From contig PMSQ01000115.1 in the NCBI GenBank assembly GCA_003168355.1, forward strand, positions 1 through 64,000: a stretch of 64,000 nucleotides of DNA, read 5' to 3'. A model generated the notes under the pieces. It saw nothing but the letters and a program-made list of their open reading frames with translations. It searched no databases and was not told the DNA's origin. Source of the stretch: Acidobacteriaceae bacterium (lineage in GTDB: Bacteria > Acidobacteriota > Terriglobia > Terriglobales > Acidobacteriaceae). Every line of letters begins with the position of its first letter. Within the stretch, counting starts at the first letter, position 1. Shown piece by piece: positions 1-64,000 of this stretch. The position numbers and the translations under genes were made by a program.

Positions 1-84
1 GCCGCGCGAAGCGTCGCGTTTTTGCGACACTTTAATCGCGCGTTTGGCTCGCTTCCTTATCAAACTGCGCTACTACCGCGTGTG
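1..84 (-). repeat. Partial MITE-like element (left edge)
   Basis: Read on the minus strand, this stretch matches the element at 1975-2119. It has the same end (ggtagt..gcagtttgat), then aaggaagcgagccaaacgcg and a gcgacgc/gcgcggc core. The rest lies outside the window. It is inverted relative to the copy at 1975-2119, so the two copies flank the genes between them. Confidence 0.7.
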
Positions 85-105
85 CCGAATGCAGAGGTCT
101 CTCGC

Positions 106-717
106 CTAACTTGGGTCAATTCTGATTTTTAGAGCGGTGAGAAACTTCCGGTCGCCGGCGGTGAGTTGAATGGGCGCAGGGCTCTCGCCTCGCATCTGCG
201 GGTTCCCCCGCGGAAGCTCGCGTTGCAGTGGAGACGCCTGGACCTGAGCATAGGCGGAGAAATCGAGACAAATAATGACTTCATGCCCTGCACTTTCGAC
301 CTCGGAGGCGATTCCTTCAAAGCGATCGCTCGACTCGATTGCCTCGTTGACGATGCTGTCGAGTTGGTTGTAATAGCGGCTTTTCTTGATCGCTGCGCTG
401 GCGGCATTTCTTAATTCCTGAGTTAGTCGGCCGATTTGCTCAACCGCAGGCGCCGCCCGAACTCCGGCCGGCCTGGGCAACGCAAAGACACCCTCTTCAG
501 TTCTGACGCGGATTTTGACGTGGGGCACAAAGGAGTTGAATACGCTGCGACCGGCAGCCCGCAATTCATCGACCATGGCTTGAACCAAAGGATCGGTGTC
601 GATCTCCAACTTGAGCGCTTGCACCGCCGCATAGAAAGCGGGATCCTGTTGCAAAGTTTCTTCGGCTGCACGTTCCATGCTCTCAAGCAGCGATCGCATT
701 ATTTTTCTGTCGATCAT
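106..717 (-). CDS. Hypothetical protein, YlbF-like helical N-terminus
   Basis: This encodes a 203-residue protein that I do not recognise. Residues 1-60 are predicted helical and acidic, with an Axx-LK-x-EI-x-x-DP-x-x-Q pattern faintly like the YlbF/YmcA family. A proline/arginine-rich linker and a second helical part follow. There is no signal peptide or membrane segment. The frame is open up to 1113, but residues upstream of 717 are low-complexity and Arg-rich. The ATG at 717, preceded by GGATAAGGG, is the better start. The gene stands alone, facing left, between a partial repeat and a gene-poor stretch. Its function is unknown. Confidence 0.55.
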   Translation of the reverse strand: MIDRKIMRSLLESMERAAEETLQQDPAFYAAVQALKLEIDTDPLVQAMVDELRAAGRSVFNSFVPHVKIRVRTEEGVFALPRPAGVRAAPAVEQIGRLTQELRNAASAAIKKSRYYNQLDSIVNEAIESSDRFEGIASEVESAGHEVIICLDFSAYAQVQASPLQRELPRGNPQMRGESPAPIQLTAGDRKFLTALKIRIDPS

Positions 718-1239
718 ACCCTTATCCAGCCAGGCCCGACCCCAGACGGAATCCACGGCTGTCTCTTCCGACCATCGTTCCCTTCCGACGGGCCCGACGG
801 GCCTGGGAATGCGTCCTCGTCTGTGGCTATTTCTTTCATCGACAGATTCAACATAGTCTTTGGGAGTTAGAGCTAGCTGCGCCAAACTATTAGTTTGCCT
901 TAATCCATAGCTCAGTTTGTCGTTGGGTGGGGGCCGACGGTGTTTTCTCTCGAACAGGTGAAAAAGGATTTTTCGGGCAGTAAGGTTGAAAATTACAGGC
1001 GCGCCGGGTTCGACCGCACACACCTGGGAAACTAGCCGGATGAAGAACTGGCAAAGGCGTTTAGCGAGGGCACGAAAGTTCCATTTTGTGAATTTGTCCG
1101 GTTTTTGTAACAAAAGGCAGAAATATCCTTGACGTTCTCTGGCTCATGTAATATCGTCGCCACAAATGCCCCCCCGGCATGTTTAGTGAACATAGGCAGG
1201 CTGCCTGCAAAGCGGATCGGAGCAACTGATTCGCACGTT
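718..1239. other. Gene-poor stretch upstream of the LuxR-type gene
   Basis: I see no convincing coding sequence between 718 and 1509. The stretch holds the upstream region of the leftward gene at 106-717, a short palindrome near 1198-1208 (gcaggctgcctgc) and the 15-bp tandem array at 1240-1299. The region probably carries regulatory DNA for the rightward gene at 1510. Confidence 0.4.
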
Positions 1240-1299
1240 ACGGGTCGCTAGAATACGGGTCGCTAGAATACGGGTCGCTAGAATACGGGTCGCTAGAAG
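1240..1299. repeat. Four tandem copies of a 15-bp unit
   Basis: The unit acgggtcgctagaat occurs four times in direct succession at 1240, 1255, 1270 and 1285. Only the last base of the fourth copy differs. There are no spacers, so this is not a CRISPR array. It lies 210 bp upstream of the LuxR-type gene. It could be an iterated operator or a slippage-prone minisatellite. Confidence 0.9.
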
Positions 1300-1509
1300 A
1301 TGTGACTAGCTTTGAGCTGGCACGCATCGTATCTTTTCCCCAACTCGCTCGTTTTCGCAAAAATCTCGGGATACCTGTCCGGAAGCCATTTTTAGCAACG
1401 GACTGAAGTAGGGTCCAGCCGCCGGTTACTCTCGCGGAAATTCCTCTACCGCGTGGGCACTTGAGCGATCGCTGGTCGACTACTGCGATCGTTCGGTCGG
1501 AGGATAACC

Positions 1510-1959
1510 ATGCGCACCAGCCCAACCCTAATCGCCATGGAGCCACCCGCAGAAGCTGCGGATAGTAGCGTGGAAGAAGTCATTCGCACCCTGACGGGAT
1601 TGATCGAAGCGGTAAGCCGCGGAAGAACCGCCAACGAATCTTCCGGAAATCCCGCTGAAGAAGTGCTGGTTGATACAGAAGTGGATGGCTCCCGTTATCT
1701 TCTGTTGCGTATGCGACGGCTGGGCAGCAGTCGTGTTCAACTGAGCCCGCGAGAGCAGGAGATTGTCCGAATGGTAGCCAAGGGACACCCTAACAAAGTG
1801 ATCGCGGATGTACTGAACATCAGCTCATGGACCGTGTGTACCCATCTGCGGCGCATATTTGCCAAGTTGGGTGTGGGATCGCGGGCGGCCATGGTGGCTC
1901 AACTCCTGGAGTTGGGAGTTCTCGCGTCGGACCATCGCATCGCACCAGTTCCGCGGTAA
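1510..1959 (+). CDS. LuxR/GerE-type transcriptional regulator without a receiver domain
   Basis: This 149-residue protein has a classical LuxR-type helix-turn-helix at residues 78-135. It begins LSPREQEIVRMVAKGHPNK and has the typical ..TV-x-THLRRIFAKLGV-x-SRA recognition-helix region, so it should bind DNA as a dimer. The first 75 residues are acidic and lack the Asp phosphorylation pocket of a response-regulator receiver. The input signal is therefore unknown, or comes from a partner protein. The ATG follows a good ribosome binding site (ggagg, 6-7 bp upstream). A 15-bp tandem array lies upstream, and a MITE-like element begins just after the stop codon. Confidence 0.85.
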   Translation: MRTSPTLIAMEPPAEAADSSVEEVIRTLTGLIEAVSRGRTANESSGNPAEEVLVDTEVDGSRYLLLRMRRLGSSRVQLSPREQEIVRMVAKGHPNKVIADVLNISSWTVCTHLRRIFAKLGVGSRAAMVAQLLELGVLASDHRIAPVPR

Positions 1960-1974
1960 AGCAATCTCTGGCAT

Positions 1975-2119
1975 GGGTAGTGGTGCAGTTTGATAAGGAA
2001 GCGAGCCAAACGCGCGATTATTGCGTCGCAAACAACGCGACGCGTCGCGCGGCTCGCCCAGATTCCTCACGGCGCAAAGAACGCTTGTTCGGAATGACAA
2101 TCAAACTGCACCACTACCC
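1975..2119. mobile_element. MITE-like element with 20-bp perfect terminal inverted repeats
   Basis: The left end, gggtagtggtgcagtttgat (1975-1994), is exactly complementary to the right end (2100-2119). Both sides are flanked by the direct repeat tggcat (1969-1974 and 2120-2125), which looks like a target-site duplication. The 145-bp interior codes for nothing. The interior (gcgagcc..acgcgcgattattgc..) recurs at 1-84 and 28003-28105. Confidence 0.85.
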
Positions 2120-2131
2120 TGGCATGGAGAC

Positions 2132-3034
2132 TCAGAGGTGGTACTCCGATTCGGGTATTAGTGGCAAATTGTCCCGCGAGCCAGGCGCAACTCCTTCTGA
2201 GACCAATGTTTCATAGCGCGTATTCTGTCCGGACGACGTAATTTCCGTCACCTCCGCACCCCTCGGAGCGCGGCGCAGCAAACGCAACACATTCCCGCCT
2301 AACACCATAGCCCGCTGATCGGGAGGCAAACCAAGTAACCGTATCTTGTGCAGCTCCAATCCGGGATGCGTCCAGGGCCCATCCGAGCCAAACAGCAACT
2401 TCCGGGGTCCAGCCCGCCTGATGGCTTGAACCAGATAATCAAACTGCCGGACTGCAGACGTGTCCGCATGCACGTTCGGATAACGCGCGATTTGATAGAT
2501 CACCTGCTGATGAGCCTTCCAGTCGTCGGTGAAGCTGCCGAGGTGCGGAATGATGAAATTCACGTCCGGATATTGCGGGGCCAGCATGTCCACAACTTCG
2601 GGCCGGCTCACAACATCGACCAGCATCGGCAGGCGAAACTTTCGCGCAGCCTCGCAGACTTCCCGTGAGGGCATGGCGTCAAAGCCGTGCACTTTAATGC
2701 CGCGACATCCCCAGTTCTTTAGAGCTCGCCCCACCATGTCAAAAATTCGCCCAGCATCCCGCTTGGCGTGAACAAAAGCAAATCCTATCAACCGGTTCGG
2801 GTTTCGCGCGACAATCCGGCCCAGCTCAGCATTGGCTTCGTCGTAATTGCTATGGAAGGCCGGAATGACGATCGTCTTGTTGATCCCTGCCGCGCGGGCT
2901 CGGCGCAAATAGGACTTGAGGGGTGCGATCGTGTTCCATGGCGCGGTCATGCGGTCACCCTTCCCGGCATGGCAGTGACAATCGATGATCTGCGGATGGA
3001 CGAGCTGCGAATGAGTGATCATGAGCTTTGCCAT
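2132..3034 (-). CDS. Amidohydrolase family (amidohydrolase-2 type) TIM-barrel protein
   Basis: This 300-residue metal-dependent hydrolase or decarboxylase belongs to the amidohydrolase-2 superfamily. The metal-binding residues are visible in order: HxH in IDCHCHAG (His20, His22), GIKVHG (His116), IIPHLG (His164) and the catalytic aspartate in FGSDGP (Asp218). It has no signal peptide, so it is probably cytoplasmic. The substrate cannot be read from sequence; the family acts on small carboxylated or amide substrates. The gene starts inside the 3' end of the upstream M20 peptidase gene (16-bp overlap), so the two are translationally coupled. The ATG at 3034 follows AAGGGCAA. Confidence 0.85.
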   Translation of the reverse strand: MAKLMITHSQLVHPQIIDCHCHAGKGDRMTAPWNTIAPLKSYLRRARAAGINKTIVIPAFHSNYDEANAELGRIVARNPNRLIGFAFVHAKRDAGRIFDMVGRALKNWGCRGIKVHGFDAMPSREVCEAARKFRLPMLVDVVSRPEVVDMLAPQYPDVNFIIPHLGSFTDDWKAHQQVIYQIARYPNVHADTSAVRQFDYLVQAIRRAGPRKLLFGSDGPWTHPGLELHKIRLLGLPPDQRAMVLGGNVLRLLRRAPRGAEVTEITSSGQNTRYETLVSEGVAPGSRDNLPLIPESEYHL

Positions 3035-4437
3035 TCAGTTTGCCCTTGCATCCGCTTTGCGCCCGGCAACTTCGCGGCCAATGCCAGGTACCAAATGCTG
3101 GTTGCAATCGCGTTGTAGAAATTGGGTAGGTGAAATTTCTCGTTGGGGGCGTGAATATTGTCATCCGGCAGGCCAAAACCCATAAGAACCACGGGAACTC
3201 CGAGCTTTTCCTGAAAAGTGGTAACCACGGGGATCGAACCACCCGAACGCAGGAAGACAGGCGGCGAGCCGAAGCCCTTCTTGTAGGCGAATGCTGCCGC
3301 GCGAACGGCGGGGTGGTTACGGTTAACCAGAGCCGGTTTGATGGCCGAGAATGTGCGCACTGAGGAACGCACGGCCGGCGGAGTAATGCGTGCAATGTGG
3401 TCGCGAAACAGCTGCGCCACTTTTTCCGGATGTTGGTCCGGGACTAAACGAAAACTAAGTTTGGCAATGGCACGCGCAGGAATGATGCTCTTGGCGCCAC
3501 GGCCATGATGCCCTCCTGCCATGCCGTTCAGAGTCAGCGCCGGCCGAATCGTTGTACGCTCGTAGAGACTGAAGCCCGATTCTCCCCATCCCCGCTCCAC
3601 CTTGGCATCCTGCAGAATCTGTTCGTCGGTGGGTCCCGTGCCCGCCATGAAAGCGCGCTCTTTTTCGCCCCAGCGCCGCACATCATCGTAAAAGCCCGGA
3701 ATGGCCACACGTCCGTGAGCATCGTGCAGGCCGGCAATCATCTCGCACAGAGCCTGCAGAGGATTGTGAACCGCACCGCCGAAATTACCGGAATGCAACT
3801 CATGCGGAGGACCTTTTACTTCCAGTTCCGCTCGCAAACCGCCCCTCTGCGCGTAACTGATTGCCGGGCGATCTGGAGCGAGCATGCGAGTATCGGAGAT
3901 AACTGCCGCATCAGCCCGCAGCGCGCGCTTGTTCCGTTCGATGAACGCCGTTAAATGCGGGCTACCGATCTCCTCTTCGCCTTCGAAGATGCACTTCACA
4001 TTAACCGGCAGAGCCCGGCTGCTCTTCAAATAGGACTCCATCGCCTTCACGTGGGAAAAAAGTTGCCCTTTATCGTCAGCCGCGCCGCGAGCGTAAAGAT
4101 CATCGTTCTTAAGCGTCGGAGTGAAGGGCGGCGTATGCCATTCGCGTAGCGGCTCTCCCGGTAGAACGTCATAGTGGCCATAGATAATGAGAGTGGGACG
4201 GCCGGGGGCGCGCAACCACGACGCGTACACGATGGGATTGCCGCGAGTAGGGACCACGCGAACTCGATCGAGGCCAATACGCTGCAGATGCCGGGCCAGC
4301 CACTGAGCGCAACGATTCAGATCCGCGGCACGTCTCGGATCTGAACTCACCGAAGGGAAACGAATGAATTCCTTGAGTTCCGCCACAAATTGCCGACGGT
4401 TCGCGTGAGCGTAGCGGAGAGGTCGAAGGGCAGTCAT
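3019..4437 (-). CDS. M20 family dipeptidase / metallopeptidase
   Basis: This 472-residue zinc peptidase is of the carnosinase/CNDP type within family M20. Visible active-site elements are GHYDV (His88, Asp90), RGAADDKG (bridging Asp near 121), EGEEEIGSP (general-base and ligand Glu near 154-155) and the dimerisation-domain signature GRGAKSIIP. It is predicted to hydrolyse dipeptides or acylated amino acids in the cytoplasm. An in-frame extension to 4593 would overlap the previous gene and has no family character. I therefore use the ATG at 4437, nine bases after the upstream stop. It forms an operon with the amidohydrolase downstream. Confidence 0.9.
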   Translation of the reverse strand: MTALRPLRYAHANRRQFVAELKEFIRFPSVSSDPRRAADLNRCAQWLARHLQRIGLDRVRVVPTRGNPIVYASWLRAPGRPTLIIYGHYDVLPGEPLREWHTPPFTPTLKNDDLYARGAADDKGQLFSHVKAMESYLKSSRALPVNVKCIFEGEEEIGSPHLTAFIERNKRALRADAAVISDTRMLAPDRPAISYAQRGGLRAELEVKGPPHELHSGNFGGAVHNPLQALCEMIAGLHDAHGRVAIPGFYDDVRRWGEKERAFMAGTGPTDEQILQDAKVERGWGESGFSLYERTTIRPALTLNGMAGGHHGRGAKSIIPARAIAKLSFRLVPDQHPEKVAQLFRDHIARITPPAVRSSVRTFSAIKPALVNRNHPAVRAAAFAYKKGFGSPPVFLRSGGSIPVVTTFQEKLGVPVVLMGFGLPDDNIHAPNEKFHLPNFYNAIATSIWYLALAAKLPGAKRMQGQTEWQSS

Positions 4438-4445
4438 AAACTTCA

Positions 4446-5891
4446 CTACGTCCAGCGCGGTTGTACCTGGTCCGCAAGCATCCACTTGCCGACCTCGTCC
4501 AACAATGCCCGACGAATCCGAACCGCTATCGTCGGTTTTTCCCGAGTGGCAATCCCAACCATGTTCAAGGCATCTTTTGCGCCAGGTAACCATGCGGGAC
4601 TGCCACTGTGGCCATGTTCGACCTTCATCTCAGTTTGGATCAGCTCGGGCGTGAGGTTCGTGACTTGCCCGTTCATGGCAAATTGAACGCGCCCCTTCGT
4701 GGCGTCAGTGCACCTCGGCCGATTCCAGGTGGCCGGCGGGCATTCCCCGGGGTATCCAGAGCAGCGAAGCACGGCGGTTTGGAGCTGAGGATCGGCTAAT
4801 GGTGAGATCTTGTTGCCGAGAGTGGACCAAAAACCGTAATTCGAGGGCAAACACTGTTTCAGGTCGGTGGGCAAGCATTTTTTCAGCGTGATCAGTCCAT
4901 AGTCGAAGCCGTTGTTGGTGGCGTTTGAGCTTTTCCAGGTGGCGCTGACTCTCAGGTTGATTGGCGTGAATCGGCCCACGGGCTCGATGTCTCCGTCGCG
5001 CGCCGGAATCACGATCACAGACCTGGCCAGAAGTGGAGGTTTAATAACACTCTCCCCAGTACGGGGGTTGAGTGTGGGATCTTCTTGTGTCACCAGGCAG
5101 TGCGCGGCGGTCAGGATGTGGCGTGGACTTATGAGAACACCGGTGCCGGTTGCGGCCTGGGGTGTGAGTGCACCATGGCTCAATACCAGCCCGAAGTCGA
5201 TGAGAAGCGAGCATATCCACTTGTGTGGAACTCGCTGAGAATCCATTACGGGAGCGGGATCCGGCAGCCTCAACAATTCGTATTCCGCCTCGGCTCGCCT
5301 CCCCGCATCAGGCAAGGCGCCGCGCGTTCTCCACTCGTAGCCGCCGCCGGGACGCGGCACCAGAACCGGGTAGCTGGCGGTAATGCGGGTGGAGAGAGCA
5401 ACCTCAACTCTTCGATTGAGGGCACGCTCTGCCTCGGAGCGCGGGTTCGTAGCAGCTAGACGGCGAGCGCCTGCGCCTCGAGCTTGCCACACGATCCGGG
5501 AGGAGATGTCCCGCTTGTTGATTAGCTGCCGAAGTGCGTGCTGGAGCGACAAAGCGCGTCGAGTGCTGATTTCGTCTTCGAATGCCCGGCCTCTCTGTGC
5601 ATCTCGGTCTGCGTGTCCCACCAATTCGACTTGCACCACCGGGGAACAGCCCGCTTTATAACTCCCGACGATCAGCCCTGCGGTCTGTTCCACCTTGCGC
5701 CGTTCCCTGGCCGGCAACGATGCAACGTCCTCCCGATAGCGAGAGAATCCGTTGACCGTGATCCGACCCGGGCCGGGACATACCTGACCGCCAGCGCCAC
5801 CCTCCCGTTCAGCCTCGAGTGCAAGATCCGTGCCTGAGAGACTCGCGATCAAGTGTTCAATTTCGTTTTCGAACTCGAGTTCGAGATTCAT
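4446..5891 (-). CDS. ELE-tagged OmpA-like / trypsin-like serine protease fusion
   Basis: This is a 481-residue fusion. Residues 1-30 form an acidic alternating leader (LELEFENE..) like that of the neighbouring genes. Residues 45-168 resemble an OmpA/MotB-type peptidoglycan-binding fold (VELVGHAD.., ..RALSLQHAL.., SEAERALNRRVEV). Residues 225-470 are a chymotrypsin-fold protease with His264 (TAAHC), Asp330 (FDYGLITL) and Ser429 (GHSGSP). All three catalytic residues are present, and at least six Cys could form disulfides. No Sec signal peptide precedes the leader, which is odd for a disulfide-bearing protease. The ATG follows GAGGAGAG. This is the last gene of the tagged cluster. Confidence 0.85.
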   Translation of the reverse strand: MNLELEFENEIEHLIASLSGTDLALEAEREGGAGGQVCPGPGRITVNGFSRYREDVASLPARERRKVEQTAGLIVGSYKAGCSPVVQVELVGHADRDAQRGRAFEDEISTRRALSLQHALRQLINKRDISSRIVWQARGAGARRLAATNPRSEAERALNRRVEVALSTRITASYPVLVPRPGGGYEWRTRGALPDAGRRAEAEYELLRLPDPAPVMDSQRVPHKWICSLLIDFGLVLSHGALTPQAATGTGVLISPRHILTAAHCLVTQEDPTLNPRTGESVIKPPLLARSVIVIPARDGDIEPVGRFTPINLRVSATWKSSNATNNGFDYGLITLKKCLPTDLKQCLPSNYGFWSTLGNKISPLADPQLQTAVLRCSGYPGECPPATWNRPRCTDATKGRVQFAMNGQVTNLTPELIQTEMKVEHGHSGSPAWLPGAKDALNMVGIATREKPTIAVRIRRALLDEVGKWMLADQVQPRWT

Positions 5892-5958
5892 TCACTCTCC
5901 TCGGTGCTTGTTCTCCCTGTCGCCTGATCGCGTCGAGTTCGAGGTCTTCGGCTCCTGA

Positions 5959-6576
5959 TCAAAGAGTCGGGCAAGAAGAATCGGCAAAGAGCAATTGGCC
6001 GGACGCTACGCAGTGGTAACCGAAGACGCATACCCCGCCGCTTTGGCCCGAAACGGTCACGGTTCTTGTGGCGGCCGAAAGCTGAACCGAGAGGGCTATC
6101 GATCCGTCTCCGGTATTCACCGAAACATTGCAGACCCAGTTCGGCGGCGGGGCAGTGCAGGAAATGCGCTGGACTGTGAATGACGACTGCCAGATTCGTC
6201 TCAAGTAGTGTTCGGCAGCGTGCTTGGAGAAGCTCTGCGGATCGCTCTCCCAACCCGTACAAGCAGCTTCCTTAAGCATGGGTCGAACAATTGCATCACG
6301 GGTTTGAACCCATTCCCTCCGGAAGGTCATGTCGGTAGGCTTTAGCTTTTTGCCGGTCCATTCTGGATGGCGATCATAAAAGACGGAGTCCGTGAGCCTG
6401 TTTTCATCGGTGACGCCGTGCGCGATTTGATCGCCAGCGACTGTTTCGTCGCGGCGACGCCGCGCTTTCGGGTCGATCGGAACCTCGCCTTCGACTTCCG
6501 ATTCGAGGTCGCTCCGATCGAGAAGGGCCATTAGACTTTCGAGTTCGGCTTCAAATTCGAGTTCCGCATCACGCAT
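5959..6576 (-). CDS. ELE-tagged hypothetical protein
   Basis: This encodes a 205-residue protein. The first 32 residues are the acidic tag (AELEFEAELESL.., DLESEVEGE). Then comes a helical stretch with DSVFYDRHPEW and FRREWVQTRDAIVRP. The last 80 residues form a Cys-containing, probably beta-rich module (six Cys, including ISCTAPPP and CVFGYHC). I recognise no enzyme motif. The ATG follows GAGGAG. It sits between a metallopeptidase-like and a serine-protease gene of the same tagged cluster, so it may be a cell-wall or carbohydrate-targeted cargo protein; that is inference. Confidence 0.75.
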   Translation of the reverse strand: MRDAELEFEAELESLMALLDRSDLESEVEGEVPIDPKARRRRDETVAGDQIAHGVTDENRLTDSVFYDRHPEWTGKKLKPTDMTFRREWVQTRDAIVRPMLKEAACTGWESDPQSFSKHAAEHYLRRIWQSSFTVQRISCTAPPPNWVCNVSVNTGDGSIALSVQLSAATRTVTVSGQSGGVCVFGYHCVASGQLLFADSSCPTL

Positions 6577-6671
6577 AATTTTCGTCTCCTCAAAACGAAC
6601 TACTGGTCAGGCCATTTGTGTCCCAGCGCGAACCGGTCTATTCATGCCAGGTGAGGCGTCTCGGTCGGGTT

Positions 6672-7478
6672 TCATATTCGATTTCCGCAGGGAAGGCTGA
6701 GGCACCGCCGGACAGCAGAGGGATCTCCACCAAAGCCATTGACCCGCAAGGCAAAGGCCGCATAGCAATGGGCGTCAAATCTCCGCGGGGAGGCGTCGTC
6801 CCCCAGATCGAAAAGCAGGTGTAACGTTTCGTGGATGATGATTCCCGCTCGGCGGTCGACTTCAGGGAGTCCCGGGAAGCGCCGGTCCACAAGTTGCAGG
6901 CGCGGATCATCGAGTCCGCGCAAGGGATTCCCTCCTAGTTCGGCCGAGGTTCGAGCATCCCAGAATCTCGCGCAGAGAAAAATTGTGCGGCGGTCTAGCG
7001 CGGTCGTTGGAGGATCGACGCGCGCAAAATCGTCTGCGCAACAGACGTTTTTCGCGCAAACGCTTGCGGTGTCCCCACAGATGAACATGATTTCGCGCCC
7101 AGGGCCCAGTTCGTGCGCGACAGAGCGAAAACGATTGGCAACGCTGGCGCCCGAAGGCGCATTTCCGGCCCCCGAAACTGCAAAGGATGGACCGTGACAG
7201 AAGAAGGCTTGGAATAGGCGTGTGGTCTCTTGAGCGCTTTTGCTACCGGAATCGGCCATCGCTGCGTCGATCTTGTTCGCTGCCGCGTTGGCCAACCTGA
7301 TCGCTTCCAGAATCGCTTGATGTAAAACAGCGAAGCATCCCCTCTCCTTACAGCCGGTACAGCCTACGTCGCCCTCGCTCGTTTCGCTCTCCGACTCCAG
7401 ATCGCTCTCTAAAAGAACGCTCATCAATTCTTCGAGTTCGGCTTCCAGCTCAAGGTCGGAGTTATACATGTCATACAT
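6672..7478 (-). CDS. ELE-tagged metallopeptidase-like protein (HExxH, M35-like)
   Basis: This 268-residue protein opens with the acidic tag (residues 8-36, LELEAELEELM.., DLESESE). A Cys-rich patch (CTGCKERGC) follows. Zinc-site residues HETLH (His216, Glu217, His220) are followed 14 residues later by FDAHCYAAFA. That arrangement resembles the aspzincin/M35 pattern N-A-[DE]-x-Y-A, but here His237 occupies the usual acidic position. Eleven or more Cys suggest disulfides, hence an oxidising destination, yet there is no signal peptide. The RBS AAGAGGCGAG precedes the ATG. The protein is predicted to cleave protein substrates outside the cytoplasm. The family assignment is moderate. Confidence 0.75.
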   Translation of the reverse strand: MYDMYNSDLELEAELEELMSVLLESDLESESETSEGDVGCTGCKERGCFAVLHQAILEAIRLANAAANKIDAAMADSGSKSAQETTRLFQAFFCHGPSFAVSGAGNAPSGASVANRFRSVAHELGPGREIMFICGDTASVCAKNVCCADDFARVDPPTTALDRRTIFLCARFWDARTSAELGGNPLRGLDDPRLQLVDRRFPGLPEVDRRAGIIIHETLHLLFDLGDDASPRRFDAHCYAAFALRVNGFGGDPSAVRRCLSLPCGNRI

Positions 7479-7511
7479 GGACTCGCCTCTTCGGGGAACT
7501 TCGGATTGGAA

Positions 7512-8870
7512 TCACCTCCGAAACTGCTTCTTGTATTCGTCGAGATCATGTGCGATGACGGTGCGCGCGGTGGTGTCGAGAATGTGGCCATGCGTCCCGC
7601 ACAGGACGTGATTCGCAGGCCCTGGCACCTTCCCGGGCACAGACTCGCAATCGAGTGCCATGGGCTGCGGCAGGGTGGCGCTCGCCCAATCCAACCTCTG
7701 CTGTGCCTGCCGCAAGACAAGGACTGAGTGTTTAGCTATTTCGTACGCTTGGCTGACGACCTGATCGGGGGTGGGATACTTCTGAGCCGTTCCTTGAAGC
7801 GCATCTTTAAAGAACGATGCTAGATAAACGTTCCAAAGGTTGTTGTCCTTCGAGCCGGTACCGCCGGGGCAGGAGATGGCGCTGAGTTTCTTATGAAGGG
7901 GCATAGCTTTCTCGGCGATGTCCGCTGCCATCTGTTCGGCCACCGGGGGCAGGTACTGACCGGAGGTTCCTTGCAGGGCAGTCTCATAGAACTCTTTGAG
8001 GTTTTGCTGAGCGGTGTTCGCTAAGAACGCCGCGGTCGGGTCTTGATCGAGGTGTGGAAGCGACTCGGCGGGATGAACAAATATCACCTCTACGCGCCGG
8101 TTACAGGCGCGTTCGGCTTCCGTTCGTGGGGTGGGAACGGCCAAAACCCTGGCGCCACGACCTGACGCAAGCACGCCACCGGCTCCCACGCGGCAGGCCA
8201 AATCGAGAGCCACCGCTGCGGCACGCTTTTCACTCATGAATTGCAGAAAGCCCGGTTCGCGTTTTTCACGAGCGGCGTCCATGTCGTCGTGTCCCACGAC
8301 GATCACTTGGCCGACCGAAATGACTCCCGGAGTACCGGACCGGCTCCGTGTGATTTCAGCGGCGATCGCGGCTAGCTTGTTCCGCTGGTCCGGCGGGAGT
8401 AACCCGAGATCGTCGCTGTATCGGCTGAACCCTCTAATCACGTACGGGCTGTCCGCCGGGCAGCTGTCTACAAATCCTTCCACTTCATACAGGGTGTCGT
8501 CTTCATCTCGTACGACTCGCCGCGGCGCCGGCATCCCGCTCAACTTAATTAGGGCCGCGCGCGTTCTAGGCCCGAGTGTGCCGGTCGGCCGCAGGCCTCG
8601 TTCCGCCTGGAATTTCTGCAGAGCTCTTCTGGTTTGGATGGAAGGAACGCCGTTCTCCGCGATGCCGAATCGCGTGACCCGATTTAAGGCTTTCTGCAGC
8701 CATCGGATCTGATCATTACCTTTAGTAGACCGCTGACGACTCCTCAAAGCGGGCGCCAAGGTCTCCGCTTCCATCTCCTCTTCTTGTTCCAGGAGACGGT
8801 CGAAGTAGGAGGGTTCGGCAAGCCGCCGGTCCAACCTCTGCCACGCCGTGCCTTCGGAGGTCATAGCCAT
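7512..8870 (-). CDS. Peptidoglycan-binding domain plus OmpA-like domain protein
   Basis: This 452-residue protein has an acidic tag-like segment at 20-40 (FDRLLEQEEEMEAE). A PG_binding_1 domain follows at 50-112 (IRWLQKALN.., GVPSIQTRRALQKFQAE, LGPRTRAAL). An OmpA-like domain lies at about 145-268 (GFSRYSDDLGLLP, VVGHDDMDAAREKR, EAERACNRRVEV), homologous to that of the protease at 4446. The C-terminal 180 residues are helical and unrecognised. It is expected to attach to peptidoglycan. No signal peptide or clear RBS is visible; the ATG at 8870 is the first good start. Confidence 0.8.
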   Translation of the reverse strand: MAMTSEGTAWQRLDRRLAEPSYFDRLLEQEEEMEAETLAPALRSRQRSTKGNDQIRWLQKALNRVTRFGIAENGVPSIQTRRALQKFQAERGLRPTGTLGPRTRAALIKLSGMPAPRRVVRDEDDTLYEVEGFVDSCPADSPYVIRGFSRYSDDLGLLPPDQRNKLAAIAAEITRSRSGTPGVISVGQVIVVGHDDMDAAREKREPGFLQFMSEKRAAAVALDLACRVGAGGVLASGRGARVLAVPTPRTEAERACNRRVEVIFVHPAESLPHLDQDPTAAFLANTAQQNLKEFYETALQGTSGQYLPPVAEQMAADIAEKAMPLHKKLSAISCPGGTGSKDNNLWNVYLASFFKDALQGTAQKYPTPDQVVSQAYEIAKHSVLVLRQAQQRLDWASATLPQPMALDCESVPGKVPGPANHVLCGTHGHILDTTARTVIAHDLDEYKKQFRR

Positions 8871-9089
8871 ATCGCGATATACTCGCTACCAATTGAGCTT
8901 GATCCTGGCAGCGTAGACCCATGTTTTCAATCAACTTTCCCGAATGGAATAGCTCACCCGGAAATTCGATTCCTTTGCGGCGGAATGGAAAAGAACACTA
9001 AGAGGCGCTCTCTCCCGTCGGGTTGGGCCTGTCTCTTGGGACAGAAACGGGCGAAACTCGCCCGCTGCGCCGCAAGCCATTTCATTTCT

Positions 9090-9332
9090 TCAGTACAGAA
9101 GTTCATCTTCCAGCGCAAGCTCTTCGTCCATCCAAAGCACGATGATGGGAGTATCGAGCGCAAACCAATCCCCGCTACGCCTCAGCGCGTTGTAGTCGGC
9201 TCGACGTTGTCGATCATTGAAGGCGCCTTTGTACCCAGAGGAACCGCTGCCACCACCGGCAGAGCCTTTACCGGAGGAAGCACTACTCACGGACTTGGTC
9301 GGAAACGGTCCTTCATGTATTGGGATAGCCAA
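9090..9332 (-). CDS. Small protein with C-terminal acidic tag
   Basis: This possible 80-residue protein starts at TTG, with GAGGCGG upstream. It has a Ser/Gly-rich stretch (residues 15-34) and then a compact segment with YKGAFNDRQRRADYN. It ends in DEELALEDELLY, the same acidic-hydrophobic alternation as the tags of its neighbours but at the C-terminus. It fills most of an otherwise empty 570-bp gap in the tagged cluster. The non-ATG start and short length keep confidence low. Confidence 0.4.
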   Translation of the reverse strand: MAIPIHEGPFPTKSVSSASSGKGSAGGGSGSSGYKGAFNDRQRRADYNALRRSGDWFALDTPIIVLWMDEELALEDELLY

Positions 9333-9438
9333 GTGCCGCCTCGCTTTCTAGATTTATCGGGCAGATGCACGCGAATGAGCCGCCTCGCCGCCGTCTCAGC
9401 GCGAGCCCTGCGGCTCGCGCTGCAACGGGGCGTCCTGG

Positions 9439-10611
9439 TTAGACTTCAAACTCGAACTCTCGTGCCGGCTTTCGCTGCGGAGAAACTCCCGCTTTCTGCC
9501 GGCCGTTTGGCCGCACTGGCGTCGGTTGAGTCTGGTCCCAGGGCAACACGCGATGCGATCCGGTTCGCTTGCTGAGGCCCATGGCCTGCGCGCTGGTCAG
9601 CCATTCTTCTGACTGCTCGGCAATTTCGAGCAACAGCGTTTCGAATTGTGCCCTCGTCGTCTGCAGGATGTGCGGTTGCGCCAGCCAGCGTATAACCTCG
9701 CGTCCGGTAACTCCCATGCGCTGCCGTGGCGACGTGACCAGGCGCTCGTTGTAGTAACGAATCAATATTTCTTCCACCACGTCCCAGGCATTGTCGGCGC
9801 CGAACAAGCGCTTCACATCGTCAGAGTCGAGGATCTTGAACGCCTCTTCGAGCAGTTGCATCACTTCCACCCGCAGCACGTTCAGATGGCCGAACGACAA
9901 CCACTTGAGGTTATTGCGCAGGTCCAGACCCGCGCGCCGCACGATGGCGATCGAGCCGAAGCTCGGATCATAGGCACGCTCGCGAATCACATCTGAAATT
10001 CGCTTGTCGCGCCAGAACAAAGTGACCTGGTGAACGAAGTGAGAAAACAGTTTGTGAAAGTCGGTATTCGCGCGGGCGCCCGTCGGGACCGGCGCGCCAC
10101 CGTATCCAAAGATTCGCTTGTAGGCCGACAGTCGATCGCGTTTGGTGTAACGAAGCACGTCCCGTCGATCAAACTGATAGAGAGCGAAGGCGCCCGGTCC
10201 ACCGGAGAGCCGCACCGTGCCCGCCTTGAACAGTTCCTGCAGCTTTTGGACCGCACGGAACACGCCGATTTTCTCATGCTGCCAGAGGTAGTACATATCT
10301 CCAACCGCGACGATGCGTTCCGACGTGATGGTCTCGTCGTACGGCTCTACGCCCGCCGGCATGCGGGTCGTGCCGAATTCCCTGGAGGCCTCGGGACCAA
10401 TCCCTATCAGGGACGCGAGGCCTTTATCTGGAGGTGGTGGAACCTTCGAGTCCGAGTCCACAACCGAGGCCAGCATGTCATCGATCTGCTTGGTGAGCGC
10501 GTCGGCGAGCTGCGGATTCGAGATCAGATCAGCTGATAGGCGGCTCGCTACCTGCTCCCGCAGTGCCGCTACGCGGTCATATAAACCTTGATAATCTTTT
10601 GACGTAGACAT
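9439..10611 (-). CDS. Hypothetical protein with C-terminal EFEFEV tag
   Basis: This encodes a 390-residue protein of no family I recognise. It is largely alpha-helical, with an N-terminal coiled-coil-like part (residues 1-50), a central region containing VGDMYYLWQHEK and FGYGGAPVPTG, and a helical C-terminal half. The tail is basic and proline-rich, and the last six residues are the acidic tag EFEFEV. There is no signal peptide or membrane segment. A strong GAGGAGGG precedes the ATG. It follows the Ig-domain gene in the leftward cluster, and the two may act together as structural rather than catalytic components; this is inference. Confidence 0.75.
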   Translation of the reverse strand: MSTSKDYQGLYDRVAALREQVASRLSADLISNPQLADALTKQIDDMLASVVDSDSKVPPPPDKGLASLIGIGPEASREFGTTRMPAGVEPYDETITSERIVAVGDMYYLWQHEKIGVFRAVQKLQELFKAGTVRLSGGPGAFALYQFDRRDVLRYTKRDRLSAYKRIFGYGGAPVPTGARANTDFHKLFSHFVHQVTLFWRDKRISDVIRERAYDPSFGSIAIVRRAGLDLRNNLKWLSFGHLNVLRVEVMQLLEEAFKILDSDDVKRLFGADNAWDVVEEILIRYYNERLVTSPRQRMGVTGREVIRWLAQPHILQTTRAQFETLLLEIAEQSEEWLTSAQAMGLSKRTGSHRVLPWDQTQPTPVRPNGRQKAGVSPQRKPAREFEFEV

Positions 10612-10695
10612 TGATGACCCTCCTCGTTCAGAGCGCTCCTCACCGGATGTGCGCCTCTACTACGGCACTGCCAAACCTCGTACACGCTAGATGGT

Positions 10696-12471
10696 TTACG
10701 GTCTGCGTCTCCTGGATAGTTCCACTTCCAACTCCAGTGGCTCCGGAATCCGCATACCGACCTGCTGGCCCTGCGTGAATAGCTGCGTTAATTGGTCGTT
10801 AAGATCGTCCAGCGCGTGCCTCACGCGAGCCGTGCTGTAGCCGTCGGGTAGCGCATCCAGGTTCTGGGGATCGTGCGCTGCCTGCACCATATTCATCAGC
10901 GTTTGCACCACGGGTAGCAGGTTGTTTGTGATGGCAATCCGGCCACCGCCTCTAATAAGACGTGGCAGTTCGTCAGTGGCCGAGCTTTCAATTTCCGTCA
11001 GCACGTCCTCTAGATACATGGCCGGCAGCTCCCACTGGTCGTCGAACTCGAGCAGCAACGTCTGGCGCTCATTGGGCCCGATGAACACAGAATCGAGCGC
11101 GAAGCGCAATTCGTTGACCGTCTCGGCAATTACACCCAGCTGCCGCGAGATCAGAACCAGCTGCGTTCCCAGGAAAGCTGGCAGACGCGACGTGCTCAAC
11201 AGGAAGTACTTGCCATTGGCCAGCCAGCTTTGCAGCAGGCCAGTCATGTAGTCGGAAATCATCCGGAAATTGGTGATATCCGTTTCGTCCTGCACGGAAT
11301 TGTTGAACTCATTGTCTCTGCCGTTCTGCAGGAAGTAGATGCCGTAAGTGTCGCGGAGCGAGCCCAGCGTACCTCTGATCCTGTCTGGATCAACTTCGAC
11401 CCGGGGATCGTCATTGAAGCGAAAACGCTCCGCTCCCATCAGAATCCTGAAATAAGTGTTCACTCTCAGGATTGACGGTGGAACTATGCCGAATTGATTG
11501 ACGATCTCAGCGATCTGGCTCTTCGCCATATCTCGCAAGGCCTTCACGAACTCGGAATCGGCCGTGGGATCGAGCGGATACAAACTGTCCAGCAAAGGCA
11601 AGCAATTGTCCTGCGCAACTTTCGCCCGAGCGTAAAGGCTGGCCTGCGCACCTGAAATTACCCCCGCCAGGTCCGATTGCACGGTGTACGTGCGTTGATT
11701 CCACTTCGACTCTACGTGGCCTTCGACTTCCGAAAGGCTGAAGGACTGCGTCAGTGCTCCGACGAAACCTTTTGCATCGGTCGAGTTCGGCTTCCATCCC
11801 AGCGCATCGCCGATCGCTCTCGCAGCAATCTGCCCCAGTCCCTGTCCCGCGCCACCTCCGGAAGTGAATCCCGCTCCCGGCCCTGGCCGGGATGTGACCG
11901 CAGGAGGATAGCCTACCTCCTGCGTAAGAATGGGATAGGAGATCGCATCCTCCACATCTTTGATCATTCGGGCGGTCTTTCCCCTTCCCTTTACTTGAAA
12001 GGCGAGGTTGACAAAGTCGCCTTCAAATGCCGGCGCAGGATCCCCGCTCTCCGGCTGCCCGTGGATGTGCTTGAGCACAATATTGACCCAATCGCCATCG
12101 AAGAACTCGTATCCCTTCGGATTCGGCGGCGTCGTGGTCGTAGGTGTAGTAAAGGTGATCAAGATAGTGGTGGGGGAAACAAAAGTGGCCACGGCGTTGG
12201 GAACCGTGCCTGCGGCGGCGGCGGCCAGCGTTACGAGGGTATGCGGCTGCTGGAAATCCGCCGAACCCGGATCGAAGATCGAATAGTTGGCCGGATTCAC
12301 AACGCTATTCTTGTTTGCCTGCGTAACCGGCAACCACGGCACCGTCGCGGCTGTCCCTGCCGTCAGCGCCGTCTGCGCCGCTTTAACCTGGCTCTTTGTG
12401 AATACCGGATCAGAGAACGAAATCGTGATCGAATTATTAGTTACGTTGATATCTGTCACTGTGAGAGGCAT
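10696..12471 (-). CDS. Large protein with SbsA-like Ig N-terminus and acidic C-terminal tag
   Basis: This encodes a 591-residue protein. Residues 1-130 look like a bacterial Ig-like/SbsA fold (VTDINVTNNSITISFSDP, ..TTILITF). A Gly-rich linker follows (GAGFTSGGGAGQGLGQ near 200), then a long helical region with no known motif. The end carries LELEVEL followed by a basic SRRRRP. I place the start at the ATG at 12471, after a strong GGAAGGAGA site; the frame extends upstream to 12549 without support. It lacks a signal peptide. Ig-like domains typically mediate surface or structural contacts, so a scaffold role is possible. Confidence 0.75.
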   Translation of the reverse strand: MPLTVTDINVTNNSITISFSDPVFTKSQVKAAQTALTAGTAATVPWLPVTQANKNSVVNPANYSIFDPGSADFQQPHTLVTLAAAAAGTVPNAVATFVSPTTILITFTTPTTTTPPNPKGYEFFDGDWVNIVLKHIHGQPESGDPAPAFEGDFVNLAFQVKGRGKTARMIKDVEDAISYPILTQEVGYPPAVTSRPGPGAGFTSGGGAGQGLGQIAARAIGDALGWKPNSTDAKGFVGALTQSFSLSEVEGHVESKWNQRTYTVQSDLAGVISGAQASLYARAKVAQDNCLPLLDSLYPLDPTADSEFVKALRDMAKSQIAEIVNQFGIVPPSILRVNTYFRILMGAERFRFNDDPRVEVDPDRIRGTLGSLRDTYGIYFLQNGRDNEFNNSVQDETDITNFRMISDYMTGLLQSWLANGKYFLLSTSRLPAFLGTQLVLISRQLGVIAETVNELRFALDSVFIGPNERQTLLLEFDDQWELPAMYLEDVLTEIESSATDELPRLIRGGGRIAITNNLLPVVQTLMNMVQAAHDPQNLDALPDGYSTARVRHALDDLNDQLTQLFTQGQQVGMRIPEPLELEVELSRRRRP

Positions 12472-12573
12472 GGTATGTCTCCTTCCGCCACGGTCATTCT
12501 CTGTTCCGGTCTGCGGTTGATGCGCGGCGCCGGTTGCCCGATACGCCAATTGGACGCCTAAAACGGCGGCTTT

Positions 12574-13134
12574 TCAAGTAACGCCCTCCGCTTCCAGATC
12601 CACAATGCTGGATCGAGGCAGCGAAATCTGCTGGCCCACGTTCGTCGCCTGCACCGAGATATTCATTGTTCCCAGCCGCTCCGCCAACTCCTGCCAGCAC
12701 GATGCCAGAGCGGTGCTGGTTTGTTCGAGCGGCTGGCGGCATTGCTCAATTCCCTGCTTTACCGCGCTGGCCCAGGGAAGCCAGGCTCGCCGCTCCGCGC
12801 CGAGCCTCGCCAACTCTCTCAGCATCTCGTACGACACCAGCTCCGACGCAAACTGCTGCTCGATGCGGTGAAAGCGCTCCTGGCAAAGCGCCAACTCGCG
12901 CCGTGCCCGGTCGAGATCTGGCGGATGCCCCACGGCCTTCCGCGCGTCCAGCGCCGCTCGCCTCGTCTCGTGCAATGTTCCCATCAAGTCGAGCACCGCG
13001 GTTTCCACTCCGTCCGCCAAAGCTAATTCGTCGTCGGACGGCTTGTCTCCCAGCGTGACCTGAACCTCATTCAGCGCGTCATGCAGGTGATGAAGGCAAA
13101 CCGACAGTTCGCGAAATGTCGCTTCCAGTGCCAC
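12574..13134 (-). CDS. Helical (coiled-coil) hypothetical protein
   Basis: This 186-residue protein starts with GTG, right after the upstream stop codon, and has GAGGAG for translation. Residues 1-150 are continuous amphipathic helix with charged heptads (LHHLHDALNEVQ, RARRELALCQERFHRIEQQ). The C-terminal 40 residues look like beta structure. They contain NISVQATNVGQQISLP and end in SIVDLEAEGVT, a weak version of the cluster's acidic tag. Tight spacing (2 bp) to the metallopeptidase-like gene suggests coupled translation and perhaps a chaperone or inhibitor partner. Its function is unknown. Confidence 0.7.
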   Translation of the reverse strand: MALEATFRELSVCLHHLHDALNEVQVTLGDKPSDDELALADGVETAVLDLMGTLHETRRAALDARKAVGHPPDLDRARRELALCQERFHRIEQQFASELVSYEMLRELARLGAERRAWLPWASAVKQGIEQCRQPLEQTSTALASCWQELAERLGTMNISVQATNVGQQISLPRSSIVDLEAEGVT

Positions 13135-13136
13135 GG

Positions 13137-14477
13137 CTATCTCCTCACCAGTTCCTTGTAAAAGTTCTCGGTAATCACTCCCGGCCGAGCCATGCGCCGG
13201 TCCAATGCAACCCGCGCCGCGCCGATCAGAAACCGCTCTGGGATGATTCCCGGATCAACTCCCGCAGCGATCCGCCGCGCCGACTCTTCAATCATCGCTT
13301 TATCTTTCTTCTCAAAGCGGATCACTTGCGACAAACTCTTGTTTCCCAGTGACCGAAAAGGCCGGAAACACATGGCGTCAACCGCCGCGGCGCAAGCCTT
13401 GGGAAAAGTCGCCAGCACCTTCTTCGGAATCGTCCCGCCCCGCGGATTGGGATAGATTCGAGTCCACGCCCGCGCATATTGTTCCGCTTCCTTCTCAAAG
13501 CCCATGCGGCGCAACATCTCTGCGCTGATCAACAGCCGCAGGTAGGGTGTGGGGTGCGGCCCCCTCGGGTTGAAGCTAAACACCGCGGCCGGCGCTCGCC
13601 CGATCACATCCATCAACGACCCAACCACCTCCGGTCCGCCCAGCAGAAGCGCGCTCATATCGGCGAACATCTCGCGGTTCCAGCGCACCCACACCGAGGA
13701 GACGAAACGCCCCAGGTCCGCCTCGAGCAACCGCATCCCAACCTGCCGCGGCACATCTTTGTTCAACCCCAGGTCGCTTTGCAAGTTGTGACTTACCTCG
13801 TGCATCACCGCGCCCAGTGTCCACGGATTCACCAGCCGGTGGTAGGGCAATTGCACCAGCGGAAAAGGATTCAGTTGCTTGCCCAGCCTCCGCATGCGAA
13901 TGCCCCGCCGAATCGTCGCCGGCGCGAATCCCGTCTTCATGTAGCAGAACGGTGGCGGCGCCGGCACCGACCTGGCCACACCCAGCCCCGTATAAGCGGC
14001 CTGGTAACAATCCATCGCGATCCGATCACAGCTCAACAGCCAATCTCCATATTTTCCCTGGCGCTGGCCGAAGAGCTCGAAATAGAAATCCCAGATCTTT
14101 TCGATTCCCTGCACCCAACGGTGGGCCTTGTCCTTGCGCGTCACTACGCTCTGCAACCGGGCCGAACTCGGCCGGTCGCTCGCTTTCGCAATTGCGCCGT
14201 GAACATTCTCCGACATCTTCAGTAGGCCGCGGCGCAACTTCGTAATCAGTTGGTTGACGACTTGTATGTGACCCTCCGAGGGCATCGCTGCTCCGGTCCC
14301 GAACTCCTCCCGCTTGAAGGGGCGGAGTGCGGCTGCGTGGCGCGTTACATTGATCGATTGCGCCCGCAACCAGGGCAACAATACGGGGGTCGGTCCAGCA
14401 ACGACTCTCGGTCGTTTGCGCGGAGGCCGACCCACCCGCATGGTTGTTTCCGGCAGCGTTTCGGACAGCGTCGCCAT
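13137..14477 (-). CDS. Gluzincin-like HExxH metallopeptidase-like protein
   Basis: This 446-residue protein has a zinc-peptidase signature: HEVSH (His226, Glu227, His230), followed 35-40 residues later by NREMFADMSALLLGGP. There Glu269 could be the third ligand, as in gluzincins. A further conserved-looking element, RGPHPTPYLR (around 306-314), resembles the HP-x-PYLR box of other HExxH families. The N-terminus is basic (KRPRVV). No signal peptide or membrane span is seen. It lies between the two polyacidic proteins and the coiled-coil protein. Either protease or peptidase-fold structural roles are possible, but the full ligand set favours an active enzyme. Confidence 0.75.
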   Translation of the reverse strand: MATLSETLPETTMRVGRPPRKRPRVVAGPTPVLLPWLRAQSINVTRHAAALRPFKREEFGTGAAMPSEGHIQVVNQLITKLRRGLLKMSENVHGAIAKASDRPSSARLQSVVTRKDKAHRWVQGIEKIWDFYFELFGQRQGKYGDWLLSCDRIAMDCYQAAYTGLGVARSVPAPPPFCYMKTGFAPATIRRGIRMRRLGKQLNPFPLVQLPYHRLVNPWTLGAVMHEVSHNLQSDLGLNKDVPRQVGMRLLEADLGRFVSSVWVRWNREMFADMSALLLGGPEVVGSLMDVIGRAPAAVFSFNPRGPHPTPYLRLLISAEMLRRMGFEKEAEQYARAWTRIYPNPRGGTIPKKVLATFPKACAAAVDAMCFRPFRSLGNKSLSQVIRFEKKDKAMIEESARRIAAGVDPGIIPERFLIGAARVALDRRMARPGVITENFYKELVRR

Positions 14478-14515
14478 CGTCTCTCACCTTAAGGAGCGTT
14501 TGTTGACTTGTTAGT

Positions 14516-15475
14516 TCATCGACCGCAGCACTGGCAGCAGCCACAAGACGGGCAACCGCCTCTTCCGCCCACAGCCCGTCCATGGTGTGCCGCACGGACA
14601 CCCACTCCCGGAGCGCCTACGCCATGCCCCCTTATGCCCACCCCAGGTCGAGATACGCCTCCGACGCCACGTCGTCCGACATACCTCGGAGCCGCCCCGG
14701 CATGGCCTCTCCAACCTCGCCCGGTGCGCCAACCATAGCGCCCGTGCGGATGGGCAATGCCGCGCCCCACGCCGCCTGCCATGCGCCCGTGGAACTTGCG
14801 TTCCAGAAAGTTATGGTGGCGAAGCGCGTGTGCCCGGTGACCTGGCGTGCCCAGCACCCGGCGTGCCTGTTTCGCCAGATGTCGCACCGCCGCGTGTGGC
14901 GTTACGTGCCCGCCTCGAGCCGCATGATGGGCGATCTTGCCAACCGTACGTCGAGCGATCGCCGGCACGGTCTTCAGCAGGTGACGGGTCTGTGGATTCC
15001 GATGAAGAGCCTTAGCGACCTTGACGATTCCCTTTGTCAGATTAGGTGTGGCTTTGGTCACCGCCCGGGCGATCTTGGGCAGGGCCCGCTTCGCCAAAGG
15101 CGCGACTGCCCTGGCCACGACCGGCAGCAGTTTGCTGGCGGCCATGCCGATAAGCGGCAGAAAGTGCTCCGCAGCCTCGTCTTCGCTCTCAGCTTCGGCC
15201 GCGAGCTCGCCCAGGTGCTCCATCACAGCGTCCGGATAGATCTTGCGGACGGGGCTGATCTCGTCTTCATATTCATCTTCGCCTTCGGATTCATCTTCGG
15301 CCTCGTACTCGTCTTCGCTTTCTCCGAGTAAACTGCCGGCGATGTTTCCGAGGGTGCCGAGCCAGCCTTCGCCTTCCAGGCCGGCCTCATCTTCCAGTTC
15401 GTCTTCCGTCTCGTCCTCAAGTTCTGCTTCGAACTCGTCTTCGAGTTCAGCTTCCAATTCACTTTCATACGCCAT
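14516..15475 (-). CDS. Acidic-leader / basic-tail protein with Cys-rich C-terminus
   Basis: This is a 319-residue polyampholyte. Residues 1-75 are almost entirely Glu/Asp with regular hydrophobics (ESELEAELEDEFEAELEDE). They are interrupted at 33-53 by a Gly/Leu segment (GEGWLGTLGNIAGSLLGE). Residues 105-215 are strongly basic helices, including TVPAIARRTVGK and AKQARRVLG, shared with the next gene upstream. The last 90 residues are Gly/His/Arg-rich and finish with CPSCGCCQCC, a possible metal-binding or disulfide cluster. The RBS AGGAGG precedes the ATG. I recognise no enzyme; the charge layout suggests self-association or polyanion binding. Confidence 0.8.
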   Translation of the reverse strand: MAYESELEAELEDEFEAELEDETEDELEDEAGLEGEGWLGTLGNIAGSLLGESEDEYEAEDESEGEDEYEDEISPVRKIYPDAVMEHLGELAAEAESEDEAAEHFLPLIGMAASKLLPVVARAVAPLAKRALPKIARAVTKATPNLTKGIVKVAKALHRNPQTRHLLKTVPAIARRTVGKIAHHAARGGHVTPHAAVRHLAKQARRVLGTPGHRAHALRHHNFLERKFHGRMAGGVGRGIAHPHGRYGWRTGRGWRGHAGAAPRYVGRRGVGGVSRPGVGIRGHGVGAPGVGVRAAHHGRAVGGRGGCPSCGCCQCCGR

Positions 15476-15534
15476 GATGAAGCCTCCTGCGAAAAGTGGT
15501 CGAACTTAGTGGGCCCGGCTGTGGGCCGGTATGA

Positions 15535-16533
15535 CTAGATCACGGAACTGCGACGGCGGCGCGCCGAGAAGCGGCGGCGCAGTCGGCGCGGACGCTTGTA
15601 GGCGCGGCTGATTTTCCTGTTGCGCCGAATCGCCATCGCGGCAGCCTTGGGATTTCCGAGCACACGACGGATCTGTCGCGCGGCGGTGCGTCCCGCGCTT
15701 CTGCGCGTGATGCGGTGTCCTTTGGCGGCTTGCCGCTTCAGGCTCTTGACGGTGCGGCGCATGATGGTCGGCACTGCCCGAACCCCTGCCCGGGTGCTGC
15801 GGCGGCGCCGAAGTATGCGCGTCAGAATGGCGGTGCCCCGCGTCAGATGCGGCAGGATGCGCCGTAGAGCTCTCCGGTCCTTGGGCGAGATCACGGTGGC
15901 TACGGCGGCCCCGGCCATGGCTTCCGCTTCGCCCTCGTTCGCCTCATTCGATGCGGCTTCCGCCATCATCTCGGCGACCGCCTCATTGTGCGTCAGCGGG
16001 TGAGTAGCAATCTCGTTGGCCGTTTCTGATTCTGCTTCGTCTTCGTATTCGTCCTCGAATTCCTCTTCATATTCCCCTTCGCCCAGGGCCCCGGCAGCCA
16101 TTGATCCCAGCTTGCCGCCCAGCGGACCGCCGATCGCAGTGCCCACAATAGGTGCAGCCACTTTGGCGACCTGCTTGAGAATGGGAAGGGCCTTCTTGAA
16201 GAAGCTTCCGAAGGAGAACTGTTCGGTTTCGTCCTCGAATTCGTCTTCGGCTTCGTACTCGTCTTCGCTTTCACCGAGCAGGCTACCGGCAACGTTGCCC
16301 AGGGCGCCGAGCCAGCCTTCGCCCTCTCCTTCGTCCTCAAACTCGCCTTCATCTTCGAATTCATCTTCGGCTTCGAGTTCGTCTTCGCTTTCGCCGAGCA
16401 GGCTGCCAGCAATGTTGCCCAGGGCGCCGAGCCAGCCTTCGCCCTCCAAGCCTGCCTCATCTTCGCCTTCGAGTTCGCCCTCGTGGAACTCGTCTTCGAG
16501 TTCCAGTTCCAGTTCGCTCTCTTGGTCCGCCAT
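15535..16533 (-). CDS. Acidic-leader / basic-tail protein with duplicated GWLG motif
   Basis: This 332-residue paralogue of the following gene is first in the tagged cluster. The acidic leader (ESELELELEDEF) is followed by two 40-residue repeats, each with GEGWLGALGN-[IV]-AGSLLGESEDE (33-52 and 73-92). A glycine-zipper-like hydrophobic segment follows (APIVGTAIGGPLGGKLGSM, 127-145). A second acidic block and an Arg/Lys-rich C-terminal 110 residues (PTIMRRTVKSL, AARQIRRVLGNP) complete it. A strong AAGGAGG lies upstream. The amphipathic glycine zipper could insert in or line membranes or assemblies. The function is unknown. Confidence 0.8.
   Translation of the reverse strand: MADQESELELELEDEFHEGELEGEDEAGLEGEGWLGALGNIAGSLLGESEDELEAEDEFEDEGEFEDEGEGEGWLGALGNVAGSLLGESEDEYEAEDEFEDETEQFSFGSFFKKALPILKQVAKVAAPIVGTAIGGPLGGKLGSMAAGALGEGEYEEEFEDEYEDEAESETANEIATHPLTHNEAVAEMMAEAASNEANEGEAEAMAGAAVATVISPKDRRALRRILPHLTRGTAILTRILRRRRSTRAGVRAVPTIMRRTVKSLKRQAAKGHRITRRSAGRTAARQIRRVLGNPKAAAMAIRRNRKISRAYKRPRRLRRRFSARRRRSSVI
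16276..16448. repeat. 120-bp direct repeat inside the polyacidic gene
   Basis: The stretch 16276-16328 recurs at 16396-16448 with a few substitutions, exactly 120 bp apart. It encodes the duplicated GWLGALGN/LLGESEDE module. A third related copy lies in the neighbouring gene near 15331-15383. In-frame duplication explains the length difference between the paralogues. Confidence 0.85.
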
Positions 16534-16785
16534 TGTCCTGACCTCCTTGTGGTTGGTGACGACGGGACCGAGATTAGACCCGGCTTAACAACGCGTCTAG
16601 TCACATCTTGTGGCGACCCGCTTTAAGTTCGCTGAGATTGGTTTCGCTCGAATGTGCGACAGAGATGGAAAAGTGGGCAGCGCGGAGAAAGAAGATTCGT
16701 AGCGCCGCCGTCCCGGCGGCTGTCGTGGGACGACCCGCCCTCACAGGTGTGCAAAGGACTCGATGCTGGATTTGATTTTGGGTGG

Positions 16786-16839
16786 CGCAGCGCTTCAGCG
16801 CTGCGATAGCTGCCCTATTTCCAATACGGCTTTAGCCGT
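16786..16839. repeat. REP-like palindromes downstream of the glutamate decarboxylase gene
   Basis: Two small palindromes occur: cgcagcgct-tc-agcgctgcg (16786-16805) and acggctttagccgt (16826-16839). The first recurs with a longer loop at 18485-18505. The second abuts the stop codon of the leftward gene and could act as a transcript-end hairpin. The remainder of 16534-16785 holds no coding sequence that I can support; it must include the promoter of the tagged cluster. Confidence 0.6.
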
Positions 16840-18234
16840 TCAGTTATGATGATAACCGCCCGCACTCTTACGCGTAAGCGACTCGGATGCAGGATGCTTA
16901 TCGAAATGCTTAACCGCGCGCTCCAGATCTTCAAACAACAGCCCCGCCAGATCCCGGCTCAGCCCCAGGCGAGATAGAACCCGTTGCACCACGAGGTCAC
17001 CCCGATTCGCCGGCATGGGATAAGCCGGAACCTGCCATCCTTTCACACGCAGGCGGTCTGCCAGATCGTACAGCGTGAAACCTGGATCTTCGCCCTTTCG
17101 AATCGTCCACGTACAGCCCGGAACCCCGCCGCGGCCGTCATACACCAGTTCGAACATATCCAGTTTCTTGATCTGATCCGCAAACCACGCCCCAACATCG
17201 GCGCAGCCTTTCGTAATTTTTGTGTAGCCTTCACGCCCCAGACGAACCAGGTTGTAATACTGCGACGCGATCTGTCCTCCGGGCCGCGAAAAGTTGAGAG
17301 CGAAGGTCGGCATGTTGCCTCCCAGATACTTCACCCGAAAAATCAAATCTTCCGGCAGATCCTCCGCCTCCCGCCAAATGGCCCAGCCACAGCCAAGCGG
17401 CGTCAGACCAAACTTGTGCCCCGACGTGTTGATTGATTTCACGCGCGAAATTCTAAAATCCCAAACTACCGAGGGATGGATAAACGGCGCAATAAACCCT
17501 CCACTCGCCGCATCCACATGGATCGGAATGTCGAGTCCATGTTCCTCTTCCAAATCATCGAGTGCAGTCGCCACCTCTTCCACTGGCTCATACTGCAGCG
17601 TATAAGTCACGCCCAGCGTCGGCACAACTCCAATCGTGTTTTCGTCGCAGCGCGCGATTACTTCCTTGGGCGACATCAACAGTCGCCGCCCCTCGCACGG
17701 AATCTGCCGGAGCTCCACATCAAAATATCGCGCAAACTTGTGCCAACAGATCTGTACCGGACCGCAAATCAAGTTAGGCTTGTCCGTCGGTTTGCCCGCC
17801 TGCTCGCGCTTCTTGCGCCACCTCCATTTCAGCGCCAGCCCGCCCAGCATGGCAGCTTCACTCGACCCGGTCGTCGAACAGCCCATGGCGTTTGCGGCAT
17901 TCGGCGAATTCCATAAATCCGCCATCATGTGCACGCAACGCGCCTCGAGTTCCGCCATCTGCGGATACTCGTCCTTATCGATCATGTTCTTGTCCAGGCA
18001 TTCGTCCATGAGTTTGCGGACTTCAGGCTCGACCCACGTCTGGCAAAAAGTGGCGACATTCTGCCGCGAGTTCCCGTCGAGCAGCAGTTCGTCGTGGACC
18101 AACTGGTAAGCGGCCGTGGGATCGGTCTCGTGTTTCGGCAGTTTGTACTTGGGCAAAGGATGAGGCAGGAAGCCCGTGCCAAACACCTCGTCATCAAGGC
18201 TGGAGAAAATCTCTTCTTTGCTGTGAATGGCCAT
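16840..18234 (-). CDS. gadB: Glutamate decarboxylase (PLP-dependent)
   Basis: This 464-residue enzyme, the same length as the Escherichia coli proteins, converts L-glutamate to GABA and CO2, consuming a proton. Visible features are [19 protein letters not shown], the PLP-contacting HVDAASGGF (Asp241) and the Schiff-base lysine in SGHKFG (Lys274). A C-terminal GGYHHN has His near the end, as in acid-gated GadA/GadB. It should be cytoplasmic and serve acid resistance or GABA metabolism. No glutamate/GABA antiporter gene is adjacent. Both flanks are gene-poor and hold REP-like palindromes, so it is probably transcribed alone. Confidence 0.97.
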
Positions 18235-18587
18235 CGCCGCTCTCCGTCGAGGGTAGAAGTTGCACTATGAATCGGCCTGGGAAGGGCACGCCTTCAGCCG
18301 CGCCGCCCGAAGCCACCCATTCATACAACCAGCGCAACGGGATTGCAACTCGCCTATTCATGCGACCTGAAAAGGAGGAGCGAGGATCGCGCGAGGAAAA
18401 GCGGGAAATGCGTGAGGAAAAGCGGAAATGCGTGCGGTAACGTGGAAGAGCGGCGCTTCAGCGCCGCGTAAGGACTTTGGGTGGCGCAGCGCTTTTAGCG
18501 CTGCGAAAACGATCTCCGGACAGATGAGGGCTTCAGCCCCTGAGGGAGCCGGCAGCTCACTTTCTTCGGCTCACGATGAAACCGCCT
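18235..18587. repeat. Intergenic stretch with REP-like palindromes
   Basis: This 350-bp stretch has no coding sequence that I can support. It contains cggcgct-tc-agcgccg (18451-18466), cgcagcgct-ttt-agcgctgcg (18485-18505) and gagggcttcagcccct further on. The 18485 palindrome, preceded by gggtgg, matches the one at 16786. The two copies bracket gadB. Confidence 0.6.
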
Positions 18588-19343
18588 CTACGGATTAGCC
18601 GCCTTAAACAACTTCGCCAGCCTATCGATATCCGCACCCCCGGCGTCGCCGATCGCGAAATAGCGCAGCCCGCCTCGACTCCACGTTTCCACGCTGAACG
18701 AAAGCTCCTTCGTCACGGAAGAGTTTTCGTCCAACCTGCCCCGCCATGACTCTTCTGGAAAGATGAAGACAGAAATCCGGTGCTTGCGCAGTTCGTAGAT
18801 CAGATGGGCGCCGGGGGTTTGGTCAAGGTAGGTCATGCGTCCTCCGAGCAACGAGAACTCGGAATTCTGCAGTTCCGGCAAATCGAAAGTGAACGGAATC
18901 CTTCCCTGGAACCAGGGCTTCACCGTGTGCCGGTCCGAGGAAACTACGTCCACCGGCGACGAACTGGCCAGCGTCGCAACGTGCAGATCTGCGACCTCGC
19001 TATACACCTGCTGTGTGCGGGCCCGCTCTCGCCCGACGTAGGTAAAGGTCAAACCAACCACCGCAAGAATGGCGACGACAGCGGTCACAGTCATCCAGGA
19101 AAAACCGATGCTGCTTCGTCGCGGTTTCGCCTGCATGTGCAGTTGCATTCGTTGACGAAACTCAGCGCTGGGAGCAAACCGTTTTCCAGCAATCTGAATC
19201 GCGCGCTTCATCTGCACGCCCGCCAGCACATCCGCCGCACACGACGGGCAGTTGCGCACATGCGCGTCGAAGACGCGCAGCTCATCTAACAACTCCCCGT
19301 CGAGGTAGAGGTCGAGTTTTTCCTTCCAAGGCTCACAAACCAT
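18588..19343 (-). CDS. Anti-sigma factor, zinc-finger (zf-HC2) membrane protein
   Basis: This 251-residue protein has an N-terminal zinc-binding anti-sigma domain, H-x3-C-x2-C (His28, Cys32, Cys35; HVRNCPSC). A single membrane span lies at about 80-103 (TAVVAILAVVGLTFTYVG), and a roughly 145-residue extracytoplasmic sensor domain follows. It is expected to hold the co-encoded ECF sigma factor inactive at the membrane until an envelope or redox signal arrives. It lies 17 bp downstream of the sigma gene on the same strand. The signal sensed by the periplasmic part cannot be read from sequence. Confidence 0.9.
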   Translation of the reverse strand: MVCEPWKEKLDLYLDGELLDELRVFDAHVRNCPSCAADVLAGVQMKRAIQIAGKRFAPSAEFRQRMQLHMQAKPRRSSIGFSWMTVTAVVAILAVVGLTFTYVGRERARTQQVYSEVADLHVATLASSSPVDVVSSDRHTVKPWFQGRIPFTFDLPELQNSEFSLLGGRMTYLDQTPGAHLIYELRKHRISVFIFPEESWRGRLDENSSVTKELSFSVETWSRGGLRYFAIGDAGGADIDRLAKLFKAANP

Positions 19344-19360
19344 GATTCATCCCGTCCGGT

Positions 19361-19900
19361 TCATCCCGCCTGTAACTGTTTTTGCAGTCGACCCCGCAAC
19401 CCTTTTCTGGCACGCGATAAGCGCGACATCACGGTTCCTATGGGAATGGAAAGCGTTTCTGCAATTTCCTGGTACGACATCTCCTCCACGTCGCAAAGCA
19501 GAAGGATTTCTCGAAAGTGTACCGGCAACTCATCGATCGCTCTCCGCACCAATTCCTGGCTTGAGCGATCGATCAGAAGCGTTTCCGGCGTCGCGCCCCC
19601 AACTGCCAGGTCAGGCCCGTCCTCTTCAGAATCAAGAGATACGGTATTCGTCACCCGCAATCCCGTGCGCGACGTCAGGAACGTATTGCGCAAGATTCGA
19701 TACATCCACGCCCGGAAATTCGTGCCCAACTGAAACGATGAGAAACCTTTCAAAGCTTTGGCATAAGTTTCCTGAACCAAGTCTTCCGCCTCCTCGCGAT
19801 TCTGCGTCAGCCAGCGCGCAAAGTTGTATAGCTGATCGAAGAGCGGCATCGCCAGTTCTTCAAACGAATCGGATTGAGCGTCCAAGCGCGACACACGCAT
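19361..19900 (-). CDS. ECF-type RNA polymerase sigma factor
   Basis: This 179-residue sigma-70 family protein has region 2 at about 15-85 (FDQLYNFARWLTQNREEAED, LVQETYAKAL, NFRAWMYRILRNTF). Region 4 lies at about 125-175 (LPVHFREILLLCDVEEMSYQ, IAETLSIPIGTVMSRLSRAR). A variable linker joins them. It directs RNA polymerase to a stress regulon, controlled by the anti-sigma factor encoded immediately downstream. The ATG at 19900 is the only in-frame start that keeps region 2 intact. Its own promoter lies in the 19901-20183 gap, which is shared with the rightward amidase gene. Confidence 0.95.
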   Translation of the reverse strand: MRVSRLDAQSDSFEELAMPLFDQLYNFARWLTQNREEAEDLVQETYAKALKGFSSFQLGTNFRAWMYRILRNTFLTSRTGLRVTNTVSLDSEEDGPDLAVGGATPETLLIDRSSQELVRRAIDELPVHFREILLLCDVEEMSYQEIAETLSIPIGTVMSRLSRARKGLRGRLQKQLQAG

Positions 19901-20189
19901 GATATTAAACTGCCGGAGACGGCTTTTATTCCTTTCCCCAAGGATAATTCTCGTGGAACAGAGCGCCGCAGGAAGAAGTCGAATCTAAGGATGGTTGAGA
20001 AGTCCCTGAAAGCTGGGAAGGATTGATGCTTACTAAAGACCATGGCCAAAAGGGCAGGCCCACATCATTGCAACTGGGGCGAAACCCCGCTAACTTACAG
20101 TTAAACCCGGCAAAAACTCGGAATAGGACGGAACTGCATCCGGGGCAACCTAAGCAAGACGACGGGCTACTCAAAGTGGGTAATTGACA

Positions 20190-22697
20190 ATGGCTTGGCT
20201 GGATGGCCACACTCGCGACGAGGACAGGAGCCTGCCGACGTTTGTAATGACGACTCTTACTAAATCGGCAATCGAAGTGAGCGCTGGCCCGCCCGATGTG
20301 CGGCTGCCGTCGTGGCCGCTGGAGCGGAGTGCGTCCGGACAAAGCACTCCTCATGAAGGCGCTTCTCATCGGGTTCGGGAATCGCAGCCGTCGGGACGCG
20401 ATGCCCTGCAGGCGCTTTTGGCGTTCTCGGCATTGCATCAGCAGGTGCGGCAACGCCAGGCTCTGGCTTCGCGGCGCAATGGATTTGAGACGATCGCGCG
20501 TCCGGCTGAGTTCGAGGCCGAAGAGCAATTTGTTCTAGACGAAGTTTTGCAATTAGTCGCGGAACGGGCCATTGCCATCACTGGGGCGGATGGATTGGGA
20601 ATCGCCCTGGCGGAGAACAACGAGGTTGTCCTGCGCGCTTCGGCAGGGACGATCAAGCCGGATGTGGGCGCGCGCATCCAGCGGGACTCGGCCTTCTCCG
20701 GCGCATGTTTCCGCACGGCGCAGGTCGTCCGGTGTGACGATAGCGAGACCGATGATCGCGTAAACCTGTACGCGTGCCGCCAGTTGGGTGCACGGTCCAT
20801 GGTAGCGGTGCCCCTGTGCGGGCGCCGGCGCGTGATCGGGTTGCTGGAAGCGTTCTCAGCCGATCCATTCGGATTCAATGACAGCGACGTGTGCAGCCTG
20901 GAACTGCTGGCAGAGCTCGTTCTGGGAGCTCTCAAACCTGAGGACGAAGACCGCTTCGCGGAATCGGCGCAAGTGGCGGAGGCGGAATTAGTCGCGCCTG
21001 TAGTTACGACCCAACCAGTGTCGCCCGCTCAGACAACTTCTTTGGAGGCAATCGCTGCGGTAACTGAGCCCTTGCCGCCGGTTGAAGACGAATTGGAACT
21101 AGCAGAATTAACGCCGGTCGTACCGGCGCCCGCGGAGAGTGAGCCAGTGCTTGCTCTGCCAATCCCCGCGGCGAACGCTGAACCGGAGCTCCTTCCCCAA
21201 GAAGCGCTTGCCCTCGAGACTGCGTACCCTCTTGAGCGCACCGCCGGGCACCATCCAGGAATCGTGTTGGTATTGGTGCTGATAGTGGTTTGTGCATTGC
21301 TGGGCGGGGGGCTGTGGTGGAAGCTGAAAAATGCGCAGCTCGGCGCCGTCGTGATTCGGCCTGAACAGAAGATCGCGAAGCCGATGGCAGTGGCGAAGCA
21401 GCCGGCCACGGCTGTCGCTTCGTCTTCGGGCACGCCGTCTCCGGTGGCTCCATTGAGCGCTGGCCGGCAAGTGAATTCAGCCGCCGATTCCTCAGCCGGT
21501 GCGGATCTGGATGTGGCGCTCGGACCCGGCAATGGAAGCGTCATGCCGCAGGAAACGTCGAAGCTGGCGCGCATCACCGGAATTCGCCATTGGTCTTCGG
21601 CGGATTCGAGCACGGTTGTGCTCGACCTGGAAGATCAGGTGCAATATGAAGCGCACCGTTTAGCGCATCCCGATCGCATTTATTTCGATCTGCACGACAC
21701 GTCGCTGGCTCCTGAATTCGCCGGAAAAACCATCGAAGTCGGCGACGCACTGCTGGCGCGGGTTCGGGTAGCGCAACCGGTCCCCGGTTTGACCCGCGTG
21801 GTGCTCGAAACCAAAGGCAATTCTGATTTTTCCGTCAGCCTGGAGCCAAACCCCTACCGCTTGGTGGTGCAGGTGCGAAAGCTGGGCGCGAACCCCACGC
21901 CTCAAGTGAAACTTTTTCCAGGAACCACAGAGGCAGAGCGGGAGAAGCTGGCCATCGTAGTTCCTCCACCCACGCGCGAAGACTTGCAACTGCGCGCCCA
22001 CGTGCCGAAGATGCGCATCGTAGTGGACGCGGGCCACGGCGGCTGGGATCTGGGAACCGTGGGCCGGCGCGGCTTGCTGGAAAAAGATCTGGTGCTGGAA
22101 ATCGCGCAGCGGCTGGGCAAGTTGCTCGAGAGCCGTCTTGGCGCGGACGTGATCCTCACCCGCAACGATGACAATTACATCCCACTTGACGAACGGGCCG
22201 GAATGGCAAATCAGTCGCAGGCCGATTTATTTATCTCCGTACACGCAAACTATAGCGACCTGCCCTCGGCACGCGGCGTGGAAACCTACTACACCAACTT
22301 TTTTTCCGCGCCCAGTGCCAAAGACCTGGAGACGCGATCCGGCGGAAACGGCGGCCAGAATGCAGTAGCAGCGGCGCTTTCGCCCGTCGACTTGCATGAA
22401 AAGATTGAGCAGTCGCGCCGCCTCGCGGCCAGCGTACAACGCTCGCTCTACGGTACTTTGTCCGGGCAAAATCCCGGCCTCCGCGACCGCGGCGTAAAAG
22501 AAGCTTCCTACGTGGTCCTCACCGAGACTGCGATGCCGGGTATTCTGGCAGAAGTCTCATTCGTCAGCAGCCCAACCGACGAGCAGAAGCTGCGCAGCGA
22601 CGGATACCGCGAAGAGATCGCCGAGGCGCTGTACAAGGGCATTGCACGGTATGCGGTCAACTCACGCGGCGTGAAGGTGGCTAGCGCCACGAAATAG
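20190..22697 (+). CDS. GAF - transmembrane - AMIN - N-acetylmuramoyl-L-alanine amidase fusion
   Basis: This is a protein of about 835 residues. A cytoplasmic GAF domain (about 113-250: RAIAITGADGLGIALAE.., RSMVAVPL..RVIGLLEAF) is followed by an acidic/Pro-rich linker and one membrane span (VLVLVLIVVCALLGGGLWW, about 357-378). Outside are an AMIN domain (about 460-565) and an Amidase_3 domain (about 608-830). The amidase has zinc ligands His (DAGHGG), Glu (LLEKDL) and His (SVHAN), and catalytic Glu in LAEVSF. It should cleave the amide bond between MurNAc and the stem peptide. The ATG at 20190 or 20247 could be the start. Fusion of an intracellular sensor to a wall hydrolase is unusual. Confidence 0.9.
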   Translation: MAWLDGHTRDEDRSLPTFVMTTLTKSAIEVSAGPPDVRLPSWPLERSASGQSTPHEGASHRVRESQPSGRDALQALLAFSALHQQVRQRQALASRRNGFETIARPAEFEAEEQFVLDEVLQLVAERAIAITGADGLGIALAENNEVVLRASAGTIKPDVGARIQRDSAFSGACFRTAQVVRCDDSETDDRVNLYACRQLGARSMVAVPLCGRRRVIGLLEAFSADPFGFNDSDVCSLELLAELVLGALKPEDEDRFAESAQVAEAELVAPVVTTQPVSPAQTTSLEAIAAVTEPLPPVEDELELAELTPVVPAPAESEPVLALPIPAANAEPELLPQEALALETAYPLERTAGHHPGIVLVLVLIVVCALLGGGLWWKLKNAQLGAVVIRPEQKIAKPMAVAKQPATAVASSSGTPSPVAPLSAGRQVNSAADSSAGADLDVALGPGNGSVMPQETSKLARITGIRHWSSADSSTVVLDLEDQVQYEAHRLAHPDRIYFDLHDTSLAPEFAGKTIEVGDALLARVRVAQPVPGLTRVVLETKGNSDFSVSLEPNPYRLVVQVRKLGANPTPQVKLFPGTTEAEREKLAIVVPPPTREDLQLRAHVPKMRIVVDAGHGGWDLGTVGRRGLLEKDLVLEIAQRLGKLLESRLGADVILTRNDDNYIPLDERAGMANQSQADLFISVHANYSDLPSARGVETYYTNFFSAPSAKDLETRSGGNGGQNAVAAALSPVDLHEKIEQSRRLAASVQRSLYGTLSGQNPGLRDRGVKEASYVVLTETAMPGILAEVSFVSSPTDEQKLRSDGYREEIAEALYKGIARYAVNSRGVKVASATK

Positions 22698-22784
22698 TAA
22701 GCGGCTTTCACCCCCACAACATCTTTCCTCGACCTAGCTCCAGTCCGCTCCGAGCCCACACCGAATCGTGCGGACTCTCATCCA

Positions 22785-23417
22785 CTAGCTGGGTTTCACT
22801 CCTATTTTCTCGCCCACTGTCTCCAACACCCAGTTACGGATGGCTCCCTGCACTTGCTGGCGAGCCTCCTCCATGGTGGGAATTTTCTTTACCACAGACT
22901 CTTCCGGAGCGGGCTCGGCATCTACTTGCGCGGCGGCAACGGCGTCTTCGCCATCCGCTTTATCTTCGTCTTCGCCTTCTTCCTCTACGTTGCTTTCGTC
23001 CTCCTCCTCGTCTTCAAAGTCTTCCTTGAACCACTGCGGGCCGTTGATGCAGGTTCGATGCACATCATCACGGTCAATTACCACATGGGTGACTTCCTCC
23101 ACCTCGAACTCCGCGTTGCGCAGGTTGGCGCTGGCGGTCTGCAGCGCATAGAGCATCAGCCCAGCCGTCTTGTGATCCAGATGCCCGGCCCCGAGCATCT
23201 GGATCACCTTCATCAGCGCCACCTGCACCGAGTTCGCGTCTTCGAGCAGAGGCAAATCAAACCGGCGCTTCGCCACCACATCCTGCGCAATTTTCGTCCG
23301 CTCACGCCTGATTCGATCGTGGAAATAGCACTGCCTCCTGCTGCGCAGCGCCGGAGACCCGCACTGCGTCCCATTCACCTTCACATGCTGACACCGTGGA
23401 ACATTATCCATACCCAT
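22785..23417 (-). CDS. Acidic zinc-binding-motif protein of unknown function
   Basis: This 210-residue protein has an N-terminal Cys/His motif (RCQHVKVNGTQCGSPAL..RRQCYFH) that probably binds one zinc ion. A helical middle (QVALMKVIQMLGAGHLDHKTAGLMLYALQ cut short here: QVALMKVIQMLGAG) follows, then a highly acidic Glu/Asp stretch (about 135-165). Such CxH..C..C..H proteins are common and uncharacterised in acidobacteria, from my knowledge of the group. I chose the ATG at 23417 because upstream residues in the same frame lack the family motif. It stands alone and could bind nucleic acid or a protein; the function is unknown. Confidence 0.8.
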   Translation of the reverse strand: MGMDNVPRCQHVKVNGTQCGSPALRSRRQCYFHDRIRRERTKIAQDVVAKRRFDLPLLEDANSVQVALMKVIQMLGAGHLDHKTAGLMLYALQTASANLRNAEFEVEEVTHVVIDRDDVHRTCINGPQWFKEDFEDEEEDESNVEEEGEDEDKADGEDAVAAAQVDAEPAPEESVVKKIPTMEEARQQVQGAIRNWVLETVGEKIGVKPS

Positions 23418-23738
23418 ATTTTCTCTCACGCCCTCCACTTCGACTTGCCGGACCACAAATCTGGGGTACCCCCACCCCCCACCCCTCGGTATTTTGGAAT
23501 GATTGGGTTAGCAGGAAATTCCCCGCAAAATCCGGATGTCAAAGAAGTTAGATATCAAAATCCGTAAAACAAAGGACTTAGAGCCAGTCGAGCTATTTTT
23601 TATGGTCTCAACATAGCTTTAAAGATGATTCCAGAGCAAGGCTGTGGAAGACAAGGTCAGATGTCACAGGGTGGTGGAATTGATTCGGGCGGGTGTGGAA
23701 TTTGAGAATTGGCGATTCGAGTTTCCCCGCCTACAATA
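23418..23738. other. Non-coding stretch, locally AT-rich
   Basis: I find no gene here. It contains a C-tract (ggtacccccaccccccaccc, near 23466) and an AT-richer part from 23540 to 23640. It must hold the promoter of the leftward zinc-motif gene and that of the rightward antitoxin-toxin pair. Confidence 0.4.
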
Positions 23739-23744
23739 ATGCTT

Positions 23745-23969
23745 ATGGAGATTTCTTTTGCGCCCGAGGTTGAGGCGAGACTCGCCAGAATCGCTTCCGA
23801 AGCAGGTAAGGCCCCGAACCAGTTGGTGCAGGAATTGGTTGCGGACTATCTGGACCATGACGAATGGTTCAAGCGAGAGGTGCAAAAAGGGCTGGCCTCT
23901 TTGGATGGCGGCAAGTTTGTGTCGCATGAGGAAGTGGGCCGGCAAATCGAGCGCATCCTCCGGCCTTGA
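23745..23969 (+). CDS. ParD/CopG-like antitoxin
   Basis: This 74-residue protein is of ribbon-helix-helix antitoxin type. It starts with a beta-strand-like MEISFAPEVEARLARIA, then AGKAPNQLVQELVADYLDHD, and has an acidic/helical C-terminal half (WFKREVQKGL..SHEEVGRQIERIL) that would wrap the toxin. The stop codon overlaps the start of the next gene (TGATG at 23967-23971), the usual antitoxin-toxin arrangement. It is expected to neutralise the ParE-like product and repress the operon. An ATG at 23739 (two codons earlier) is also possible. Confidence 0.85.
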   Translation: MEISFAPEVEARLARIASEAGKAPNQLVQELVADYLDHDEWFKREVQKGLASLDGGKFVSHEEVGRQIERILRP

Positions 23970-24271
23970 TGACAGTTCGTTGGTCTTCCGAAGCCGCGGC
24001 CGATTTCGCGGCGATCGTCGAGTATATCCGCAGGCAGAATGCCTCAGCAGCCGAGCGGGTAGCCAACAAAATCTACGACGGGATTGTATCGTTAGCGTCG
24101 TTCCCAAGAAGAGGACGTACCGTGAGGCTGCCTCACACGACCATGGCTATTTATAAGATGAAGCGCGTTGCTCATAGTCGCGCTTATTCTCTAGGTGGTG
24201 AGTCTGGTAACTATAGGACGCCTCATCAATTTCTATGCGGAGTCGGTACCAGGACCATACGGCCAAGCTAG
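23969..24271 (+). CDS. ParE/RelE-superfamily toxin, C-terminus divergent
   Basis: This 100-residue product has a typical ParE N-terminal half: VRWSSEAAADFAAIVEYIRR, ..AERVANKIYDGIVSL, FPRRGR. ParE toxins normally continue into LVxPxLPYxVxYR and end near 95 residues with LRVLHGARxW. That second half is missing here, and a Ser/Arg-rich sequence of no family character replaces it. The gene may be truncated or frameshifted after about residue 50. If so, the toxin is probably inactive. It is translationally coupled to the antitoxin. Confidence 0.7.
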   Translation: MTVRWSSEAAADFAAIVEYIRRQNASAAERVANKIYDGIVSLASFPRRGRTVRLPHTTMAIYKMKRVAHSRAYSLGGESGNYRTPHQFLCGVGTRTIRPS

Positions 24272-24368
24272 CGGCGTCGCGGAGGCCGAGCAGACAGAGG
24301 AAGAGAACGAGTGACCAGAGGTGGTACTTCTTGAGGAAGCTGGAGACGTGATAGGTAGGAGCTGGCAT
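24147..24368 (-). CDS. Possible small membrane protein
   Basis: This 73-codon frame opposes the 3' part of the toxin gene. It starts at ATG with GGGGAG seven bases upstream. It encodes one hydrophobic helix (HLWSLVLFLCLLGLRDAASL, residues 16-35) followed by YRLRIEIDEASYSY. The composition is like a real small membrane protein. The overlap with the degenerate toxin end means only one of the two is likely to be intact. No family is recognised. Confidence 0.3.
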   Translation of the reverse strand: MPAPTYHVSSFLKKYHLWSLVLFLCLLGLRDAASLAVWSWYRLRIEIDEASYSYQTHHLENKRDYEQRASSYK

Positions 24369-24570
24369 CGCAAAACTCCCCTCTGCCTACCGTCGCTGTC
24401 GGTGGCATCGCGGAAATTTTGGTGCTTCAGCTAGGTTTGGTGCTTATACCTACGCTTTTTGGCGTGGTGCTTTCCGTGGCAGCGTCCACGGGCCCGCGAA
24501 GTCGAACGACTTAAGCGGCTCGACTCGGCCGGGTCAAAAAATTTACTCACTCAACTTACGCCCGCATTTT

Positions 24571-24604
24571 GAACAGGAGCGGGTGAACCTGTTCCTGTTT
24601 TTTT
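24571..24604 (+). terminator. Rho-independent terminator-like hairpin
   Basis: The stem gaacagg (24571-24577) pairs with cctgttc (24588-24594) around a 10-base loop and is followed by a T-rich run (24597-24604). It lies 300 bp past the toxin gene and could end that rightward transcript. Confidence 0.55.
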
Positions 24605-25066
24605 GGAGGACCCACAGTAACCTCCCGTTTGGCGAGTACGCGCGTCCGGACTTCCGTCCGGTGGCACTCGCAACCCCAACCTTCCGGTCGGGCGAGAGGC
24701 AAAGTCGCAGGTCAACTTCCAAATTTATGATCTCAAGGTGATCCGGGAGTTGTCAAACGCTAAATTGAGGAGGGTGGCCTTCGCATATTTAGCCGAAAGG
24801 TTCGGCCTGTGTTGTGGCGGGGCAGTTGCCGTCCCTCCGGGCTCGGTCCATTTTTTGGGTTATCCCCGGACTTACGTCCGGGGCTATTATATGCCGCCCC
24901 TCCGGGGCTGGGGTCGGGTGGTGGGGGGTGCGTCTTTCCCTCAGGCAACGTCGCCGCAAACTTTATTTCGGCACAGAATCCACAAACAGCGCAAGCGGGT
25001 TGCATAGGTCCTTCGTCGGGCGAAGAGCGCCCTCCTCAGGATGACAAGTCTTGTTGAGGCTGACGG
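24605..25066. repeat. Intergenic stretch with dispersed palindromes
   Basis: This stretch has no coding sequence that I can support. It contains ccggac-ttcc-gtccgg (24646-24661), ccccggacttacgtccgggg (24864-24883) with an adjacent cccctccggggc, and a ggtccttcg..ctcctcaggatgacaag block (25009-25052). The last block is shared with the elements at 28003, 29338 and 32728. These look like acidobacterial dispersed repeats. Confidence 0.6.
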
Positions 25067-27259
25067 TTAGTTTACTGCTGGGACGCCGCCGTATTTTTGC
25101 AGCCACTTCAACTCTTCCCGGACTTTGATTTTTCCGTGCCAGGGATTTTTGGCCAGGCTGTGGCCTTCGCCGGGGAAGATCAACAGCTTGTTGGGAATGC
25201 CGAGCGAATATAGCGCGTGCTCAAGCAAGTAATCTTCCAGCACGGCGACACGGATGTCGTCGGCGCCGGCGACGATGTGCGTGGGAGTGCGGACTTTATC
25301 GATTTGAAAGATGGCGGCTTCGTCGTGATAGCGCTGCTGGGTTTCCCACGGGCGTCCGCCAAGGAAATAGGCGTCGTCCATCGTCGTGTCGTCGTTGCCC
25401 CAGTTACCGATGTGCTCGACTGCACCCGCGCCTGTGACGGCGGCTTTGAAGCGCGTAGTTTGAGTGATCAGCCAGTTCGTCATGTAGCCGCCGTAGCTAT
25501 AGCCGCCGACGGTGAGATGATCGGGATCGGCGATGCCGTCTTTCACCAGAGCGTCGACGCCTTCGAGAATGTCTTTGCCGGGACGCGAGACGATTTGAGG
25601 AACGATCTGTTCGAGGAACTTGTCGCCGTATCCGGTGGAACCGCGGTAGTTGGGCTCAAAGACCAGCCAGCCGTTGGTGGCGGCGAGCGCGGCCCACTGA
25701 TACCAGTCGGCTTCAAAGTGGTTCCCATCGGCGTCGGCGGGACCGCCGTGAATGAACGTGAACATGGGTAAATTCTTCGACTCAAACTTGTCCGGTGGAT
25801 AAATCAACATGCCCTCGACCGTGGTACCGTCGTCGGCCTTCCAGCGATAGGGCTTGCCTTGAGGAAGATCGCGCTCGGTAAACAGTTTGTTGAGGGAAGT
25901 AATGGGGCGCGCCTGGTCAAGTTTGTCGGCGCTCTCGGCCAAATAGACTTCGGCGGGCTTCTGCAACGACGAGTATACGAAAGCGATTCGGGAGGAATGA
26001 GCGGCGGTCGATAAAGTTTCGTACGTGCCTTCCCAGCCCTTGAGTTTGCGCAAGGACTGGCCGGGCTGCGCGACGGAGTACATGGAGACTTCGGTTCCGA
26101 CACGCGCCGAGGCGAGCACGCTATCGGCCGCGACGGTGTAACGCTCGACCGGACCGATAAAGTCTTTACTCCACTGCTCGACCGCGCCAGTCTCGGAATC
26201 GACCCAGTAAAGGTGCGGTTGAAGATCGCGATAGGGACCGGTTACGTCGCCGACTTCGACGGAGAAAAACACATGACGATTGTCGTTCGCCCAGCGCAGG
26301 TTTTGCTCGAGTGCCTGGTTGTGGGTGAGCTGATGCGGTTGCGCGGCGAGATTGTTTGTGGCGTCGGCAGTCGCGAGCGAGAGCGCCCGCGCCACATCGA
26401 CGGCATAGATTTCAACGTCTTCGGTTTTTTCTTGCCGCTGGTTGGTGGCATTTGACATGAAGGCGAGTTTACTGCCGTCGGGCGAAGTAACCATGTCCTC
26501 TACGCGCAACGGCGAAGTCGCGATAGCACGCGCTCCGGGGTTGAGGTCGGATTCCTTTTCGGCTTCGGATTCTTCTTTCGTGCCTTCGGCAGCGTGATGG
26601 GCAAGAGCGTCAGCCAGGTCGAGAGCAAAGATGGTATCGCCGCGCTCGGCGGTGCGGTACTGCACCACATCTTTCCATTGCTTTCTGTAGTCGTCCTTCT
26701 GGGCTTTGGTCCACGGGTTGCGCGTGGCAAAGTAGAGAGTGCGCGAGTCTGCGGACCACGAAAAGGTATGGACTTCCTCTTGACCTTGAGTCAGCGCAAT
26801 CGCCTCGCCGCCCGCGGGAGAAATCACATAGATCTGGCTGACTTCTCCCTTATCGTCTTTGTCTTTGTCTTTTTTGTCTTCGTCGTCGCTGGAATCGGAG
26901 TCCTTTTCCGAAGCAGGCTTACGCTCGGAGAGGAATGCGATCCAGCGGCCGTCGGGCGACCACTTGGGCCCGGTATCGTGACCGGATTGTGTGAGCTGAA
27001 TCAGCATGGGCTCAATCTGGAATCCGCCTTTGCCGTCGTCGCGGTATAGCCAGAGATCGGTGCGGAAAATTTGCTGATCCCAGTCGGCACGCTCGGTGCC
27101 GATCACGACGGAGTTGCCATCGGGAGAAATGGCCACACTGGAGTAGCTCACCGAGTTGAAGAATTCGTCAAGCGTGAGCGTGGGTTTACCGTCGGCAAAG
27201 GCCAGCAACGCGGAGCCGAAAATTGCCGCCAACAACAAAAGCTGCTTGGAGATTTTCAT
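25067..27259 (-). CDS. S9 family prolyl oligopeptidase-like serine peptidase, secreted
   Basis: This 730-residue protein has an N-terminal signal peptide (KQLLLLAAIFGSALLAFA). A beta-propeller domain with WD40/TolB-like repeats follows (SPDGNSVVI, SPDGRWIAFLSER, SADSRTLYFATR). The C-terminal alpha/beta-hydrolase domain has catalytic Ser in GGYSYGGYMT (about 586), Asp in AGADDIRV (about 665) and His in GEGHSLAKN (about 697). It should cleave oligopeptides in the periplasm. Lys/Asp/Glu-rich insertions interrupt the propeller (about 125-140 and 225-240). The RBS AAGGG precedes the ATG. It is probably monocistronic. Confidence 0.95.
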   Translation of the reverse strand: MKISKQLLLLAAIFGSALLAFADGKPTLTLDEFFNSVSYSSVAISPDGNSVVIGTERADWDQQIFRTDLWLYRDDGKGGFQIEPMLIQLTQSGHDTGPKWSPDGRWIAFLSERKPASEKDSDSSDDEDKKDKDKDDKGEVSQIYVISPAGGEAIALTQGQEEVHTFSWSADSRTLYFATRNPWTKAQKDDYRKQWKDVVQYRTAERGDTIFALDLADALAHHAAEGTKEESEAEKESDLNPGARAIATSPLRVEDMVTSPDGSKLAFMSNATNQRQEKTEDVEIYAVDVARALSLATADATNNLAAQPHQLTHNQALEQNLRWANDNRHVFFSVEVGDVTGPYRDLQPHLYWVDSETGAVEQWSKDFIGPVERYTVAADSVLASARVGTEVSMYSVAQPGQSLRKLKGWEGTYETLSTAAHSSRIAFVYSSLQKPAEVYLAESADKLDQARPITSLNKLFTERDLPQGKPYRWKADDGTTVEGMLIYPPDKFESKNLPMFTFIHGGPADADGNHFEADWYQWAALAATNGWLVFEPNYRGSTGYGDKFLEQIVPQIVSRPGKDILEGVDALVKDGIADPDHLTVGGYSYGGYMTNWLITQTTRFKAAVTGAGAVEHIGNWGNDDTTMDDAYFLGGRPWETQQRYHDEAAIFQIDKVRTPTHIVAGADDIRVAVLEDYLLEHALYSLGIPNKLLIFPGEGHSLAKNPWHGKIKVREELKWLQKYGGVPAVN

Positions 27260-27377
27260 AGGGGCCCTTGGCAGGAAGTAGGGTTATACAACGCTGGGTT
27301 TATCATAAGCAACTTCCAAAATCTTCAGTTGACTTCAGGTCAAGGCCGAACGCGGATGCCAGTCGGCACTGGCCAAC

Positions 27378-27980
27378 TTACGGCGCGGGGTCAGCGTTCT
27401 TTAGAGCTTCATCGAGAGGTTGGCCCGGATGGGCAGCGCCTTCCACCAGGCGCCACCCGTCGTCATAGCAGCGAAAGCTTGCGGTAGACCGGTACTGCGC
27501 GCCGCGGGGGTAGACGGCCGCACCGACCTCGTTCAACGGAATCCATCGCCAGAAAAATTCGACAGTGGCAACGTTCCCCTGCTTGGCGATGCCGGTAACA
27601 GCAACCAGCTCTCTTCTCGCGGCGGGGATGCTGAAGGATTGTTTCTCTGCATCGCCGGGAGCGATAAGACTCTGAAACGTATCCACACCTGAGGGCGTGA
27701 GCGTGATATCCCAGCAAGGCGGCGGGGCTAGAACTGGGGGGCAGGAGACGTTTGTGCCGGAAATCCAACCGCGATGCTGCAGCGCAAGCTGGTCAGGCGA
27801 GACGTAGTCCTTGTTCGAGACAACGCCTGTATGTAGCTCAAACTGTTGCGCAGTACGGAAAGTGGAAGATCGCGCAATCAGATCGGCGGCAAGACGGCGA
27901 GTGAGAAAGTCGCGGGGAGAACAGGAGGAGAGAAGGATCGCGCACATGATGCAGGGAACGAGGATGGATGGTTTCCGCAT
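27378..27980 (-). CDS. Putative lipoprotein
   Basis: This 200-residue protein has a lipoprotein signal peptide ending in the lipobox LLSSC (Cys20), so it is predicted to be lipid-anchored in the envelope. The mature part has two Cys pairs (SCPPVLAPPPC among them) and a C-terminal module, ..STASFRCYDDGWRLVEG, that resembles small NTF2/DUF-like domains in shape only. I recognise no function. It lies 118 bp upstream of the S9 peptidase in the same direction. Confidence 0.8.
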   Translation of the reverse strand: MRKPSILVPCIMCAILLSSCSPRDFLTRRLAADLIARSSTFRTAQQFELHTGVVSNKDYVSPDQLALQHRGWISGTNVSCPPVLAPPPCWDITLTPSGVDTFQSLIAPGDAEKQSFSIPAARRELVAVTGIAKQGNVATVEFFWRWIPLNEVGAAVYPRGAQYRSTASFRCYDDGWRLVEGAAHPGQPLDEALKNADPAP

Positions 27981-28002
27981 GAATGGATAGGTAATTCATT
28001 AA

Positions 28003-28105
28003 GGAGGCGAGCCGAACGCGCGATTATTGCATCGCAAAAAACGCGACGCAACGCGCGGCTCGCCCAGATCCTTCGCTGCGCAAAGAACGCTTGCTCAGGA
28101 TGACA
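28003..28105. repeat. Dispersed repeat copy
   Basis: This copy shares ggcgagcc-aacgcgcgattattgc..acgcg..gcgcggctcgcccaga with the MITE-like element at 1975-2119. It then runs into ccttcgctgcgcaaagaacg..ctcaggatgac. Its terminal inverted repeats are not preserved, so it is probably an older or recombined copy. Confidence 0.7.
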
Positions 28106-28108
28106 TTC

Positions 28109-29242
28109 TTACCGGATTGTAACGAAAAGCGCGTTCTTGCGCGGCAAGAAAGGACGGGAGGCGATCTGAGGTTCGAAGCGAGTGGACCAGCGGCCGGGGA
28201 TTGCGGTCGCGCACTTGGGACAGCGGCCATCGGCGGTGAGCCGGTAGTTCTTGATCAGATAGCCGTAGCGCTCGATCAGAGTTTCGCTGCACTTTGGGCA
28301 GCGCGTGTCTTCCCATGGGCCGACCATGCCGGGAAGATTGCCGGCGTAGATGTAGCGAAGCCCAGAGTGGCGGCCGATTTCGACGGCGCGTAGCAGGTCT
28401 TCGGGGCGCGTATCGCGCGCTACATCGTTTTGCATTTTGTAATCGCCGTGGAAGGCAGTGACGTGCCAGGGAATGTCGGGCGAGATGCCGGCCAGGAATT
28501 CGGTGAGGCGACGCAATTCGTCGGGAGAGTCGTTGAAGCCGGGGATGAGTAGCGTGACGATCTCGAGCCACAGGCCCATCTCGTGGATACGGCGAATGCT
28601 GTCGAGGATGGGACCGATTCGGCCGCCGAGTTCGTGATAGTGGCGATCGTCAAAGCTTTTGAGATCGACTTTATACAGATCGAGCCAGGGACGCAGGTAT
28701 TCGAGAACCTGAGGAGTGCCGTTGCCATTGGAAACGAAGCCGGTAATAAGTCCAGCAGCTTTTGCTTCCTTGAAGACAGCGACCGCCCACTCGCTGGTGA
28801 TCAGAGGCTCGTTATAAGTGCTGACCAGAATCTTCGCGCCCTGGGTGAGCGCATCGCGCACCAGAAGTTCCGGTGAAGCCGGCAGCGGAGGCGAGACGGC
28901 GCTGGGATCGCGCAGAGCCTGTGACGTCACCCAATTCTGACAATAAGCACAGTGCAGATCGCAGCCCAGCATGCCAAAACTATAGGCGAGAGCGCCGGGG
29001 TGCGCGTGAAAAAATGGCTTCTTCTCGACGGGATCGCATTGGGTTCCGGCAGTGTATCCCCAGGGAACATAGAGCGTGCCGCCACGGTTGTAGCGAACTT
29101 TGCACACTCCCGGCTGTCCTTCAGGAATCGGGCAGCAGTGTCCGCAAGCGAAGCAGCGCACACGATCGTTTTCAAGCTTCTCGTAGAGACCGGCATCGGC
29201 CTCGCGAACTCGCTCGTCGAGAACACTGCGGAGGGTGGGCAC
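28109..29242 (-). CDS. amrS: AmrS-type radical SAM enzyme (AmmeMemoRadiSam system)
   Basis: This 377-residue radical SAM protein has the 4Fe-4S motif in MLGCDLHCAYCQNW (Cys94, Cys98, Cys101). An N-terminal Cys-rich segment (CFACGHCC, ..GVC) precedes it. C-terminal zinc-ribbon-like CPKC pairs (near 317 and 342) follow, as in family members. It carries LIPGFNDSPDEL and WHVTAFHGDYKM, typical of this family. It uses S-adenosylmethionine to generate a radical; the physiological substrate is unknown. The usual partners (Memo-like and AMMECR1-like proteins) are not seen nearby. GTG start, with AGAGG upstream. Confidence 0.92.
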   Translation of the reverse strand: MPTLRSVLDERVREADAGLYEKLENDRVRCFACGHCCPIPEGQPGVCKVRYNRGGTLYVPWGYTAGTQCDPVEKKPFFHAHPGALAYSFGMLGCDLHCAYCQNWVTSQALRDPSAVSPPLPASPELLVRDALTQGAKILVSTYNEPLITSEWAVAVFKEAKAAGLITGFVSNGNGTPQVLEYLRPWLDLYKVDLKSFDDRHYHELGGRIGPILDSIRRIHEMGLWLEIVTLLIPGFNDSPDELRRLTEFLAGISPDIPWHVTAFHGDYKMQNDVARDTRPEDLLRAVEIGRHSGLRYIYAGNLPGMVGPWEDTRCPKCSETLIERYGYLIKNYRLTADGRCPKCATAIPGRWSTRFEPQIASRPFLPRKNALFVTIR

Positions 29243-29337
29243 GGGAACCTCTGATCTATTTTAGCGCTGGGAGTGGAGAAACCAAAAACGCGGACAGTAA
29301 TACAAACGCCTTGCGGAGTCAATGCTGGCGCACGCAA

Positions 29338-29396
29338 GCATGGGTCCCCTTCGGCTTCGCTCAGGGCAGGCTTTCGCTTCGCGAAGGATGACAAAT
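29338..29396. repeat. Short dispersed repeat (cttcgc..gaaggatgacaaa)
   Basis: The stretch catgggtccccttcgg, followed by cttcgcttcgcgaaggatgacaaat, matches the core of the elements at 25009-25052 and 32728-32870. It contains a small hairpin, cttcgcttcgcgaag. Confidence 0.5.
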
Positions 29397-29408
29397 TAAT
29401 CAGACGAT

Positions 29409-31052
29409 TTAGCGGGCGGGCGAGGGTTTGGCGCGCGGCTCGTGCTGCTGGTACCACATCTCAGCTTCCTGTTCGATCGTTGCGGCCTGGGAGCGCGTCA
29501 TACCGGAAGCCAGGACTTTCGCGAGATCCTTGCTGCCCTCCTCGCCACCAGCGCGGGCCAGGACGGCCCAGAAGTAGGCTCGGTTGGGGTCTTTGGGCAC
29601 TCCATGACCGCCCCAGCACAGTAGGCCCAACTTGTATTGGGCAGGCACGCTGCCATGCTCGGCCGCTTTGGTAAACCAACGGGCGGCCTCGGTCTCGTCC
29701 GGTCTGATTGACTTTTTTTCATCGCCTTGAGCGTAGAGGAGGCCCAGGGCATTTTCGGCCGCAGGGTTGCCTAGCCGCGCGAGCTCCCGCAGTTGTTCGG
29801 GGTTCGCGGAATCAACGGACGCATTCAGGGGGGCGGGTTTCGACGCCTCCGGGGGTCGCGACGAAGCCAGCACCGTCTGTTCCCCGTTGCGGTCGCGGGC
29901 TTGAAGCTTTTCCTGAATCGACGGAGCAAGGATGTAACCGAGCGCCAGCGCGATGGCGGGGACGGAAGCGATGAGGAGGAAGAGATGAACGCGAGGCAGG
30001 CGAATACCGCCGACCTTGTCCCCATCACCGGACGCATCATTCTTGTCCGTCTCCGCTTCGGGGATGGAAGCAAACAGAACGCTACCAGGCGCCGGAGTAA
30101 AAGGCTTGGGAGCAGGCGGAGGCGGGGACGGATCCTGAGCCTGGGCGACGCGATTGACTGCGGCTAAAATCGTCTCCGCGAAACGCAGCAGCACAACGCT
30201 GTCGTTCTCCCCGAAAGCGCCGGGTTGTGCGGAAAACACCTCGAGCAGCCCAATCACTGTTTCGCCCAGGCGTACCGGAGCGGCAAGCATGGAACGAAGG
30301 CCAAGAGCGCGACAACTTTGGCTATCCACGCGCGCGTCGGTCTCGGCGTCATCGCAACGCAATATTCTCCCGGTGCGCACGCATTCCCCGGAAAAGCCTG
30401 AGCCCACCTGCAAACTCGCGCCCACCGGCGGCGCGCTCGGGCCGGCGCTGGCGCGGCAGATCATGACGCCGGCATCCTTTCCGACAAGCGCAATGGCTGC
30501 GCCGGACGCCCGCAGCAGGGACTGCGAGCGGGAAGCTATCAAAGAAAGAACCGCCTCAATATCCGCTCCAAGGGACTCAGCTTCTCTCTGCACCGCAGAG
30601 GCGGCGGTAAGCACGTCAGTATAGTCCTGACGGAGTGAGGAGTTTTCCGCATTGGACGAAACCGTATTGGCAGCCGCGGCATTGGCAGATGCAGCCATGG
30701 CATTGAGGAAGAGCCACTCCCGCAGGCGACGCGAAACAGACTCTGTCAGGTTGGGGAGACCGAAGCCGACGCGTCCGTCCGAGTCGGACCAAACTACTTG
30801 AGCGCTAACGAAAATCTGTTCTCCGGCTTCGGCCAGGTCCAGGCATAACTCCGCTGGCCGGTTGACTTCCATCGGCGTCGAGCACTGCACGGCCACGCCG
30901 ATCTCGCTGATGTCAAGGATCTCGTGCAGATCAAGCATTACACCCTGAGACGCGCCGCTAAAACTGGCGTAAGCGGGCACATGCACTTTGTGGCGCACGC
31001 GACGACGACGGTTCGGGAGAGCAGGTCGTGACGGCTGAACGATGGCGGCCAT
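29409..31052 (-). CDS. PilZ - GAF - transmembrane - Sel1 repeat protein
   Basis: This 547-residue protein has an N-terminal PilZ domain (about 14-115) with the RxxxR-like RRRRVRHK and the D-x-S-x-x-G box (DISEIG, 47-52). Both c-di-GMP-binding elements are therefore present. A GAF domain follows (about 165-300), homologous to those at 20190 and 31345. A membrane span lies near 357-378 (VHLFLLIASVPAIALALGYI). Extracytoplasmic Sel1-like repeats come last (ENALGLLYAQG, AARWFTKAAEHG, AQYKLGLLCWGGHG). It probably relays c-di-GMP and a small-ligand signal to an envelope complex. The output is inferred. Confidence 0.9.
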   Translation of the reverse strand: MAAIVQPSRPALPNRRRRVRHKVHVPAYASFSGASQGVMLDLHEILDISEIGVAVQCSTPMEVNRPAELCLDLAEAGEQIFVSAQVVWSDSDGRVGFGLPNLTESVSRRLREWLFLNAMAASANAAAANTVSSNAENSSLRQDYTDVLTAASAVQREAESLGADIEAVLSLIASRSQSLLRASGAAIALVGKDAGVMICRASAGPSAPPVGASLQVGSGFSGECVRTGRILRCDDAETDARVDSQSCRALGLRSMLAAPVRLGETVIGLLEVFSAQPGAFGENDSVVLLRFAETILAAVNRVAQAQDPSPPPPAPKPFTPAPGSVLFASIPEAETDKNDASGDGDKVGGIRLPRVHLFLLIASVPAIALALGYILAPSIQEKLQARDRNGEQTVLASSRPPEASKPAPLNASVDSANPEQLRELARLGNPAAENALGLLYAQGDEKKSIRPDETEAARWFTKAAEHGSVPAQYKLGLLCWGGHGVPKDPNRAYFWAVLARAGGEEGSKDLAKVLASGMTRSQAATIEQEAEMWYQQHEPRAKPSPAR

Positions 31053-31344
31053 GCGGAAGGGACCAGAGCCTTGTGATACATATTAACCCGAGATTGTGGA
31101 AAAGTAGCAGGAAGAAAATTCGTTAGGGCAGGTTCGTTCCAAATTGATGAGAACAAAGCTCATTTGTGCTATCGCCTGTGGCTGAAGTGCACTGCAAGGA
31201 TCGACCAGCGGCGCCCTCCAGCGACGTTTTCGTACAACCCACGAGACAGAACGTGAGTCTAAAGTTTCGCCACCACTCGGAAGAACCGTTGAATCCCAAT
31301 GGTTACCGGGCCTACTAAGCGACTCTCGTCTCTGAAGGCTGGAG

Positions 31345-32214
31345 TTATTTCATGGCAAGCCGTGACTGGTGCAGGCTAGAGATGCGAGAGATGGCTGCGA
31401 CCATCATGCTGGAGAGTAACTGCATCGTGGCTACGTCGCGCTCGTCGAACGCGCTGGGAGAAGAAGACAGCACTTCGAATACACCCAGCGTCCGGCGATA
31501 GTACCGTAGCGGAGAGACCAGGATAGAGCGGACGCCCAGGCGGCGGCAACTGGCGAGATCTACTCGCGGGTTGCGCTCGGCATCGTGGCACAGCATGACT
31601 TCTCCGGTGCGTACAGCCTCGGCTGAGATGCCGGCATCCGTTTGCAAGCGAACTCCGAGGTCGGGAGCGGTGCGGCCGGCGCGGGCGCGGCAGACGATCT
31701 CATCGCCCGCGCGCAGGGCAATCGCGGCCCCGGTGGCGCCGGTGAGATGTTGAGCGCGCTCTGTGATCGCGCTGATGGCCGGTTCAAGATCTAATTCCGA
31801 CGCGTGAATATCGACTTCTTCTCCCGCATGCACGGCGCGAAAGCCGGAGACTGGATGAGCAGCATTGGCGACGCGAAGCTGGCTGCGAAGAGCAGTCGAG
31901 GGCACGCGAGCGTGATAGTCGGCAACCTCCAGAACTCCCTTGCTTAGGATCTGAGGGTCGGGAACCGTGCGCAGCAAGTCACGCACAAGACTATCGAGTT
32001 CGGAATCGGTAATCAGATGAGCCGTCTGCTGGTTGCGCAGAGTTCCGCCCAGAACCCGGGAGAGGCTGAGCAGCGACGTATTGCCGCACGCTAGGCAATG
32101 AGGCCGGCTATTGGTGCTGATCAATTCGCACTGAATGCAAAAGGTGGCGGACTGAAGCGGAACGAAATGAACGTCCTTAAAAGTAGTGCCGTAAACGGTC
32201 TTACCAAAACTCAT
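31345..32214 (-). CDS. Zinc-ribbon GAF domain protein
   Basis: This 289-residue protein has a four-Cys zinc ribbon at 26-43 (CIQC..CLAC). A linker is followed by a GAF domain at about 145-285, with ATGAAIALRAGDEIVCRA, ..VRTGEVMLCHDAE and RSILVSPLRYYRRTLGVFEV. It has no catalytic or DNA-binding output domain and no membrane span, so it may sense a ligand and act through protein contacts. The GAF core is closely similar to that of the PilZ protein immediately downstream, which suggests duplication. The two run leftward with a 290-bp gap. Confidence 0.85.
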   Translation of the reverse strand: MSFGKTVYGTTFKDVHFVPLQSATFCIQCELISTNSRPHCLACGNTSLLSLSRVLGGTLRNQQTAHLITDSELDSLVRDLLRTVPDPQILSKGVLEVADYHARVPSTALRSQLRVANAAHPVSGFRAVHAGEEVDIHASELDLEPAISAITERAQHLTGATGAAIALRAGDEIVCRARAGRTAPDLGVRLQTDAGISAEAVRTGEVMLCHDAERNPRVDLASCRRLGVRSILVSPLRYYRRTLGVFEVLSSSPSAFDERDVATMQLLSSMMVAAISRISSLHQSRLAMK

Positions 32215-32439
32215 TGCGTATCCTCACCAAAACTTGCGCAACCTAAGGTAAATAGGGACCGCAGGATGAAGAAGTAGCCGCACTGGTTCGTCTTGTGGAA
32301 AACGGTGGCCATTTTCGAAGGAACGGTGTTCGAAGCCCGATTTTTTGCGCGGTATGCAAGAATTTGCAATCGCAACTCATTGGAGCATAACGCTGATCGC
32401 CGTGAGCGTGCGGGGAGGCGGATTTTTCTCTTTGGGCTC

Positions 32440-32468
32440 TTGATTTGGGAGGAGCGCTGGCCTAGACT
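32440..32468 (+). promoter_or_regulatory. Predicted sigma-70 type promoter of pqqA
   Basis: TTGATT (32440-32445) and TAGACT (32463-32468) are separated by 17 bp, giving a transcript start near 32475 and a leader of about 38 nt before the pqqA ATG. Confidence 0.5.
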
Positions 32469-32513
32469 TAGAGGATGTTCGAGGCAGCAAATGCCTTGAT
32501 ACTGGGGGAAATC

Positions 32514-32591
32514 ATGCAGTGGACAGCACCCGCTTTTGAAGAAGTTTGCTTGAATTGCGAAATCAATTCTTACGCCAGCGCCAAGCTTTAA
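32514..32591 (+). CDS. pqqA: PqqA precursor peptide of pyrroloquinoline quinone
   Basis: This 25-residue peptide starts MQWTAPAFEEV and ends with CEINSYASAKL. It carries the E-x3-Y pair (Glu16, Tyr20) that the radical SAM enzyme PqqE cross-links on the way to PQQ. The length, the N-terminal W-T-x-P-x-FEE and the EINSYA core all match known PqqA peptides. ATG is preceded by GGGGGA at a good distance and by a promoter-like pair. It is the only pqq gene in the window; pqqB, C, D and E must lie elsewhere or be absent. The remainder of the 32215-32909 gap holds only a MITE-like element. Confidence 0.85.
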   Translation: MQWTAPAFEEVCLNCEINSYASAKL

Positions 32592-32727
32592 CCGTCAGCC
32601 CTCCCTAATCTCTTCTTCCCTAGGCCACACGCGGGCACGTGTGTGCTTCATCGATTTTCTCCCGGTACAGCCATACTCTGCAATCTCCAGGCAACGATCT
32701 TCTCAGAAGTTCCACAATAGCAGTCAC

Positions 32728-32870
32728 TTTGTCATCCTGAGGAAGTGGCGTCGCTCGCGAAGCGAGAGACTCCCGACGAAGGATCCGTGCACTCTGCCGA
32801 CGCCACTGGTGCTGCCAGCTAGTACATGGGTCCTTCGGCCCGCAAAGAGCGCGGTCCTCAGGATGACAAA
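32728..32870. mobile_element. MITE-like element with 16-bp inverted ends
   Basis: The ends tttgtcatcctgagga (32728-32743) and tcctcaggatgacaaa (32855-32870) are perfect reverse complements. The 143-bp interior is non-coding and contains hairpin-forming cgctcgcgaagcgag. It sits 140 bp after pqqA and 40 bp from the next gene. No clear target duplication is seen. Confidence 0.75.
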
Positions 32871-32909
32871 CTGTAAGGTGACGCTCCCGTACGGCTATGG
32901 AAAGGCGCT

Positions 32910-34487
32910 CTAGCCGGCTTGTGCAGCGACAAATCCCTGATCGTCCTGACCCGGGTGCGGAATAACTTGCACGGTGTGCTGAAGCGTACGATCCAGAGCA
33001 TCGGCGAGAACGGTGGGAAAATCCGTTGTCAGAAGATTAATATCGAGCTGCAGGTGCCGCTGCGAATACAAACGGTGAACCACTAACGCTCCGCGATGAC
33101 GGTTGGCGGAGCTCACCAGATCGAGCGATAGAGTCCAAGCCGCCAAGCCATCGAGAGACCTCGACCGCCTGCTTTTACCCCCTTGAAAAGAAACCTCTCC
33201 CCGCCTGGGCTGCGCGCCTGACTCGGCTGCGCGGAAGGGATAGGCTTCACTGGGAAAGAGCTTGAACTGAACGTCGAAGCCATCGAAGTCGTTGGAATCG
33301 AAGGCAGCCTCCAGAACGCGGCAGACTTGTTCGTAGTCCCGTGCCACCTTGAGTTCTTCCGTCGCTCGCCGGATCGCCAGGTTATTGATGACGATTTGGC
33401 GCTGTTCGAAGGTGCGTTGGGCGACGCGAGCAAGTTCGCCCAACTCGAGGTAGCCGAGGCGTTGGACGCCGATCCAGATACCCGTTCCAAGCACCGCGAG
33501 AACCAAGCCCAGAGAGCTGCCCGTGGGCCAAAGCAAGAACAAACTCAGGAGCGCAAATACGGCGGAAACCCCGTAGAGCACAATCACCACCTGGCGGTGT
33601 GTGAGTCCGTGCTGCAGGAGTTTGTGATGGATGTGCTCGCGGTCCGCGGTAAATACGGGACGCCCACTGACCAATCGCCGGATAATGGAGAGCGACGTTT
33701 CCAGAATCGGTAAGCCGAAGGAAACCACCGGGATGGCGACAGCAACGATGGTCGGAGCTTTTTCCGCCCCTTCCAGCGCGAGGGCGCTAAGCAGGAAACC
33801 GATGAAGAGACTGCCCGAATCTCCCAGGAAGATGGTGGCTGGATTGAAGTTGTAGCGCAGAAAGCCAAGGATCGCGCCAGCCAGAGCAATGGTCATCACC
33901 GTGACCAGGGAAAATCCGTTCAGCAGCGCAACTACGAACGCCACGAGTGTGGAGAATAATGCCGAACCCGCCGCCAGGCCGTCCAGGCCGTCGATCAGGT
34001 TGAAAGCATTCGTAATGGCCAGCACCCACACAATCGTAAGCGGCAGCCCCACAAACCATGGCAGTTGGTGCTCGCCAAACAGAACCGGAATATTAAGAAT
34101 GCGAAGACCACCCATGAACAACATGGTGGCAGCCAGACCTTGTACCGCGAACTTGACGTAGGGGCCGACGGTGTACAGGTCGTCATACACTCCCAGCATG
34201 AAAACCAGGGATGCAGGCACCAGAATGGTCAACAGAGTCTTGAGAGAAAAGGCTGAGTGCAGATGGGGAACGTAAGAGGCCATGACCGCGGCCGCCAACA
34301 TGCTCAGCGAAAAGGAAAGGAAAATGGCCACGCCACCCAGGCGTGGCAGAGGATTGGCGTGCAGGTGCCTCTCATGCGAAGGCATGGCCACCCACCCGCG
34401 CCGGGACGCAACGTCCCGTACATAACGCGTGAGGACGAACGAAAACAACAGCGACAGGAAGAAAATCGCAAAAAAGACTACCGTCAA
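32910..34487 (-). CDS. WecA/MraY-like polyprenyl-phosphate glycosyl-1-phosphate transferase with cytoplasmic extension
   Basis: This 525-residue membrane enzyme has about ten spans in residues 1-345. Its motifs are GVYDDL (Asp102/103), NAFNLIDGLDG (160-170), IFLGDSGS (219-226) and the HIHHKL box (285-290). These define family GT4-type (WecA-like) phosphosugar transferases that load the first sugar phosphate onto undecaprenyl phosphate. The 175-residue soluble C-terminus has no counterpart in ordinary WecA (about 350-370 residues) and is unassigned. The TTG start has a strong GGAGGA directly before it. It probably initiates the polysaccharide made by the genes to the right. Confidence 0.9.
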   Translation of the reverse strand: MTVVFFAIFFLSLLFSFVLTRYVRDVASRRGWVAMPSHERHLHANPLPRLGGVAIFLSFSLSMLAAAVMASYVPHLHSAFSLKTLLTILVPASLVFMLGVYDDLYTVGPYVKFAVQGLAATMLFMGGLRILNIPVLFGEHQLPWFVGLPLTIVWVLAITNAFNLIDGLDGLAAGSALFSTLVAFVVALLNGFSLVTVMTIALAGAILGFLRYNFNPATIFLGDSGSLFIGFLLSALALEGAEKAPTIVAVAIPVVSFGLPILETSLSIIRRLVSGRPVFTADREHIHHKLLQHGLTHRQVVIVLYGVSAVFALLSLFLLWPTGSSLGLVLAVLGTGIWIGVQRLGYLELGELARVAQRTFEQRQIVINNLAIRRATEELKVARDYEQVCRVLEAAFDSNDFDGFDVQFKLFPSEAYPFRAAESGAQPRRGEVSFQGGKSRRSRSLDGLAAWTLSLDLVSSANRHRGALVVHRLYSQRHLQLDINLLTTDFPTVLADALDRTLQHTVQVIPHPGQDDQGFVAAQAG

Positions 34488-34728
34488 CTGTCCTCCATCG
34501 ACCGGCTATCACGAACGTCGGCGCGCGTCAGGCTCATCCGACGATAAAGTATTGCACCGGCTCAGTGCTTCCCGGTAGTGAGTGCAAAGGTTCCGTCTGC
34601 GTTTTGAGGGTTGCTGGAAATCTATCAGCCTCAGGGGGCGGTTTCAATTCCCCTCAGTGAGAAATCTGTGGAAAACATAGCCCTGCGACGTATCTGCCAC
34701 AAAGCGATGTGATCACCGCAGCCCACGC

Positions 34729-34739
34729 TGTGCTAGACT
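34729..34739 (+). promoter_or_regulatory. Extended -10-like element before the SLBB export gene
   Basis: The sequence ctgtgctagact (TG-x-TAGACT) lies 35 bp upstream of the ATG. A gctagacttt string also precedes the FkbM gene at 59411-59420, and ctagactta precedes pqqA. No good -35 is visible here, which fits an extended -10 promoter. Confidence 0.35.
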
Positions 34740-34773
34740 TTTCAGCGAACCTTCTTCCACCAGAGGCCCGTTG

Positions 34774-35847
34774 ATGGAGTTCGGCAGATTCAGTTTTGCC
34801 TGCACCCGTTGCCTGCTTGCGTTCGCTCTCATCTTGCTTTCCAGTTCGGAGTTCAAAGCCTGGGCACAGCAAACGCCCCCATCTTCATCGGCCACTGCTC
34901 CAGCGCTCCCTGCGGTGCAGCCAATTTCTCAAGCTGCCATCGGAAGTGTGCCTGACCACGCTGCCACCCCGAAGGCTGCTGAGAGTGGAGTTGCAACCAG
35001 TTCGGCTTCTCCGGCGAATGAAAATTCTTCCCGGCTGAGGCTAAGCTCCGGTGACTTGCTTGAGGTCAGTATCTATAACGTGCCGGAACTGGCCACCAAA
35101 GCAAGGGTGGGCAATTCAGGAGATGTGTACCTCCCGCTGATCGACTACGTGCATGTGGGTGACCTCACGGTGGAGGAGGCGCAGGCTTTAATCGAGAAAC
35201 GGCTGGATGACGGGGGCTTCGTCCGCAACGCTCACGTGACCATCTTCATCGACGAATCCGCGTCCCAGGGAGTGACGATCCTGGGCGAAGTAATCAGACC
35301 CGGTATCTACCCGGCCCTAGGAGACCGCAGGTTATACGATATGATCTCGTCGGCGGGGGGCTTCACAGTTTCGGCAGGACGGAAGGTGAGCATCATCCGG
35401 CAACACAGTCAGGCCGAACCGATCACCGTGAGCCTGCCCAGGAATCTGGCTGACGATTTGCAAGATAATATTGAGATCCTTCCTGGCGACACCATCACAA
35501 TACCCCGTGCGCCGATCATCTATGTGGTCGGGGATGTGGGCCGTCCGGCCGGTTTGCTCGTGGATAACGGAAGCTTGACCGTGCTGCAGGCGCTAGCGCT
35601 GGCGGGCGGGACAAATCACACGGCAAAGATGGGCGGTATCCGCATCATCCGCAAGGGCCCGACGGGAATGACCGAAACACCAGTTCCGCTGAAGAAGATG
35701 CTGGAAGCGAAGGCTCCGGACATAACCCTGCAGGCCGATGACATCCTCTTCGTGCCGCTCAGCGGAATCCGATCCGCGGCCGGAACCGGTCTTAACGCGG
35801 CGATATCCGCGACAGCCGGACTGGCGGTCATCGCCGCTCATCCGTAA
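34774..35847 (+). CDS. Polysaccharide export outer-membrane protein (Wza/SLBB type)
   Basis: This 357-residue protein has an N-terminal signal peptide (about 1-32, CLLAFALILLSSSEFKAWA). A Pro/Ala-rich linker is followed by the Poly_export domain (LRLSSGDLLEVSIYNVPELA, ..GDVYLPLIDYVHVGDLTVEEA) and then two SLBB domains (VTILGEVIRPGIYP and IYVVGDVGRPAGL). It should form the outer-membrane or periplasmic exit channel for the exopolysaccharide. There is no lipobox Cys. The gene faces right, opposite to the biosynthesis genes. It starts at ATG 34774 with CAGAGG nearby. No Wzc-like co-polymerase is in the window. Confidence 0.92.
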   Translation: MEFGRFSFACTRCLLAFALILLSSSEFKAWAQQTPPSSSATAPALPAVQPISQAAIGSVPDHAATPKAAESGVATSSASPANENSSRLRLSSGDLLEVSIYNVPELATKARVGNSGDVYLPLIDYVHVGDLTVEEAQALIEKRLDDGGFVRNAHVTIFIDESASQGVTILGEVIRPGIYPALGDRRLYDMISSAGGFTVSAGRKVSIIRQHSQAEPITVSLPRNLADDLQDNIEILPGDTITIPRAPIIYVVGDVGRPAGLLVDNGSLTVLQALALAGGTNHTAKMGGIRIIRKGPTGMTETPVPLKKMLEAKAPDITLQADDILFVPLSGIRSAAGTGLNAAISATAGLAVIAAHP

Positions 35848-35886
35848 GCAGCGCAGCGGGAGCCTATTTACGCGGCGACTTTTGTT

Positions 35887-37170
35887 TCACGCCGCGACTT
35901 TTGTTTCGCTCCGTCCTGGCAAGTTCAACAAGTGCTCGAGCACGCGAATGTATTTCTCCGCGGTCTGACGGCGGGAAAACTTGCGAACGATGTATTCCCT
36001 GCCATTCTGTCCCAGTTCGTGAGCCATTTCCCGATTTGCCGCCAGATAACGAATCGCATTCGCCAAAGCGTCTGCATTCTCCGGTTCGATCACAAGCCCG
36101 CCACGAGCTTCCTCAAGAATGTTGCGCGCTTGCCCATCTACTCCAAGAATTACCGGGCGCGCGCACGACATGAATTCCAGCATCTTGGTAGGGATCACCG
36201 TTTTGAACACTTCGGCTTTCTTGAGCAGAACGAGGCAAACATCGGACGCGCAAATGTAGGCGGGAACTTTTTCGCGGGGCTGCTGGTCGATAAACCGCAG
36301 ATTGCTAAGACCGCGCTCCCGCGCCAGCGCAACGATGCGTTTTTTTTCGGCGCCTTCTCCCAGAAGCAGAAAAACAATCTCAGGATTCGTGTCCCGCATT
36401 CGCATGGCAGCGGCAATGATCGTTTCCAGCCCGTGCGCCATCCCCATCGTGCCGATGTAAGAGACAACAAATTTTCCCTGCGCGCCCAATGCCCTTCTCA
36501 GACTGGTTCCTGGTTCTCCGGTAAATGGGTCCGGAGCGAATAGCTGGGTTTCGACGCCGTTCTCAACCACCGAAATTTTTTCTCGAGGCACGCGCCAGTG
36601 TTCGACCAGGTGGTCTTCGAAAGCGGGCGTAACCACCACAATCCGATCTGAACGGCGATACAAGAAGCCGGCGATTCTCGCCAGAGTCCGGTGCAACAGA
36701 GAATTACCGTCACCCATGCCCACTGCGGCTAGAGACTCGGGCCAGAGGTCGCGCACCTCGAAGACAAAAGGTACGCGCTTCCACCGGGCCAGCCACCAAC
36801 CGGAGAGTCCGACCAGCAACTGCGGTGAGGTCGCGATCACAACGTCAGGCTGCGACAAGAAAAGTCCCGTACTCGCCGCCGATGCGCAAAACGAACCGTA
36901 GTTCAAAATCCGCTCGTAGGCCTTCCGGTTGGGAAAAGGAAGCAGCCAGGTGCGAACCACCTTTACACCGTCGATTCGCTCGTTAGCCACCAGGCGCCGA
37001 AACTTGCTGCGATATTCGCGCGGTATCACGCCGGTAGGATGATTGGGAAACCCTGTGAGCACGGTCACTTCGTGTCCCGCGGCGGCCCAATGTCGCGACA
37101 GCTCTGCCGCTCGCGCGGCGGGGGCACCCATCTCCGGTGGAAAATATTGCGAAACGTAAAGAATCTTCAT
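35887..37170 (-). CDS. Glycosyltransferase family 4 (WbuB-like)
   Basis: This 427-residue GT-B glycosyltransferase begins MKILYVSQYFPPEMGAPAAR, typical of WbuB-like enzymes. The C-terminal nucleotide-sugar domain has SYIGTMGMAHGLETI, EGAEKKRI and the donor-binding KMLEFMSCARPVI. It should transfer a sugar, often an N-acetylated amino sugar, to the lipid-linked repeat unit at the inner membrane. The ATG at 37170 is used; an in-frame GTG at 37185 is less likely. It follows the two-domain oxidoreductase by 34 bp. The last codons lie in a duplicated aacaaaagtcg segment (35870-35912). Confidence 0.93.
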   Translation of the reverse strand: MKILYVSQYFPPEMGAPAARAAELSRHWAAAGHEVTVLTGFPNHPTGVIPREYRSKFRRLVANERIDGVKVVRTWLLPFPNRKAYERILNYGSFCASAASTGLFLSQPDVVIATSPQLLVGLSGWWLARWKRVPFVFEVRDLWPESLAAVGMGDGNSLLHRTLARIAGFLYRRSDRIVVVTPAFEDHLVEHWRVPREKISVVENGVETQLFAPDPFTGEPGTSLRRALGAQGKFVVSYIGTMGMAHGLETIIAAAMRMRDTNPEIVFLLLGEGAEKKRIVALARERGLSNLRFIDQQPREKVPAYICASDVCLVLLKKAEVFKTVIPTKMLEFMSCARPVILGVDGQARNILEEARGGLVIEPENADALANAIRYLAANREMAHELGQNGREYIVRKFSRRQTAEKYIRVLEHLLNLPGRSETKVAA

Positions 37171-37203
37171 GAGACGGTGAGCCACTATTCAGGAAACATA
37201 TAC

Positions 37204-39438
37204 TCAGGAAGCGCGATCGAAACCGCTGGCGTCTGCAGCGTCATCGTTCCTGCGAAGCTCTTTTGGGGCAACGGGCACAGTGATGGCTTGTCCCAAACAC
37301 CGTGACTCTTCCAGTGCGAAGGTCGCCAGCATTGTCCTCACAACTTCGCGGAACGGGATGGGCGACTCGGCGCCGGTTTGAATCGCGGTGATGAAAGCCC
37401 GCCACTCGCCACGGTGCCCTTTGTCCTGGCGCAGGAGCGAGCGAAACACACGCTTCTTTCCACTCCGCACCAGTTCCAGCCGCCGAAAATCTTCGAGCAC
37501 CGCCACGTTGCCGCCGCCAAAAACTTCGATGCGTTCCTTGGAATAAGATCGATCCCCATTCGCGAGATAGCTGATGGTGCCCTGGGAGCCGTTTGCAAAG
37601 CGCAGCGAGCACAGCACGTTGTCGTTGCTGTACTGACCCGGGTTGGACAGGCTGCGAGTGTCAACTTCCACAGCGGACGAGTCCGTCAGGAAGCAAAGAA
37701 AGTCCACAAAGTGGCAAACTTCTCCCAGGATGCGTCCTCCGCCCTGCTGGGGATCATTAAGCCAGTGATCTGCGGGAAGAAAACCCGCATTTACCCGATA
37801 GTGAAGCGCCAGCGGTTCACGGATTTCCTGCAGAAAATTCTTCATTCGAATTGCCAACGGGGCAAACCGACGATTGAAGCCGACCATGAGAAGCCGACGA
37901 GCGGAGGTCGGATTATTGTGTGCTTCGACAATTCTTCTCAGCTCTTCCTCATTGAGGCACAGAGGTTTTTCGCAGAAGACATGCTTGCCGGACTTAAGAG
38001 CCGCGATAACCTGACCGGCGTGGAGGTAATGACGTGTAGTGATGACCACTGTGTTGACCGCGGGATTGTTGAGAATCTCCCGCTCATCGGTGGTGCAGGA
38101 ACGAAATCCAAATTTCTGGGCGGCATGGCGAGCATGAGAACCACTTGCGGCGCTGGCTACGACCATTTCTACATTACCAACTCGCAGAATCGCGGGCAGC
38201 AGCGTGCTGGTGGCGAAGCTGCCTGCCCCGAGAAGACCGACCTGAATCGACTTGTGGTCCGCGACAAGCCGGTCATGTGGCGCCACGCTTACATGGCGGG
38301 TATCGTCGGCGGCCTCCGGATACGCGATCAATACTCCCAGGAATGCCTCGTGCGTTTTGCCGGTGATCAAATCGTAGGCGGAGTGTGCTCGTGCGATGGG
38401 GAAGCGATGAGTGACCAGCGGAATCAAATCAAGTCTGCGGTCGGCGAGAAGCTTTAGAAAAGCTTCCATATTCCTAGTTTCTGTCCAGCGGACGTAGCCG
38501 ATCGGATAGTCGATCCCCTTTTGCTCGTACGCTGCGTCATAGCGACCGGGTCCGTAGGAGCGCGAGACGCGGAAGTCGAGTTCCTTTTCGTAGAAGGATC
38601 TCCGCGGAATATTCATGGCAACCGTTCCGACAGCCACGACCACAGCACGATTCCGCGCCACCGCTCCCGCCAGATTCACCGGATCATTGCTTGCGGTTTG
38701 CGCCACAATCAGCACCGCGTCCGCGCCATGCTCGCCAGAGTACTGCAGACATAAGTCTTGAAAGCCGGAAGAGGAAGTACTCACCGCATCCGCTCCCAGG
38801 CGTAAAGCCAAGTCCGCACGGTCGGTGGAGATATCCATTCCGAGCACGCAGCAGCCAGCCGCTTTAAGAATCTGGACCGTCAACTGACCCAGCAACCCAA
38901 GGCCGATCACAGCCACAATGTCACCCAGCTTGGCCTCGGCGTTCCGCACACCGTGAAGCGCCACGGCTCCGAGCGTTGTGAAAGCGGCTTCGTCAAAGCT
39001 CACGGCTTGGGAAGGAATCCGCGCGACCAGAAGGCGAGGGATACACGCAAACTCGGCGTGCACGGCGTGACCGGCGCCGGCACATGCCACGCGATCTCCG
39101 GGATTGATATCGGCAATGCCTTCGCCCACGGCTATGACGGTCCCGGCGCTGCTGTACCCCAACGCACCCGGCTGATCGAGCCGGCTGCGGACGGTAGCCA
39201 CCGTTGCCAGCAATCCGTCGCGGCTGATCTTGCTCAGAACTTCGCGCACAAGATCAGGCCGCATTCTCGCCTTCTGCAGCAAGTTCTTGCCGGCGAAGTC
39301 GGAGGATGCCCGCTCCGTGCCCGCGGAAACCACGGAGGCGGCAGTGCGCACCAGCACGCAACCCGCCAGTAATTTCGGGGCAGGCACCTCCACCACGGTG
39401 ATTTCAGCACTGCGGGCATCCTGGAAAACTTGTTTCAT
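37204..39438 (-). CDS. Two-domain oxidoreductase (MDR dehydrogenase plus Gfo/Idh/MocA)
   Basis: This 744-residue fusion has a medium-chain dehydrogenase domain at residues 1-350 (SAGTERASSDFAGKN, ALGYSSAGTVIAVGEG, IGLGLLGQL). From about 395 a Gfo/Idh/MocA domain follows (IQVGLLGAGSFATSTLLPA, GKHVFCEKPLCL). Such bi-domain oxidoreductases occur in polysaccharide loci, where they are thought to oxidise or epimerise sugar or uronate intermediates; the exact reaction is unknown. The ATG overlaps the upstream heparinase stop by 4 bp. Structural zinc ligands of classical MDR enzymes are not apparent. Confidence 0.93.
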   Translation of the reverse strand: MKQVFQDARSAEITVVEVPAPKLLAGCVLVRTAASVVSAGTERASSDFAGKNLLQKARMRPDLVREVLSKISRDGLLATVATVRSRLDQPGALGYSSAGTVIAVGEGIADINPGDRVACAGAGHAVHAEFACIPRLLVARIPSQAVSFDEAAFTTLGAVALHGVRNAEAKLGDIVAVIGLGLLGQLTVQILKAAGCCVLGMDISTDRADLALRLGADAVSTSSSGFQDLCLQYSGEHGADAVLIVAQTASNDPVNLAGAVARNRAVVVAVGTVAMNIPRRSFYEKELDFRVSRSYGPGRYDAAYEQKGIDYPIGYVRWTETRNMEAFLKLLADRRLDLIPLVTHRFPIARAHSAYDLITGKTHEAFLGVLIAYPEAADDTRHVSVAPHDRLVADHKSIQVGLLGAGSFATSTLLPAILRVGNVEMVVASAASGSHARHAAQKFGFRSCTTDEREILNNPAVNTVVITTRHYLHAGQVIAALKSGKHVFCEKPLCLNEEELRRIVEAHNNPTSARRLLMVGFNRRFAPLAIRMKNFLQEIREPLALHYRVNAGFLPADHWLNDPQQGGGRILGEVCHFVDFLCFLTDSSAVEVDTRSLSNPGQYSNDNVLCSLRFANGSQGTISYLANGDRSYSKERIEVFGGGNVAVLEDFRRLELVRSGKKRVFRSLLRQDKGHRGEWRAFITAIQTGAESPIPFREVVRTMLATFALEESRCLGQAITVPVAPKELRRNDDAADASGFDRAS

Positions 39439-41639
39439 GTTTTTTGCACGCCCGATGCGGGAGAGTGCTTTTCTGCGCCGCGCGTCCCCGTCGTTGAAAG
39501 ATTCACTCGATAAACCTCGGAGTCATCCCGCAAAATGACAAGCTGGCCATCCGCAGATTCAACCTTGCATCGTTCATCCGTCAGAACTACGGTTACAAAT
39601 CGCACTGGCAATTGTGATCGAGTCTCGTAGATCAGGGAAACCGCCGGTCGAAGAGCCCCATACGTGGGCGACTCCCAGCCGAGCAAATGCGTGTCCGCGT
39701 CCATGACATCCGGCGCCGAGTGCTTTCCATTCCGCTTCCATGCTTGTTTGCCGGAACGAATCACCGCCGCACTCCCCGGAACGCCGGCGAAAATACTCCA
39801 GCGGACCCTCGATTGCCCCATCGTGAATACAACTTGAAAAGGTGAATCAGAGACTTCATACGGCAAATCTGCTGCCAGCCAATGCAAGCACGCGTCGTGT
39901 ACTCCGGCTCCTTCTATGTCATCCACGATGACCCAGCCAGCGCCAGCCAGCCACTGAACCGTGCGGCGGTGCTTCACGCCAAAGCGTTTGTAGCCGTCAT
40001 GCTCACCTTCGAAGCGATCAGCGTAAACCTGATCGGGAGAAGAATACGATCGACCCGACGCTTGCGCCCAGTCGACCCAGAGAAAGCGGCCGGCCCGATT
40101 CATCTGGTCGCGATGATCGACTGTAACGGTGTTATGAACGGCTGTCCCCGCGAGTCCATTATTCCACGGCGGAGACCCGTTGTAGAGATACGTTCCGGCA
40201 TCGCGGGCCAGGTTGATGCCCTGCCACCACAAATCAACGTGCAACTGATCTGCCTGAAAAGGCCGGCGCGTGTATCGGCCCGCGCGAATCAGCGCCCACG
40301 AACACTCATTCCCAAGACGGAAGTATCCGGTTTCAACGGACGAAGGCGGGACCAGAGCAGCTTCTTCCGCAACCGCAGGCTTGATCCCAAACCACAGTGC
40401 AGCCTCATCCCACGGCCCTGGCTTCAATGCGGAACGACCGAGAACGGCAGCACCTAACTGCAGCAACGGACAAAAATCGCGATATTGGCAAGACGCGAGC
40501 GGAAGAATCTGGCTGCCATCGTCGGAACCGTAGTTCGGCGCAAAGCCGCTCTCCGGATCTACCCAGGTGCGCATAAATTCAAACGCGGCTTGCGTGCGCG
40601 CGCGAATTTCCTCGGGGAGCAGGGCATCGTGAATGTCAGCAAGACGCAACGTCCATAGCAGCAGATGCAGAATCATGCGCTGGTAGTTGAAGGAATGCTG
40701 CTGCGAAACTCCCTCCGGCGTGATCTGGTCGAGAACGGCCTCCTGCAACAGATGTGTGCCAAGATTCTGCCAAACCTTCGCCTCTCTCAATTCTGGATAA
40801 AGCGTGCCTGCCGTCCACAGTCCCACCGCCTCGCTGATCAAGTGATTGCTGCGCTGGGAGCGGGCATAACCGAGGGTCTGCGCAGTGCGCCACGCGTGAG
40901 CGGCGATCATGGAGACGAGCAAAGCGACACGCTCGTTTGTGGTAGGGGGCGAATTGATGAACGCGTGCAGCGCGAACGTCCAAGCCAGAATTCGCAACGA
41001 GCACTCTTGCCCACAAATCCAGAGCGGACCGGCCATCGGCGAGTTGTGGCGAGCCCAGTCCTCGATCGCGTTCCAGAAAGCCTGCGGAAATCGCTCGTCG
41101 CCACTAAGAGCGTAAGCCCGCACCAGCGGGTAGACAAACAAAAATCTGGAGGGCTCAAGGATGAATTTCAGGTCGCCGTATGCGGGCGAGGCAAAACGCA
41201 TCTGCGTCCACGGATGCTGCGGTGAAACACTCTGGCCCGTAACCGGATTCTGAAACCATTGCGGCGGGAATGCGCATGGAAAAGAAAGTTGGCCGAAGAA
41301 CGGCAGGAACCCCGCAAGAATCCGCTCCGCTTCGGCTAGAACATCTTTCTCACCGTCGGGCCCAGTGATTTTCCTAATACTCGTTCCCAAGTTCTGCGCA
41401 TCGGTGAAGAAAAATCGCCGCGCGCCATCCCTGCGCGCAGCCCGCATCTCCTCGGCTCGAATGCCAGGTGCAATCCGGTTCAGGTCCCAGGAATCCCAGC
41501 CCTGCAGAGATCGCATCCTCCACAACATCAGGCCGCTGCCACGCTGGAGTTCGTATTCCAGGCGGAGCATGCCGTCGCGCATGCCGAAGGTGCGCCCGAC
41601 CAGCAACATGGTCCCGAGCTTACTCATCGGCTTACCCAT
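39435..41639 (-). CDS. Heparinase II/III-family protein
   Basis: This 734-residue protein has an alpha/alpha-toroid N-terminal half (WARHNSPMAGPLWICGQE, SNHLISEAVGLW, ITPEGVSQQHSFNYQRM). The Hepar_II_III beta-sandwich follows (WQGINLARDAGTYLYNG, AGTAVHNTVTVDHRDQM). The Tyr/His residues expected for beta-elimination are plausible in HSFNYQ. It should cleave a uronate-containing polysaccharide, perhaps trimming the cluster's own polymer. It lacks a signal peptide, which is common for this locus-type subgroup. The ATG at 41639 follows CGGAGA and overlaps the formyltransferase stop by 8 bp. Confidence 0.9.
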   Translation of the reverse strand: MGKPMSKLGTMLLVGRTFGMRDGMLRLEYELQRGSGLMLWRMRSLQGWDSWDLNRIAPGIRAEEMRAARRDGARRFFFTDAQNLGTSIRKITGPDGEKDVLAEAERILAGFLPFFGQLSFPCAFPPQWFQNPVTGQSVSPQHPWTQMRFASPAYGDLKFILEPSRFLFVYPLVRAYALSGDERFPQAFWNAIEDWARHNSPMAGPLWICGQECSLRILAWTFALHAFINSPPTTNERVALLVSMIAAHAWRTAQTLGYARSQRSNHLISEAVGLWTAGTLYPELREAKVWQNLGTHLLQEAVLDQITPEGVSQQHSFNYQRMILHLLLWTLRLADIHDALLPEEIRARTQAAFEFMRTWVDPESGFAPNYGSDDGSQILPLASCQYRDFCPLLQLGAAVLGRSALKPGPWDEAALWFGIKPAVAEEAALVPPSSVETGYFRLGNECSWALIRAGRYTRRPFQADQLHVDLWWQGINLARDAGTYLYNGSPPWNNGLAGTAVHNTVTVDHRDQMNRAGRFLWVDWAQASGRSYSSPDQVYADRFEGEHDGYKRFGVKHRRTVQWLAGAGWVIVDDIEGAGVHDACLHWLAADLPYEVSDSPFQVVFTMGQSRVRWSIFAGVPGSAAVIRSGKQAWKRNGKHSAPDVMDADTHLLGWESPTYGALRPAVSLIYETRSQLPVRFVTVVLTDERCKVESADGQLVILRDDSEVYRVNLSTTGTRGAEKHSPASGVQKT

Positions 41640-42459
41640 TCACTGTCTCCGGGACGGTCGCCACGCGCCTCTTCGCCAAACGCTCAGCGGCCCGCGCCTG
41701 GAGCCATTCATGCATGACGAAGAATTGATTATCTTTGTCGAGATCGGGCTGGTGTGTCGCGGAGATCGTGCGCCGGTCGAGGCCGCTAACCACGTCTGCG
41801 ACCTTTTCGATGCCAAAGGCGATGAGCCGGTTGCGCAAGTCGCTCAGCGATTCGCAGCGGGCTGCGTCGGGAAATTCGTATCTCTGAAGAATCGGCCCGG
41901 TATCGATTTCCGCGTCCATGTAATGGATGGTGACGCCGACTGGAACATGCTTCAGCAACGACCACTCGGGACTACTCATGCCACGAATTTCCGGCAGCAA
42001 ACCCAGATGCACGTTGAGAACTCCGAGACGTGGAATCTCAAGTAGCTGTTTCCGCAAAATGTTGCCGCCGGTGAAAATAATCAGGTCGGGCGACCATTCT
42101 CTGAGACCCGCAATCGAATCCGGCGCATTCTGGTCATTGCAGACCAATATCGGGAAGCCGTAAGCCGCAGCCACTTCGCGCAGGCTGCGAAAAACTCCGC
42201 CGCTGTGTTTGAGTTCCGGTTCCAGGTAGAGATTCCGCACTGGCGGTTGCCCATCACTGCGGTGCGGAATTAGTTTCGCGCGCGCGTAGCGCGCAACTCC
42301 TCGCACCCCCCACTGTCCGAGCTTACGCAACAAAGTTCCGCGGTCGAGGGTGCGAAGAGCAAGAGCACCGACGGGAACATGCCCCGACTCGGCCATACGT
42401 ACTGCCATGGCGCATGCGGTTTCGCTGTATACACTCGAGCCCAGAACTACGATGCGCAT
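41632..42459 (-). CDS. Formyltransferase-family protein
   Basis: This 275-residue protein has the formyl transferase fold. The N-terminal Rossmann-like start is MRIVVLGSSVYSETA. The catalytic region contains LNVHLGLLPEIRGMSSPEW, with the N-x-H-x-GLLP variant of the family motif, and GVTIHYMDAEIDTGPIL. It probably transfers a formyl group from N10-formyl-tetrahydrofolate to an amino sugar or similar acceptor. Start: the ATG at 42459, because upstream residues in the frame are not family-like. It overlaps the upstream gene by 13 bp. Confidence 0.88.
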   Translation of the reverse strand: MRIVVLGSSVYSETACAMAVRMAESGHVPVGALALRTLDRGTLLRKLGQWGVRGVARYARAKLIPHRSDGQPPVRNLYLEPELKHSGGVFRSLREVAAAYGFPILVCNDQNAPDSIAGLREWSPDLIIFTGGNILRKQLLEIPRLGVLNVHLGLLPEIRGMSSPEWSLLKHVPVGVTIHYMDAEIDTGPILQRYEFPDAARCESLSDLRNRLIAFGIEKVADVVSGLDRRTISATHQPDLDKDNQFFVMHEWLQARAAERLAKRRVATVPETVNG

Positions 42460-43718
42460 GGCAACGCCTCGGTGGTGGATGCCTCGAATGACTGCGTCAG
42501 GCGCTGTTCCAGCAGGAGAGCATCCGCAAAGAACTTGCACCCCCAACTGATGTAGCGCAATGGCTGATAACAGCCCCAGACCGGATAGGATCCGCTCACA
42601 CCACCTGCAACTCCACGCGGCCCACCTGTTGGAATCAGCTGCTTCAGCATCTCGTTCATCTTGAGCCCGGCATTGAGATAGCGCAGGTCGTCGGTCACCT
42701 CAAACAGTCGCAGCCAGACACATGACATCTGCGCGTTTCCCGTCACACAGGTGAAGCGCTGGCCGCCTTTGAAATCCGGCTCGTAGGCCCCCGGCAAATA
42801 TTTATTGGTCTCAAACTTTCGCAGCAACGCCCACGCCGACTTGGCAACCGCCTCGACGGCATCACTCCGCCGTCGCAGAATGGCACACTCAAGAACACCC
42901 TGGAGCACGTAGGCGATGAAGTGCAGGTAATCGGGATGGCCACGCAGGTTGATGCCGTCGACCCAGCCGCTGGGCCGGAAGTGTGACAAAACCCAATCTA
43001 GATTCTTCTCGGCCGCCAGGCCGTAATCCACGCCGTTATCGTTATCGTTGTGACCGTGATGATGATCCGCAACAACTTCCGACAACTCGGCCAGGGCCCA
43101 CGCAACCATGCTGTAATAAGTGTGAGCTACAGCCTGATAAGCGCCCGGACCTAACCACGATCCGTTTTCCTGCTGCATTTTGACCAGCCAATTACCGGCT
43201 GCTACTGCCGCTTCCAGGATCTCCGCACGATTTGTCTCCATGTGAGCACGGACCAATCCTTGCAGGATTTGCCCTGTGTTGAAGACCGAAGGCTGCGCTT
43301 CGCTGCCCTGCAATCCACCCGAAAACGCGCCGGTTGGCATTTGTAGGGAAAGCAACCACCCGGTGGCCCGTTCCGCGGCAGCAACCACTCGGTCGTCGCC
43401 AGGCGCCCGCGCAAAATCGTACAACGTTGGAATAATATAGCCGGTGACCTCCGGGTAGGATTCCGAATATCCGGTGAGCAGGCTGTAATAAGCGGCGATG
43501 CCGCCATCGGGGCGCTGCGCATCGAGAATCCAGCGAAGTAGCGAGTTCAGCACATCTCCACTGGCCCGTTTGGTTGTCGCATAAGAATAGAGATGCCGCT
43601 GCTCGAAGCCAATCCGCAGTTTGTCGAAGACAAGTTTCCCGATCAGCGGAACCACGCGCTGCGGTCCACGCAGCAAGCCCGTCGCTTCGGTTAGTGCCTT
43701 GGCGATTTGACCGGTCAT
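42447..43718 (-). CDS. Alpha/alpha-toroid (terpene-cyclase-like) protein
   Basis: This 423-residue protein consists of repeated helical pairs with QxxGxW-like turns (LDAQRPDGGIAAYYSLL, LLSLQMPTGAFSGGL, MQQENGSWLGPGAYQ). It resembles the prenyltransferase/squalene-cyclase or glycoside-hydrolase toroid fold. The DxDD or catalytic acid motifs of true terpene cyclases are not evident. A His/Asp/Asn stretch (DHHHGHNDNDN, near 227) is unusual and may bind metal. It lies between the asparagine synthetase and formyltransferase genes and is likely to act on the same polymer. ATG at 43718; the frame upstream of it belongs to the previous gene's region. Confidence 0.7.
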   Translation of the reverse strand: MTGQIAKALTEATGLLRGPQRVVPLIGKLVFDKLRIGFEQRHLYSYATTKRASGDVLNSLLRWILDAQRPDGGIAAYYSLLTGYSESYPEVTGYIIPTLYDFARAPGDDRVVAAAERATGWLLSLQMPTGAFSGGLQGSEAQPSVFNTGQILQGLVRAHMETNRAEILEAAVAAGNWLVKMQQENGSWLGPGAYQAVAHTYYSMVAWALAELSEVVADHHHGHNDNDNGVDYGLAAEKNLDWVLSHFRPSGWVDGINLRGHPDYLHFIAYVLQGVLECAILRRRSDAVEAVAKSAWALLRKFETNKYLPGAYEPDFKGGQRFTCVTGNAQMSCVWLRLFEVTDDLRYLNAGLKMNEMLKQLIPTGGPRGVAGGVSGSYPVWGCYQPLRYISWGCKFFADALLLEQRLTQSFEASTTEALPCAS

Positions 43719-43738
43719 GGCGTTGTCCTCGCCGCTGT

Positions 43739-45745
43739 TCACGCGGTGGCCGCCTCGCGTGTGTGACCAAACTCTTCCGTTCTCTGCTGCGCTCCGGCAT
43801 CGAGAAAAACCCTCATCCAGTTCTCCAGAGTCAGGAACTGCCAGATCTGCATCGACCAATCCTCAGCCCCGCTCCGGTGCTCATCGACGAAGCGGCGCAC
43901 TGCTTCCGGGCGGAACAGGCCGCGCTTGCGGATGTTTGTATCGGAAAGCAGATCGTCCACCATCTCCCGCAAATCGTGCGCCAGCCAGTAGTCGACCGGC
44001 GCGGCGAAGCCTGCTTTTGGCTGCCGCAATACTTCGGCAGGCAAAACGTCACGCATCGCCCGGCGGAAGATGTGTTTGGTAGTGGGCCGGAAAAATCCTT
44101 TGAGCTTGAGATCCGGCGGAATATTCCAGGCAGCGAACTCAGCAAGCTCGCGATCGAGAAATGGCACGCGCACCTCAACCGACGACGCCATACTCATCTT
44201 GTCGTTATAGTTCAAATTCAGACTAGCCATGAAGATCTTGGTATCGAGATAAAGCATCTGGTTCAGGAAGTCGGCGTCGCGCACTTCGTGGAAGCGAGCA
44301 CGGTGGCGAACAGCGGGGTCGGAGGCGCGAAGTTGATCCTGAACGTCCACCGTATACAAACTCATTTTCTGCTCCGCGTTAAGATAGGTGCAGTTGCGAA
44401 TGAAGCGGTCCTGCGGCGCCAGGGACGCGCTTCGAGCCATCTTCTTCGCTAATCGCACGCTTCCCTTCATCGCCGTACCCCGCAAGCTGGGGAAGGCACC
44501 AACGCCAGACTCGATCCCCGCGCGCAACACACCGGGCACTCGTTGATACGCGCTCGACCAGCGGTGCGCAGCGTGTTTGCGATATCCGGCGAACAATTCG
44601 TCCCCGCCAACGCCCGAAAGCATCACGGTAGCCTGCTTGCGCGCCTCGCGGCATACCAGATATGCCGTGATGATCGCAGGATCCGCCGTAGGCTCATCCA
44701 TGTGCCAGGTCAGACGAGGCAGCAAGTCGGCGACATCCGGCTCAACCACAATCTGCTGGTTCTCGCAGCCCAATTGCCGCGCCAGCCGCGCCGGTACAGC
44801 GGGATCGTCCAGCGTGGTTTCGCCGATGCGATACTTGTACGGGAAGGTAATCGTGTAAGTCCGGACGGGCTGTTTCGTTGTCCTACACATCATAGCCCGG
44901 GACATCATGGCCACGATGCTTGAAGAATCCAGCCCGGCGCTGAGAAATGCGCCGATGGGAACGTCACTCACCATCTGCTGTTCCACAGACTGTCGAAAAC
45001 GCTCGCGAACCTCGTCGGCAAGATCCGCTTCGGATCGTGGATAGTTTGCATCCGCGCCTGGAAAGCGCAGGTCCCAGTACTGACGGATTTTCAATTCGCC
45101 ATCGCGGAACGTCGCGCAGTGTCCAGCGGGAAGTTTGTAGATCCCACGAAACATCGTCTTGGGATCCGGAACCCACAGAAAAGTCAGATACTGATGCAAC
45201 GACTCCAGATCGATCTCCGCCTCGATCTCCGGCACGTGGAGCAGAGCCTTCACTTCGGAAGCGAATGCCAACTTTCTTCCGTGGTGAGCGTAGTAGAAGG
45301 GCTTCACTCCAAAATGATCGCGCGCCAGAAACAACTCTGGCTTGCCCGAGCGCAGATCGCAGATGGCAAATGCGAACATGCCCTTAAGCCGGTGAATGCA
45401 ATCCTCGCCTTCCTGCTCGTAAAGGTGGATTACGACTTCCGTATCTGTGTTGGAAGCAAAGTGGTGGCCTTTGCTTTGCAGCTCACGACGAAGTTCGGCG
45501 AAATTATAAATTTCGCCGTTGTAGGTGATCCAGACCGTGCGGTCCTCATTGCACATCGGCATGTGGCCGTCGGCCGAAAGATCAAGGATGGCGAGGCGGC
45601 GGCTGCCCAAGCCAACGTAGGAACCGTCGGGGAATCTTCGCTCCCACAAACCGGAGTCGTCCGGACCACGATGCGCCTGGGCGTGCGCCATCCAGCTAAG
45701 AACTTCCCTGTCCCCCCAGTTGACCAGTCCGGCGATCCCACACAT
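43739..45745 (-). CDS. asnB: Asparagine synthase (glutamine-hydrolysing)-like amidotransferase 1
   Basis: This 668-residue protein has the N-terminal Cys2 glutaminase (MCGIAGLVNWGD, RGPDDSGLWE). The C-terminal synthetase domain has the ATP-binding loop FLSAGLDSSSIVAMM (about 265-278), with Ala replacing the usual Gly of SGG. Family members in polysaccharide loci amidate carboxyl groups on sugars or amino acids rather than making free asparagine. It shares the two-domain layout with the gene at 46711. The ATG at 45745 is required because Cys2 is the nucleophile. Confidence 0.93.
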   Translation of the reverse strand: MCGIAGLVNWGDREVLSWMAHAQAHRGPDDSGLWERRFPDGSYVGLGSRRLAILDLSADGHMPMCNEDRTVWITYNGEIYNFAELRRELQSKGHHFASNTDTEVVIHLYEQEGEDCIHRLKGMFAFAICDLRSGKPELFLARDHFGVKPFYYAHHGRKLAFASEVKALLHVPEIEAEIDLESLHQYLTFLWVPDPKTMFRGIYKLPAGHCATFRDGELKIRQYWDLRFPGADANYPRSEADLADEVRERFRQSVEQQMVSDVPIGAFLSAGLDSSSIVAMMSRAMMCRTTKQPVRTYTITFPYKYRIGETTLDDPAVPARLARQLGCENQQIVVEPDVADLLPRLTWHMDEPTADPAIITAYLVCREARKQATVMLSGVGGDELFAGYRKHAAHRWSSAYQRVPGVLRAGIESGVGAFPSLRGTAMKGSVRLAKKMARSASLAPQDRFIRNCTYLNAEQKMSLYTVDVQDQLRASDPAVRHRARFHEVRDADFLNQMLYLDTKIFMASLNLNYNDKMSMASSVEVRVPFLDRELAEFAAWNIPPDLKLKGFFRPTTKHIFRRAMRDVLPAEVLRQPKAGFAAPVDYWLAHDLREMVDDLLSDTNIRKRGLFRPEAVRRFVDEHRSGAEDWSMQIWQFLTLENWMRVFLDAGAQQRTEEFGHTREAATA

Positions 45746-45791
45746 TGTGCGCCAGGTTCCTCTCTGTCCGCTTAGACTTCAGTTCTCTTCA

Positions 45792-46697
45792 TCAGTTCTC
45801 TTCTTTAGTTTTATTGCGCTTCAGTTCGTACATTTTGGCTTTGGTGTGAAACATCTGAATCGCCTGAAACCCACAATAGACAAGGCCTGGCACGCCGTCC
45901 CGGAACCCGAATCGCAAGACATAACGATACAGGAAAATCAGCACGGGCGAACCCGGAACGGCAAAGAGTCTGCGCTTCAACCAGCGCCGGCGCTGGGCTT
46001 GATTGCCTAAGAACGATGGCGGCAGATCTGTGTCGTTTCCCTCCAGCAAGACGCGGGATTCCCAGTTGGAATACTCATCGTGCTTCTGAATGTAACGCGA
46101 GAGGGATTCCACATTGTGATGAATTACCGGATGTCGCAGTTTCGCCGTCGCGCCCTCGACAACCACATGTTCATGCACTTCCATGTCAGCCATCGAAGCA
46201 TCCTGACCCTTCAGACGGCATTCATACCGTCCTTTGCCCCGGCGAAACAGTGACAGCTTCCACAAGCCCACATCCCCATGACGCAAAACCCGGCCGAGAA
46301 ACCACGTGCGAAGCAGGATCGAATACCCATCGATCGCCGGATTCTGGATTGCCCAACGAATTTCCTCGGCGAGTTCGGGAGTGAGCGCCTCATCCGCATC
46401 CAGCAGTAGAATCCAGTCGTAAGCGATGGGCAGTGTGTTCATGGCCCATTGCCGTTTCTTGGGCCATCCACCCTGATAATGAAACTGCACGACCTGTGCG
46501 CCGTGGGATCGCGCGATCTCGACGGTATTGTCCGTGCTCTGCGAGTCAATTACGTAAACTTCGCCAACATCTTTCAGCGCCTGCAAACATCGCGGCAGAT
46601 TCTTCGCTTCGTTGCGCGCTGCAATGATCACGCTAACCGGGAGTTTCCCGGCGGGGACGGAGTTCGCGAGTTTCCGAACTTCTTCGATCTTTTCCAT
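45792..46697 (-). CDS. Glycosyltransferase family 2
   Basis: This 301-residue GT-A enzyme has the start VSVIIAARNEAKNLPRCLQ, the VYVIDSQSTDNTVEIA nucleotide pocket and the metal-binding DXD as LLLDADEAL. It resembles KdtX/WaaE-type beta-glycosyltransferases. A C-terminal hydrophobic segment (SPVLIFLYRYVLRFGF) may peripherally anchor it. An alternative GTG at 46733 would overlap the upstream gene; the ATG at 46697 is more conservative, though neither has a clear RBS. Confidence 0.93.
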   Translation of the reverse strand: MEKIEEVRKLANSVPAGKLPVSVIIAARNEAKNLPRCLQALKDVGEVYVIDSQSTDNTVEIARSHGAQVVQFHYQGGWPKKRQWAMNTLPIAYDWILLLDADEALTPELAEEIRWAIQNPAIDGYSILLRTWFLGRVLRHGDVGLWKLSLFRRGKGRYECRLKGQDASMADMEVHEHVVVEGATAKLRHPVIHHNVESLSRYIQKHDEYSNWESRVLLEGNDTDLPPSFLGNQAQRRRWLKRRLFAVPGSPVLIFLYRYVLRFGFRDGVPGLVYCGFQAIQMFHTKAKMYELKRNKTKEEN

Positions 46698-46710
46698 TGC
46701 GGGCAATCGC

Positions 46711-48636
46711 TCAATTTGAAAGGTGCTGCTCACACCAGCACTGCAGCACGTACAACGACCAGGGGCGGGACCAGGAAGTGCGGCCTTCGAGAAAATCGTT
46801 CCACACGCTGCGGGCCGCCGGTTCGCTGATCAAAGCGCGTAGAGCGCCATCCCCGATCCTGCGCAGCAATTCTTCCACCACTGGACGCAAGGCATCGCGC
46901 AGCCAGTACTCGAACGGCAGAGTGAAGCCTCGCTTCGGGCGCTGGAAGATTTTCTCCGGGAGTTGACCCCGGAGCGCCCTGATCAGCAAAGGCTTCGGCG
47001 TTTCCGGGTCCAACTTCCACGACCCCGGCAAGGCCAGGATACGTCGTGCCAATTGATGATCGATCAACGGTACGCGCACCTCCAATCCGTGCGCCATGCT
47101 CATAAAGTCCGAATCCCGCAAAAGTGTGTTGAGCATATAACACCGCGCCTCCAGATAGGAAACGCGGTTGATCGGGTCCAGGCTCAGGGAGCGGTTCAGT
47201 TTCTCGGCCAGTAGGTTTTCCGCACGCCGTAGAGGCGCGGAGTCCATTTTCATCCCAGGCAACAACTCATTTAGTTGTTCCGACGTGAACAGCATGCGCG
47301 AGAGAAAATAAGGATGAGCGATTCCTCCGCCGTTCCTGGCCAGCGCAGTCAACTTGCGATTCTGATCACTGGACGGAGCGAGTGCCGCAAAAACATTTGC
47401 CAACGGACCGCGGACCGTTCCAGATATGCGCTCCCATGCATTGGCAAATCGCTCCATCCGCGGCACTGTGCGGAAACTAGAGTAGCCGGCAAACATTTCA
47501 TCACCGCCCAATCCCGAAAGAGCAACCTTAACACCGGCCGCCCGGGTTCGCTCCGACACGAAGTATGTATTGATCCCATCAATTGTCGGCAGATCCATCG
47601 CACGGATGGCCGGAGCAATCGCAGCAAAGAAGTCTGACTGGGAAACGGTGATCTCGTGGTGGTCAGTGCGAAACTGCTGCGCGATCGCACGGGAATACTC
47701 GGCCTCAGAGTAGTCCGCCTCTCGAAATACAATGGAAAACGTACTCGGCTGGACGCCGCTTCGGCTCAGGATGCCGACCAGGCTGCTGGAGTCGATGCCG
47801 CCAGAAAGAAACACTCCCACCGGCACATCGCTTACTAACTGCATACGCACCGACTCTTCGAGCATCTCCGCAATCTGCGCTTCGAGTTCGCCGCGATTCT
47901 CTGCGCAATCGCCTGCGTGATGGCAAGCTTCAACAAGCTCGAGATCGATCAAATCCCAGTACTGCACCTGCTTCACCTGCCCATTCTCCCAAGTCAGATA
48001 GCAGCCGGGTGGGAGCGCATTCACTCCTTCCACTAGCGTGTTTGGGTCGTAAAGCGATCCAAACGTCAAATAGTTCACTAGACCAGCAGGATCGATGCGG
48101 CGCGGCACGAGACCGGTTCCAAGCAAAGTCCGGACTTCAGAAGAAAACATGAAGTAGCGATCCGATTGCCAGAAATAGAGCGGCTTGATTCCCATGGGAT
48201 CGCGGGCAACGAACAGGCGGTGGCGCTGCGCATCCCAAACTGCGAAAGCAAACATCCCGCGAAATTCATGGAGACACTCTTCCCCCCAATGTCCATAGGC
48301 TTTGAGGATCACTTCGGTGTCGGAATTACTACTGAACCGCAGTCCCTCTCGCTCCAACTTTGCGCGAACTTCGCGAAAGTTGTAAACCTCTCCGTTGTAG
48401 ACGATCCAGTTACCGGTTGCTGGATCGTTCATGGGCTGATGCCCCTGAGGAGACAGATCGAGGATCGCGAGGCGGCGATTCCCCAAACCAACTTCGATCA
48501 CTTCCTGCGCAGAATCCTGCAGAATGACCGTGCCCCCGTCGTCCGGCCCACGATGGGCCAGCGACTGGGTTGCGCGCTCCAACAATTCTGCAGGCACAGG
48601 CGCGTTGAGGCCAATGATGCCGAAAATTCCGCACAT
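46711..48636 (-). CDS. asnB: Asparagine synthase (glutamine-hydrolysing)-like amidotransferase 2
   Basis: This 641-residue enzyme has Cys2 (MCGIFGIIGLNAPV) and RGPDDGGTV in the glutaminase domain. The canonical PP-loop FLSGGIDSSSLVGIL lies near 278. It differs clearly from the copy at 43739, so the two probably amidate different substrates in the same pathway. The ATG at 48636 is chosen so that Cys2 becomes the N-terminal nucleophile; GAGGGAG lies upstream. Downstream is the GT2 gene. Confidence 0.94.
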   Translation of the reverse strand: MCGIFGIIGLNAPVPAELLERATQSLAHRGPDDGGTVILQDSAQEVIEVGLGNRRLAILDLSPQGHQPMNDPATGNWIVYNGEVYNFREVRAKLEREGLRFSSNSDTEVILKAYGHWGEECLHEFRGMFAFAVWDAQRHRLFVARDPMGIKPLYFWQSDRYFMFSSEVRTLLGTGLVPRRIDPAGLVNYLTFGSLYDPNTLVEGVNALPPGCYLTWENGQVKQVQYWDLIDLELVEACHHAGDCAENRGELEAQIAEMLEESVRMQLVSDVPVGVFLSGGIDSSSLVGILSRSGVQPSTFSIVFREADYSEAEYSRAIAQQFRTDHHEITVSQSDFFAAIAPAIRAMDLPTIDGINTYFVSERTRAAGVKVALSGLGGDEMFAGYSSFRTVPRMERFANAWERISGTVRGPLANVFAALAPSSDQNRKLTALARNGGGIAHPYFLSRMLFTSEQLNELLPGMKMDSAPLRRAENLLAEKLNRSLSLDPINRVSYLEARCYMLNTLLRDSDFMSMAHGLEVRVPLIDHQLARRILALPGSWKLDPETPKPLLIRALRGQLPEKIFQRPKRGFTLPFEYWLRDALRPVVEELLRRIGDGALRALISEPAARSVWNDFLEGRTSWSRPWSLYVLQCWCEQHLSN

Positions 48637-48752
48637 CCGAACCGTCACTCCCTCAGAGCTTCGCAAATCATCTTACGTGAAGTGGCAGGGGTTCCGTGAT
48701 CCGTGTTCCGTGATCGGCGCAAGGCTAGCGGTAGTGCGTTTGTTTGCGACCC

Positions 48753-49931
48753 TCAGTCGTCAGCACATGTTTTAGCGAGACGCCGAGCCAACTGGAGCAG
48801 TTCGTCGACGTGCTTGTCCCAACTGAAATCCCGCGACCGCGCCATTCCCAGGGCACGCATGTCCGCGACTTGTTCGGTCGATCGGGACGCTTGCATGATC
48901 CGTTCGGCCAAGGATTCCGGAGAGAAACGCGAGAAATAAAGCGCTGCATCACCGCAGATCTCACGGTGCACAGGCAAATCCGATGCGATCACAGGAAGAC
49001 CGCTGGCCATTGCCTCAACCAGCGGATGAGCGAATGTTTCGGCGTAGGCGGGAGTTACATACAAATCGCAGGCTCGATAGAGGTGATGCAGCGAGATATA
49101 AGGAACTGCGCCCAACTCAACAACTTCCTCGCGGAGTTTGAGTTGCCGCACCAATTCCGCCGCTGCGTCCGCGTGGTAATCCCCGGGATTGTCTTTGGAA
49201 ATCAATTTACACGTGAGAATCAAGCGCACGGTTCGAGGATGCAGTTTCTTCTTCAATATCGCAACACCGCGAATCAAGGTTTCAAAATTCCGGTAGTAGT
49301 TGTAGTGGCTGACGAACAGCACGCGGAGCGCACCTTCGGTCGCAGCGAGTCGTTCTTGCACGTCTGGCGGCAGTGGCGCCCGGTCGTGGAAGAACGACTC
49401 GTGATCAAAACCGTGATGGATACAGACCACGTCGTTCCCCGTCCAGCGCCGCAGGTCGCTGGCAAAGGCTTCACTGGGGGCGACCGTGCAGTCCGCCGCG
49501 CGCACGGACCATCGGGCCAGCGTGGCCTTTACCTTGGTGTCAAGCCACAGCCGATAGTCGCCCCGGTCCCGCAGATCACGCAGGAAGTCGGACGAAGTGT
49601 AGAGTGCATTCCGGCTGAGAAGGATTTGTGGCACGGGCGAGCGGTAGAGCGCAAAATTTCCAGTCGATAGCAGGACGTCTGCCCCGGAGCGGCGAATCAA
49701 CTCCGGAAGTTTGCGCTGCTCGTACCAGAATCGTTTTCCGGAGCCCGCGGGACAGTTCGCCTGTATAAGGGCCACGCGAGCCGATTCCGTGATCTCACCA
49801 CGTAGTTGTCCGGCAAGCAGCAGTGTTGTGCGCACGTCATCTCGAACCGCGAGGCGAGGCAACACGTTGCGGATGTAGGTGAGACCTCCTCCGGCACTGG
49901 CCGCGGGCGCGTTGATGAAAAGGTGGATCAT
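48753..49931 (-). CDS. Glycosyltransferase family 4
   Basis: This 392-residue GT-B enzyme has the N-terminal SAGGGLTYIRNVLPRLA loop and DVLLSTGNFALYRSP. The C-terminal donor site has FVSHYNYYRNFETLI and CDLYVTPAYAETFAHPLVEA, followed by MASGLPVIASD, the E-x7-E motif of retaining GT4 enzymes. It probably adds a hexose or deoxyhexose to the repeat unit. ATG at 49931. It forms an apparent unit with the deacetylase upstream and asparagine synthase downstream, separated by short gaps. Confidence 0.93.
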   Translation of the reverse strand: MIHLFINAPAASAGGGLTYIRNVLPRLAVRDDVRTTLLLAGQLRGEITESARVALIQANCPAGSGKRFWYEQRKLPELIRRSGADVLLSTGNFALYRSPVPQILLSRNALYTSSDFLRDLRDRGDYRLWLDTKVKATLARWSVRAADCTVAPSEAFASDLRRWTGNDVVCIHHGFDHESFFHDRAPLPPDVQERLAATEGALRVLFVSHYNYYRNFETLIRGVAILKKKLHPRTVRLILTCKLISKDNPGDYHADAAAELVRQLKLREEVVELGAVPYISLHHLYRACDLYVTPAYAETFAHPLVEAMASGLPVIASDLPVHREICGDAALYFSRFSPESLAERIMQASRSTEQVADMRALGMARSRDFSWDKHVDELLQLARRLAKTCADD

Positions 49932-50055
49932 TCAAAACGGTCATTCAAGGCGGATCATTCTTCGGCGTGAACCCATCTTCAGTTCGATATCCACCACTCC
50001 GGCATCACCGCTTCAGGCATAACTGAGCGGTTACGCGATATGCGTAACCGAGAGA

Positions 50056-50955
50056 TTACTCGAGATTCGTATTATCCGAGACTCGCAACATCTTGCGCAG
50101 GCGTCTTCTTCGAGCACCCCACCACGGATCCATCAACCCCGAATAAAGAAAACGATACTCCGCAGTGGAGAATCTCACTTCGATCTCCCGGCGCCACAGC
50201 AGGCTTGGGCTGTCCAAGCGGCTGTCGATGGCCCCCGCGCAGGGAGAGAAACAGAAACGATGGTAGCGCTGTATTACTTTCCAGGCGTTCGCATCCACCG
50301 CATCCCAACCGAATGTCCAGGCGAAGGCATCGACCGGTTTCTTCGTCCACGAGGTAAGCTGGCGCGCGCTGTCGCCAATTTCCCGCTCCAACACGTCGGG
50401 CGAGAGTCCCACCAGCCGTTGATGCATAAGCGTATGGCTGCCGATTGCATGGCCTCGAGCCGCCAGTTGCCCGATCTGCGCGGGACTCATCGGCTTCCAG
50501 TCTTCCCATTGTTCGTCGCCAGGTCTGGAGTTTGGATTGATTCTCGAGCGGTAGAAAGAGAGAGCGTGGTCGGCAGCGCATTCGGCAAAAGAAGGCACAA
50601 CAAAAAACACTCCCCGGCCACCAAAAGATTCAAGCAAAGGCGCACCCACGGTATAGTTGCTCTCTCTGCCGTCATCAAAAGTAAATAGGAGCAAAGGGCG
50701 CGAACCGGCTTGGGATGCCTGGGGCCGCGCCCACAATTCGGCGAAGCCCTCCAAAGTGGTAATCGTAAAATGTTGGGACGCCCACTCCAACTGCTCGCGG
50801 AACTGCGACTGCAAAGAAGCCGGGGTCTCATGTACGCCGACAACCAGCCCATGCGTGCCGCCCTTGAGGTTCTGCATGCGGAGCGCTAGTTCGTCGACAC
50901 GAGCCAGAGTGGCCGTTCGAATCAGCAACGCCCGAGCTTGGCTTCTATAGTTCAC
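50056..50955 (-). CDS. Polysaccharide deacetylase family protein
   Basis: This 299-residue NodB-homology protein has the catalytic motif LLFTFDDGRES (Asp94, Asp95). The zinc His pair follows in IGSHTLMHQRL (His174, His178), and later motifs include AFAWTFGWDAV. It should remove acetyl groups from a sugar of the growing polymer or its precursor. There is no signal peptide, so it acts in the cytoplasm or by a non-canonical route. GTG start at 50955. A short palindromic element separates it from the GNAT gene. Confidence 0.92.
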   Translation of the reverse strand: MNYRSQARALLIRTATLARVDELALRMQNLKGGTHGLVVGVHETPASLQSQFREQLEWASQHFTITTLEGFAELWARPQASQAGSRPLLLFTFDDGRESNYTVGAPLLESFGGRGVFFVVPSFAECAADHALSFYRSRINPNSRPGDEQWEDWKPMSPAQIGQLAARGHAIGSHTLMHQRLVGLSPDVLEREIGDSARQLTSWTKKPVDAFAWTFGWDAVDANAWKVIQRYHRFCFSPCAGAIDSRLDSPSLLWRREIEVRFSTAEYRFLYSGLMDPWWGARRRRLRKMLRVSDNTNLE

Positions 50956-50993
50956 GGTGTGAAGATCATTATGCTCTGGAGCAGTGCGCTAAC

Positions 50994-51133
50994 AGGCTGC
51001 TGAAAAACCCGGTCGCGCACGCGAAAAGCTTACCTCGTGCGCTAAAGCGCGGACATATTTTCAACGTCTTAACGGCACGACTGAAGTCGTGCCCTTCCCA
51101 AAATCCGCTCGAAGCCGAGGTCTTCAGCAGCTT
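50994..51133. mobile_element. MITE-like element ending in aggctgctgaa / ttcagcagctt
   Basis: Inverted ends lie at 50994-51004 and 51123-51133 (one mismatch). The interior contains the palindrome ggcacgactgaagtcgtgcc (51074-51093). The end sequence gctgctgaaaaac resembles termini often seen around insertion sequences. The right end runs up to the stop codon region of the GNAT gene (stop at 51135). Confidence 0.6.
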
Positions 51134-51134
51134 G

Positions 51135-52226
51135 CTAGATCAATGCGTCTCCATCTGCCGGCACGGGATACCAATCGTGCGTTGGCAGGAGCTTTGCCTT
51201 GTCAAGAAACCAACCGATCGGCGCATCGAATGCGCGATATTGAAATCCTCTGGCGCAGAATGCCTTCTGTTGGTCTGGGTCTTGGCCGCGCAGCACGATT
51301 GCATCGATGATCTTGCTGTAGCGGGCGATTAATGCTCCGGCAATCCTCAGCCTCTCTTCCGGTGGCACCTCGGGGTACACATCGAGCACGTTGAGTGTGT
51401 TGATCTGGCCGCGAAATCCTCGAGTACGCTGATTCACCGTTACCAGGACTTCCTGGTCCGGACGGCAGCTGCGAAATGCGAACACATTGGTCGTTGCATC
51501 CATTCCCGAGAAATAGCGCCAGTGTATGTAGGCTAAGTCACGCACCGAGGTTAGCTTTGCAGAGGGATGGTGAACCGGCAGATCGTTCACCTGCTCGGCA
51601 GATGTAAGCGGCTTCAGGCACTCGGATGCGCCGCCGTCAATCTTCAGCGGCCGGACCAGCCCTACGAGCTTAGAGATGGGGCTGCCAGCCAGACGCGTGA
51701 ACACGCGACTCGGATTCCGTCGATGCATGAACTCCTCGACCACCGGCGGCCAGTGAAGCACACCGAACAATTCACCGTCCGAGTATGGGATGGGACTCGC
51801 TCCTGCCGCTTTCCACAAGGCCGCAGCCTCGGCGTTGGCTGAAGTTCCAAACAAAGGCCAATGCTTTGCAAGCCGGCAATACCGCAGGAAGATGCGGCCT
51901 CCGTGACCACGACGACGATTGTCTACGTAGAACGAACTGGAACCCATAAACAGAATTCTTTTGTTCTCGAAGCGAAACATTTGCGGGCTGCACAAGATAC
52001 ATCCCACGAGCTGATTGGCGGAGCGCAGTCCAAAACCTAGAGGGTCCTGCGGCCGGCGTGCTGGATTTTCGAGCAAAAACCAGCGCAAATGCACTTCCAC
52101 GGTTTCTCTACTTCGTCCGGACTGAGTCGCAATGAAGCACGCCACCTCGGCTATATCTTTCTCTGAGATAGTGACGAGTTCGGTGGGCGGAGTTCGCTCC
52201 TGCGGGATTGGCGTGGGCATGATCAT
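51135..52226 (-). CDS. GNAT-type acyltransferase
   Basis: This 363-residue protein has a GNAT-like N-terminal half. It contains LVGCILCSPQMFRFENKRIL, the acyl-CoA-binding R-x-x-G-x-G type RRRGHGGRIFLRYC, and SANAEAAALWKAAGAS. The C-terminal 180 residues have no clear match; they may form a second GNAT-like half. It likely acylates a sugar amine or an amino acid of the repeat unit. Its ATG (52226) overlaps the stop of the upstream glycosyltransferase (ATGA), so they are translationally coupled. Confidence 0.8.
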   Translation of the reverse strand: MIMPTPIPQERTPPTELVTISEKDIAEVACFIATQSGRSRETVEVHLRWFLLENPARRPQDPLGFGLRSANQLVGCILCSPQMFRFENKRILFMGSSSFYVDNRRRGHGGRIFLRYCRLAKHWPLFGTSANAEAAALWKAAGASPIPYSDGELFGVLHWPPVVEEFMHRRNPSRVFTRLAGSPISKLVGLVRPLKIDGGASECLKPLTSAEQVNDLPVHHPSAKLTSVRDLAYIHWRYFSGMDATTNVFAFRSCRPDQEVLVTVNQRTRGFRGQINTLNVLDVYPEVPPEERLRIAGALIARYSKIIDAIVLRGQDPDQQKAFCARGFQYRAFDAPIGWFLDKAKLLPTHDWYPVPADGDALI

Positions 52227-53314
52227 CGCGCTGCTTGCTCGTAAATCTTCATCAGGTGTTGAGCTTGATGTGACAAGGTCAGCCCGTCGAGGATTGTCTG
52301 CCGGGCGGCGCGGCCGATTCGTGCGCGCAGTTGCGCATCGCCCAGCAGGACTTGCAGCCCCTGCACGAGTTCCTCCAGACCGTCCACCGGAATCAGCCAT
52401 CCATTGCTGGCGTGATCGATGACCTCGTCGATGCCTTGCCCCCGGCACGCGATTACAGGCTTGCCGCTGGCCATCGCTTCCAGATAAACACATCCGAGCC
52501 CTTCGTATCGGCTGGGCAAAACAAAAACTGTGCAGTCGCGCATGGCTTCAGCCACGCTGGCGCGGCTTTGCCGTCCTAGAAAGTGAACGTGATTGTTGAT
52601 CCCCAGATCTTGCGCCAGACTGGCAAACCGATCTCGATCCGCGCCTTCGCCGATAATGCGGCATTGCAAGCCGGGATGCGAATCCCTGACTCGGGCGAAG
52701 GCCCGGAGTACAAGTTCATGTCCTTTTCCTGCCAACAGATTTCCCACAATCAAAATTGCCGGCGCCTGGTCCGGCGTAGAACCTGGCGCAAACACATTGG
52801 GATCAGTACCGTTGTAGACGACCTCAGCCGTAACCCCCGCACCCATCACGTCGGTGAGCAATCGCTGCACCTTGTCGCTGATGCAGATCACTTTGCGTGC
52901 GCTTTCATAGACGCCCAGTGAAGCTTTGCGTCGCCATCCTGCGGCAAGCCCATCCTCGAAACATCTGTTGAAGACATCCAGACCATGAATAGTAACAACA
53001 AACGGAATGCCCAAACGCCGCGAAACAAATGCCGCAGCCTGCCCGCAAGGCAGCGCCGCATGGGCATGTATCAGATGAATCGGAGATTGCCGATGAAGGT
53101 GCCGGACTCTTCTCAGAAGAACTGCGCCCAGGAGCCTGCCAGCGCTCGACAGACCGAAGTTTCCGGGCAGTTGCGGGTAGCGAATCCATTGGGCGGGAGA
53201 CTTCTGGCTTGGCCTTCTGCGGGCATGATAAATGGAGTCGACGGCGATCACTGAAGATGCCACGCCATATTCGCTGAGCTGTCGAAGACTCTCCGCGATG
53301 AAGCAACCACTCAC
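52223..53314 (-). CDS. Glycosyltransferase family 4 (start uncertain, probably extends upstream)
   Basis: This GT-B enzyme has HLIHAHAALPCGQAAAFV, ISDKVQRLL, the donor domain (LLAGKGHELVLRAFARV) and the E-x7-E motif in SRYEGLGCVYLEAMASGKPV. The first canonical start is the GTG at 53314 (363 residues). It removes the first beta strand of the fold. The open frame upstream reads HVLTLTPFYPSAGDE directly before it, exactly what GT4 N-termini look like. Real translation therefore probably begins at a non-standard codon (CTG at 53386 or ATT at 53422). It is coupled to the GNAT gene downstream. Confidence 0.9.
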   Translation of the reverse strand: MSGCFIAESLRQLSEYGVASSVIAVDSIYHARRRPSQKSPAQWIRYPQLPGNFGLSSAGRLLGAVLLRRVRHLHRQSPIHLIHAHAALPCGQAAAFVSRRLGIPFVVTIHGLDVFNRCFEDGLAAGWRRKASLGVYESARKVICISDKVQRLLTDVMGAGVTAEVVYNGTDPNVFAPGSTPDQAPAILIVGNLLAGKGHELVLRAFARVRDSHPGLQCRIIGEGADRDRFASLAQDLGINNHVHFLGRQSRASVAEAMRDCTVFVLPSRYEGLGCVYLEAMASGKPVIACRGQGIDEVIDHASNGWLIPVDGLEELVQGLQVLLGDAQLRARIGRAARQTILDGLTLSHQAQHLMKIYEQAAR

Positions 53315-53430
53315 TTCGTCCCCAGCGGAGGGATAAAAGGGCGTGAGTGTAAGGACGTGTGGATTCGCGGCTATGTCTTTCTCCAGTAGGTTCCAGGTTC
53401 GAGCTGAGGCGGGATGCGCAATGTTTGGAG

Positions 53431-53718
53431 TTACCTGCTTTCAGTGGTCTCGGTGGAGCGCTCCAGAATGAGCTCCGCAAGGCCGGCGATGGTCACGAAA
53501 CGCGCATCCTGCATATCGCGATCGGAAAACTGCATGCTAAAACGCTGTTCGATCTCGGTTACAAATTCGACGACCTCCATCGAAGTGAGCCACCCCGCCT
53601 CGAAGTAGTCAATGTTGAGCAAAGATTCGCACGCTGGTTTGCCGATCTTTGCCCTGGCCGCGAACCAATCTGTAAGCCACTCCTGGACCTGGACTCTCAA
53701 ACTCTTCCTTCGCTCCAC
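53431..53718 (-). CDS. Free-standing acyl carrier protein
   Basis: This 95-residue protein has a four-helix carrier fold. The phosphopantetheine attachment Ser46 lies in YFEAGWLTSMEVVEFV, the W-[IL]-x-S variant found in FkbH/alanyl-carrier-like proteins. The acidic helix after it (VTEIEQRFSMQFSDRD) is typical. It should carry the acyl product of the AMP-dependent ligase at 54436. GTG start with AAGGTGAAGAG upstream, 10 bp after the cyclase stop. A dedicated phosphopantetheinyl transferase is not in the window. Confidence 0.88.
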   Translation of the reverse strand: MERRKSLRVQVQEWLTDWFAARAKIGKPACESLLNIDYFEAGWLTSMEVVEFVTEIEQRFSMQFSDRDMQDARFVTIAGLAELILERSTETTESR

Positions 53719-53727
53719 TGCTTCTCT

Positions 53728-54387
53728 TCACCTTTCAATTGCTACACAGCGCGCCGGGGAACCGTCGCATCCTTTCAACTTCAACGGCATCACGATGAGA
53801 TCCACTTCCAGTGCGGTCACGGCTTTTAGGTTCGCGAGGTACTCCACCAGCACCACTCCGGCGCCCAGCAGCACTTTGTGATTGGGAGAATCCTTGGCAG
53901 CTCCCCGCGAATGGGCTGGGTTATCCGGCGATGGCGTGTCCATGGCAATGAGCCGCACGCCCTTCTCAACCAGCCATTGCGCGGCATCTTCCGTGAGAAA
54001 GGGATATTCGTTATAAAACTTCATGTTGCCAAAATACTCGGACCAGCCGGTGCGCAAAATCAAGCGCTCCGGCACTTTTTCACCCAGTCTTTGCTTGAGA
54101 TCCGCAATGTCGATCTCTTGTAACGGCCGGCAGCCGGTGAAGTCCGCCATAGTGGCCGGCCCGATCAATACCTCCAGAGGAACTTCATCGATGGTCCTTC
54201 CGTTGGGAATGAAGTGGCGCGGCGCGTCCGCATGGGTGCCAATGTGCGTTCCCAGGACGAGCTTCCGAGTCTCGCGGCCTTCGATGCCGTGCCGGCCGAG
54301 AATCGTGACCTCGACCACGGGATGCCAGGGCGTGGGGAACGTCATCATGCCTTCTTCAATCGGCAATGAAAGGTCGATGATTTTCAT
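53728..54387 (-). CDS. Cyclase family metal-dependent hydrolase (kynurenine formamidase-like)
   Basis: This 219-residue protein starts MKIIDLSLPIEEGMMTFP. It has the metal-binding H-x3-H-x-D box in LGTHIGTHADAPRHF (His48, His52, Asp54) of the cyclase/KynB family. It probably opens or closes an amide or lactone ring by hydrolysis. The position between the acyl ligase and the carrier protein suggests it acts on the carrier-linked intermediate. ATG at 54387 is chosen because the upstream frame to 54435 overlaps non-homologous sequence. Confidence 0.9.
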   Translation of the reverse strand: MKIIDLSLPIEEGMMTFPTPWHPVVEVTILGRHGIEGRETRKLVLGTHIGTHADAPRHFIPNGRTIDEVPLEVLIGPATMADFTGCRPLQEIDIADLKQRLGEKVPERLILRTGWSEYFGNMKFYNEYPFLTEDAAQWLVEKGVRLIAMDTPSPDNPAHSRGAAKDSPNHKVLLGAGVVLVEYLANLKAVTALEVDLIVMPLKLKGCDGSPARCVAIER

Positions 54388-54435
54388 GCGTTTGTTTTTC
54401 CGAGATTTCCTGTGTGGATCTTCGGTACGGAGCAA

Positions 54436-56058
54436 TCAGCGGGTTACGCCCGCGCTCTCCGTGGCTTGGATCCGGGGAGTCGAGGTTGAACCCACTTGCA
54501 GCTTCTCCGCCACCAGTTCGCGAATGCGGGACTTCTGCACTTTGCCATTCGCCGTCCGGGGAAGCTCGTCAATCGCGATGTATCTGGCGGGTTGCTGATG
54601 CTGCGCCAGATTGCGTTTCGCATGCGCGACTACCGAATCCAGCATGGACTCGAGTTCCAAGCCTGCATCGAGTTTCAAGACAGCTACGACATCTTCGCCA
54701 TAGAGTTCGTGAGGAATACTCACCACGGCCACGTCCGCGATGCCGGGCACGTGCATCAGCGCTTCTTCGATGGCCGCAGGGCTGATATTCACACCTCCAC
54801 GAATAATGAGGTCTTTCTTGCGCCCGGTGATGAAGAGGGATGCGCGGTCGTCGAGATGGCCGACATCACCGCTCGGAAACCAGACTGCGGTATTCATTTC
54901 CAACAAGGCGCCGTCGGCGTCCAGGTAGCCAGCCATTAAGTCGGGCGTCAGGATTTCAACCTCTCCATCCGTGCCAACAGGAACGGGGTCTTCTTGATCG
55001 CTTACAACTCGAAGTTCGACTCCCGGCAACGCTTCTCCAACGTAACCACCTGCGCCGAAATCGCTTCGCGAACGGGCGGTGACAAACAGAGTCTCCGAGA
55101 GACCGTAATTCTCAATCAGCCGAACTCCATATCTGGCTTCAAACTCATCCTTTACCTTTAACGGAAGCGGAGCAAAGCCGACAAACGCGTGCCGCACCGA
55201 GCTGCGGCAAAACTCCTCGCCGGTGCGGCCGCGATCCATTCTCAACAGGATCGACAATACCGTGGGAGCGAGCCAAAGCGTATTGACCTGGTTGTTCTTC
55301 GCCTTGTCCCAAAAGTGCAGGCTCGATCGCGCATCGAACACATGATCCACCACAACGCTCGCGCCGCAGAGAAAAGGCAGCACAAGCAAGTTGTAGAAGC
55401 CACCCATGTAGGCCATCGAAAGGGTCAGATAAAACCGCGAATCCTGGTCGATGCGTTGAGCGCTCGCGAATGCCGCTGCGTTTCGAAGCATCCGTCCCAG
55501 CTTGTGTGCCAACCCCTTTGGTTTGGCGGAAGTACCTGACGTGTACATGATCACTACCAAGTCTTCGGCATTCGCCGTTTCGAGGGGGATGAAGTCGTTC
55601 ACCTCTGGGAGTGCATCAATCCTGATCTGGCCGGGACCGTTCAAGTCTTTGATTGCCTCCGGTGCCATGACCAACCGCAGCACATTCGCGTGAAAGCTCA
55701 TGATTGGATCCGCGGTATTGGCGCTCGCCACAATGAGCGCGGGCTTGCAACTTTCCAGGATGAATTGGACGTCGCCCTTGCTCAGCGCTGGATTGATGGG
55801 GACGATGACGGCTCCGAGATAAATGCAAGCGAAATACAGCACCGCGAGTTCGCAGCAATTCGGAATCATTATGCCGACGCGGTCGCCCTGGCGCACGCCT
55901 CGCCGGCGGAGTTCCGCAGCCAAAGCGCAGGCTTGCCGGTGAAACTCGCCGTAGGCGATTTCACGGTTGGTGATGGCATCGACCAGGAAGACCTGCTCAT
56001 GGCGGCGTGCAACAACATTCATGATCGTTTCGCGGATCGTCATTTCGCGGATCGTCAT
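54436..56058 (-). CDS. AMP-dependent acyl-CoA/acyl-carrier ligase
   Basis: This ANL-superfamily adenylating enzyme has 540 residues. It has the P-loop-like VVIMYTSGTSAKPKGLAHKL (near 172), ENYGLSETLFVTARS and WFPSGDVGHLDD motifs. Its hinge is GRKKDLIIRGG, and the C-terminal catalytic Lys lies in LPRTANGKVQKSRIRE. It should activate a carboxylic acid and load it on CoA or the neighbouring carrier protein. The N-terminus begins MTIREMTIRET because of a 15-bp tandem duplication (56028-56057), so the ATG at 56043 is a second possible start. It overlaps the upstream aldolase stop (ATGA). Confidence 0.93.
   Translation of the reverse strand: MTIREMTIRETIMNVVARRHEQVFLVDAITNREIAYGEFHRQACALAAELRRRGVRQGDRVGIMIPNCCELAVLYFACIYLGAVIVPINPALSKGDVQFILESCKPALIVASANTADPIMSFHANVLRLVMAPEAIKDLNGPGQIRIDALPEVNDFIPLETANAEDLVVIMYTSGTSAKPKGLAHKLGRMLRNAAAFASAQRIDQDSRFYLTLSMAYMGGFYNLLVLPFLCGASVVVDHVFDARSSLHFWDKAKNNQVNTLWLAPTVLSILLRMDRGRTGEEFCRSSVRHAFVGFAPLPLKVKDEFEARYGVRLIENYGLSETLFVTARSRSDFGAGGYVGEALPGVELRVVSDQEDPVPVGTDGEVEILTPDLMAGYLDADGALLEMNTAVWFPSGDVGHLDDRASLFITGRKKDLIIRGGVNISPAAIEEALMHVPGIADVAVVSIPHELYGEDVVAVLKLDAGLELESMLDSVVAHAKRNLAQHQQPARYIAIDELPRTANGKVQKSRIRELVAEKLQVGSTSTPRIQATESAGVTR
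56028..56057. repeat. 15-bp tandem duplication over a translation start
   Basis: The unit tttcgcggatcgtca is present twice in direct succession (56028-56042 and 56043-56057), covering the start of the acyl ligase gene. It encodes MTIRE twice, giving two equivalent ATG codons 15 bp apart. Confidence 0.9.
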
Positions 56059-57965
56059 TGCACCGCCAAGGGAAGGGGCTGAGCCGACTTCATTAGATTC
56101 GAGATGGCCACCCACCGGTCGATCTGGCCACGATAGGCCTGGTTGGGATCGAGCCGCAGAACCGCCCGGCCCGGAGTGTCCATCTCGAAGCGGGGAAAGT
56201 GGCCCGCCGTGATCACGACTGCTTCCGGCAACAGGAGCTGATCAATCGAAGTCGAATCCGCTCCGCTCGGGGGACAAAGAAGCAGCGCGACCGCGATCCC
56301 CAAATCGAAATGCATGCGGTCAGAAAAATCCGCCATCTGCCAACAGTTTGCGGGCGCGCCCGGGGGCAACTCTCCGTGGATCACAACGTTGTTGAAGGTC
56401 TCGCAGCAATGTTGCGCCAGGGTGGTACTCGGACTTCCGTAGATCATCATGCAGAAATCGCCGTAGCGCTGGGCTGTGGCCATCACAACTTCTTCCATGT
56501 AGCCGGCAAACAGCCGTTTCGAACGTACCGGCAGAATTCTCTCGGCACCCACAATTTCTTTCATGGACCCAGGCCACTCAGCGGCCCACGAGCCTCCGTC
56601 TTTATCGTTCAGAAATAACGGCACGCTATTGCCCGTCATTCTCAAGACCTGCTCCAGCATCTCGAACGAACCGTAGACCACTCTTCCGAGCACGACCGGA
56701 CCTTCGGCGAGCACCAGGTCCGGCAAAACCAGCTCTGGAGAAGGCGATTCCGAAGCAACCAGTTCCAGCACGGGACGGGCGCGGCGCTTGGCACACGTGA
56801 CGGTCATTCCGTCGACTAACGACTGCACCGCCGTAAGCGAACTGCTAATGCTGTGCGCGGAGATGCCCGGCGCCGAGAACGAAGTCAGCCCTTCGCGCGC
56901 TTTCCCTGGCGCCGCTTTCGGAAGGTTGCCGGCTACCCGGTTCAGGTCCTCTTCATTAAGATTAACGGGGTCAAGTTTGCCCATTGCAACCACCAACCTT
57001 CGCAGCTCGACTCCATGCTTGCGCGCCGCCGCTGCGACCCTGGGCAGGAACGAAGAATGAAACTGACTGCATCCCATCGCCACCGACATCATGTCGTAAA
57101 GTTGCATTTGCGACATCAGAGGACCCATGAATTCTTCAGCGGCATCCATCACATCGAAGAGATCGATTCCGGTTTCAATTCCAAGATTATTGAAGACCGC
57201 TACGGCGACTTCGGTGGGGACGTTGCCCGCGCTTCGGCCCAACCCATAGAGAGTGGTGTCGATAAACCTCGCGCCGCAACGAACAGCTTCCACGCTATTG
57301 GCAACGGCAAACTGCAAGTTGCTGTGCCCGTGGAAGCCTAATTCACACTCACATTGGTCACGCGCAGCGCTGATATATTTGTGCACGTCTTCCGGAAACA
57401 TGCTGCCAGTGGAGTCGACGCAGTAAACAATATCCGCTCCGGCGGCCGCGCCAGCTCTCGCCTTCTCGCCGAACGAATCGGGCGAGATGCCGTACGTTTT
57501 CATGAAATTCAGGCAAGGCTTCAGCCCTAATTCCTTGGCCAGGGTTAAGTAAGGGAAAGCGTCTTCGATTTCCGGAGCGCTGTAGCCGATGCGGACAAAA
57601 TCGAGGCCCGCTGCGCGCGCGGATTTCAGTTGGTCGGCCGTCCCGATGCCGGGAATGAAGAAACATCCGATCTGCGCGTTGGGCGCGGCCCGCTTCGCCG
57701 CTTCAATCAGCCGCTCATCCGAAGTCGGCATCCTACCTTTGCCGGCCTGCGCAGCACCTAATCCAACACCGTGACCCACTTCAATCCAGCGAAAACCAAG
57801 CCGTCCCAGCACGCCCGCCAGGATCGCAGTATCGTTCTCGGTGAACTTGAAATCGACCGCGTAACTTCCATCCCGTAGCGTACATTCGAGGATTTCCACT
57901 CGCCGTCCGGAAAGTCCTCGAGTCATTCCCTCATCTTTGGACCGAGACTGTCGTGGATCCCCCAT
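56055..57965 (-). CDS. HMGL-type aldolase with unknown C-terminal domain
   Basis: This 636-residue protein has an N-terminal HMGL/DRE-TIM aldolase domain (about 25-300). Visible residues are VEILECTLRDGSYAVDF, then GFHGHSNLQFAVANS (metal His pair) and IDTTLYGLGRSAGNVPTE. This class condenses or cleaves 2-oxo acids with acyl units, as in homocitrate synthase or 4-hydroxy-2-oxovalerate aldolase. The second half (about 310-636) has no recognisable fold, though GRVVYGSFEMLEQVLR and YGSPSTTLAQHCC are notable. GGAGAA lies upstream of the ATG at 57965. It is first in the acyl-chemistry set. Confidence 0.85.
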   Translation of the reverse strand: MGDPRQSRSKDEGMTRGLSGRRVEILECTLRDGSYAVDFKFTENDTAILAGVLGRLGFRWIEVGHGVGLGAAQAGKGRMPTSDERLIEAAKRAAPNAQIGCFFIPGIGTADQLKSARAAGLDFVRIGYSAPEIEDAFPYLTLAKELGLKPCLNFMKTYGISPDSFGEKARAGAAAGADIVYCVDSTGSMFPEDVHKYISAARDQCECELGFHGHSNLQFAVANSVEAVRCGARFIDTTLYGLGRSAGNVPTEVAVAVFNNLGIETGIDLFDVMDAAEEFMGPLMSQMQLYDMMSVAMGCSQFHSSFLPRVAAAARKHGVELRRLVVAMGKLDPVNLNEEDLNRVAGNLPKAAPGKAREGLTSFSAPGISAHSISSSLTAVQSLVDGMTVTCAKRRARPVLELVASESPSPELVLPDLVLAEGPVVLGRVVYGSFEMLEQVLRMTGNSVPLFLNDKDGGSWAAEWPGSMKEIVGAERILPVRSKRLFAGYMEEVVMATAQRYGDFCMMIYGSPSTTLAQHCCETFNNVVIHGELPPGAPANCWQMADFSDRMHFDLGIAVALLLCPPSGADSTSIDQLLLPEAVVITAGHFPRFEMDTPGRAVLRLDPNQAYRGQIDRWVAISNLMKSAQPLPLAVQ

Positions 57966-58029
57966 CCTGAGTTCTCCGGGACGCTGCAAATACCTTGACC
58001 GTTCAACTGATTTCGATGGAGCCAGTATA

Positions 58030-59172
58030 TTACGTTCTAGTCTTGGCGACTGCTTCTACCATTCCTGCAGCCCATGTCGCCGGAGAGTACGCCTCCACCC
58101 GTTCCCGGCTTTTGGCGCCCATTTTCGCGCGCAGTCCGGGGTCGCCAGCCAAGCGTGCCATGGCTGCGGCCAAGCGAGAGGGGTCGGAGGGCGCAACCAC
58201 AAATCCGTTACAACCATCCTGCACCAAGTCCAAGGCGCATCCCGCAACGCTTGTGACGATCACCGGCAAACTGCACGCCATAGCTTCGTTTACCACCAGA
58301 CCCCAAGGGTCACTGTGAGTTGGAAAAACAAAACAGTCTGCCAGAGCGTAGAGTTCGGGCAACTCTTCACGATGCGCAAAACCCAGGATTTGGATGGTCC
58401 CGGGTGAGATTTTTGAGGCTCGCTCCGCCAGTTCGCCGCGCCCGGAACCATCTCCAACAAATACTAAACCAACTAGCGAGCGGATCTTAGCGTCCAGTTG
58501 ACCGTATGCTTCCACAAGATCGAAGATTCCCTTAGGCTGCACCAACCGACCTACATAAAAGAAGTATCGCGAGGGTAGAGGAGGGCTGCCGCGCCGCTGG
58601 ACTCTGCCCTGCCGCGCTGCCTCAGCCAAACTCGAAAACAATGAAATATCAACCGCGTTGGGCGCGGTAAAGATTCTCTGGTCCGCGATCCCAAGATTCT
58701 TTAAGTAGTTCCAAGACGATCTTCCGGACACAACGAATCCGGTGCATAGATTGAGAAAGCGCCTCTTAATGAATTCCACGAAGCGATAGCCGCGCCGCCG
58801 GTCGAAAGCTGTACTTTCGGACCAGAGCAGCAATGGCACGCGATGAATTCTTGCCCAGTAAGCGGCTCGCCACGAGGCTAAGTAGTTATATCCGCCACAC
58901 AATACAACATCAGGCTTCATGCGGTTCAGGGCTGAACGCACTCCGCGATTGAGCAAGATGTTGTGTGCGCCGAGGCGTAGCCGCCGGGAGGGCAGCACAT
59001 CATACTGGAATTGAATTTCGTCTTTGTAAACTCGCCACTGACGCAGCGAGGGATCGTTCTCAGACAAAAAAACAACATGCAGATCAATTTCCGGCCGCTG
59101 CGCCAAGGCATTGAAAACAGGAATCCGGTACGGCGCAATGATCTCGGTAACGATTACAAGTTTAGGGATCAA
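58030..59172 (-). CDS. Glycosyltransferase family 4
   Basis: This 380-residue GT-B enzyme has the N-terminal LVIVTEIIAPYRIPVFNAL and DVVLCGGYNYLAS, and a donor-site region FYVGRLVQPKGIFDLVEA. The E-x7-E motif lies in HSDPWGLVVNEAMACSLPVI. It is similar to WbpY/mannosyltransferase-like enzymes of polysaccharide loci. TTG start with AGGAG 10 bp upstream. It is the first gene after the divergent FkbM gene, so its promoter lies in 59173-59427. Confidence 0.92.
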   Translation of the reverse strand: MIPKLVIVTEIIAPYRIPVFNALAQRPEIDLHVVFLSENDPSLRQWRVYKDEIQFQYDVLPSRRLRLGAHNILLNRGVRSALNRMKPDVVLCGGYNYLASWRAAYWARIHRVPLLLWSESTAFDRRRGYRFVEFIKRRFLNLCTGFVVSGRSSWNYLKNLGIADQRIFTAPNAVDISLFSSLAEAARQGRVQRRGSPPLPSRYFFYVGRLVQPKGIFDLVEAYGQLDAKIRSLVGLVFVGDGSGRGELAERASKISPGTIQILGFAHREELPELYALADCFVFPTHSDPWGLVVNEAMACSLPVIVTSVAGCALDLVQDGCNGFVVAPSDPSRLAAAMARLAGDPGLRAKMGAKSRERVEAYSPATWAAGMVEAVAKTRT

Positions 59173-59410
59173 GCAACAGACTCCTGGCAGAACTGCGAAT
59201 TGTGCGCTCGGTAACTTGAGTGCCCGAGCAACGGTCTTCGGCAGACGGGTGTGAGAGTGAGAACCTGTATGAGCACCGTTATTCGTTACCCTGGCAGAGA
59301 GTCATAGTACACGGCAGAGCCTTACGAAGCAGCCCTACCGCGAGACATACACGATTGCTTCTCCCAAGAGAAGCAGGCTTTGTACCAACCTGCAGCCCGA
59401 AGCACAGCCT

Positions 59411-59418
59411 GCTAGACT
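59411..59418 (+). promoter_or_regulatory. -10-like element directly before the FkbM gene
   Basis: The sequence gctagacttt carries TAGACT at 59413-59418, only 9 bp before the ATG at 59428. If used, the transcript would begin within a few bases of the start codon (nearly leaderless). A -35 element is not obvious. The rest of the 59173-59427 gap is a divergent intergenic region without genes. Confidence 0.35.
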
Positions 59419-59427
59419 TTAGGCGAC

Positions 59428-60243
59428 ATGGCCCTGAAAGATCTCGTCAAAGCGGCGATTCCTCACGGAATCTGCGAGTACTCCGTCCGCCGGCACGACT
59501 ATATGCGCCTTGGAATCAGCGCGCAGCAGGCTAGCTGGATCGCGCTCTCGCACCGTCAATACCAGAATTTTTGCGACGCGAGACTGAATCTTGTGCCCAG
59601 GTCCATCCTTACATCGTTGCGGACTTGTGTCGATGCCGGAGCCAATGCGGGTAATTGGACGCAGGCCTTGCTCGACCGGTTCCGGCCCGAACGTGTTATC
59701 GCGGTTGAGTGTGAACCCCGGATGGTGGGTCCGCTGAAAACAAGATTTGGAACCCTCCCCTCGGTCACAGTGATCGATGCCGCCCTCGCCGATCGTGAGG
59801 GATCGGCAACGTTTAATCAACTCAGGCATTCGGCCGGCTCGTCGCTGCTGAGGCCCCGAGCCGACGTCATCAAACAATTTGCGGCGAACTCCTGGGATTT
59901 GATCGGAACCGTGGATGTGCGCAAGATCAGTTATGACCAACTGGTCGCCGGCGAGGATGAAATAAGTATCTTGAAGCTCGACATTCAGGGTGCTGAGATG
60001 GGGGTTCTTTCCAATTCGCAGGCAGGACTCCAGAAGACAAAGTGCATCATCTTGGAGGTAACCTTCACGCCGCACTACGAAAATGACTCTGGATTTCCCG
60101 AACTTCACCAACTCATGGCCCGCAAAGGATTCGGACTCTACCAGCTTTCCTATCCTCCTTATCATCGCGGCGTCAGGATCCTGTATGCGGATGCGGTTTA
60201 TCTGCGGGAAGATTTTCTGCACGATCTGGCTCCAGAAAAATAG
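59428..60243 (+). CDS. FkbM family SAM-dependent methyltransferase
   Basis: This 271-residue methyltransferase contains the SAM-binding start CVDAGANAGNWTQALLDRF, the acidic VIAVECEPR strand end, ATFNQLRHSAGSS and the FkbM signature LKLDIQGAEMGVL. It should O-methylate a sugar of the polymer. It is the only biosynthetic gene in this part on the plus strand, between two leftward glycosyltransferase genes, so it is separately controlled. No strong RBS precedes the ATG, consistent with a nearly leaderless mRNA. Confidence 0.92.
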   Translation: MALKDLVKAAIPHGICEYSVRRHDYMRLGISAQQASWIALSHRQYQNFCDARLNLVPRSILTSLRTCVDAGANAGNWTQALLDRFRPERVIAVECEPRMVGPLKTRFGTLPSVTVIDAALADREGSATFNQLRHSAGSSLLRPRADVIKQFAANSWDLIGTVDVRKISYDQLVAGEDEISILKLDIQGAEMGVLSNSQAGLQKTKCIILEVTFTPHYENDSGFPELHQLMARKGFGLYQLSYPPYHRGVRILYADAVYLREDFLHDLAPEK

Positions 60244-60270
60244 CGGAATAATTTCGACGGTGTTTGATCC

Positions 60271-61455
60271 TTAGCCATGCTGAGAAGCGGTAGTAACGGC
60301 CCGGCGAGTCACGAGGTCCACCAAAGTCATCCAGGCCACGGCGGTTGCATGCCAATCAAACATCTTGCGGCAGCGTTCGTATCCCGCCTGCCCCAGATGC
60401 CTGCAATACTGGGGATTGGCCAGCAGTTCTGAAATCGCGGCGGCAAACTCTCGCACGTTCTCTGGGTCTACCAGCCGACCCGCATTGCCGATCACCTCGG
60501 GAATTCCACCTCGATTCGCCCCCACCACGGTTGTGGCACAGGCCATCGCCTCTGCATTTACCAAGCCGAATGGTTCCTGAAAAAGAGAGGGGCTCGCAAA
60601 GACCGTCGCCTTCTGGAACCACAGGGGCAGATCGCGATCATGGTCCACGTAGCCCGTAAAGTGAATCTGCGCATGCTTGTGCCTGTCGAGAGAGTCAGCC
60701 AACTCGCGGACCTGGCGGACGTAGGGTGTCTCGCTGTGCGTTCCAAAACTCGTCGTACCCGCAATTACCAATTTCGCGTCAGGATGTGCGTCCAGAACTT
60801 TTTCATAGGCCTGCAAGAGTTGCAACACGCCCTTCTCTGGATCAAAGCGCCCCGCGAAGAAAATCGTCTTGGGCTCACGGACTTCTTCCCGCGGAAAGAA
60901 TAACCGCAGATTTGCGCCGTTGAACACTACGTGCGCCTTGGCGTTCAGAAGTGCAGACTTCGATGCAAACGTGCTCCGCAAGTAATCGCTGCACACGGCA
61001 ACGGCGTCCAACTTCAAAGCCAAAGCGTCTAGCGCTGGGCCGGACCAATGGCCGAGGTGATCGTTGTGCAGATGAAGCACGATCGCTCCCTCGTAGCCTA
61101 TGTTTCGCAACGCAGCCACCCATTGCGGACGATTGTGGATGTGAACCACATCGAACTGCCGAAGCCGACTTATCAGAGCCCGCAACCACAGAACCTCGTC
61201 GTAGCGGCGGGCCAGAGGGATTCGTGCCAGCAGATCGCAAGCCCGCCAGGCTTCGCTGGTTTCATGCCGAAGGGGGTATAGATCTTCTTTTCTCGTCGGA
61301 AAGCCGAAGACGGCGACCTCCGCGCGGCCGCTCAAGCGGCTATAGACTTCATAGGTCCATCGGGCCACCGCACCGCCGAAGTAACAACTGAATTGCTCGC
61401 GTCCGGAGAGCAAGACGGCCACCGACCGAGACTCGGATTGTGCGTTCGGAATCAC
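60271..61455 (-). CDS. Glycosyltransferase family 4
   Basis: This 394-residue GT-B glycosyltransferase has VVHIHNRPQWVAALR and LHLHNDHLG in the acceptor domain. The donor domain has FFAGRFDPEKGVLQLLQAYE and the E-x7-E motif in LFQEPFGLVNAEAMACATTVV. GTG start at 61455, overlapping the upstream flippase stop (GTGA). It lies at the end of the flippase-led unit, 27 bp from the convergent FkbM gene. Confidence 0.93.
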   Translation of the reverse strand: MIPNAQSESRSVAVLLSGREQFSCYFGGAVARWTYEVYSRLSGRAEVAVFGFPTRKEDLYPLRHETSEAWRACDLLARIPLARRYDEVLWLRALISRLRQFDVVHIHNRPQWVAALRNIGYEGAIVLHLHNDHLGHWSGPALDALALKLDAVAVCSDYLRSTFASKSALLNAKAHVVFNGANLRLFFPREEVREPKTIFFAGRFDPEKGVLQLLQAYEKVLDAHPDAKLVIAGTTSFGTHSETPYVRQVRELADSLDRHKHAQIHFTGYVDHDRDLPLWFQKATVFASPSLFQEPFGLVNAEAMACATTVVGANRGGIPEVIGNAGRLVDPENVREFAAAISELLANPQYCRHLGQAGYERCRKMFDWHATAVAWMTLVDLVTRRAVTTASQHG

Positions 61456-62888
61456 CTGGCATCTCCGAATTGTTGCATCAGCAACTTTTTTCCCAGGACG
61501 GCCGACGCAATCAAGTAGACGAAGGCTCCAGCTCCCACCACAAGCAGCGGTCGAGATGTGTAGGAGTTGACGAGCCGGACCACACCTACCATCAATACCG
61601 CTGAAAATCCCGCGACCGCGATAATGGGATTCTTCCAGAGATCTCGCAGATCACGAGGGATCAACAGGTAGGCGGTGGCCCCGACCGCAAATTCCCCCAG
61701 GACAAAGGCCACGCATACCCCGGCCAGACCAAAGGCATGAACAAGTATCAGGGAGAACAGCACCGCAACCAGAGCGCCTGCCGTGGCCGACGCCAGATAG
61801 GCACGATGCCGCCCCAGCGCGTAGAGAACTGTTCCGGACAACAGCGAGGCAATCGGCGCCGCCAGCAGATAGGCCGCCATCCAGCGCACCGGACCGACCG
61901 CAGCCGCGTAGCTTGCTCCCAGCACCCAGGGCACCACCAGGTTTGCGGTGGCTAGTGTCCCCAGCATCAGCGGGATGCTGGTGGCGGCCAGGGCTGACAC
62001 CGCCGCATGTACCAGCCGCCTTAACCCAGCACGGGATTGCGCAGCCAGCGCCATGCGGGGCATGAGCACGCTCAATGCAATATTCACGAAGTTGCGCAGA
62101 ATATCCACGAAACGAACCGCAGCCGCGTATAGCCCTAAAGCGTAATCACCCAGGAACCACCGTACGACAAGATGTCCAGTCCGGTGGTAAACCGTAGCCA
62201 TCATGGTGGTGGCGGCGTAGTGGAAGCTCGGCACAAGGATAGCCCGCCAGCGGCCGGGATTAATCGCCAGCGGTGGCCGGAATCCGTTGTGCCAGAGCAC
62301 CAGCCAGCCCGCCAGATTGGTTGCCAGAGCCGATCCCAGAATGCTGGCGGGAAGCCATATGAGGTCTTTGGGAGTCCGGACAAAAACTAGAACCCCGGCC
62401 GCATACAAAGCTTGCTGAATTAAAGTGAGCAGCGAGCGAGCGTGGAATAGTTCCAGCGCAGTCAGCAGAAAATCAGGTCCCACCAAACCTACCGAGAGCA
62501 CGCCTATACCGTACCAGCGCAGCAGCCAGCGCACATCGGGACGAACTTCAAAAGCGGCAATCCCCAGCAGGATGATGATGGCAACCAGGATGCTCAACCC
62601 GCGCAGCGCCAGAAAATCGGGAAGCAGTTCAGCGGCAGCGTGCCGGCGGGCGGCAACTTGTTGAGTAATGTAAGTGGAAAGCCCCGGATTGGCCACCACT
62701 TCTAAAAAGGCGCACAGCGCCACCACATAGCTCCACAGTCCATATGTTTCTACGCCTAGTCGCCGCACTAGAATCGGAAACGTAACCGAAGTGATCAAAA
62801 GCCCCAGCACGCGCGCCACTCCGACCGACAGAAAAAATCCGCCGTAGCGCATTAACGCACTCGATGGTTTTATGGTTGGGGTCACCAT
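61452..62888 (-). CDS. Polysaccharide flippase (Wzx-like, MATE/MOP superfamily)
   Basis: This 478-residue integral membrane protein has about 12-14 hydrophobic spans. Its N-terminal region (MRYGGFFLSVGVARVLGLLI, FPILVRRLGVETYGLWSYV) is typical of Wzx-type oligosaccharide flippases. It should move the lipid-linked repeat unit across the inner membrane. ATG at 62888 is used, since upstream residues to 62993 overlap the previous gene and lack hydrophobic character. It forms an overlapping pair with the glycosyltransferase downstream. Confidence 0.9.
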   Translation of the reverse strand: MVTPTIKPSSALMRYGGFFLSVGVARVLGLLITSVTFPILVRRLGVETYGLWSYVVALCAFLEVVANPGLSTYITQQVAARRHAAAELLPDFLALRGLSILVAIIILLGIAAFEVRPDVRWLLRWYGIGVLSVGLVGPDFLLTALELFHARSLLTLIQQALYAAGVLVFVRTPKDLIWLPASILGSALATNLAGWLVLWHNGFRPPLAINPGRWRAILVPSFHYAATTMMATVYHRTGHLVVRWFLGDYALGLYAAAVRFVDILRNFVNIALSVLMPRMALAAQSRAGLRRLVHAAVSALAATSIPLMLGTLATANLVVPWVLGASYAAAVGPVRWMAAYLLAAPIASLLSGTVLYALGRHRAYLASATAGALVAVLFSLILVHAFGLAGVCVAFVLGEFAVGATAYLLIPRDLRDLWKNPIIAVAGFSAVLMVGVVRLVNSYTSRPLLVVGAGAFVYLIASAVLGKKLLMQQFGDAR

Positions 62889-62905
62889 GCGCGGGGAAGC
62901 ACTTC

Positions 62906-63997
62906 TTAAGAAGCTCTCTGTTGATCGTAAAGTTGACGCCTCGCCACCGCTTCTTGAAACACTCCGGCCCATTGCCTGGCAATATCGTCCCAATCAAATT
63001 GGCCGGCGTGGCGAACCGCGGCAGCCGAGAAGGACCGCCGTAAGACAGCATCGCTGGCTAGCCGGTCCAGGGCCTCGGAAAGCTCGGCGTCCGAGCGAGC
63101 GAGGAACCCGGTTTCGCCATCGACTACGTAATCGGAGCGATAAAGATCCATGGCAATACAAGCCAGGCCGCAGGCGCTGGCTTGCAACAAGACCTGCGGA
63201 TTCCCTTCCAGAATGCTGGGAAAAAGAAAGATGTCAGCCTGGCGCATTTCCTCGCCCAGACTTTCCGAAGACAGATGCCCGAGAAAAGATACATTGCGAC
63301 AGCCGGATTGCTGCGCGAGATCGCGGCAGCGTTTTTCCGTTTCACCTTTGCCCGCGAGCCGAAACTGCAAGCCGGGCAGCCGGGCAGCTTGTTGAATCAC
63401 CATCTCCACCCGCTTGCGCGGTTGGAAAGAGCCCGCATAGAGCACGACCGGCGCGGTACTTTCCCGGCGCTCGTGGGGAGGGAAAAAATAACGCCGGTCA
63501 ATCCCGTCGTAGATCGGGCGCGCTTCCACTCCAAACTGCCGGCGGATCGTCTCTGCTACGTGTTTGGAGTTGCCAAATACCAGGTCCCCTTCCCGAACTG
63601 ACCGGCCGACCATGCCGCTGCCGGTGACCGCATCCATCGCCATCACAATATATGTGATGAGCGCGGTTCTTAGCCCTATGCGCTTTCGGACATCGAAGAA
63701 AACACGATCAAGAGGACCGGAGCGGGGAAAGAAATAAATATCCGGAGGAGGAAAAAGACAGTGCCGAAGCAAGCGAACCGTATTTCCGCGTTTGGTCCAT
63801 GCTACCAATCGCGTGTTCATGCGCGTGCGCAGGCGCGGATCGGGAGCTTCGCCATCGCAGAGCATGGTCACGTGAAACCGGGCTTCCGGCAGACGGGCAA
63901 CGATTTCCTTTACCGTCAGGTTTTGGGCATTGGTGTTGCCGGCGCTGGCATCCGATGGCGTAAAAACGGTGATAGGACGAGGCTGGGAGCGAGTCAT
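62906..63997 (-). CDS. Glycosyltransferase family 4 (start at window edge)
   Basis: This GT-B enzyme of about 363 residues starts MTRSQPRPITVFTPSDASAG. A YDGIDRRYFFPP linker and the donor domain VVLYAGSFQPRKRVEMVIQQA follow. The E-x7-E-like FLFPSILEGNPQVLLQASAC is present. The ATG at 63995-63997 is close to the edge and its upstream signals are outside the window. An in-frame GTG at 63998-64000 is also possible, so the true start may lie further right. It precedes the flippase gene by 17 bp. Confidence 0.9.
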   Translation of the reverse strand: MTRSQPRPITVFTPSDASAGNTNAQNLTVKEIVARLPEARFHVTMLCDGEAPDPRLRTRMNTRLVAWTKRGNTVRLLRHCLFPPPDIYFFPRSGPLDRVFFDVRKRIGLRTALITYIVMAMDAVTGSGMVGRSVREGDLVFGNSKHVAETIRRQFGVEARPIYDGIDRRYFFPPHERRESTAPVVLYAGSFQPRKRVEMVIQQAARLPGLQFRLAGKGETEKRCRDLAQQSGCRNVSFLGHLSSESLGEEMRQADIFLFPSILEGNPQVLLQASACGLACIAMDLYRSDYVVDGETGFLARSDAELSEALDRLASDAVLRRSFSAAAVRHAGQFDWDDIARQWAGVFQEAVARRQLYDQQRAS

Positions 63998-64000
63998 CAC

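Follow-up and report, generated by a model that had tools for sequence, protein, structure and literature searches.

What might join a run of neighbouring genes whose products have unrelated bodies and share only short terminal segments of alternating acidic and hydrophobic residues? Such a run is found in the window analysed here, a stretch of 64,000 nt (positions 1 to 64,000 of contig PMSQ01000115.1) from the Acidobacteriaceae bacterium GCA_003168355.1. The original prediction for this region held that the segments are tags that recruit proteins to a common carrier, a compartment or a non-Sec exporter. Its eleven consecutive leftward genes, g11 to g1, are confirmed as open reading frames (ORFs) (Table 1). 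The limits it set, 4446-16533, are too short: the operon runs leftward from 16533 to 2132 and includes an M20-family dipeptidase gene, which starts at about 4437, and an amidohydrolase gene, which reaches 2132.

Operon organization and distribution

The genes are ordered as g11 and g10 (the candidate scaffolds), g9, g8, g7 and g6, followed by swappable tagged cargo, the M20 dipeptidase and the amidohydrolase, with a LuxR-type regulator in addition. This order is repeated across 24 loci, carried by Acidobacteriota, Actinomycetota, one Armatimonadota MAG and one Paraburkholderia megaplasmid; judged from this distribution, the locus is a mobile gene cluster common to soil bacteria from several phyla. 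Isolates among the carriers include Silvibacterium bohemicum S15, which has the operon, and Acidobacteriaceae ZG23-2, in which cargo is present. The Paraburkholderia megaplasmid is complete, and its placement in the tree is moderately supported (84/91). A Nevskia soli locus clusters with a Bryobacteraceae MAG (99/98), but the assembly is bog-derived and the contig is possibly mis-binned, so it was dropped as proof of transfer and the Paraburkholderia megaplasmid is the safer example. A phage or prophage module was also considered and rejected, as g6 is absent from the viral contigs searched and the scaffold domains are absent from the phage records searched.

The dipeptidase is found in the same position in 21 of the 24 loci, and the LuxR-type regulator family is likewise present in 21. 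The amidohydrolase, detected in 18 loci and in two divergent ones, ends in ESEYHL here, and several orthologues end in E-Y-x-L. The locus would constitute a multi-gene bacterial system, and for most of its core proteins searches of Pfam, NCBIfam, PHROGs and PADLOC gave no match. A search of a defence library returned a single weak MotB/OmpA-type match, and a scan for promoters and terminators gave matches below the chance number. No description of the locus was found in the open literature, a scope that excludes subscription papers and preprints.

Table 1. Genes of the operon and its immediate neighbours in the window
Gene	Coordinates	Strand	Description	Basis or occurrence
g11	15535..16533	-	Putative scaffold 1	Family in 18 loci; no Pfam match
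g10	14516..15475	-	Putative scaffold 2	Alignment, charge by halves
g9	13137..14477	-	Predicted zinc metallopeptidase, untagged core	Motif HEVSH ... NREMFAD
g8	12574..13134	-	186-aa core protein	Present in 21 loci
g7	10696..12549	-	Ig-like N-terminal part and helical C-terminal core	Orthologues in 22 loci
g6	9439..10611	-	Most conserved core protein	65-96% identity across phyla
g5	9090..9332	-	80-aa accessory protein	Homologues in few loci only
g4	7512..8870	-	Cargo, PG_binding_1 and OmpA-like domain	Domain searches; no clear tag
g3	6672..7478	-	Tagged cargo, Cys-rich M35/deuterolysin-like zinc peptidase (HETLH)	PF14521
g2	5959..6576	-	Tagged cargo	Tag recovered by window-excluding profile
g1	4446..5891	-	Tagged cargo, OmpA-like domain and trypsin-like peptidase	PF13365, PF00089
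M20-family dipeptidase	3019..4437	-	Fixed operon part	NF006053, 524.7 bits (cut-off 441)
Amidohydrolase	2132..3034	-	Overlaps the M20 gene	PF04909
LuxR/GerE-type regulator	1510..1959	+	Operon end, opposite strand	GerE-type HTH matches
Glutamate decarboxylase	16840..18234	-	Optional upstream neighbour	TIGR01788, 629 bits

Terminal tags

N-terminal tags occur on three cargo proteins (g1, LELEFENEIEHLI; g2, ELEFEAELESLM; g3, DLELEAELEELM) and on both candidate scaffolds (g10, ESELEAELEDEFEAELEDE; g11, ESELELELEDEF), and g6 carries the C-terminal tag EFEFEV. Beyond these six, the sharing proposed originally does not extend: g9 is untagged, and any acidic stretch in g4 or g8 is weak, with no clear tag. 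Two tails previously read as tags are not shared either. LELEVEL at the end of g7 is limited to its closest relatives (2 of 22 orthologues by the motif test), and the acidic tail of g5, DEELALEDELLY, is not conserved, its homologues having different tails.

The background for motif counts comprised 160 genes, namely the 32 other genes of the window and 128 flanking ORFs. An alternating acidic/hydrophobic 5-mer in the first 40 residues is found in none of the former and one of the latter. A comparable C-terminal motif is present in 18 of the 24 g6 orthologues versus 1/160 background genes (again 0/32 and 1/128); actinobacterial g6 proteins lack it. A search with a tag profile, as proposed at the outset, gave matches confined to the locus among 20 genomes and records, all other matches having E > 0.1. 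When the profile was made without the window, it still recovered g3 (5e-10) and g2 (3.3e-7), the bodies of which are unrelated; it missed g1, which is matched (E 5.5e-12) by a profile that includes g1. Among six M35-like cargo proteins, mean pairwise identity is 55% in the tag versus 33% in the body, and tag DNA is nearly identical (66/72 nt) between cargo genes whose encoded bodies are ~29% identical in residues. By these measures the tags are real and locus-specific. The objection that such segments might be missing from orthologues, or equally frequent in unrelated genes, does not apply to the scaffolds, the cargo and g6; it does apply to g5 and g7. Since the tag occurs on non-homologous proteins of one locus and is better conserved than their bodies, the view that it behaves as an address module is supported.

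The tags contain no Lys and few Arg. A test of helical moment was not significant, and a strand-like pattern is limited to the alternating stretch (P about 0.02-0.04). The reported lack of Sec signals was borne out, as the highest Kyte-Doolittle score over 19 residues near the N-terminus is at most 0.68 for all g1-g11 proteins, and a hydrophobic N-terminal segment is absent from every one of the eleven.

Candidate scaffolds

The g11 protein has an acidic, tag-rich N-terminus with amphipathic GWLGALGNIAGSLLGE units, a glycine-zipper-like segment and a strongly basic C-terminus, with net charges of -45 (residues 1-110) and +42 (residues 216-332). Its gene contains an internal tandem duplication of 120 nt at 16228-16470. 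Similarly, g10 combines an acidic, tag-rich N-terminus with a basic, Cys-rich tail (-31 and +28 by halves) and has a conserved domain, (I/V)SP(I/V)RK(I/V)YPDA...EH. Counts of acidic-hydrophobic motifs are 7-24 for g11 and, among orthologues of g10 that are intact, 3-23. Both proteins hold a hydrophobic glycine-rich segment, with 19-residue hydropathy nowhere above 1.5. Outside the carriers, g10 is missing in nearly all other sampled Acidobacteriota and Actinomycetota genomes. Given their polyvalent sequences, g10 and g11 are a plausible common carrier for the tagged proteins.

Core proteins, cargo and divergent systems

In g9, residues H226, E227, H230, E269 and D273 are invariant among 19 orthologues. 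Family searches with g8 returned nothing above cut-off. The start of g7 is possibly an ATG near 12471; its AlphaFold model has a pLDDT of 67, and a fold search against PDB and viral models gave no match with E <= 0.001. In g6, a variable linker precedes the conserved tag, and the structure model is poor (pLDDT 44). Neither the g6 nor the g7 model is confident over the full protein length, and PDB sequence searches with g6 and g9 (both versions) gave chance matches or none.

Zero to four cargo genes, varying by strain, occupy the slot that separates g6 from the M20 gene, and 15 of the 24 loci have no cargo gene there other than a g5-like ORF. The trypsin, HExxH (here M35-like), peptidoglycan-binding (PG_binding_1) and OmpA-like bodies named earlier were all recovered, as was the Ig-like part in g7. 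Both peptidase families are above cut-off in g1, which has the motifs AAHC, FDYG and GHSGSP; the match of g3 to its family (E 0.001) is below cut-off; homologues of g4 occur in loci L032 and L045; and family searches for the fold of g2 gave nothing above cut-off. No immunity gene was recognised among the ORFs from g6 to the M20 gene, and the small ORFs g5 and g2 are still candidates.

Four divergent systems, located on rhizobial megaplasmids, retain a scaffold and g9 (profile match 99.2%, E 3.4e-19), and two of the four retain the amidohydrolase. Cargo proteins of three of them combine PG_binding with tags of the EFE type, and their C-terminal domains are swapped: VanY with M35, GIY-YIG, and glucosaminidase. 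These systems also encode a 550-724-aa protein, for which two counterparts were tried and rejected. With g7 there is no profile link; with g6 a direct link is absent (0.04% probability), and an indirect link via a Tolypothrix protein is weak (E 0.009), so kinship is not claimed.

A possible tag-and-scaffold assembly

The best reading of the locus, with a probability that we put at about 50%, is an enzyme assembly of the tag-and-scaffold kind, in which polyvalent scaffolds recruit tagged, exchangeable enzymes. One end of g11 and of g10 bears numerous alternating acidic-hydrophobic units and the other is strongly basic and in part hydrophobic, so that the two proteins could bind each other and any protein carrying a unit. 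Cargo would dock to the scaffold through its single N-terminal unit, and the C-terminal unit of g6 would join the core (g9, g8 and g7) to it. As the cargo slot is exchangeable, strains could differ in the enzymes that they load: in this operon peptidases and proteins that bind peptidoglycan, in the divergent systems a nuclease and wall hydrolases. A condensate or particle may form from the scaffolds and tagged proteins. If the tag does bind the scaffolds, it would be a simple means to co-localise proteins. In soil Acidobacteriota, rhizobia and Burkholderiales, many hypothetical genes would then be tied to one machine.

Recruitment is what we infer, on good evidence from the sequences; deployment outside the cell and against other cells is more speculative. 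Cargo may be released by some route and act outside the producer, with the walls of other cells as the likeliest target. If it does act on other cells, it would add a delivery route that is absent from the existing catalogues of toxin systems and secretion systems. The dipeptidase is of a cytosolic type, which makes it a poor fit to an extracellular weapon. A bolder reading, which we regard as less likely than not, is a horizontally spread class of bacterial effector assembly. Its polyampholyte scaffolds would use short acidic-hydrophobic tags to gather peptidases, wall hydrolases and nucleases, all of them exchangeable, and the assembly would deploy these extracellularly with no contractile or capsid-like machine and none driven by ATP.

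Of the destinations first suggested for the tag, the address function and a carrier, plausibly g10/g11, are retained; a non-Sec exporter was not found, so sorting to an exporter is indistinguishable from an assembly kept in the cell or released by lysis. It may be that the tag is a non-Sec export signal and not an assembly module, with a pore made from the glycine-zipper segments of g10/g11 or an unlinked machine. Cargo proteins are of typically extracellular types, Cys-rich and without signal peptides, their tag is N-terminal, and the scaffolds have a hydrophobic glycine-rich segment. We nevertheless consider export unlikely: the same motif type is C-terminal on g6 and present in many copies in the scaffolds, unlike a known export signal; searches of the operon with Pfam, NCBIfam and PHROGs recognised no ATPase, no pore and no secretion family, nor was any exporter or lysis gene recognised; and hydropathy over 19 residues is nowhere above 1.5 in g10/g11. 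The lack of an export gene, the presence of several peptidases and a dipeptidase within one operon, and a glutamate decarboxylase gene beside it in 8 loci would suit an intracellular proteolysis body, in which tagged peptidases, g9 and the dipeptidase degrade proteins and glutamate decarboxylase uses the freed glutamate against acid stress. However, the decarboxylase adjoins the operon in only 8 of 24 loci, the cargo is cysteine-rich, and such a body does not account for cargo of the peptidoglycan-binding, OmpA, VanY, glucosaminidase and GIY-YIG types, which makes this model rather less likely again. An acidic propeptide that holds peptidases inactive or soluble until its removal, and is conserved for inhibition, would explain an N-terminal tag on peptidases, and a tag with so few basic residues would withstand Lys-specific, and largely trypsin-like, cleavage; it is improbable because the tag is also found on g2, a protein without a recognisable peptidase domain, and at the C-terminus of g6, and because the scaffolds hold many copies of the same unit.

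The original prediction also raised clustering with contractile-injection or encapsulin genes, and the locus could supply the cargo of one of these known particles, or of a microcompartment, with the structural genes elsewhere in the genome. The OmpA-type cargo does resemble predicted Photorhabdus-type toxins (PMC3482391), and some carriers have sheath or eCIS_core genes, but there is no consistent co-occurrence with the locus. The sheath gene (PF04984; search control positive in 3 known genomes) exceeds its cut-off in 5 of 20 carriers and is absent from the operon. No operon protein matches eCIS_core (PF13699), which is found elsewhere in the genome in 9 of 21 carriers; the encapsulin shell Linocin_M18 (PF04454) is found elsewhere in the genome in 7 of 20, and 2 of 21 have the microcompartment shell domain (PF00936). 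The window's own genome, 92% complete, has none of the four, and this explanation is very improbable. Least credible is low-complexity drift without function. Composition bias is strong, and neither g5 nor g7 has a conserved tail, but drift is already disfavoured for g2, g3, g6, g10 and g11: the window-excluding profile recovers tags, these are confined to the locus and better conserved than the bodies, and the g6 terminus is conserved behind a variable linker.

Comparison with known systems

The proposed tag-and-scaffold assembly resembles several described systems in part. Short terminal peptides drive co-condensation of bacterial cargo, and microcompartment encapsulation peptides of the PduP type gather unrelated enzymes and can drive condensates (PMC12339742); this locus differs in lacking a shell gene, in its acidic, alternating tag and in its polyampholyte scaffolds. 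Polymorphic toxins, including the Photorhabdus-type cassettes (PVC/eCIS), whose predicted toxins include OmpA-type proteins, share an N-terminal delivery module among swapped C-terminal enzymes and, like this locus, have OmpA and peptidoglycan-binding domains (PMC3482391). One N-terminal module on differing C-terminal effector domains is present here also, but without a recognised secretion machine or immunity gene, and the window's genome lacks the eCIS_core domain and sheath.

In EAD conflict systems, an adaptor module recruits effectors, trypsin-like ones among them, to a core (PMC8195603), a likeness offset by cores that are largely NTPase-centred, whereas the adaptor here would be a short acidic peptide. 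No NTPase domain was found in the locus, nor a central NTPase with an effector-associated domain, and the match of g8 to EAD11 (E 0.21) is not significant. Cellulosomes join repeat-bearing scaffolds to diverse hydrolases through a cohesin-dockerin docking module, as may occur here, but the locus has no signal peptides, its enzymes are peptidases and not cellulases, and Pfam scans of its proteins gave no cohesin or dockerin domains. The tag itself resembles ionic-complementary self-assembling peptides of the FEFEFKFK type, in which, according to two reports (PMC11669940, PMC7201262), alternation of hydrophobic and charged residues leads to beta-sheets; those peptides are designed, whereas here the opposite charge would be supplied by the basic ends of the scaffolds.

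Operon organization

The host genome of the window is 5.3 Mb and 92% complete, and clusters with Acidobacteriota MAGs, some of which are labelled Candidatus Sulfotelmatobacter. The eleven leftward ORFs of the original prediction (g1 to g11, claimed for 4446-16533) are present and fill the span from 16533 to 4446. The operon begins with g11 and runs on past g1, unbroken, into M20 dipeptidase and amidohydrolase genes. The predicted scaffolds are encoded by g11 and g10, the core by g9 to g6, and the cargo by the genes between g6 and the M20 gene. Family-library scans gave no match above cut-off for g2, g5, g6, g7, g8, g10 or g11.

Features of the operon, its surroundings and selected loci in other genomes
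Feature	Position	Strand	Description
Tandem repeat	1239-1298		Perfect, 4 x 15 nt, within a short ORF encoding SSDPY repeats that adjoins the regulator
LuxR-type regulator	1510-1959	opposite to operon	
Amidohydrolase	2132-3034	leftward	PF04909; overlaps M20 gene
M20 dipeptidase	best start about 4437	leftward	NF006053, 524.7 bits
g1			Trypsin and OmpA-like domains
g3			M35-like domain, HExxH
g4			PG_binding_1 and OmpA-like domains
g9			HExxH; no family match
Anti-sigma-like/ECF sigma factor gene pair	18588-19900		Upstream of glutamate decarboxylase; similar ECF-like ORFs at 3 other loci
Polysaccharide cluster	about 29000-64000		Large; many glycosyltransferases
Asparagine-synthase-like genes	43739-45745, 46711-48666		Two, within polysaccharide cluster
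Distant g6 relative, Tolypothrix plasmid	L030:9495-20713		
Distant g6 relative, Burkholderia pyrrocinia plasmid	L031:5686-21426		
Orphan g11-like gene, genome G014	L078:8731-10020		Repeated GKLGG units; far from operon, no adjoining cargo
Third variant, another Acidobacteriota genome	L104:6605-13880		796-aa scaffold-like protein and g9 relative
g9 relative, Bradyrhizobium quebecense plasmid	L105:6162-22689		
Rhizobium ORF, 1537 aa	L098:1257-5870		Upstream of divergent scaffold genes

Distribution

By tblastn with g6, the operon was found in 6 of 61 close relatives; a complete Paraburkholderia megaplasmid also carries it, with 79% identity. Scanning about 85,000 species genomes by pattern yielded 22 loci, which with the window and the megaplasmid makes at least 24, a lower bound because the scan relied on two short patterns. 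They are spread over Acidobacteriota, Pseudomonadota, Actinomycetota and one Armatimonadota MAG; searches of viral contigs and phage records turned up no relatives. As far as the contigs reach, the order is constant: g11-g10-g9-g8-(x)-g7-g6-[cargo]-M20-amidohydrolase. Saccharopolyspora loci keep the scaffold and g9 to g6, with M20 and amidohydrolase genes not seen. Of the 24 loci, 21 have a member of the regulator family and eight have glutamate decarboxylase. The cargo slot holds zero to four proteins, varying from strain to strain.

The acidic-hydrophobic tag

The tag is real by three tests. For the first, a cargo-tag profile built from other strains only, with the window left out, was searched against the 456 window ORFs; it recovered g3 (5e-10) and g2 (3e-7), with all else at E >= 2. 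It missed g1, whose tag is more divergent. A profile including the window tags matched at the locus only (E 3e-9 or better; others > 0.1) across 20 genomes and records, where the informative part is solely the absence of other carriers. For the third test, termini were checked for alternating acidic-hydrophobic motifs: 0/32 other window genes and, at each end, 1/128 flanking ORFs have one, against 18/24 g6 proteins at the C-terminus. A looser DNA pattern for E-x-E-x-E-x-E had 14 genome sites, 6 inside the cluster, and its reversed control had 17; since the control exceeds the forward count, this pattern alone is little proof.

The tag had been claimed for all eleven proteins. It stands at the N-termini of cargo, at the C-terminus of g6 and, in many copies, in both scaffolds. 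Orthologues do not keep the g7 tail (LELEVEL) or the g5 C-terminal tail, no tag is present on g9, and any acidic stretches of g4 and g8 are weak; the tag is therefore confined to a subset. A possible additional instance is the E-Y-x-L ending (ESEYHL, EAEYKL, QPEYEL) of several orthologues of the amidohydrolase.

Among six M35-like cargo proteins, mean identity is 55% in the tag versus 33% in the body. When g3 is compared with a cargo protein encoded at L034, a locus in another genome, 66 of 72 tag nucleotides are identical and the bodies are about 29% identical; g2 carries a tag of the same kind on an unrelated body. These comparisons fit a module that would be retained or swapped while the enzyme changes.

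Predicted scaffolds and a proposed mechanism

Net charge in g11 is -45 over residues 1-110 and +42 over residues 216-332, and -31 and +28 in the two halves of g10. Orthologues of g11 contain 7-24 acidic-hydrophobic-acidic motifs per protein, and intact g10 orthologues 3-23. In the window g11, a 120-nt acidic-hydrophobic unit is tandemly duplicated (copies 100/120 identical), so scaffold valency changes through duplication.

Recruitment by the scaffolds is the most likely reading of the sequence. They would present many copies of the unit plus a complementary basic end, to which cargo and g6 would attach via single copies. Cargo may act outside the cell, as it comprises peptidoglycan-binding proteins, wall hydrolases, Cys-rich peptidases and a nuclease. 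The predicted g6 structure was of too low quality for use.

The window genome (92% complete) lacks sheath, eCIS_core, encapsulin and microcompartment-shell genes, and in other carriers they are patchy. A similar logic is seen in encapsulation peptides (PMC12339742), in polymorphic toxins (PMC3482391) and in the effector-associated-domain principle (PMC8195603). For every one of them, though, a defining feature failed or was not demonstrable, and the operon is thus assigned to none. Judged against open-access literature, the system would be of a new kind, as its core lacks matches and the tests of membership failed.

Divergent versions and distant relatives

With the M35 cargo as query, a distant Acidobacteriota genome (G333) yielded locus L096. 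A shorter scaffold is encoded there together with a g9 relative, a 550-aa protein that looks unrelated, and an amidohydrolase of the operon's family. A cargo protein at L096 combines PG_binding, VanY and M35-like parts and carries tags of the EFEFEWE type. The L096 scaffold has matches in Ensifer, Rhizobium and Paraburkholderia phymatum, in each case on megaplasmids. The scaffold, g9 relative and 550-724-aa protein are consecutive at L096 and on all these megaplasmids, and the amidohydrolase was seen in L096 and Ensifer only. Divergent cargo combines PG_binding with GIY-YIG in Ensifer, and with DUF2272 and glucosaminidase in Rhizobium; the tags either lie close to the N-terminus or follow the PG_binding domain. 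The g9 proteins of the main and divergent versions are homologous (99.2%, E 3.4e-19).

The distant g6 relatives on the Tolypothrix and Burkholderia pyrrocinia plasmids both adjoin S8 peptidases. Further neighbours include a large amidase gene (Burkholderia), a peptidoglycan-binding gene (Tolypothrix) and other unknown proteins, and these loci possibly represent another branch of such systems.

The third variant has an SPFLENELF / ESPFLSAFE-type repeat protein instead of EFE tags. On the Bradyrhizobium plasmid, the g9 relative lies amid genes for an S8 peptidase, a patatin, a GMC oxidoreductase, two phospholipase-D-like proteins and two CHAT-domain proteins. The 1537-aa Rhizobium ORF looks like a fusion of GMC oxidoreductase and patatin-like phospholipase.
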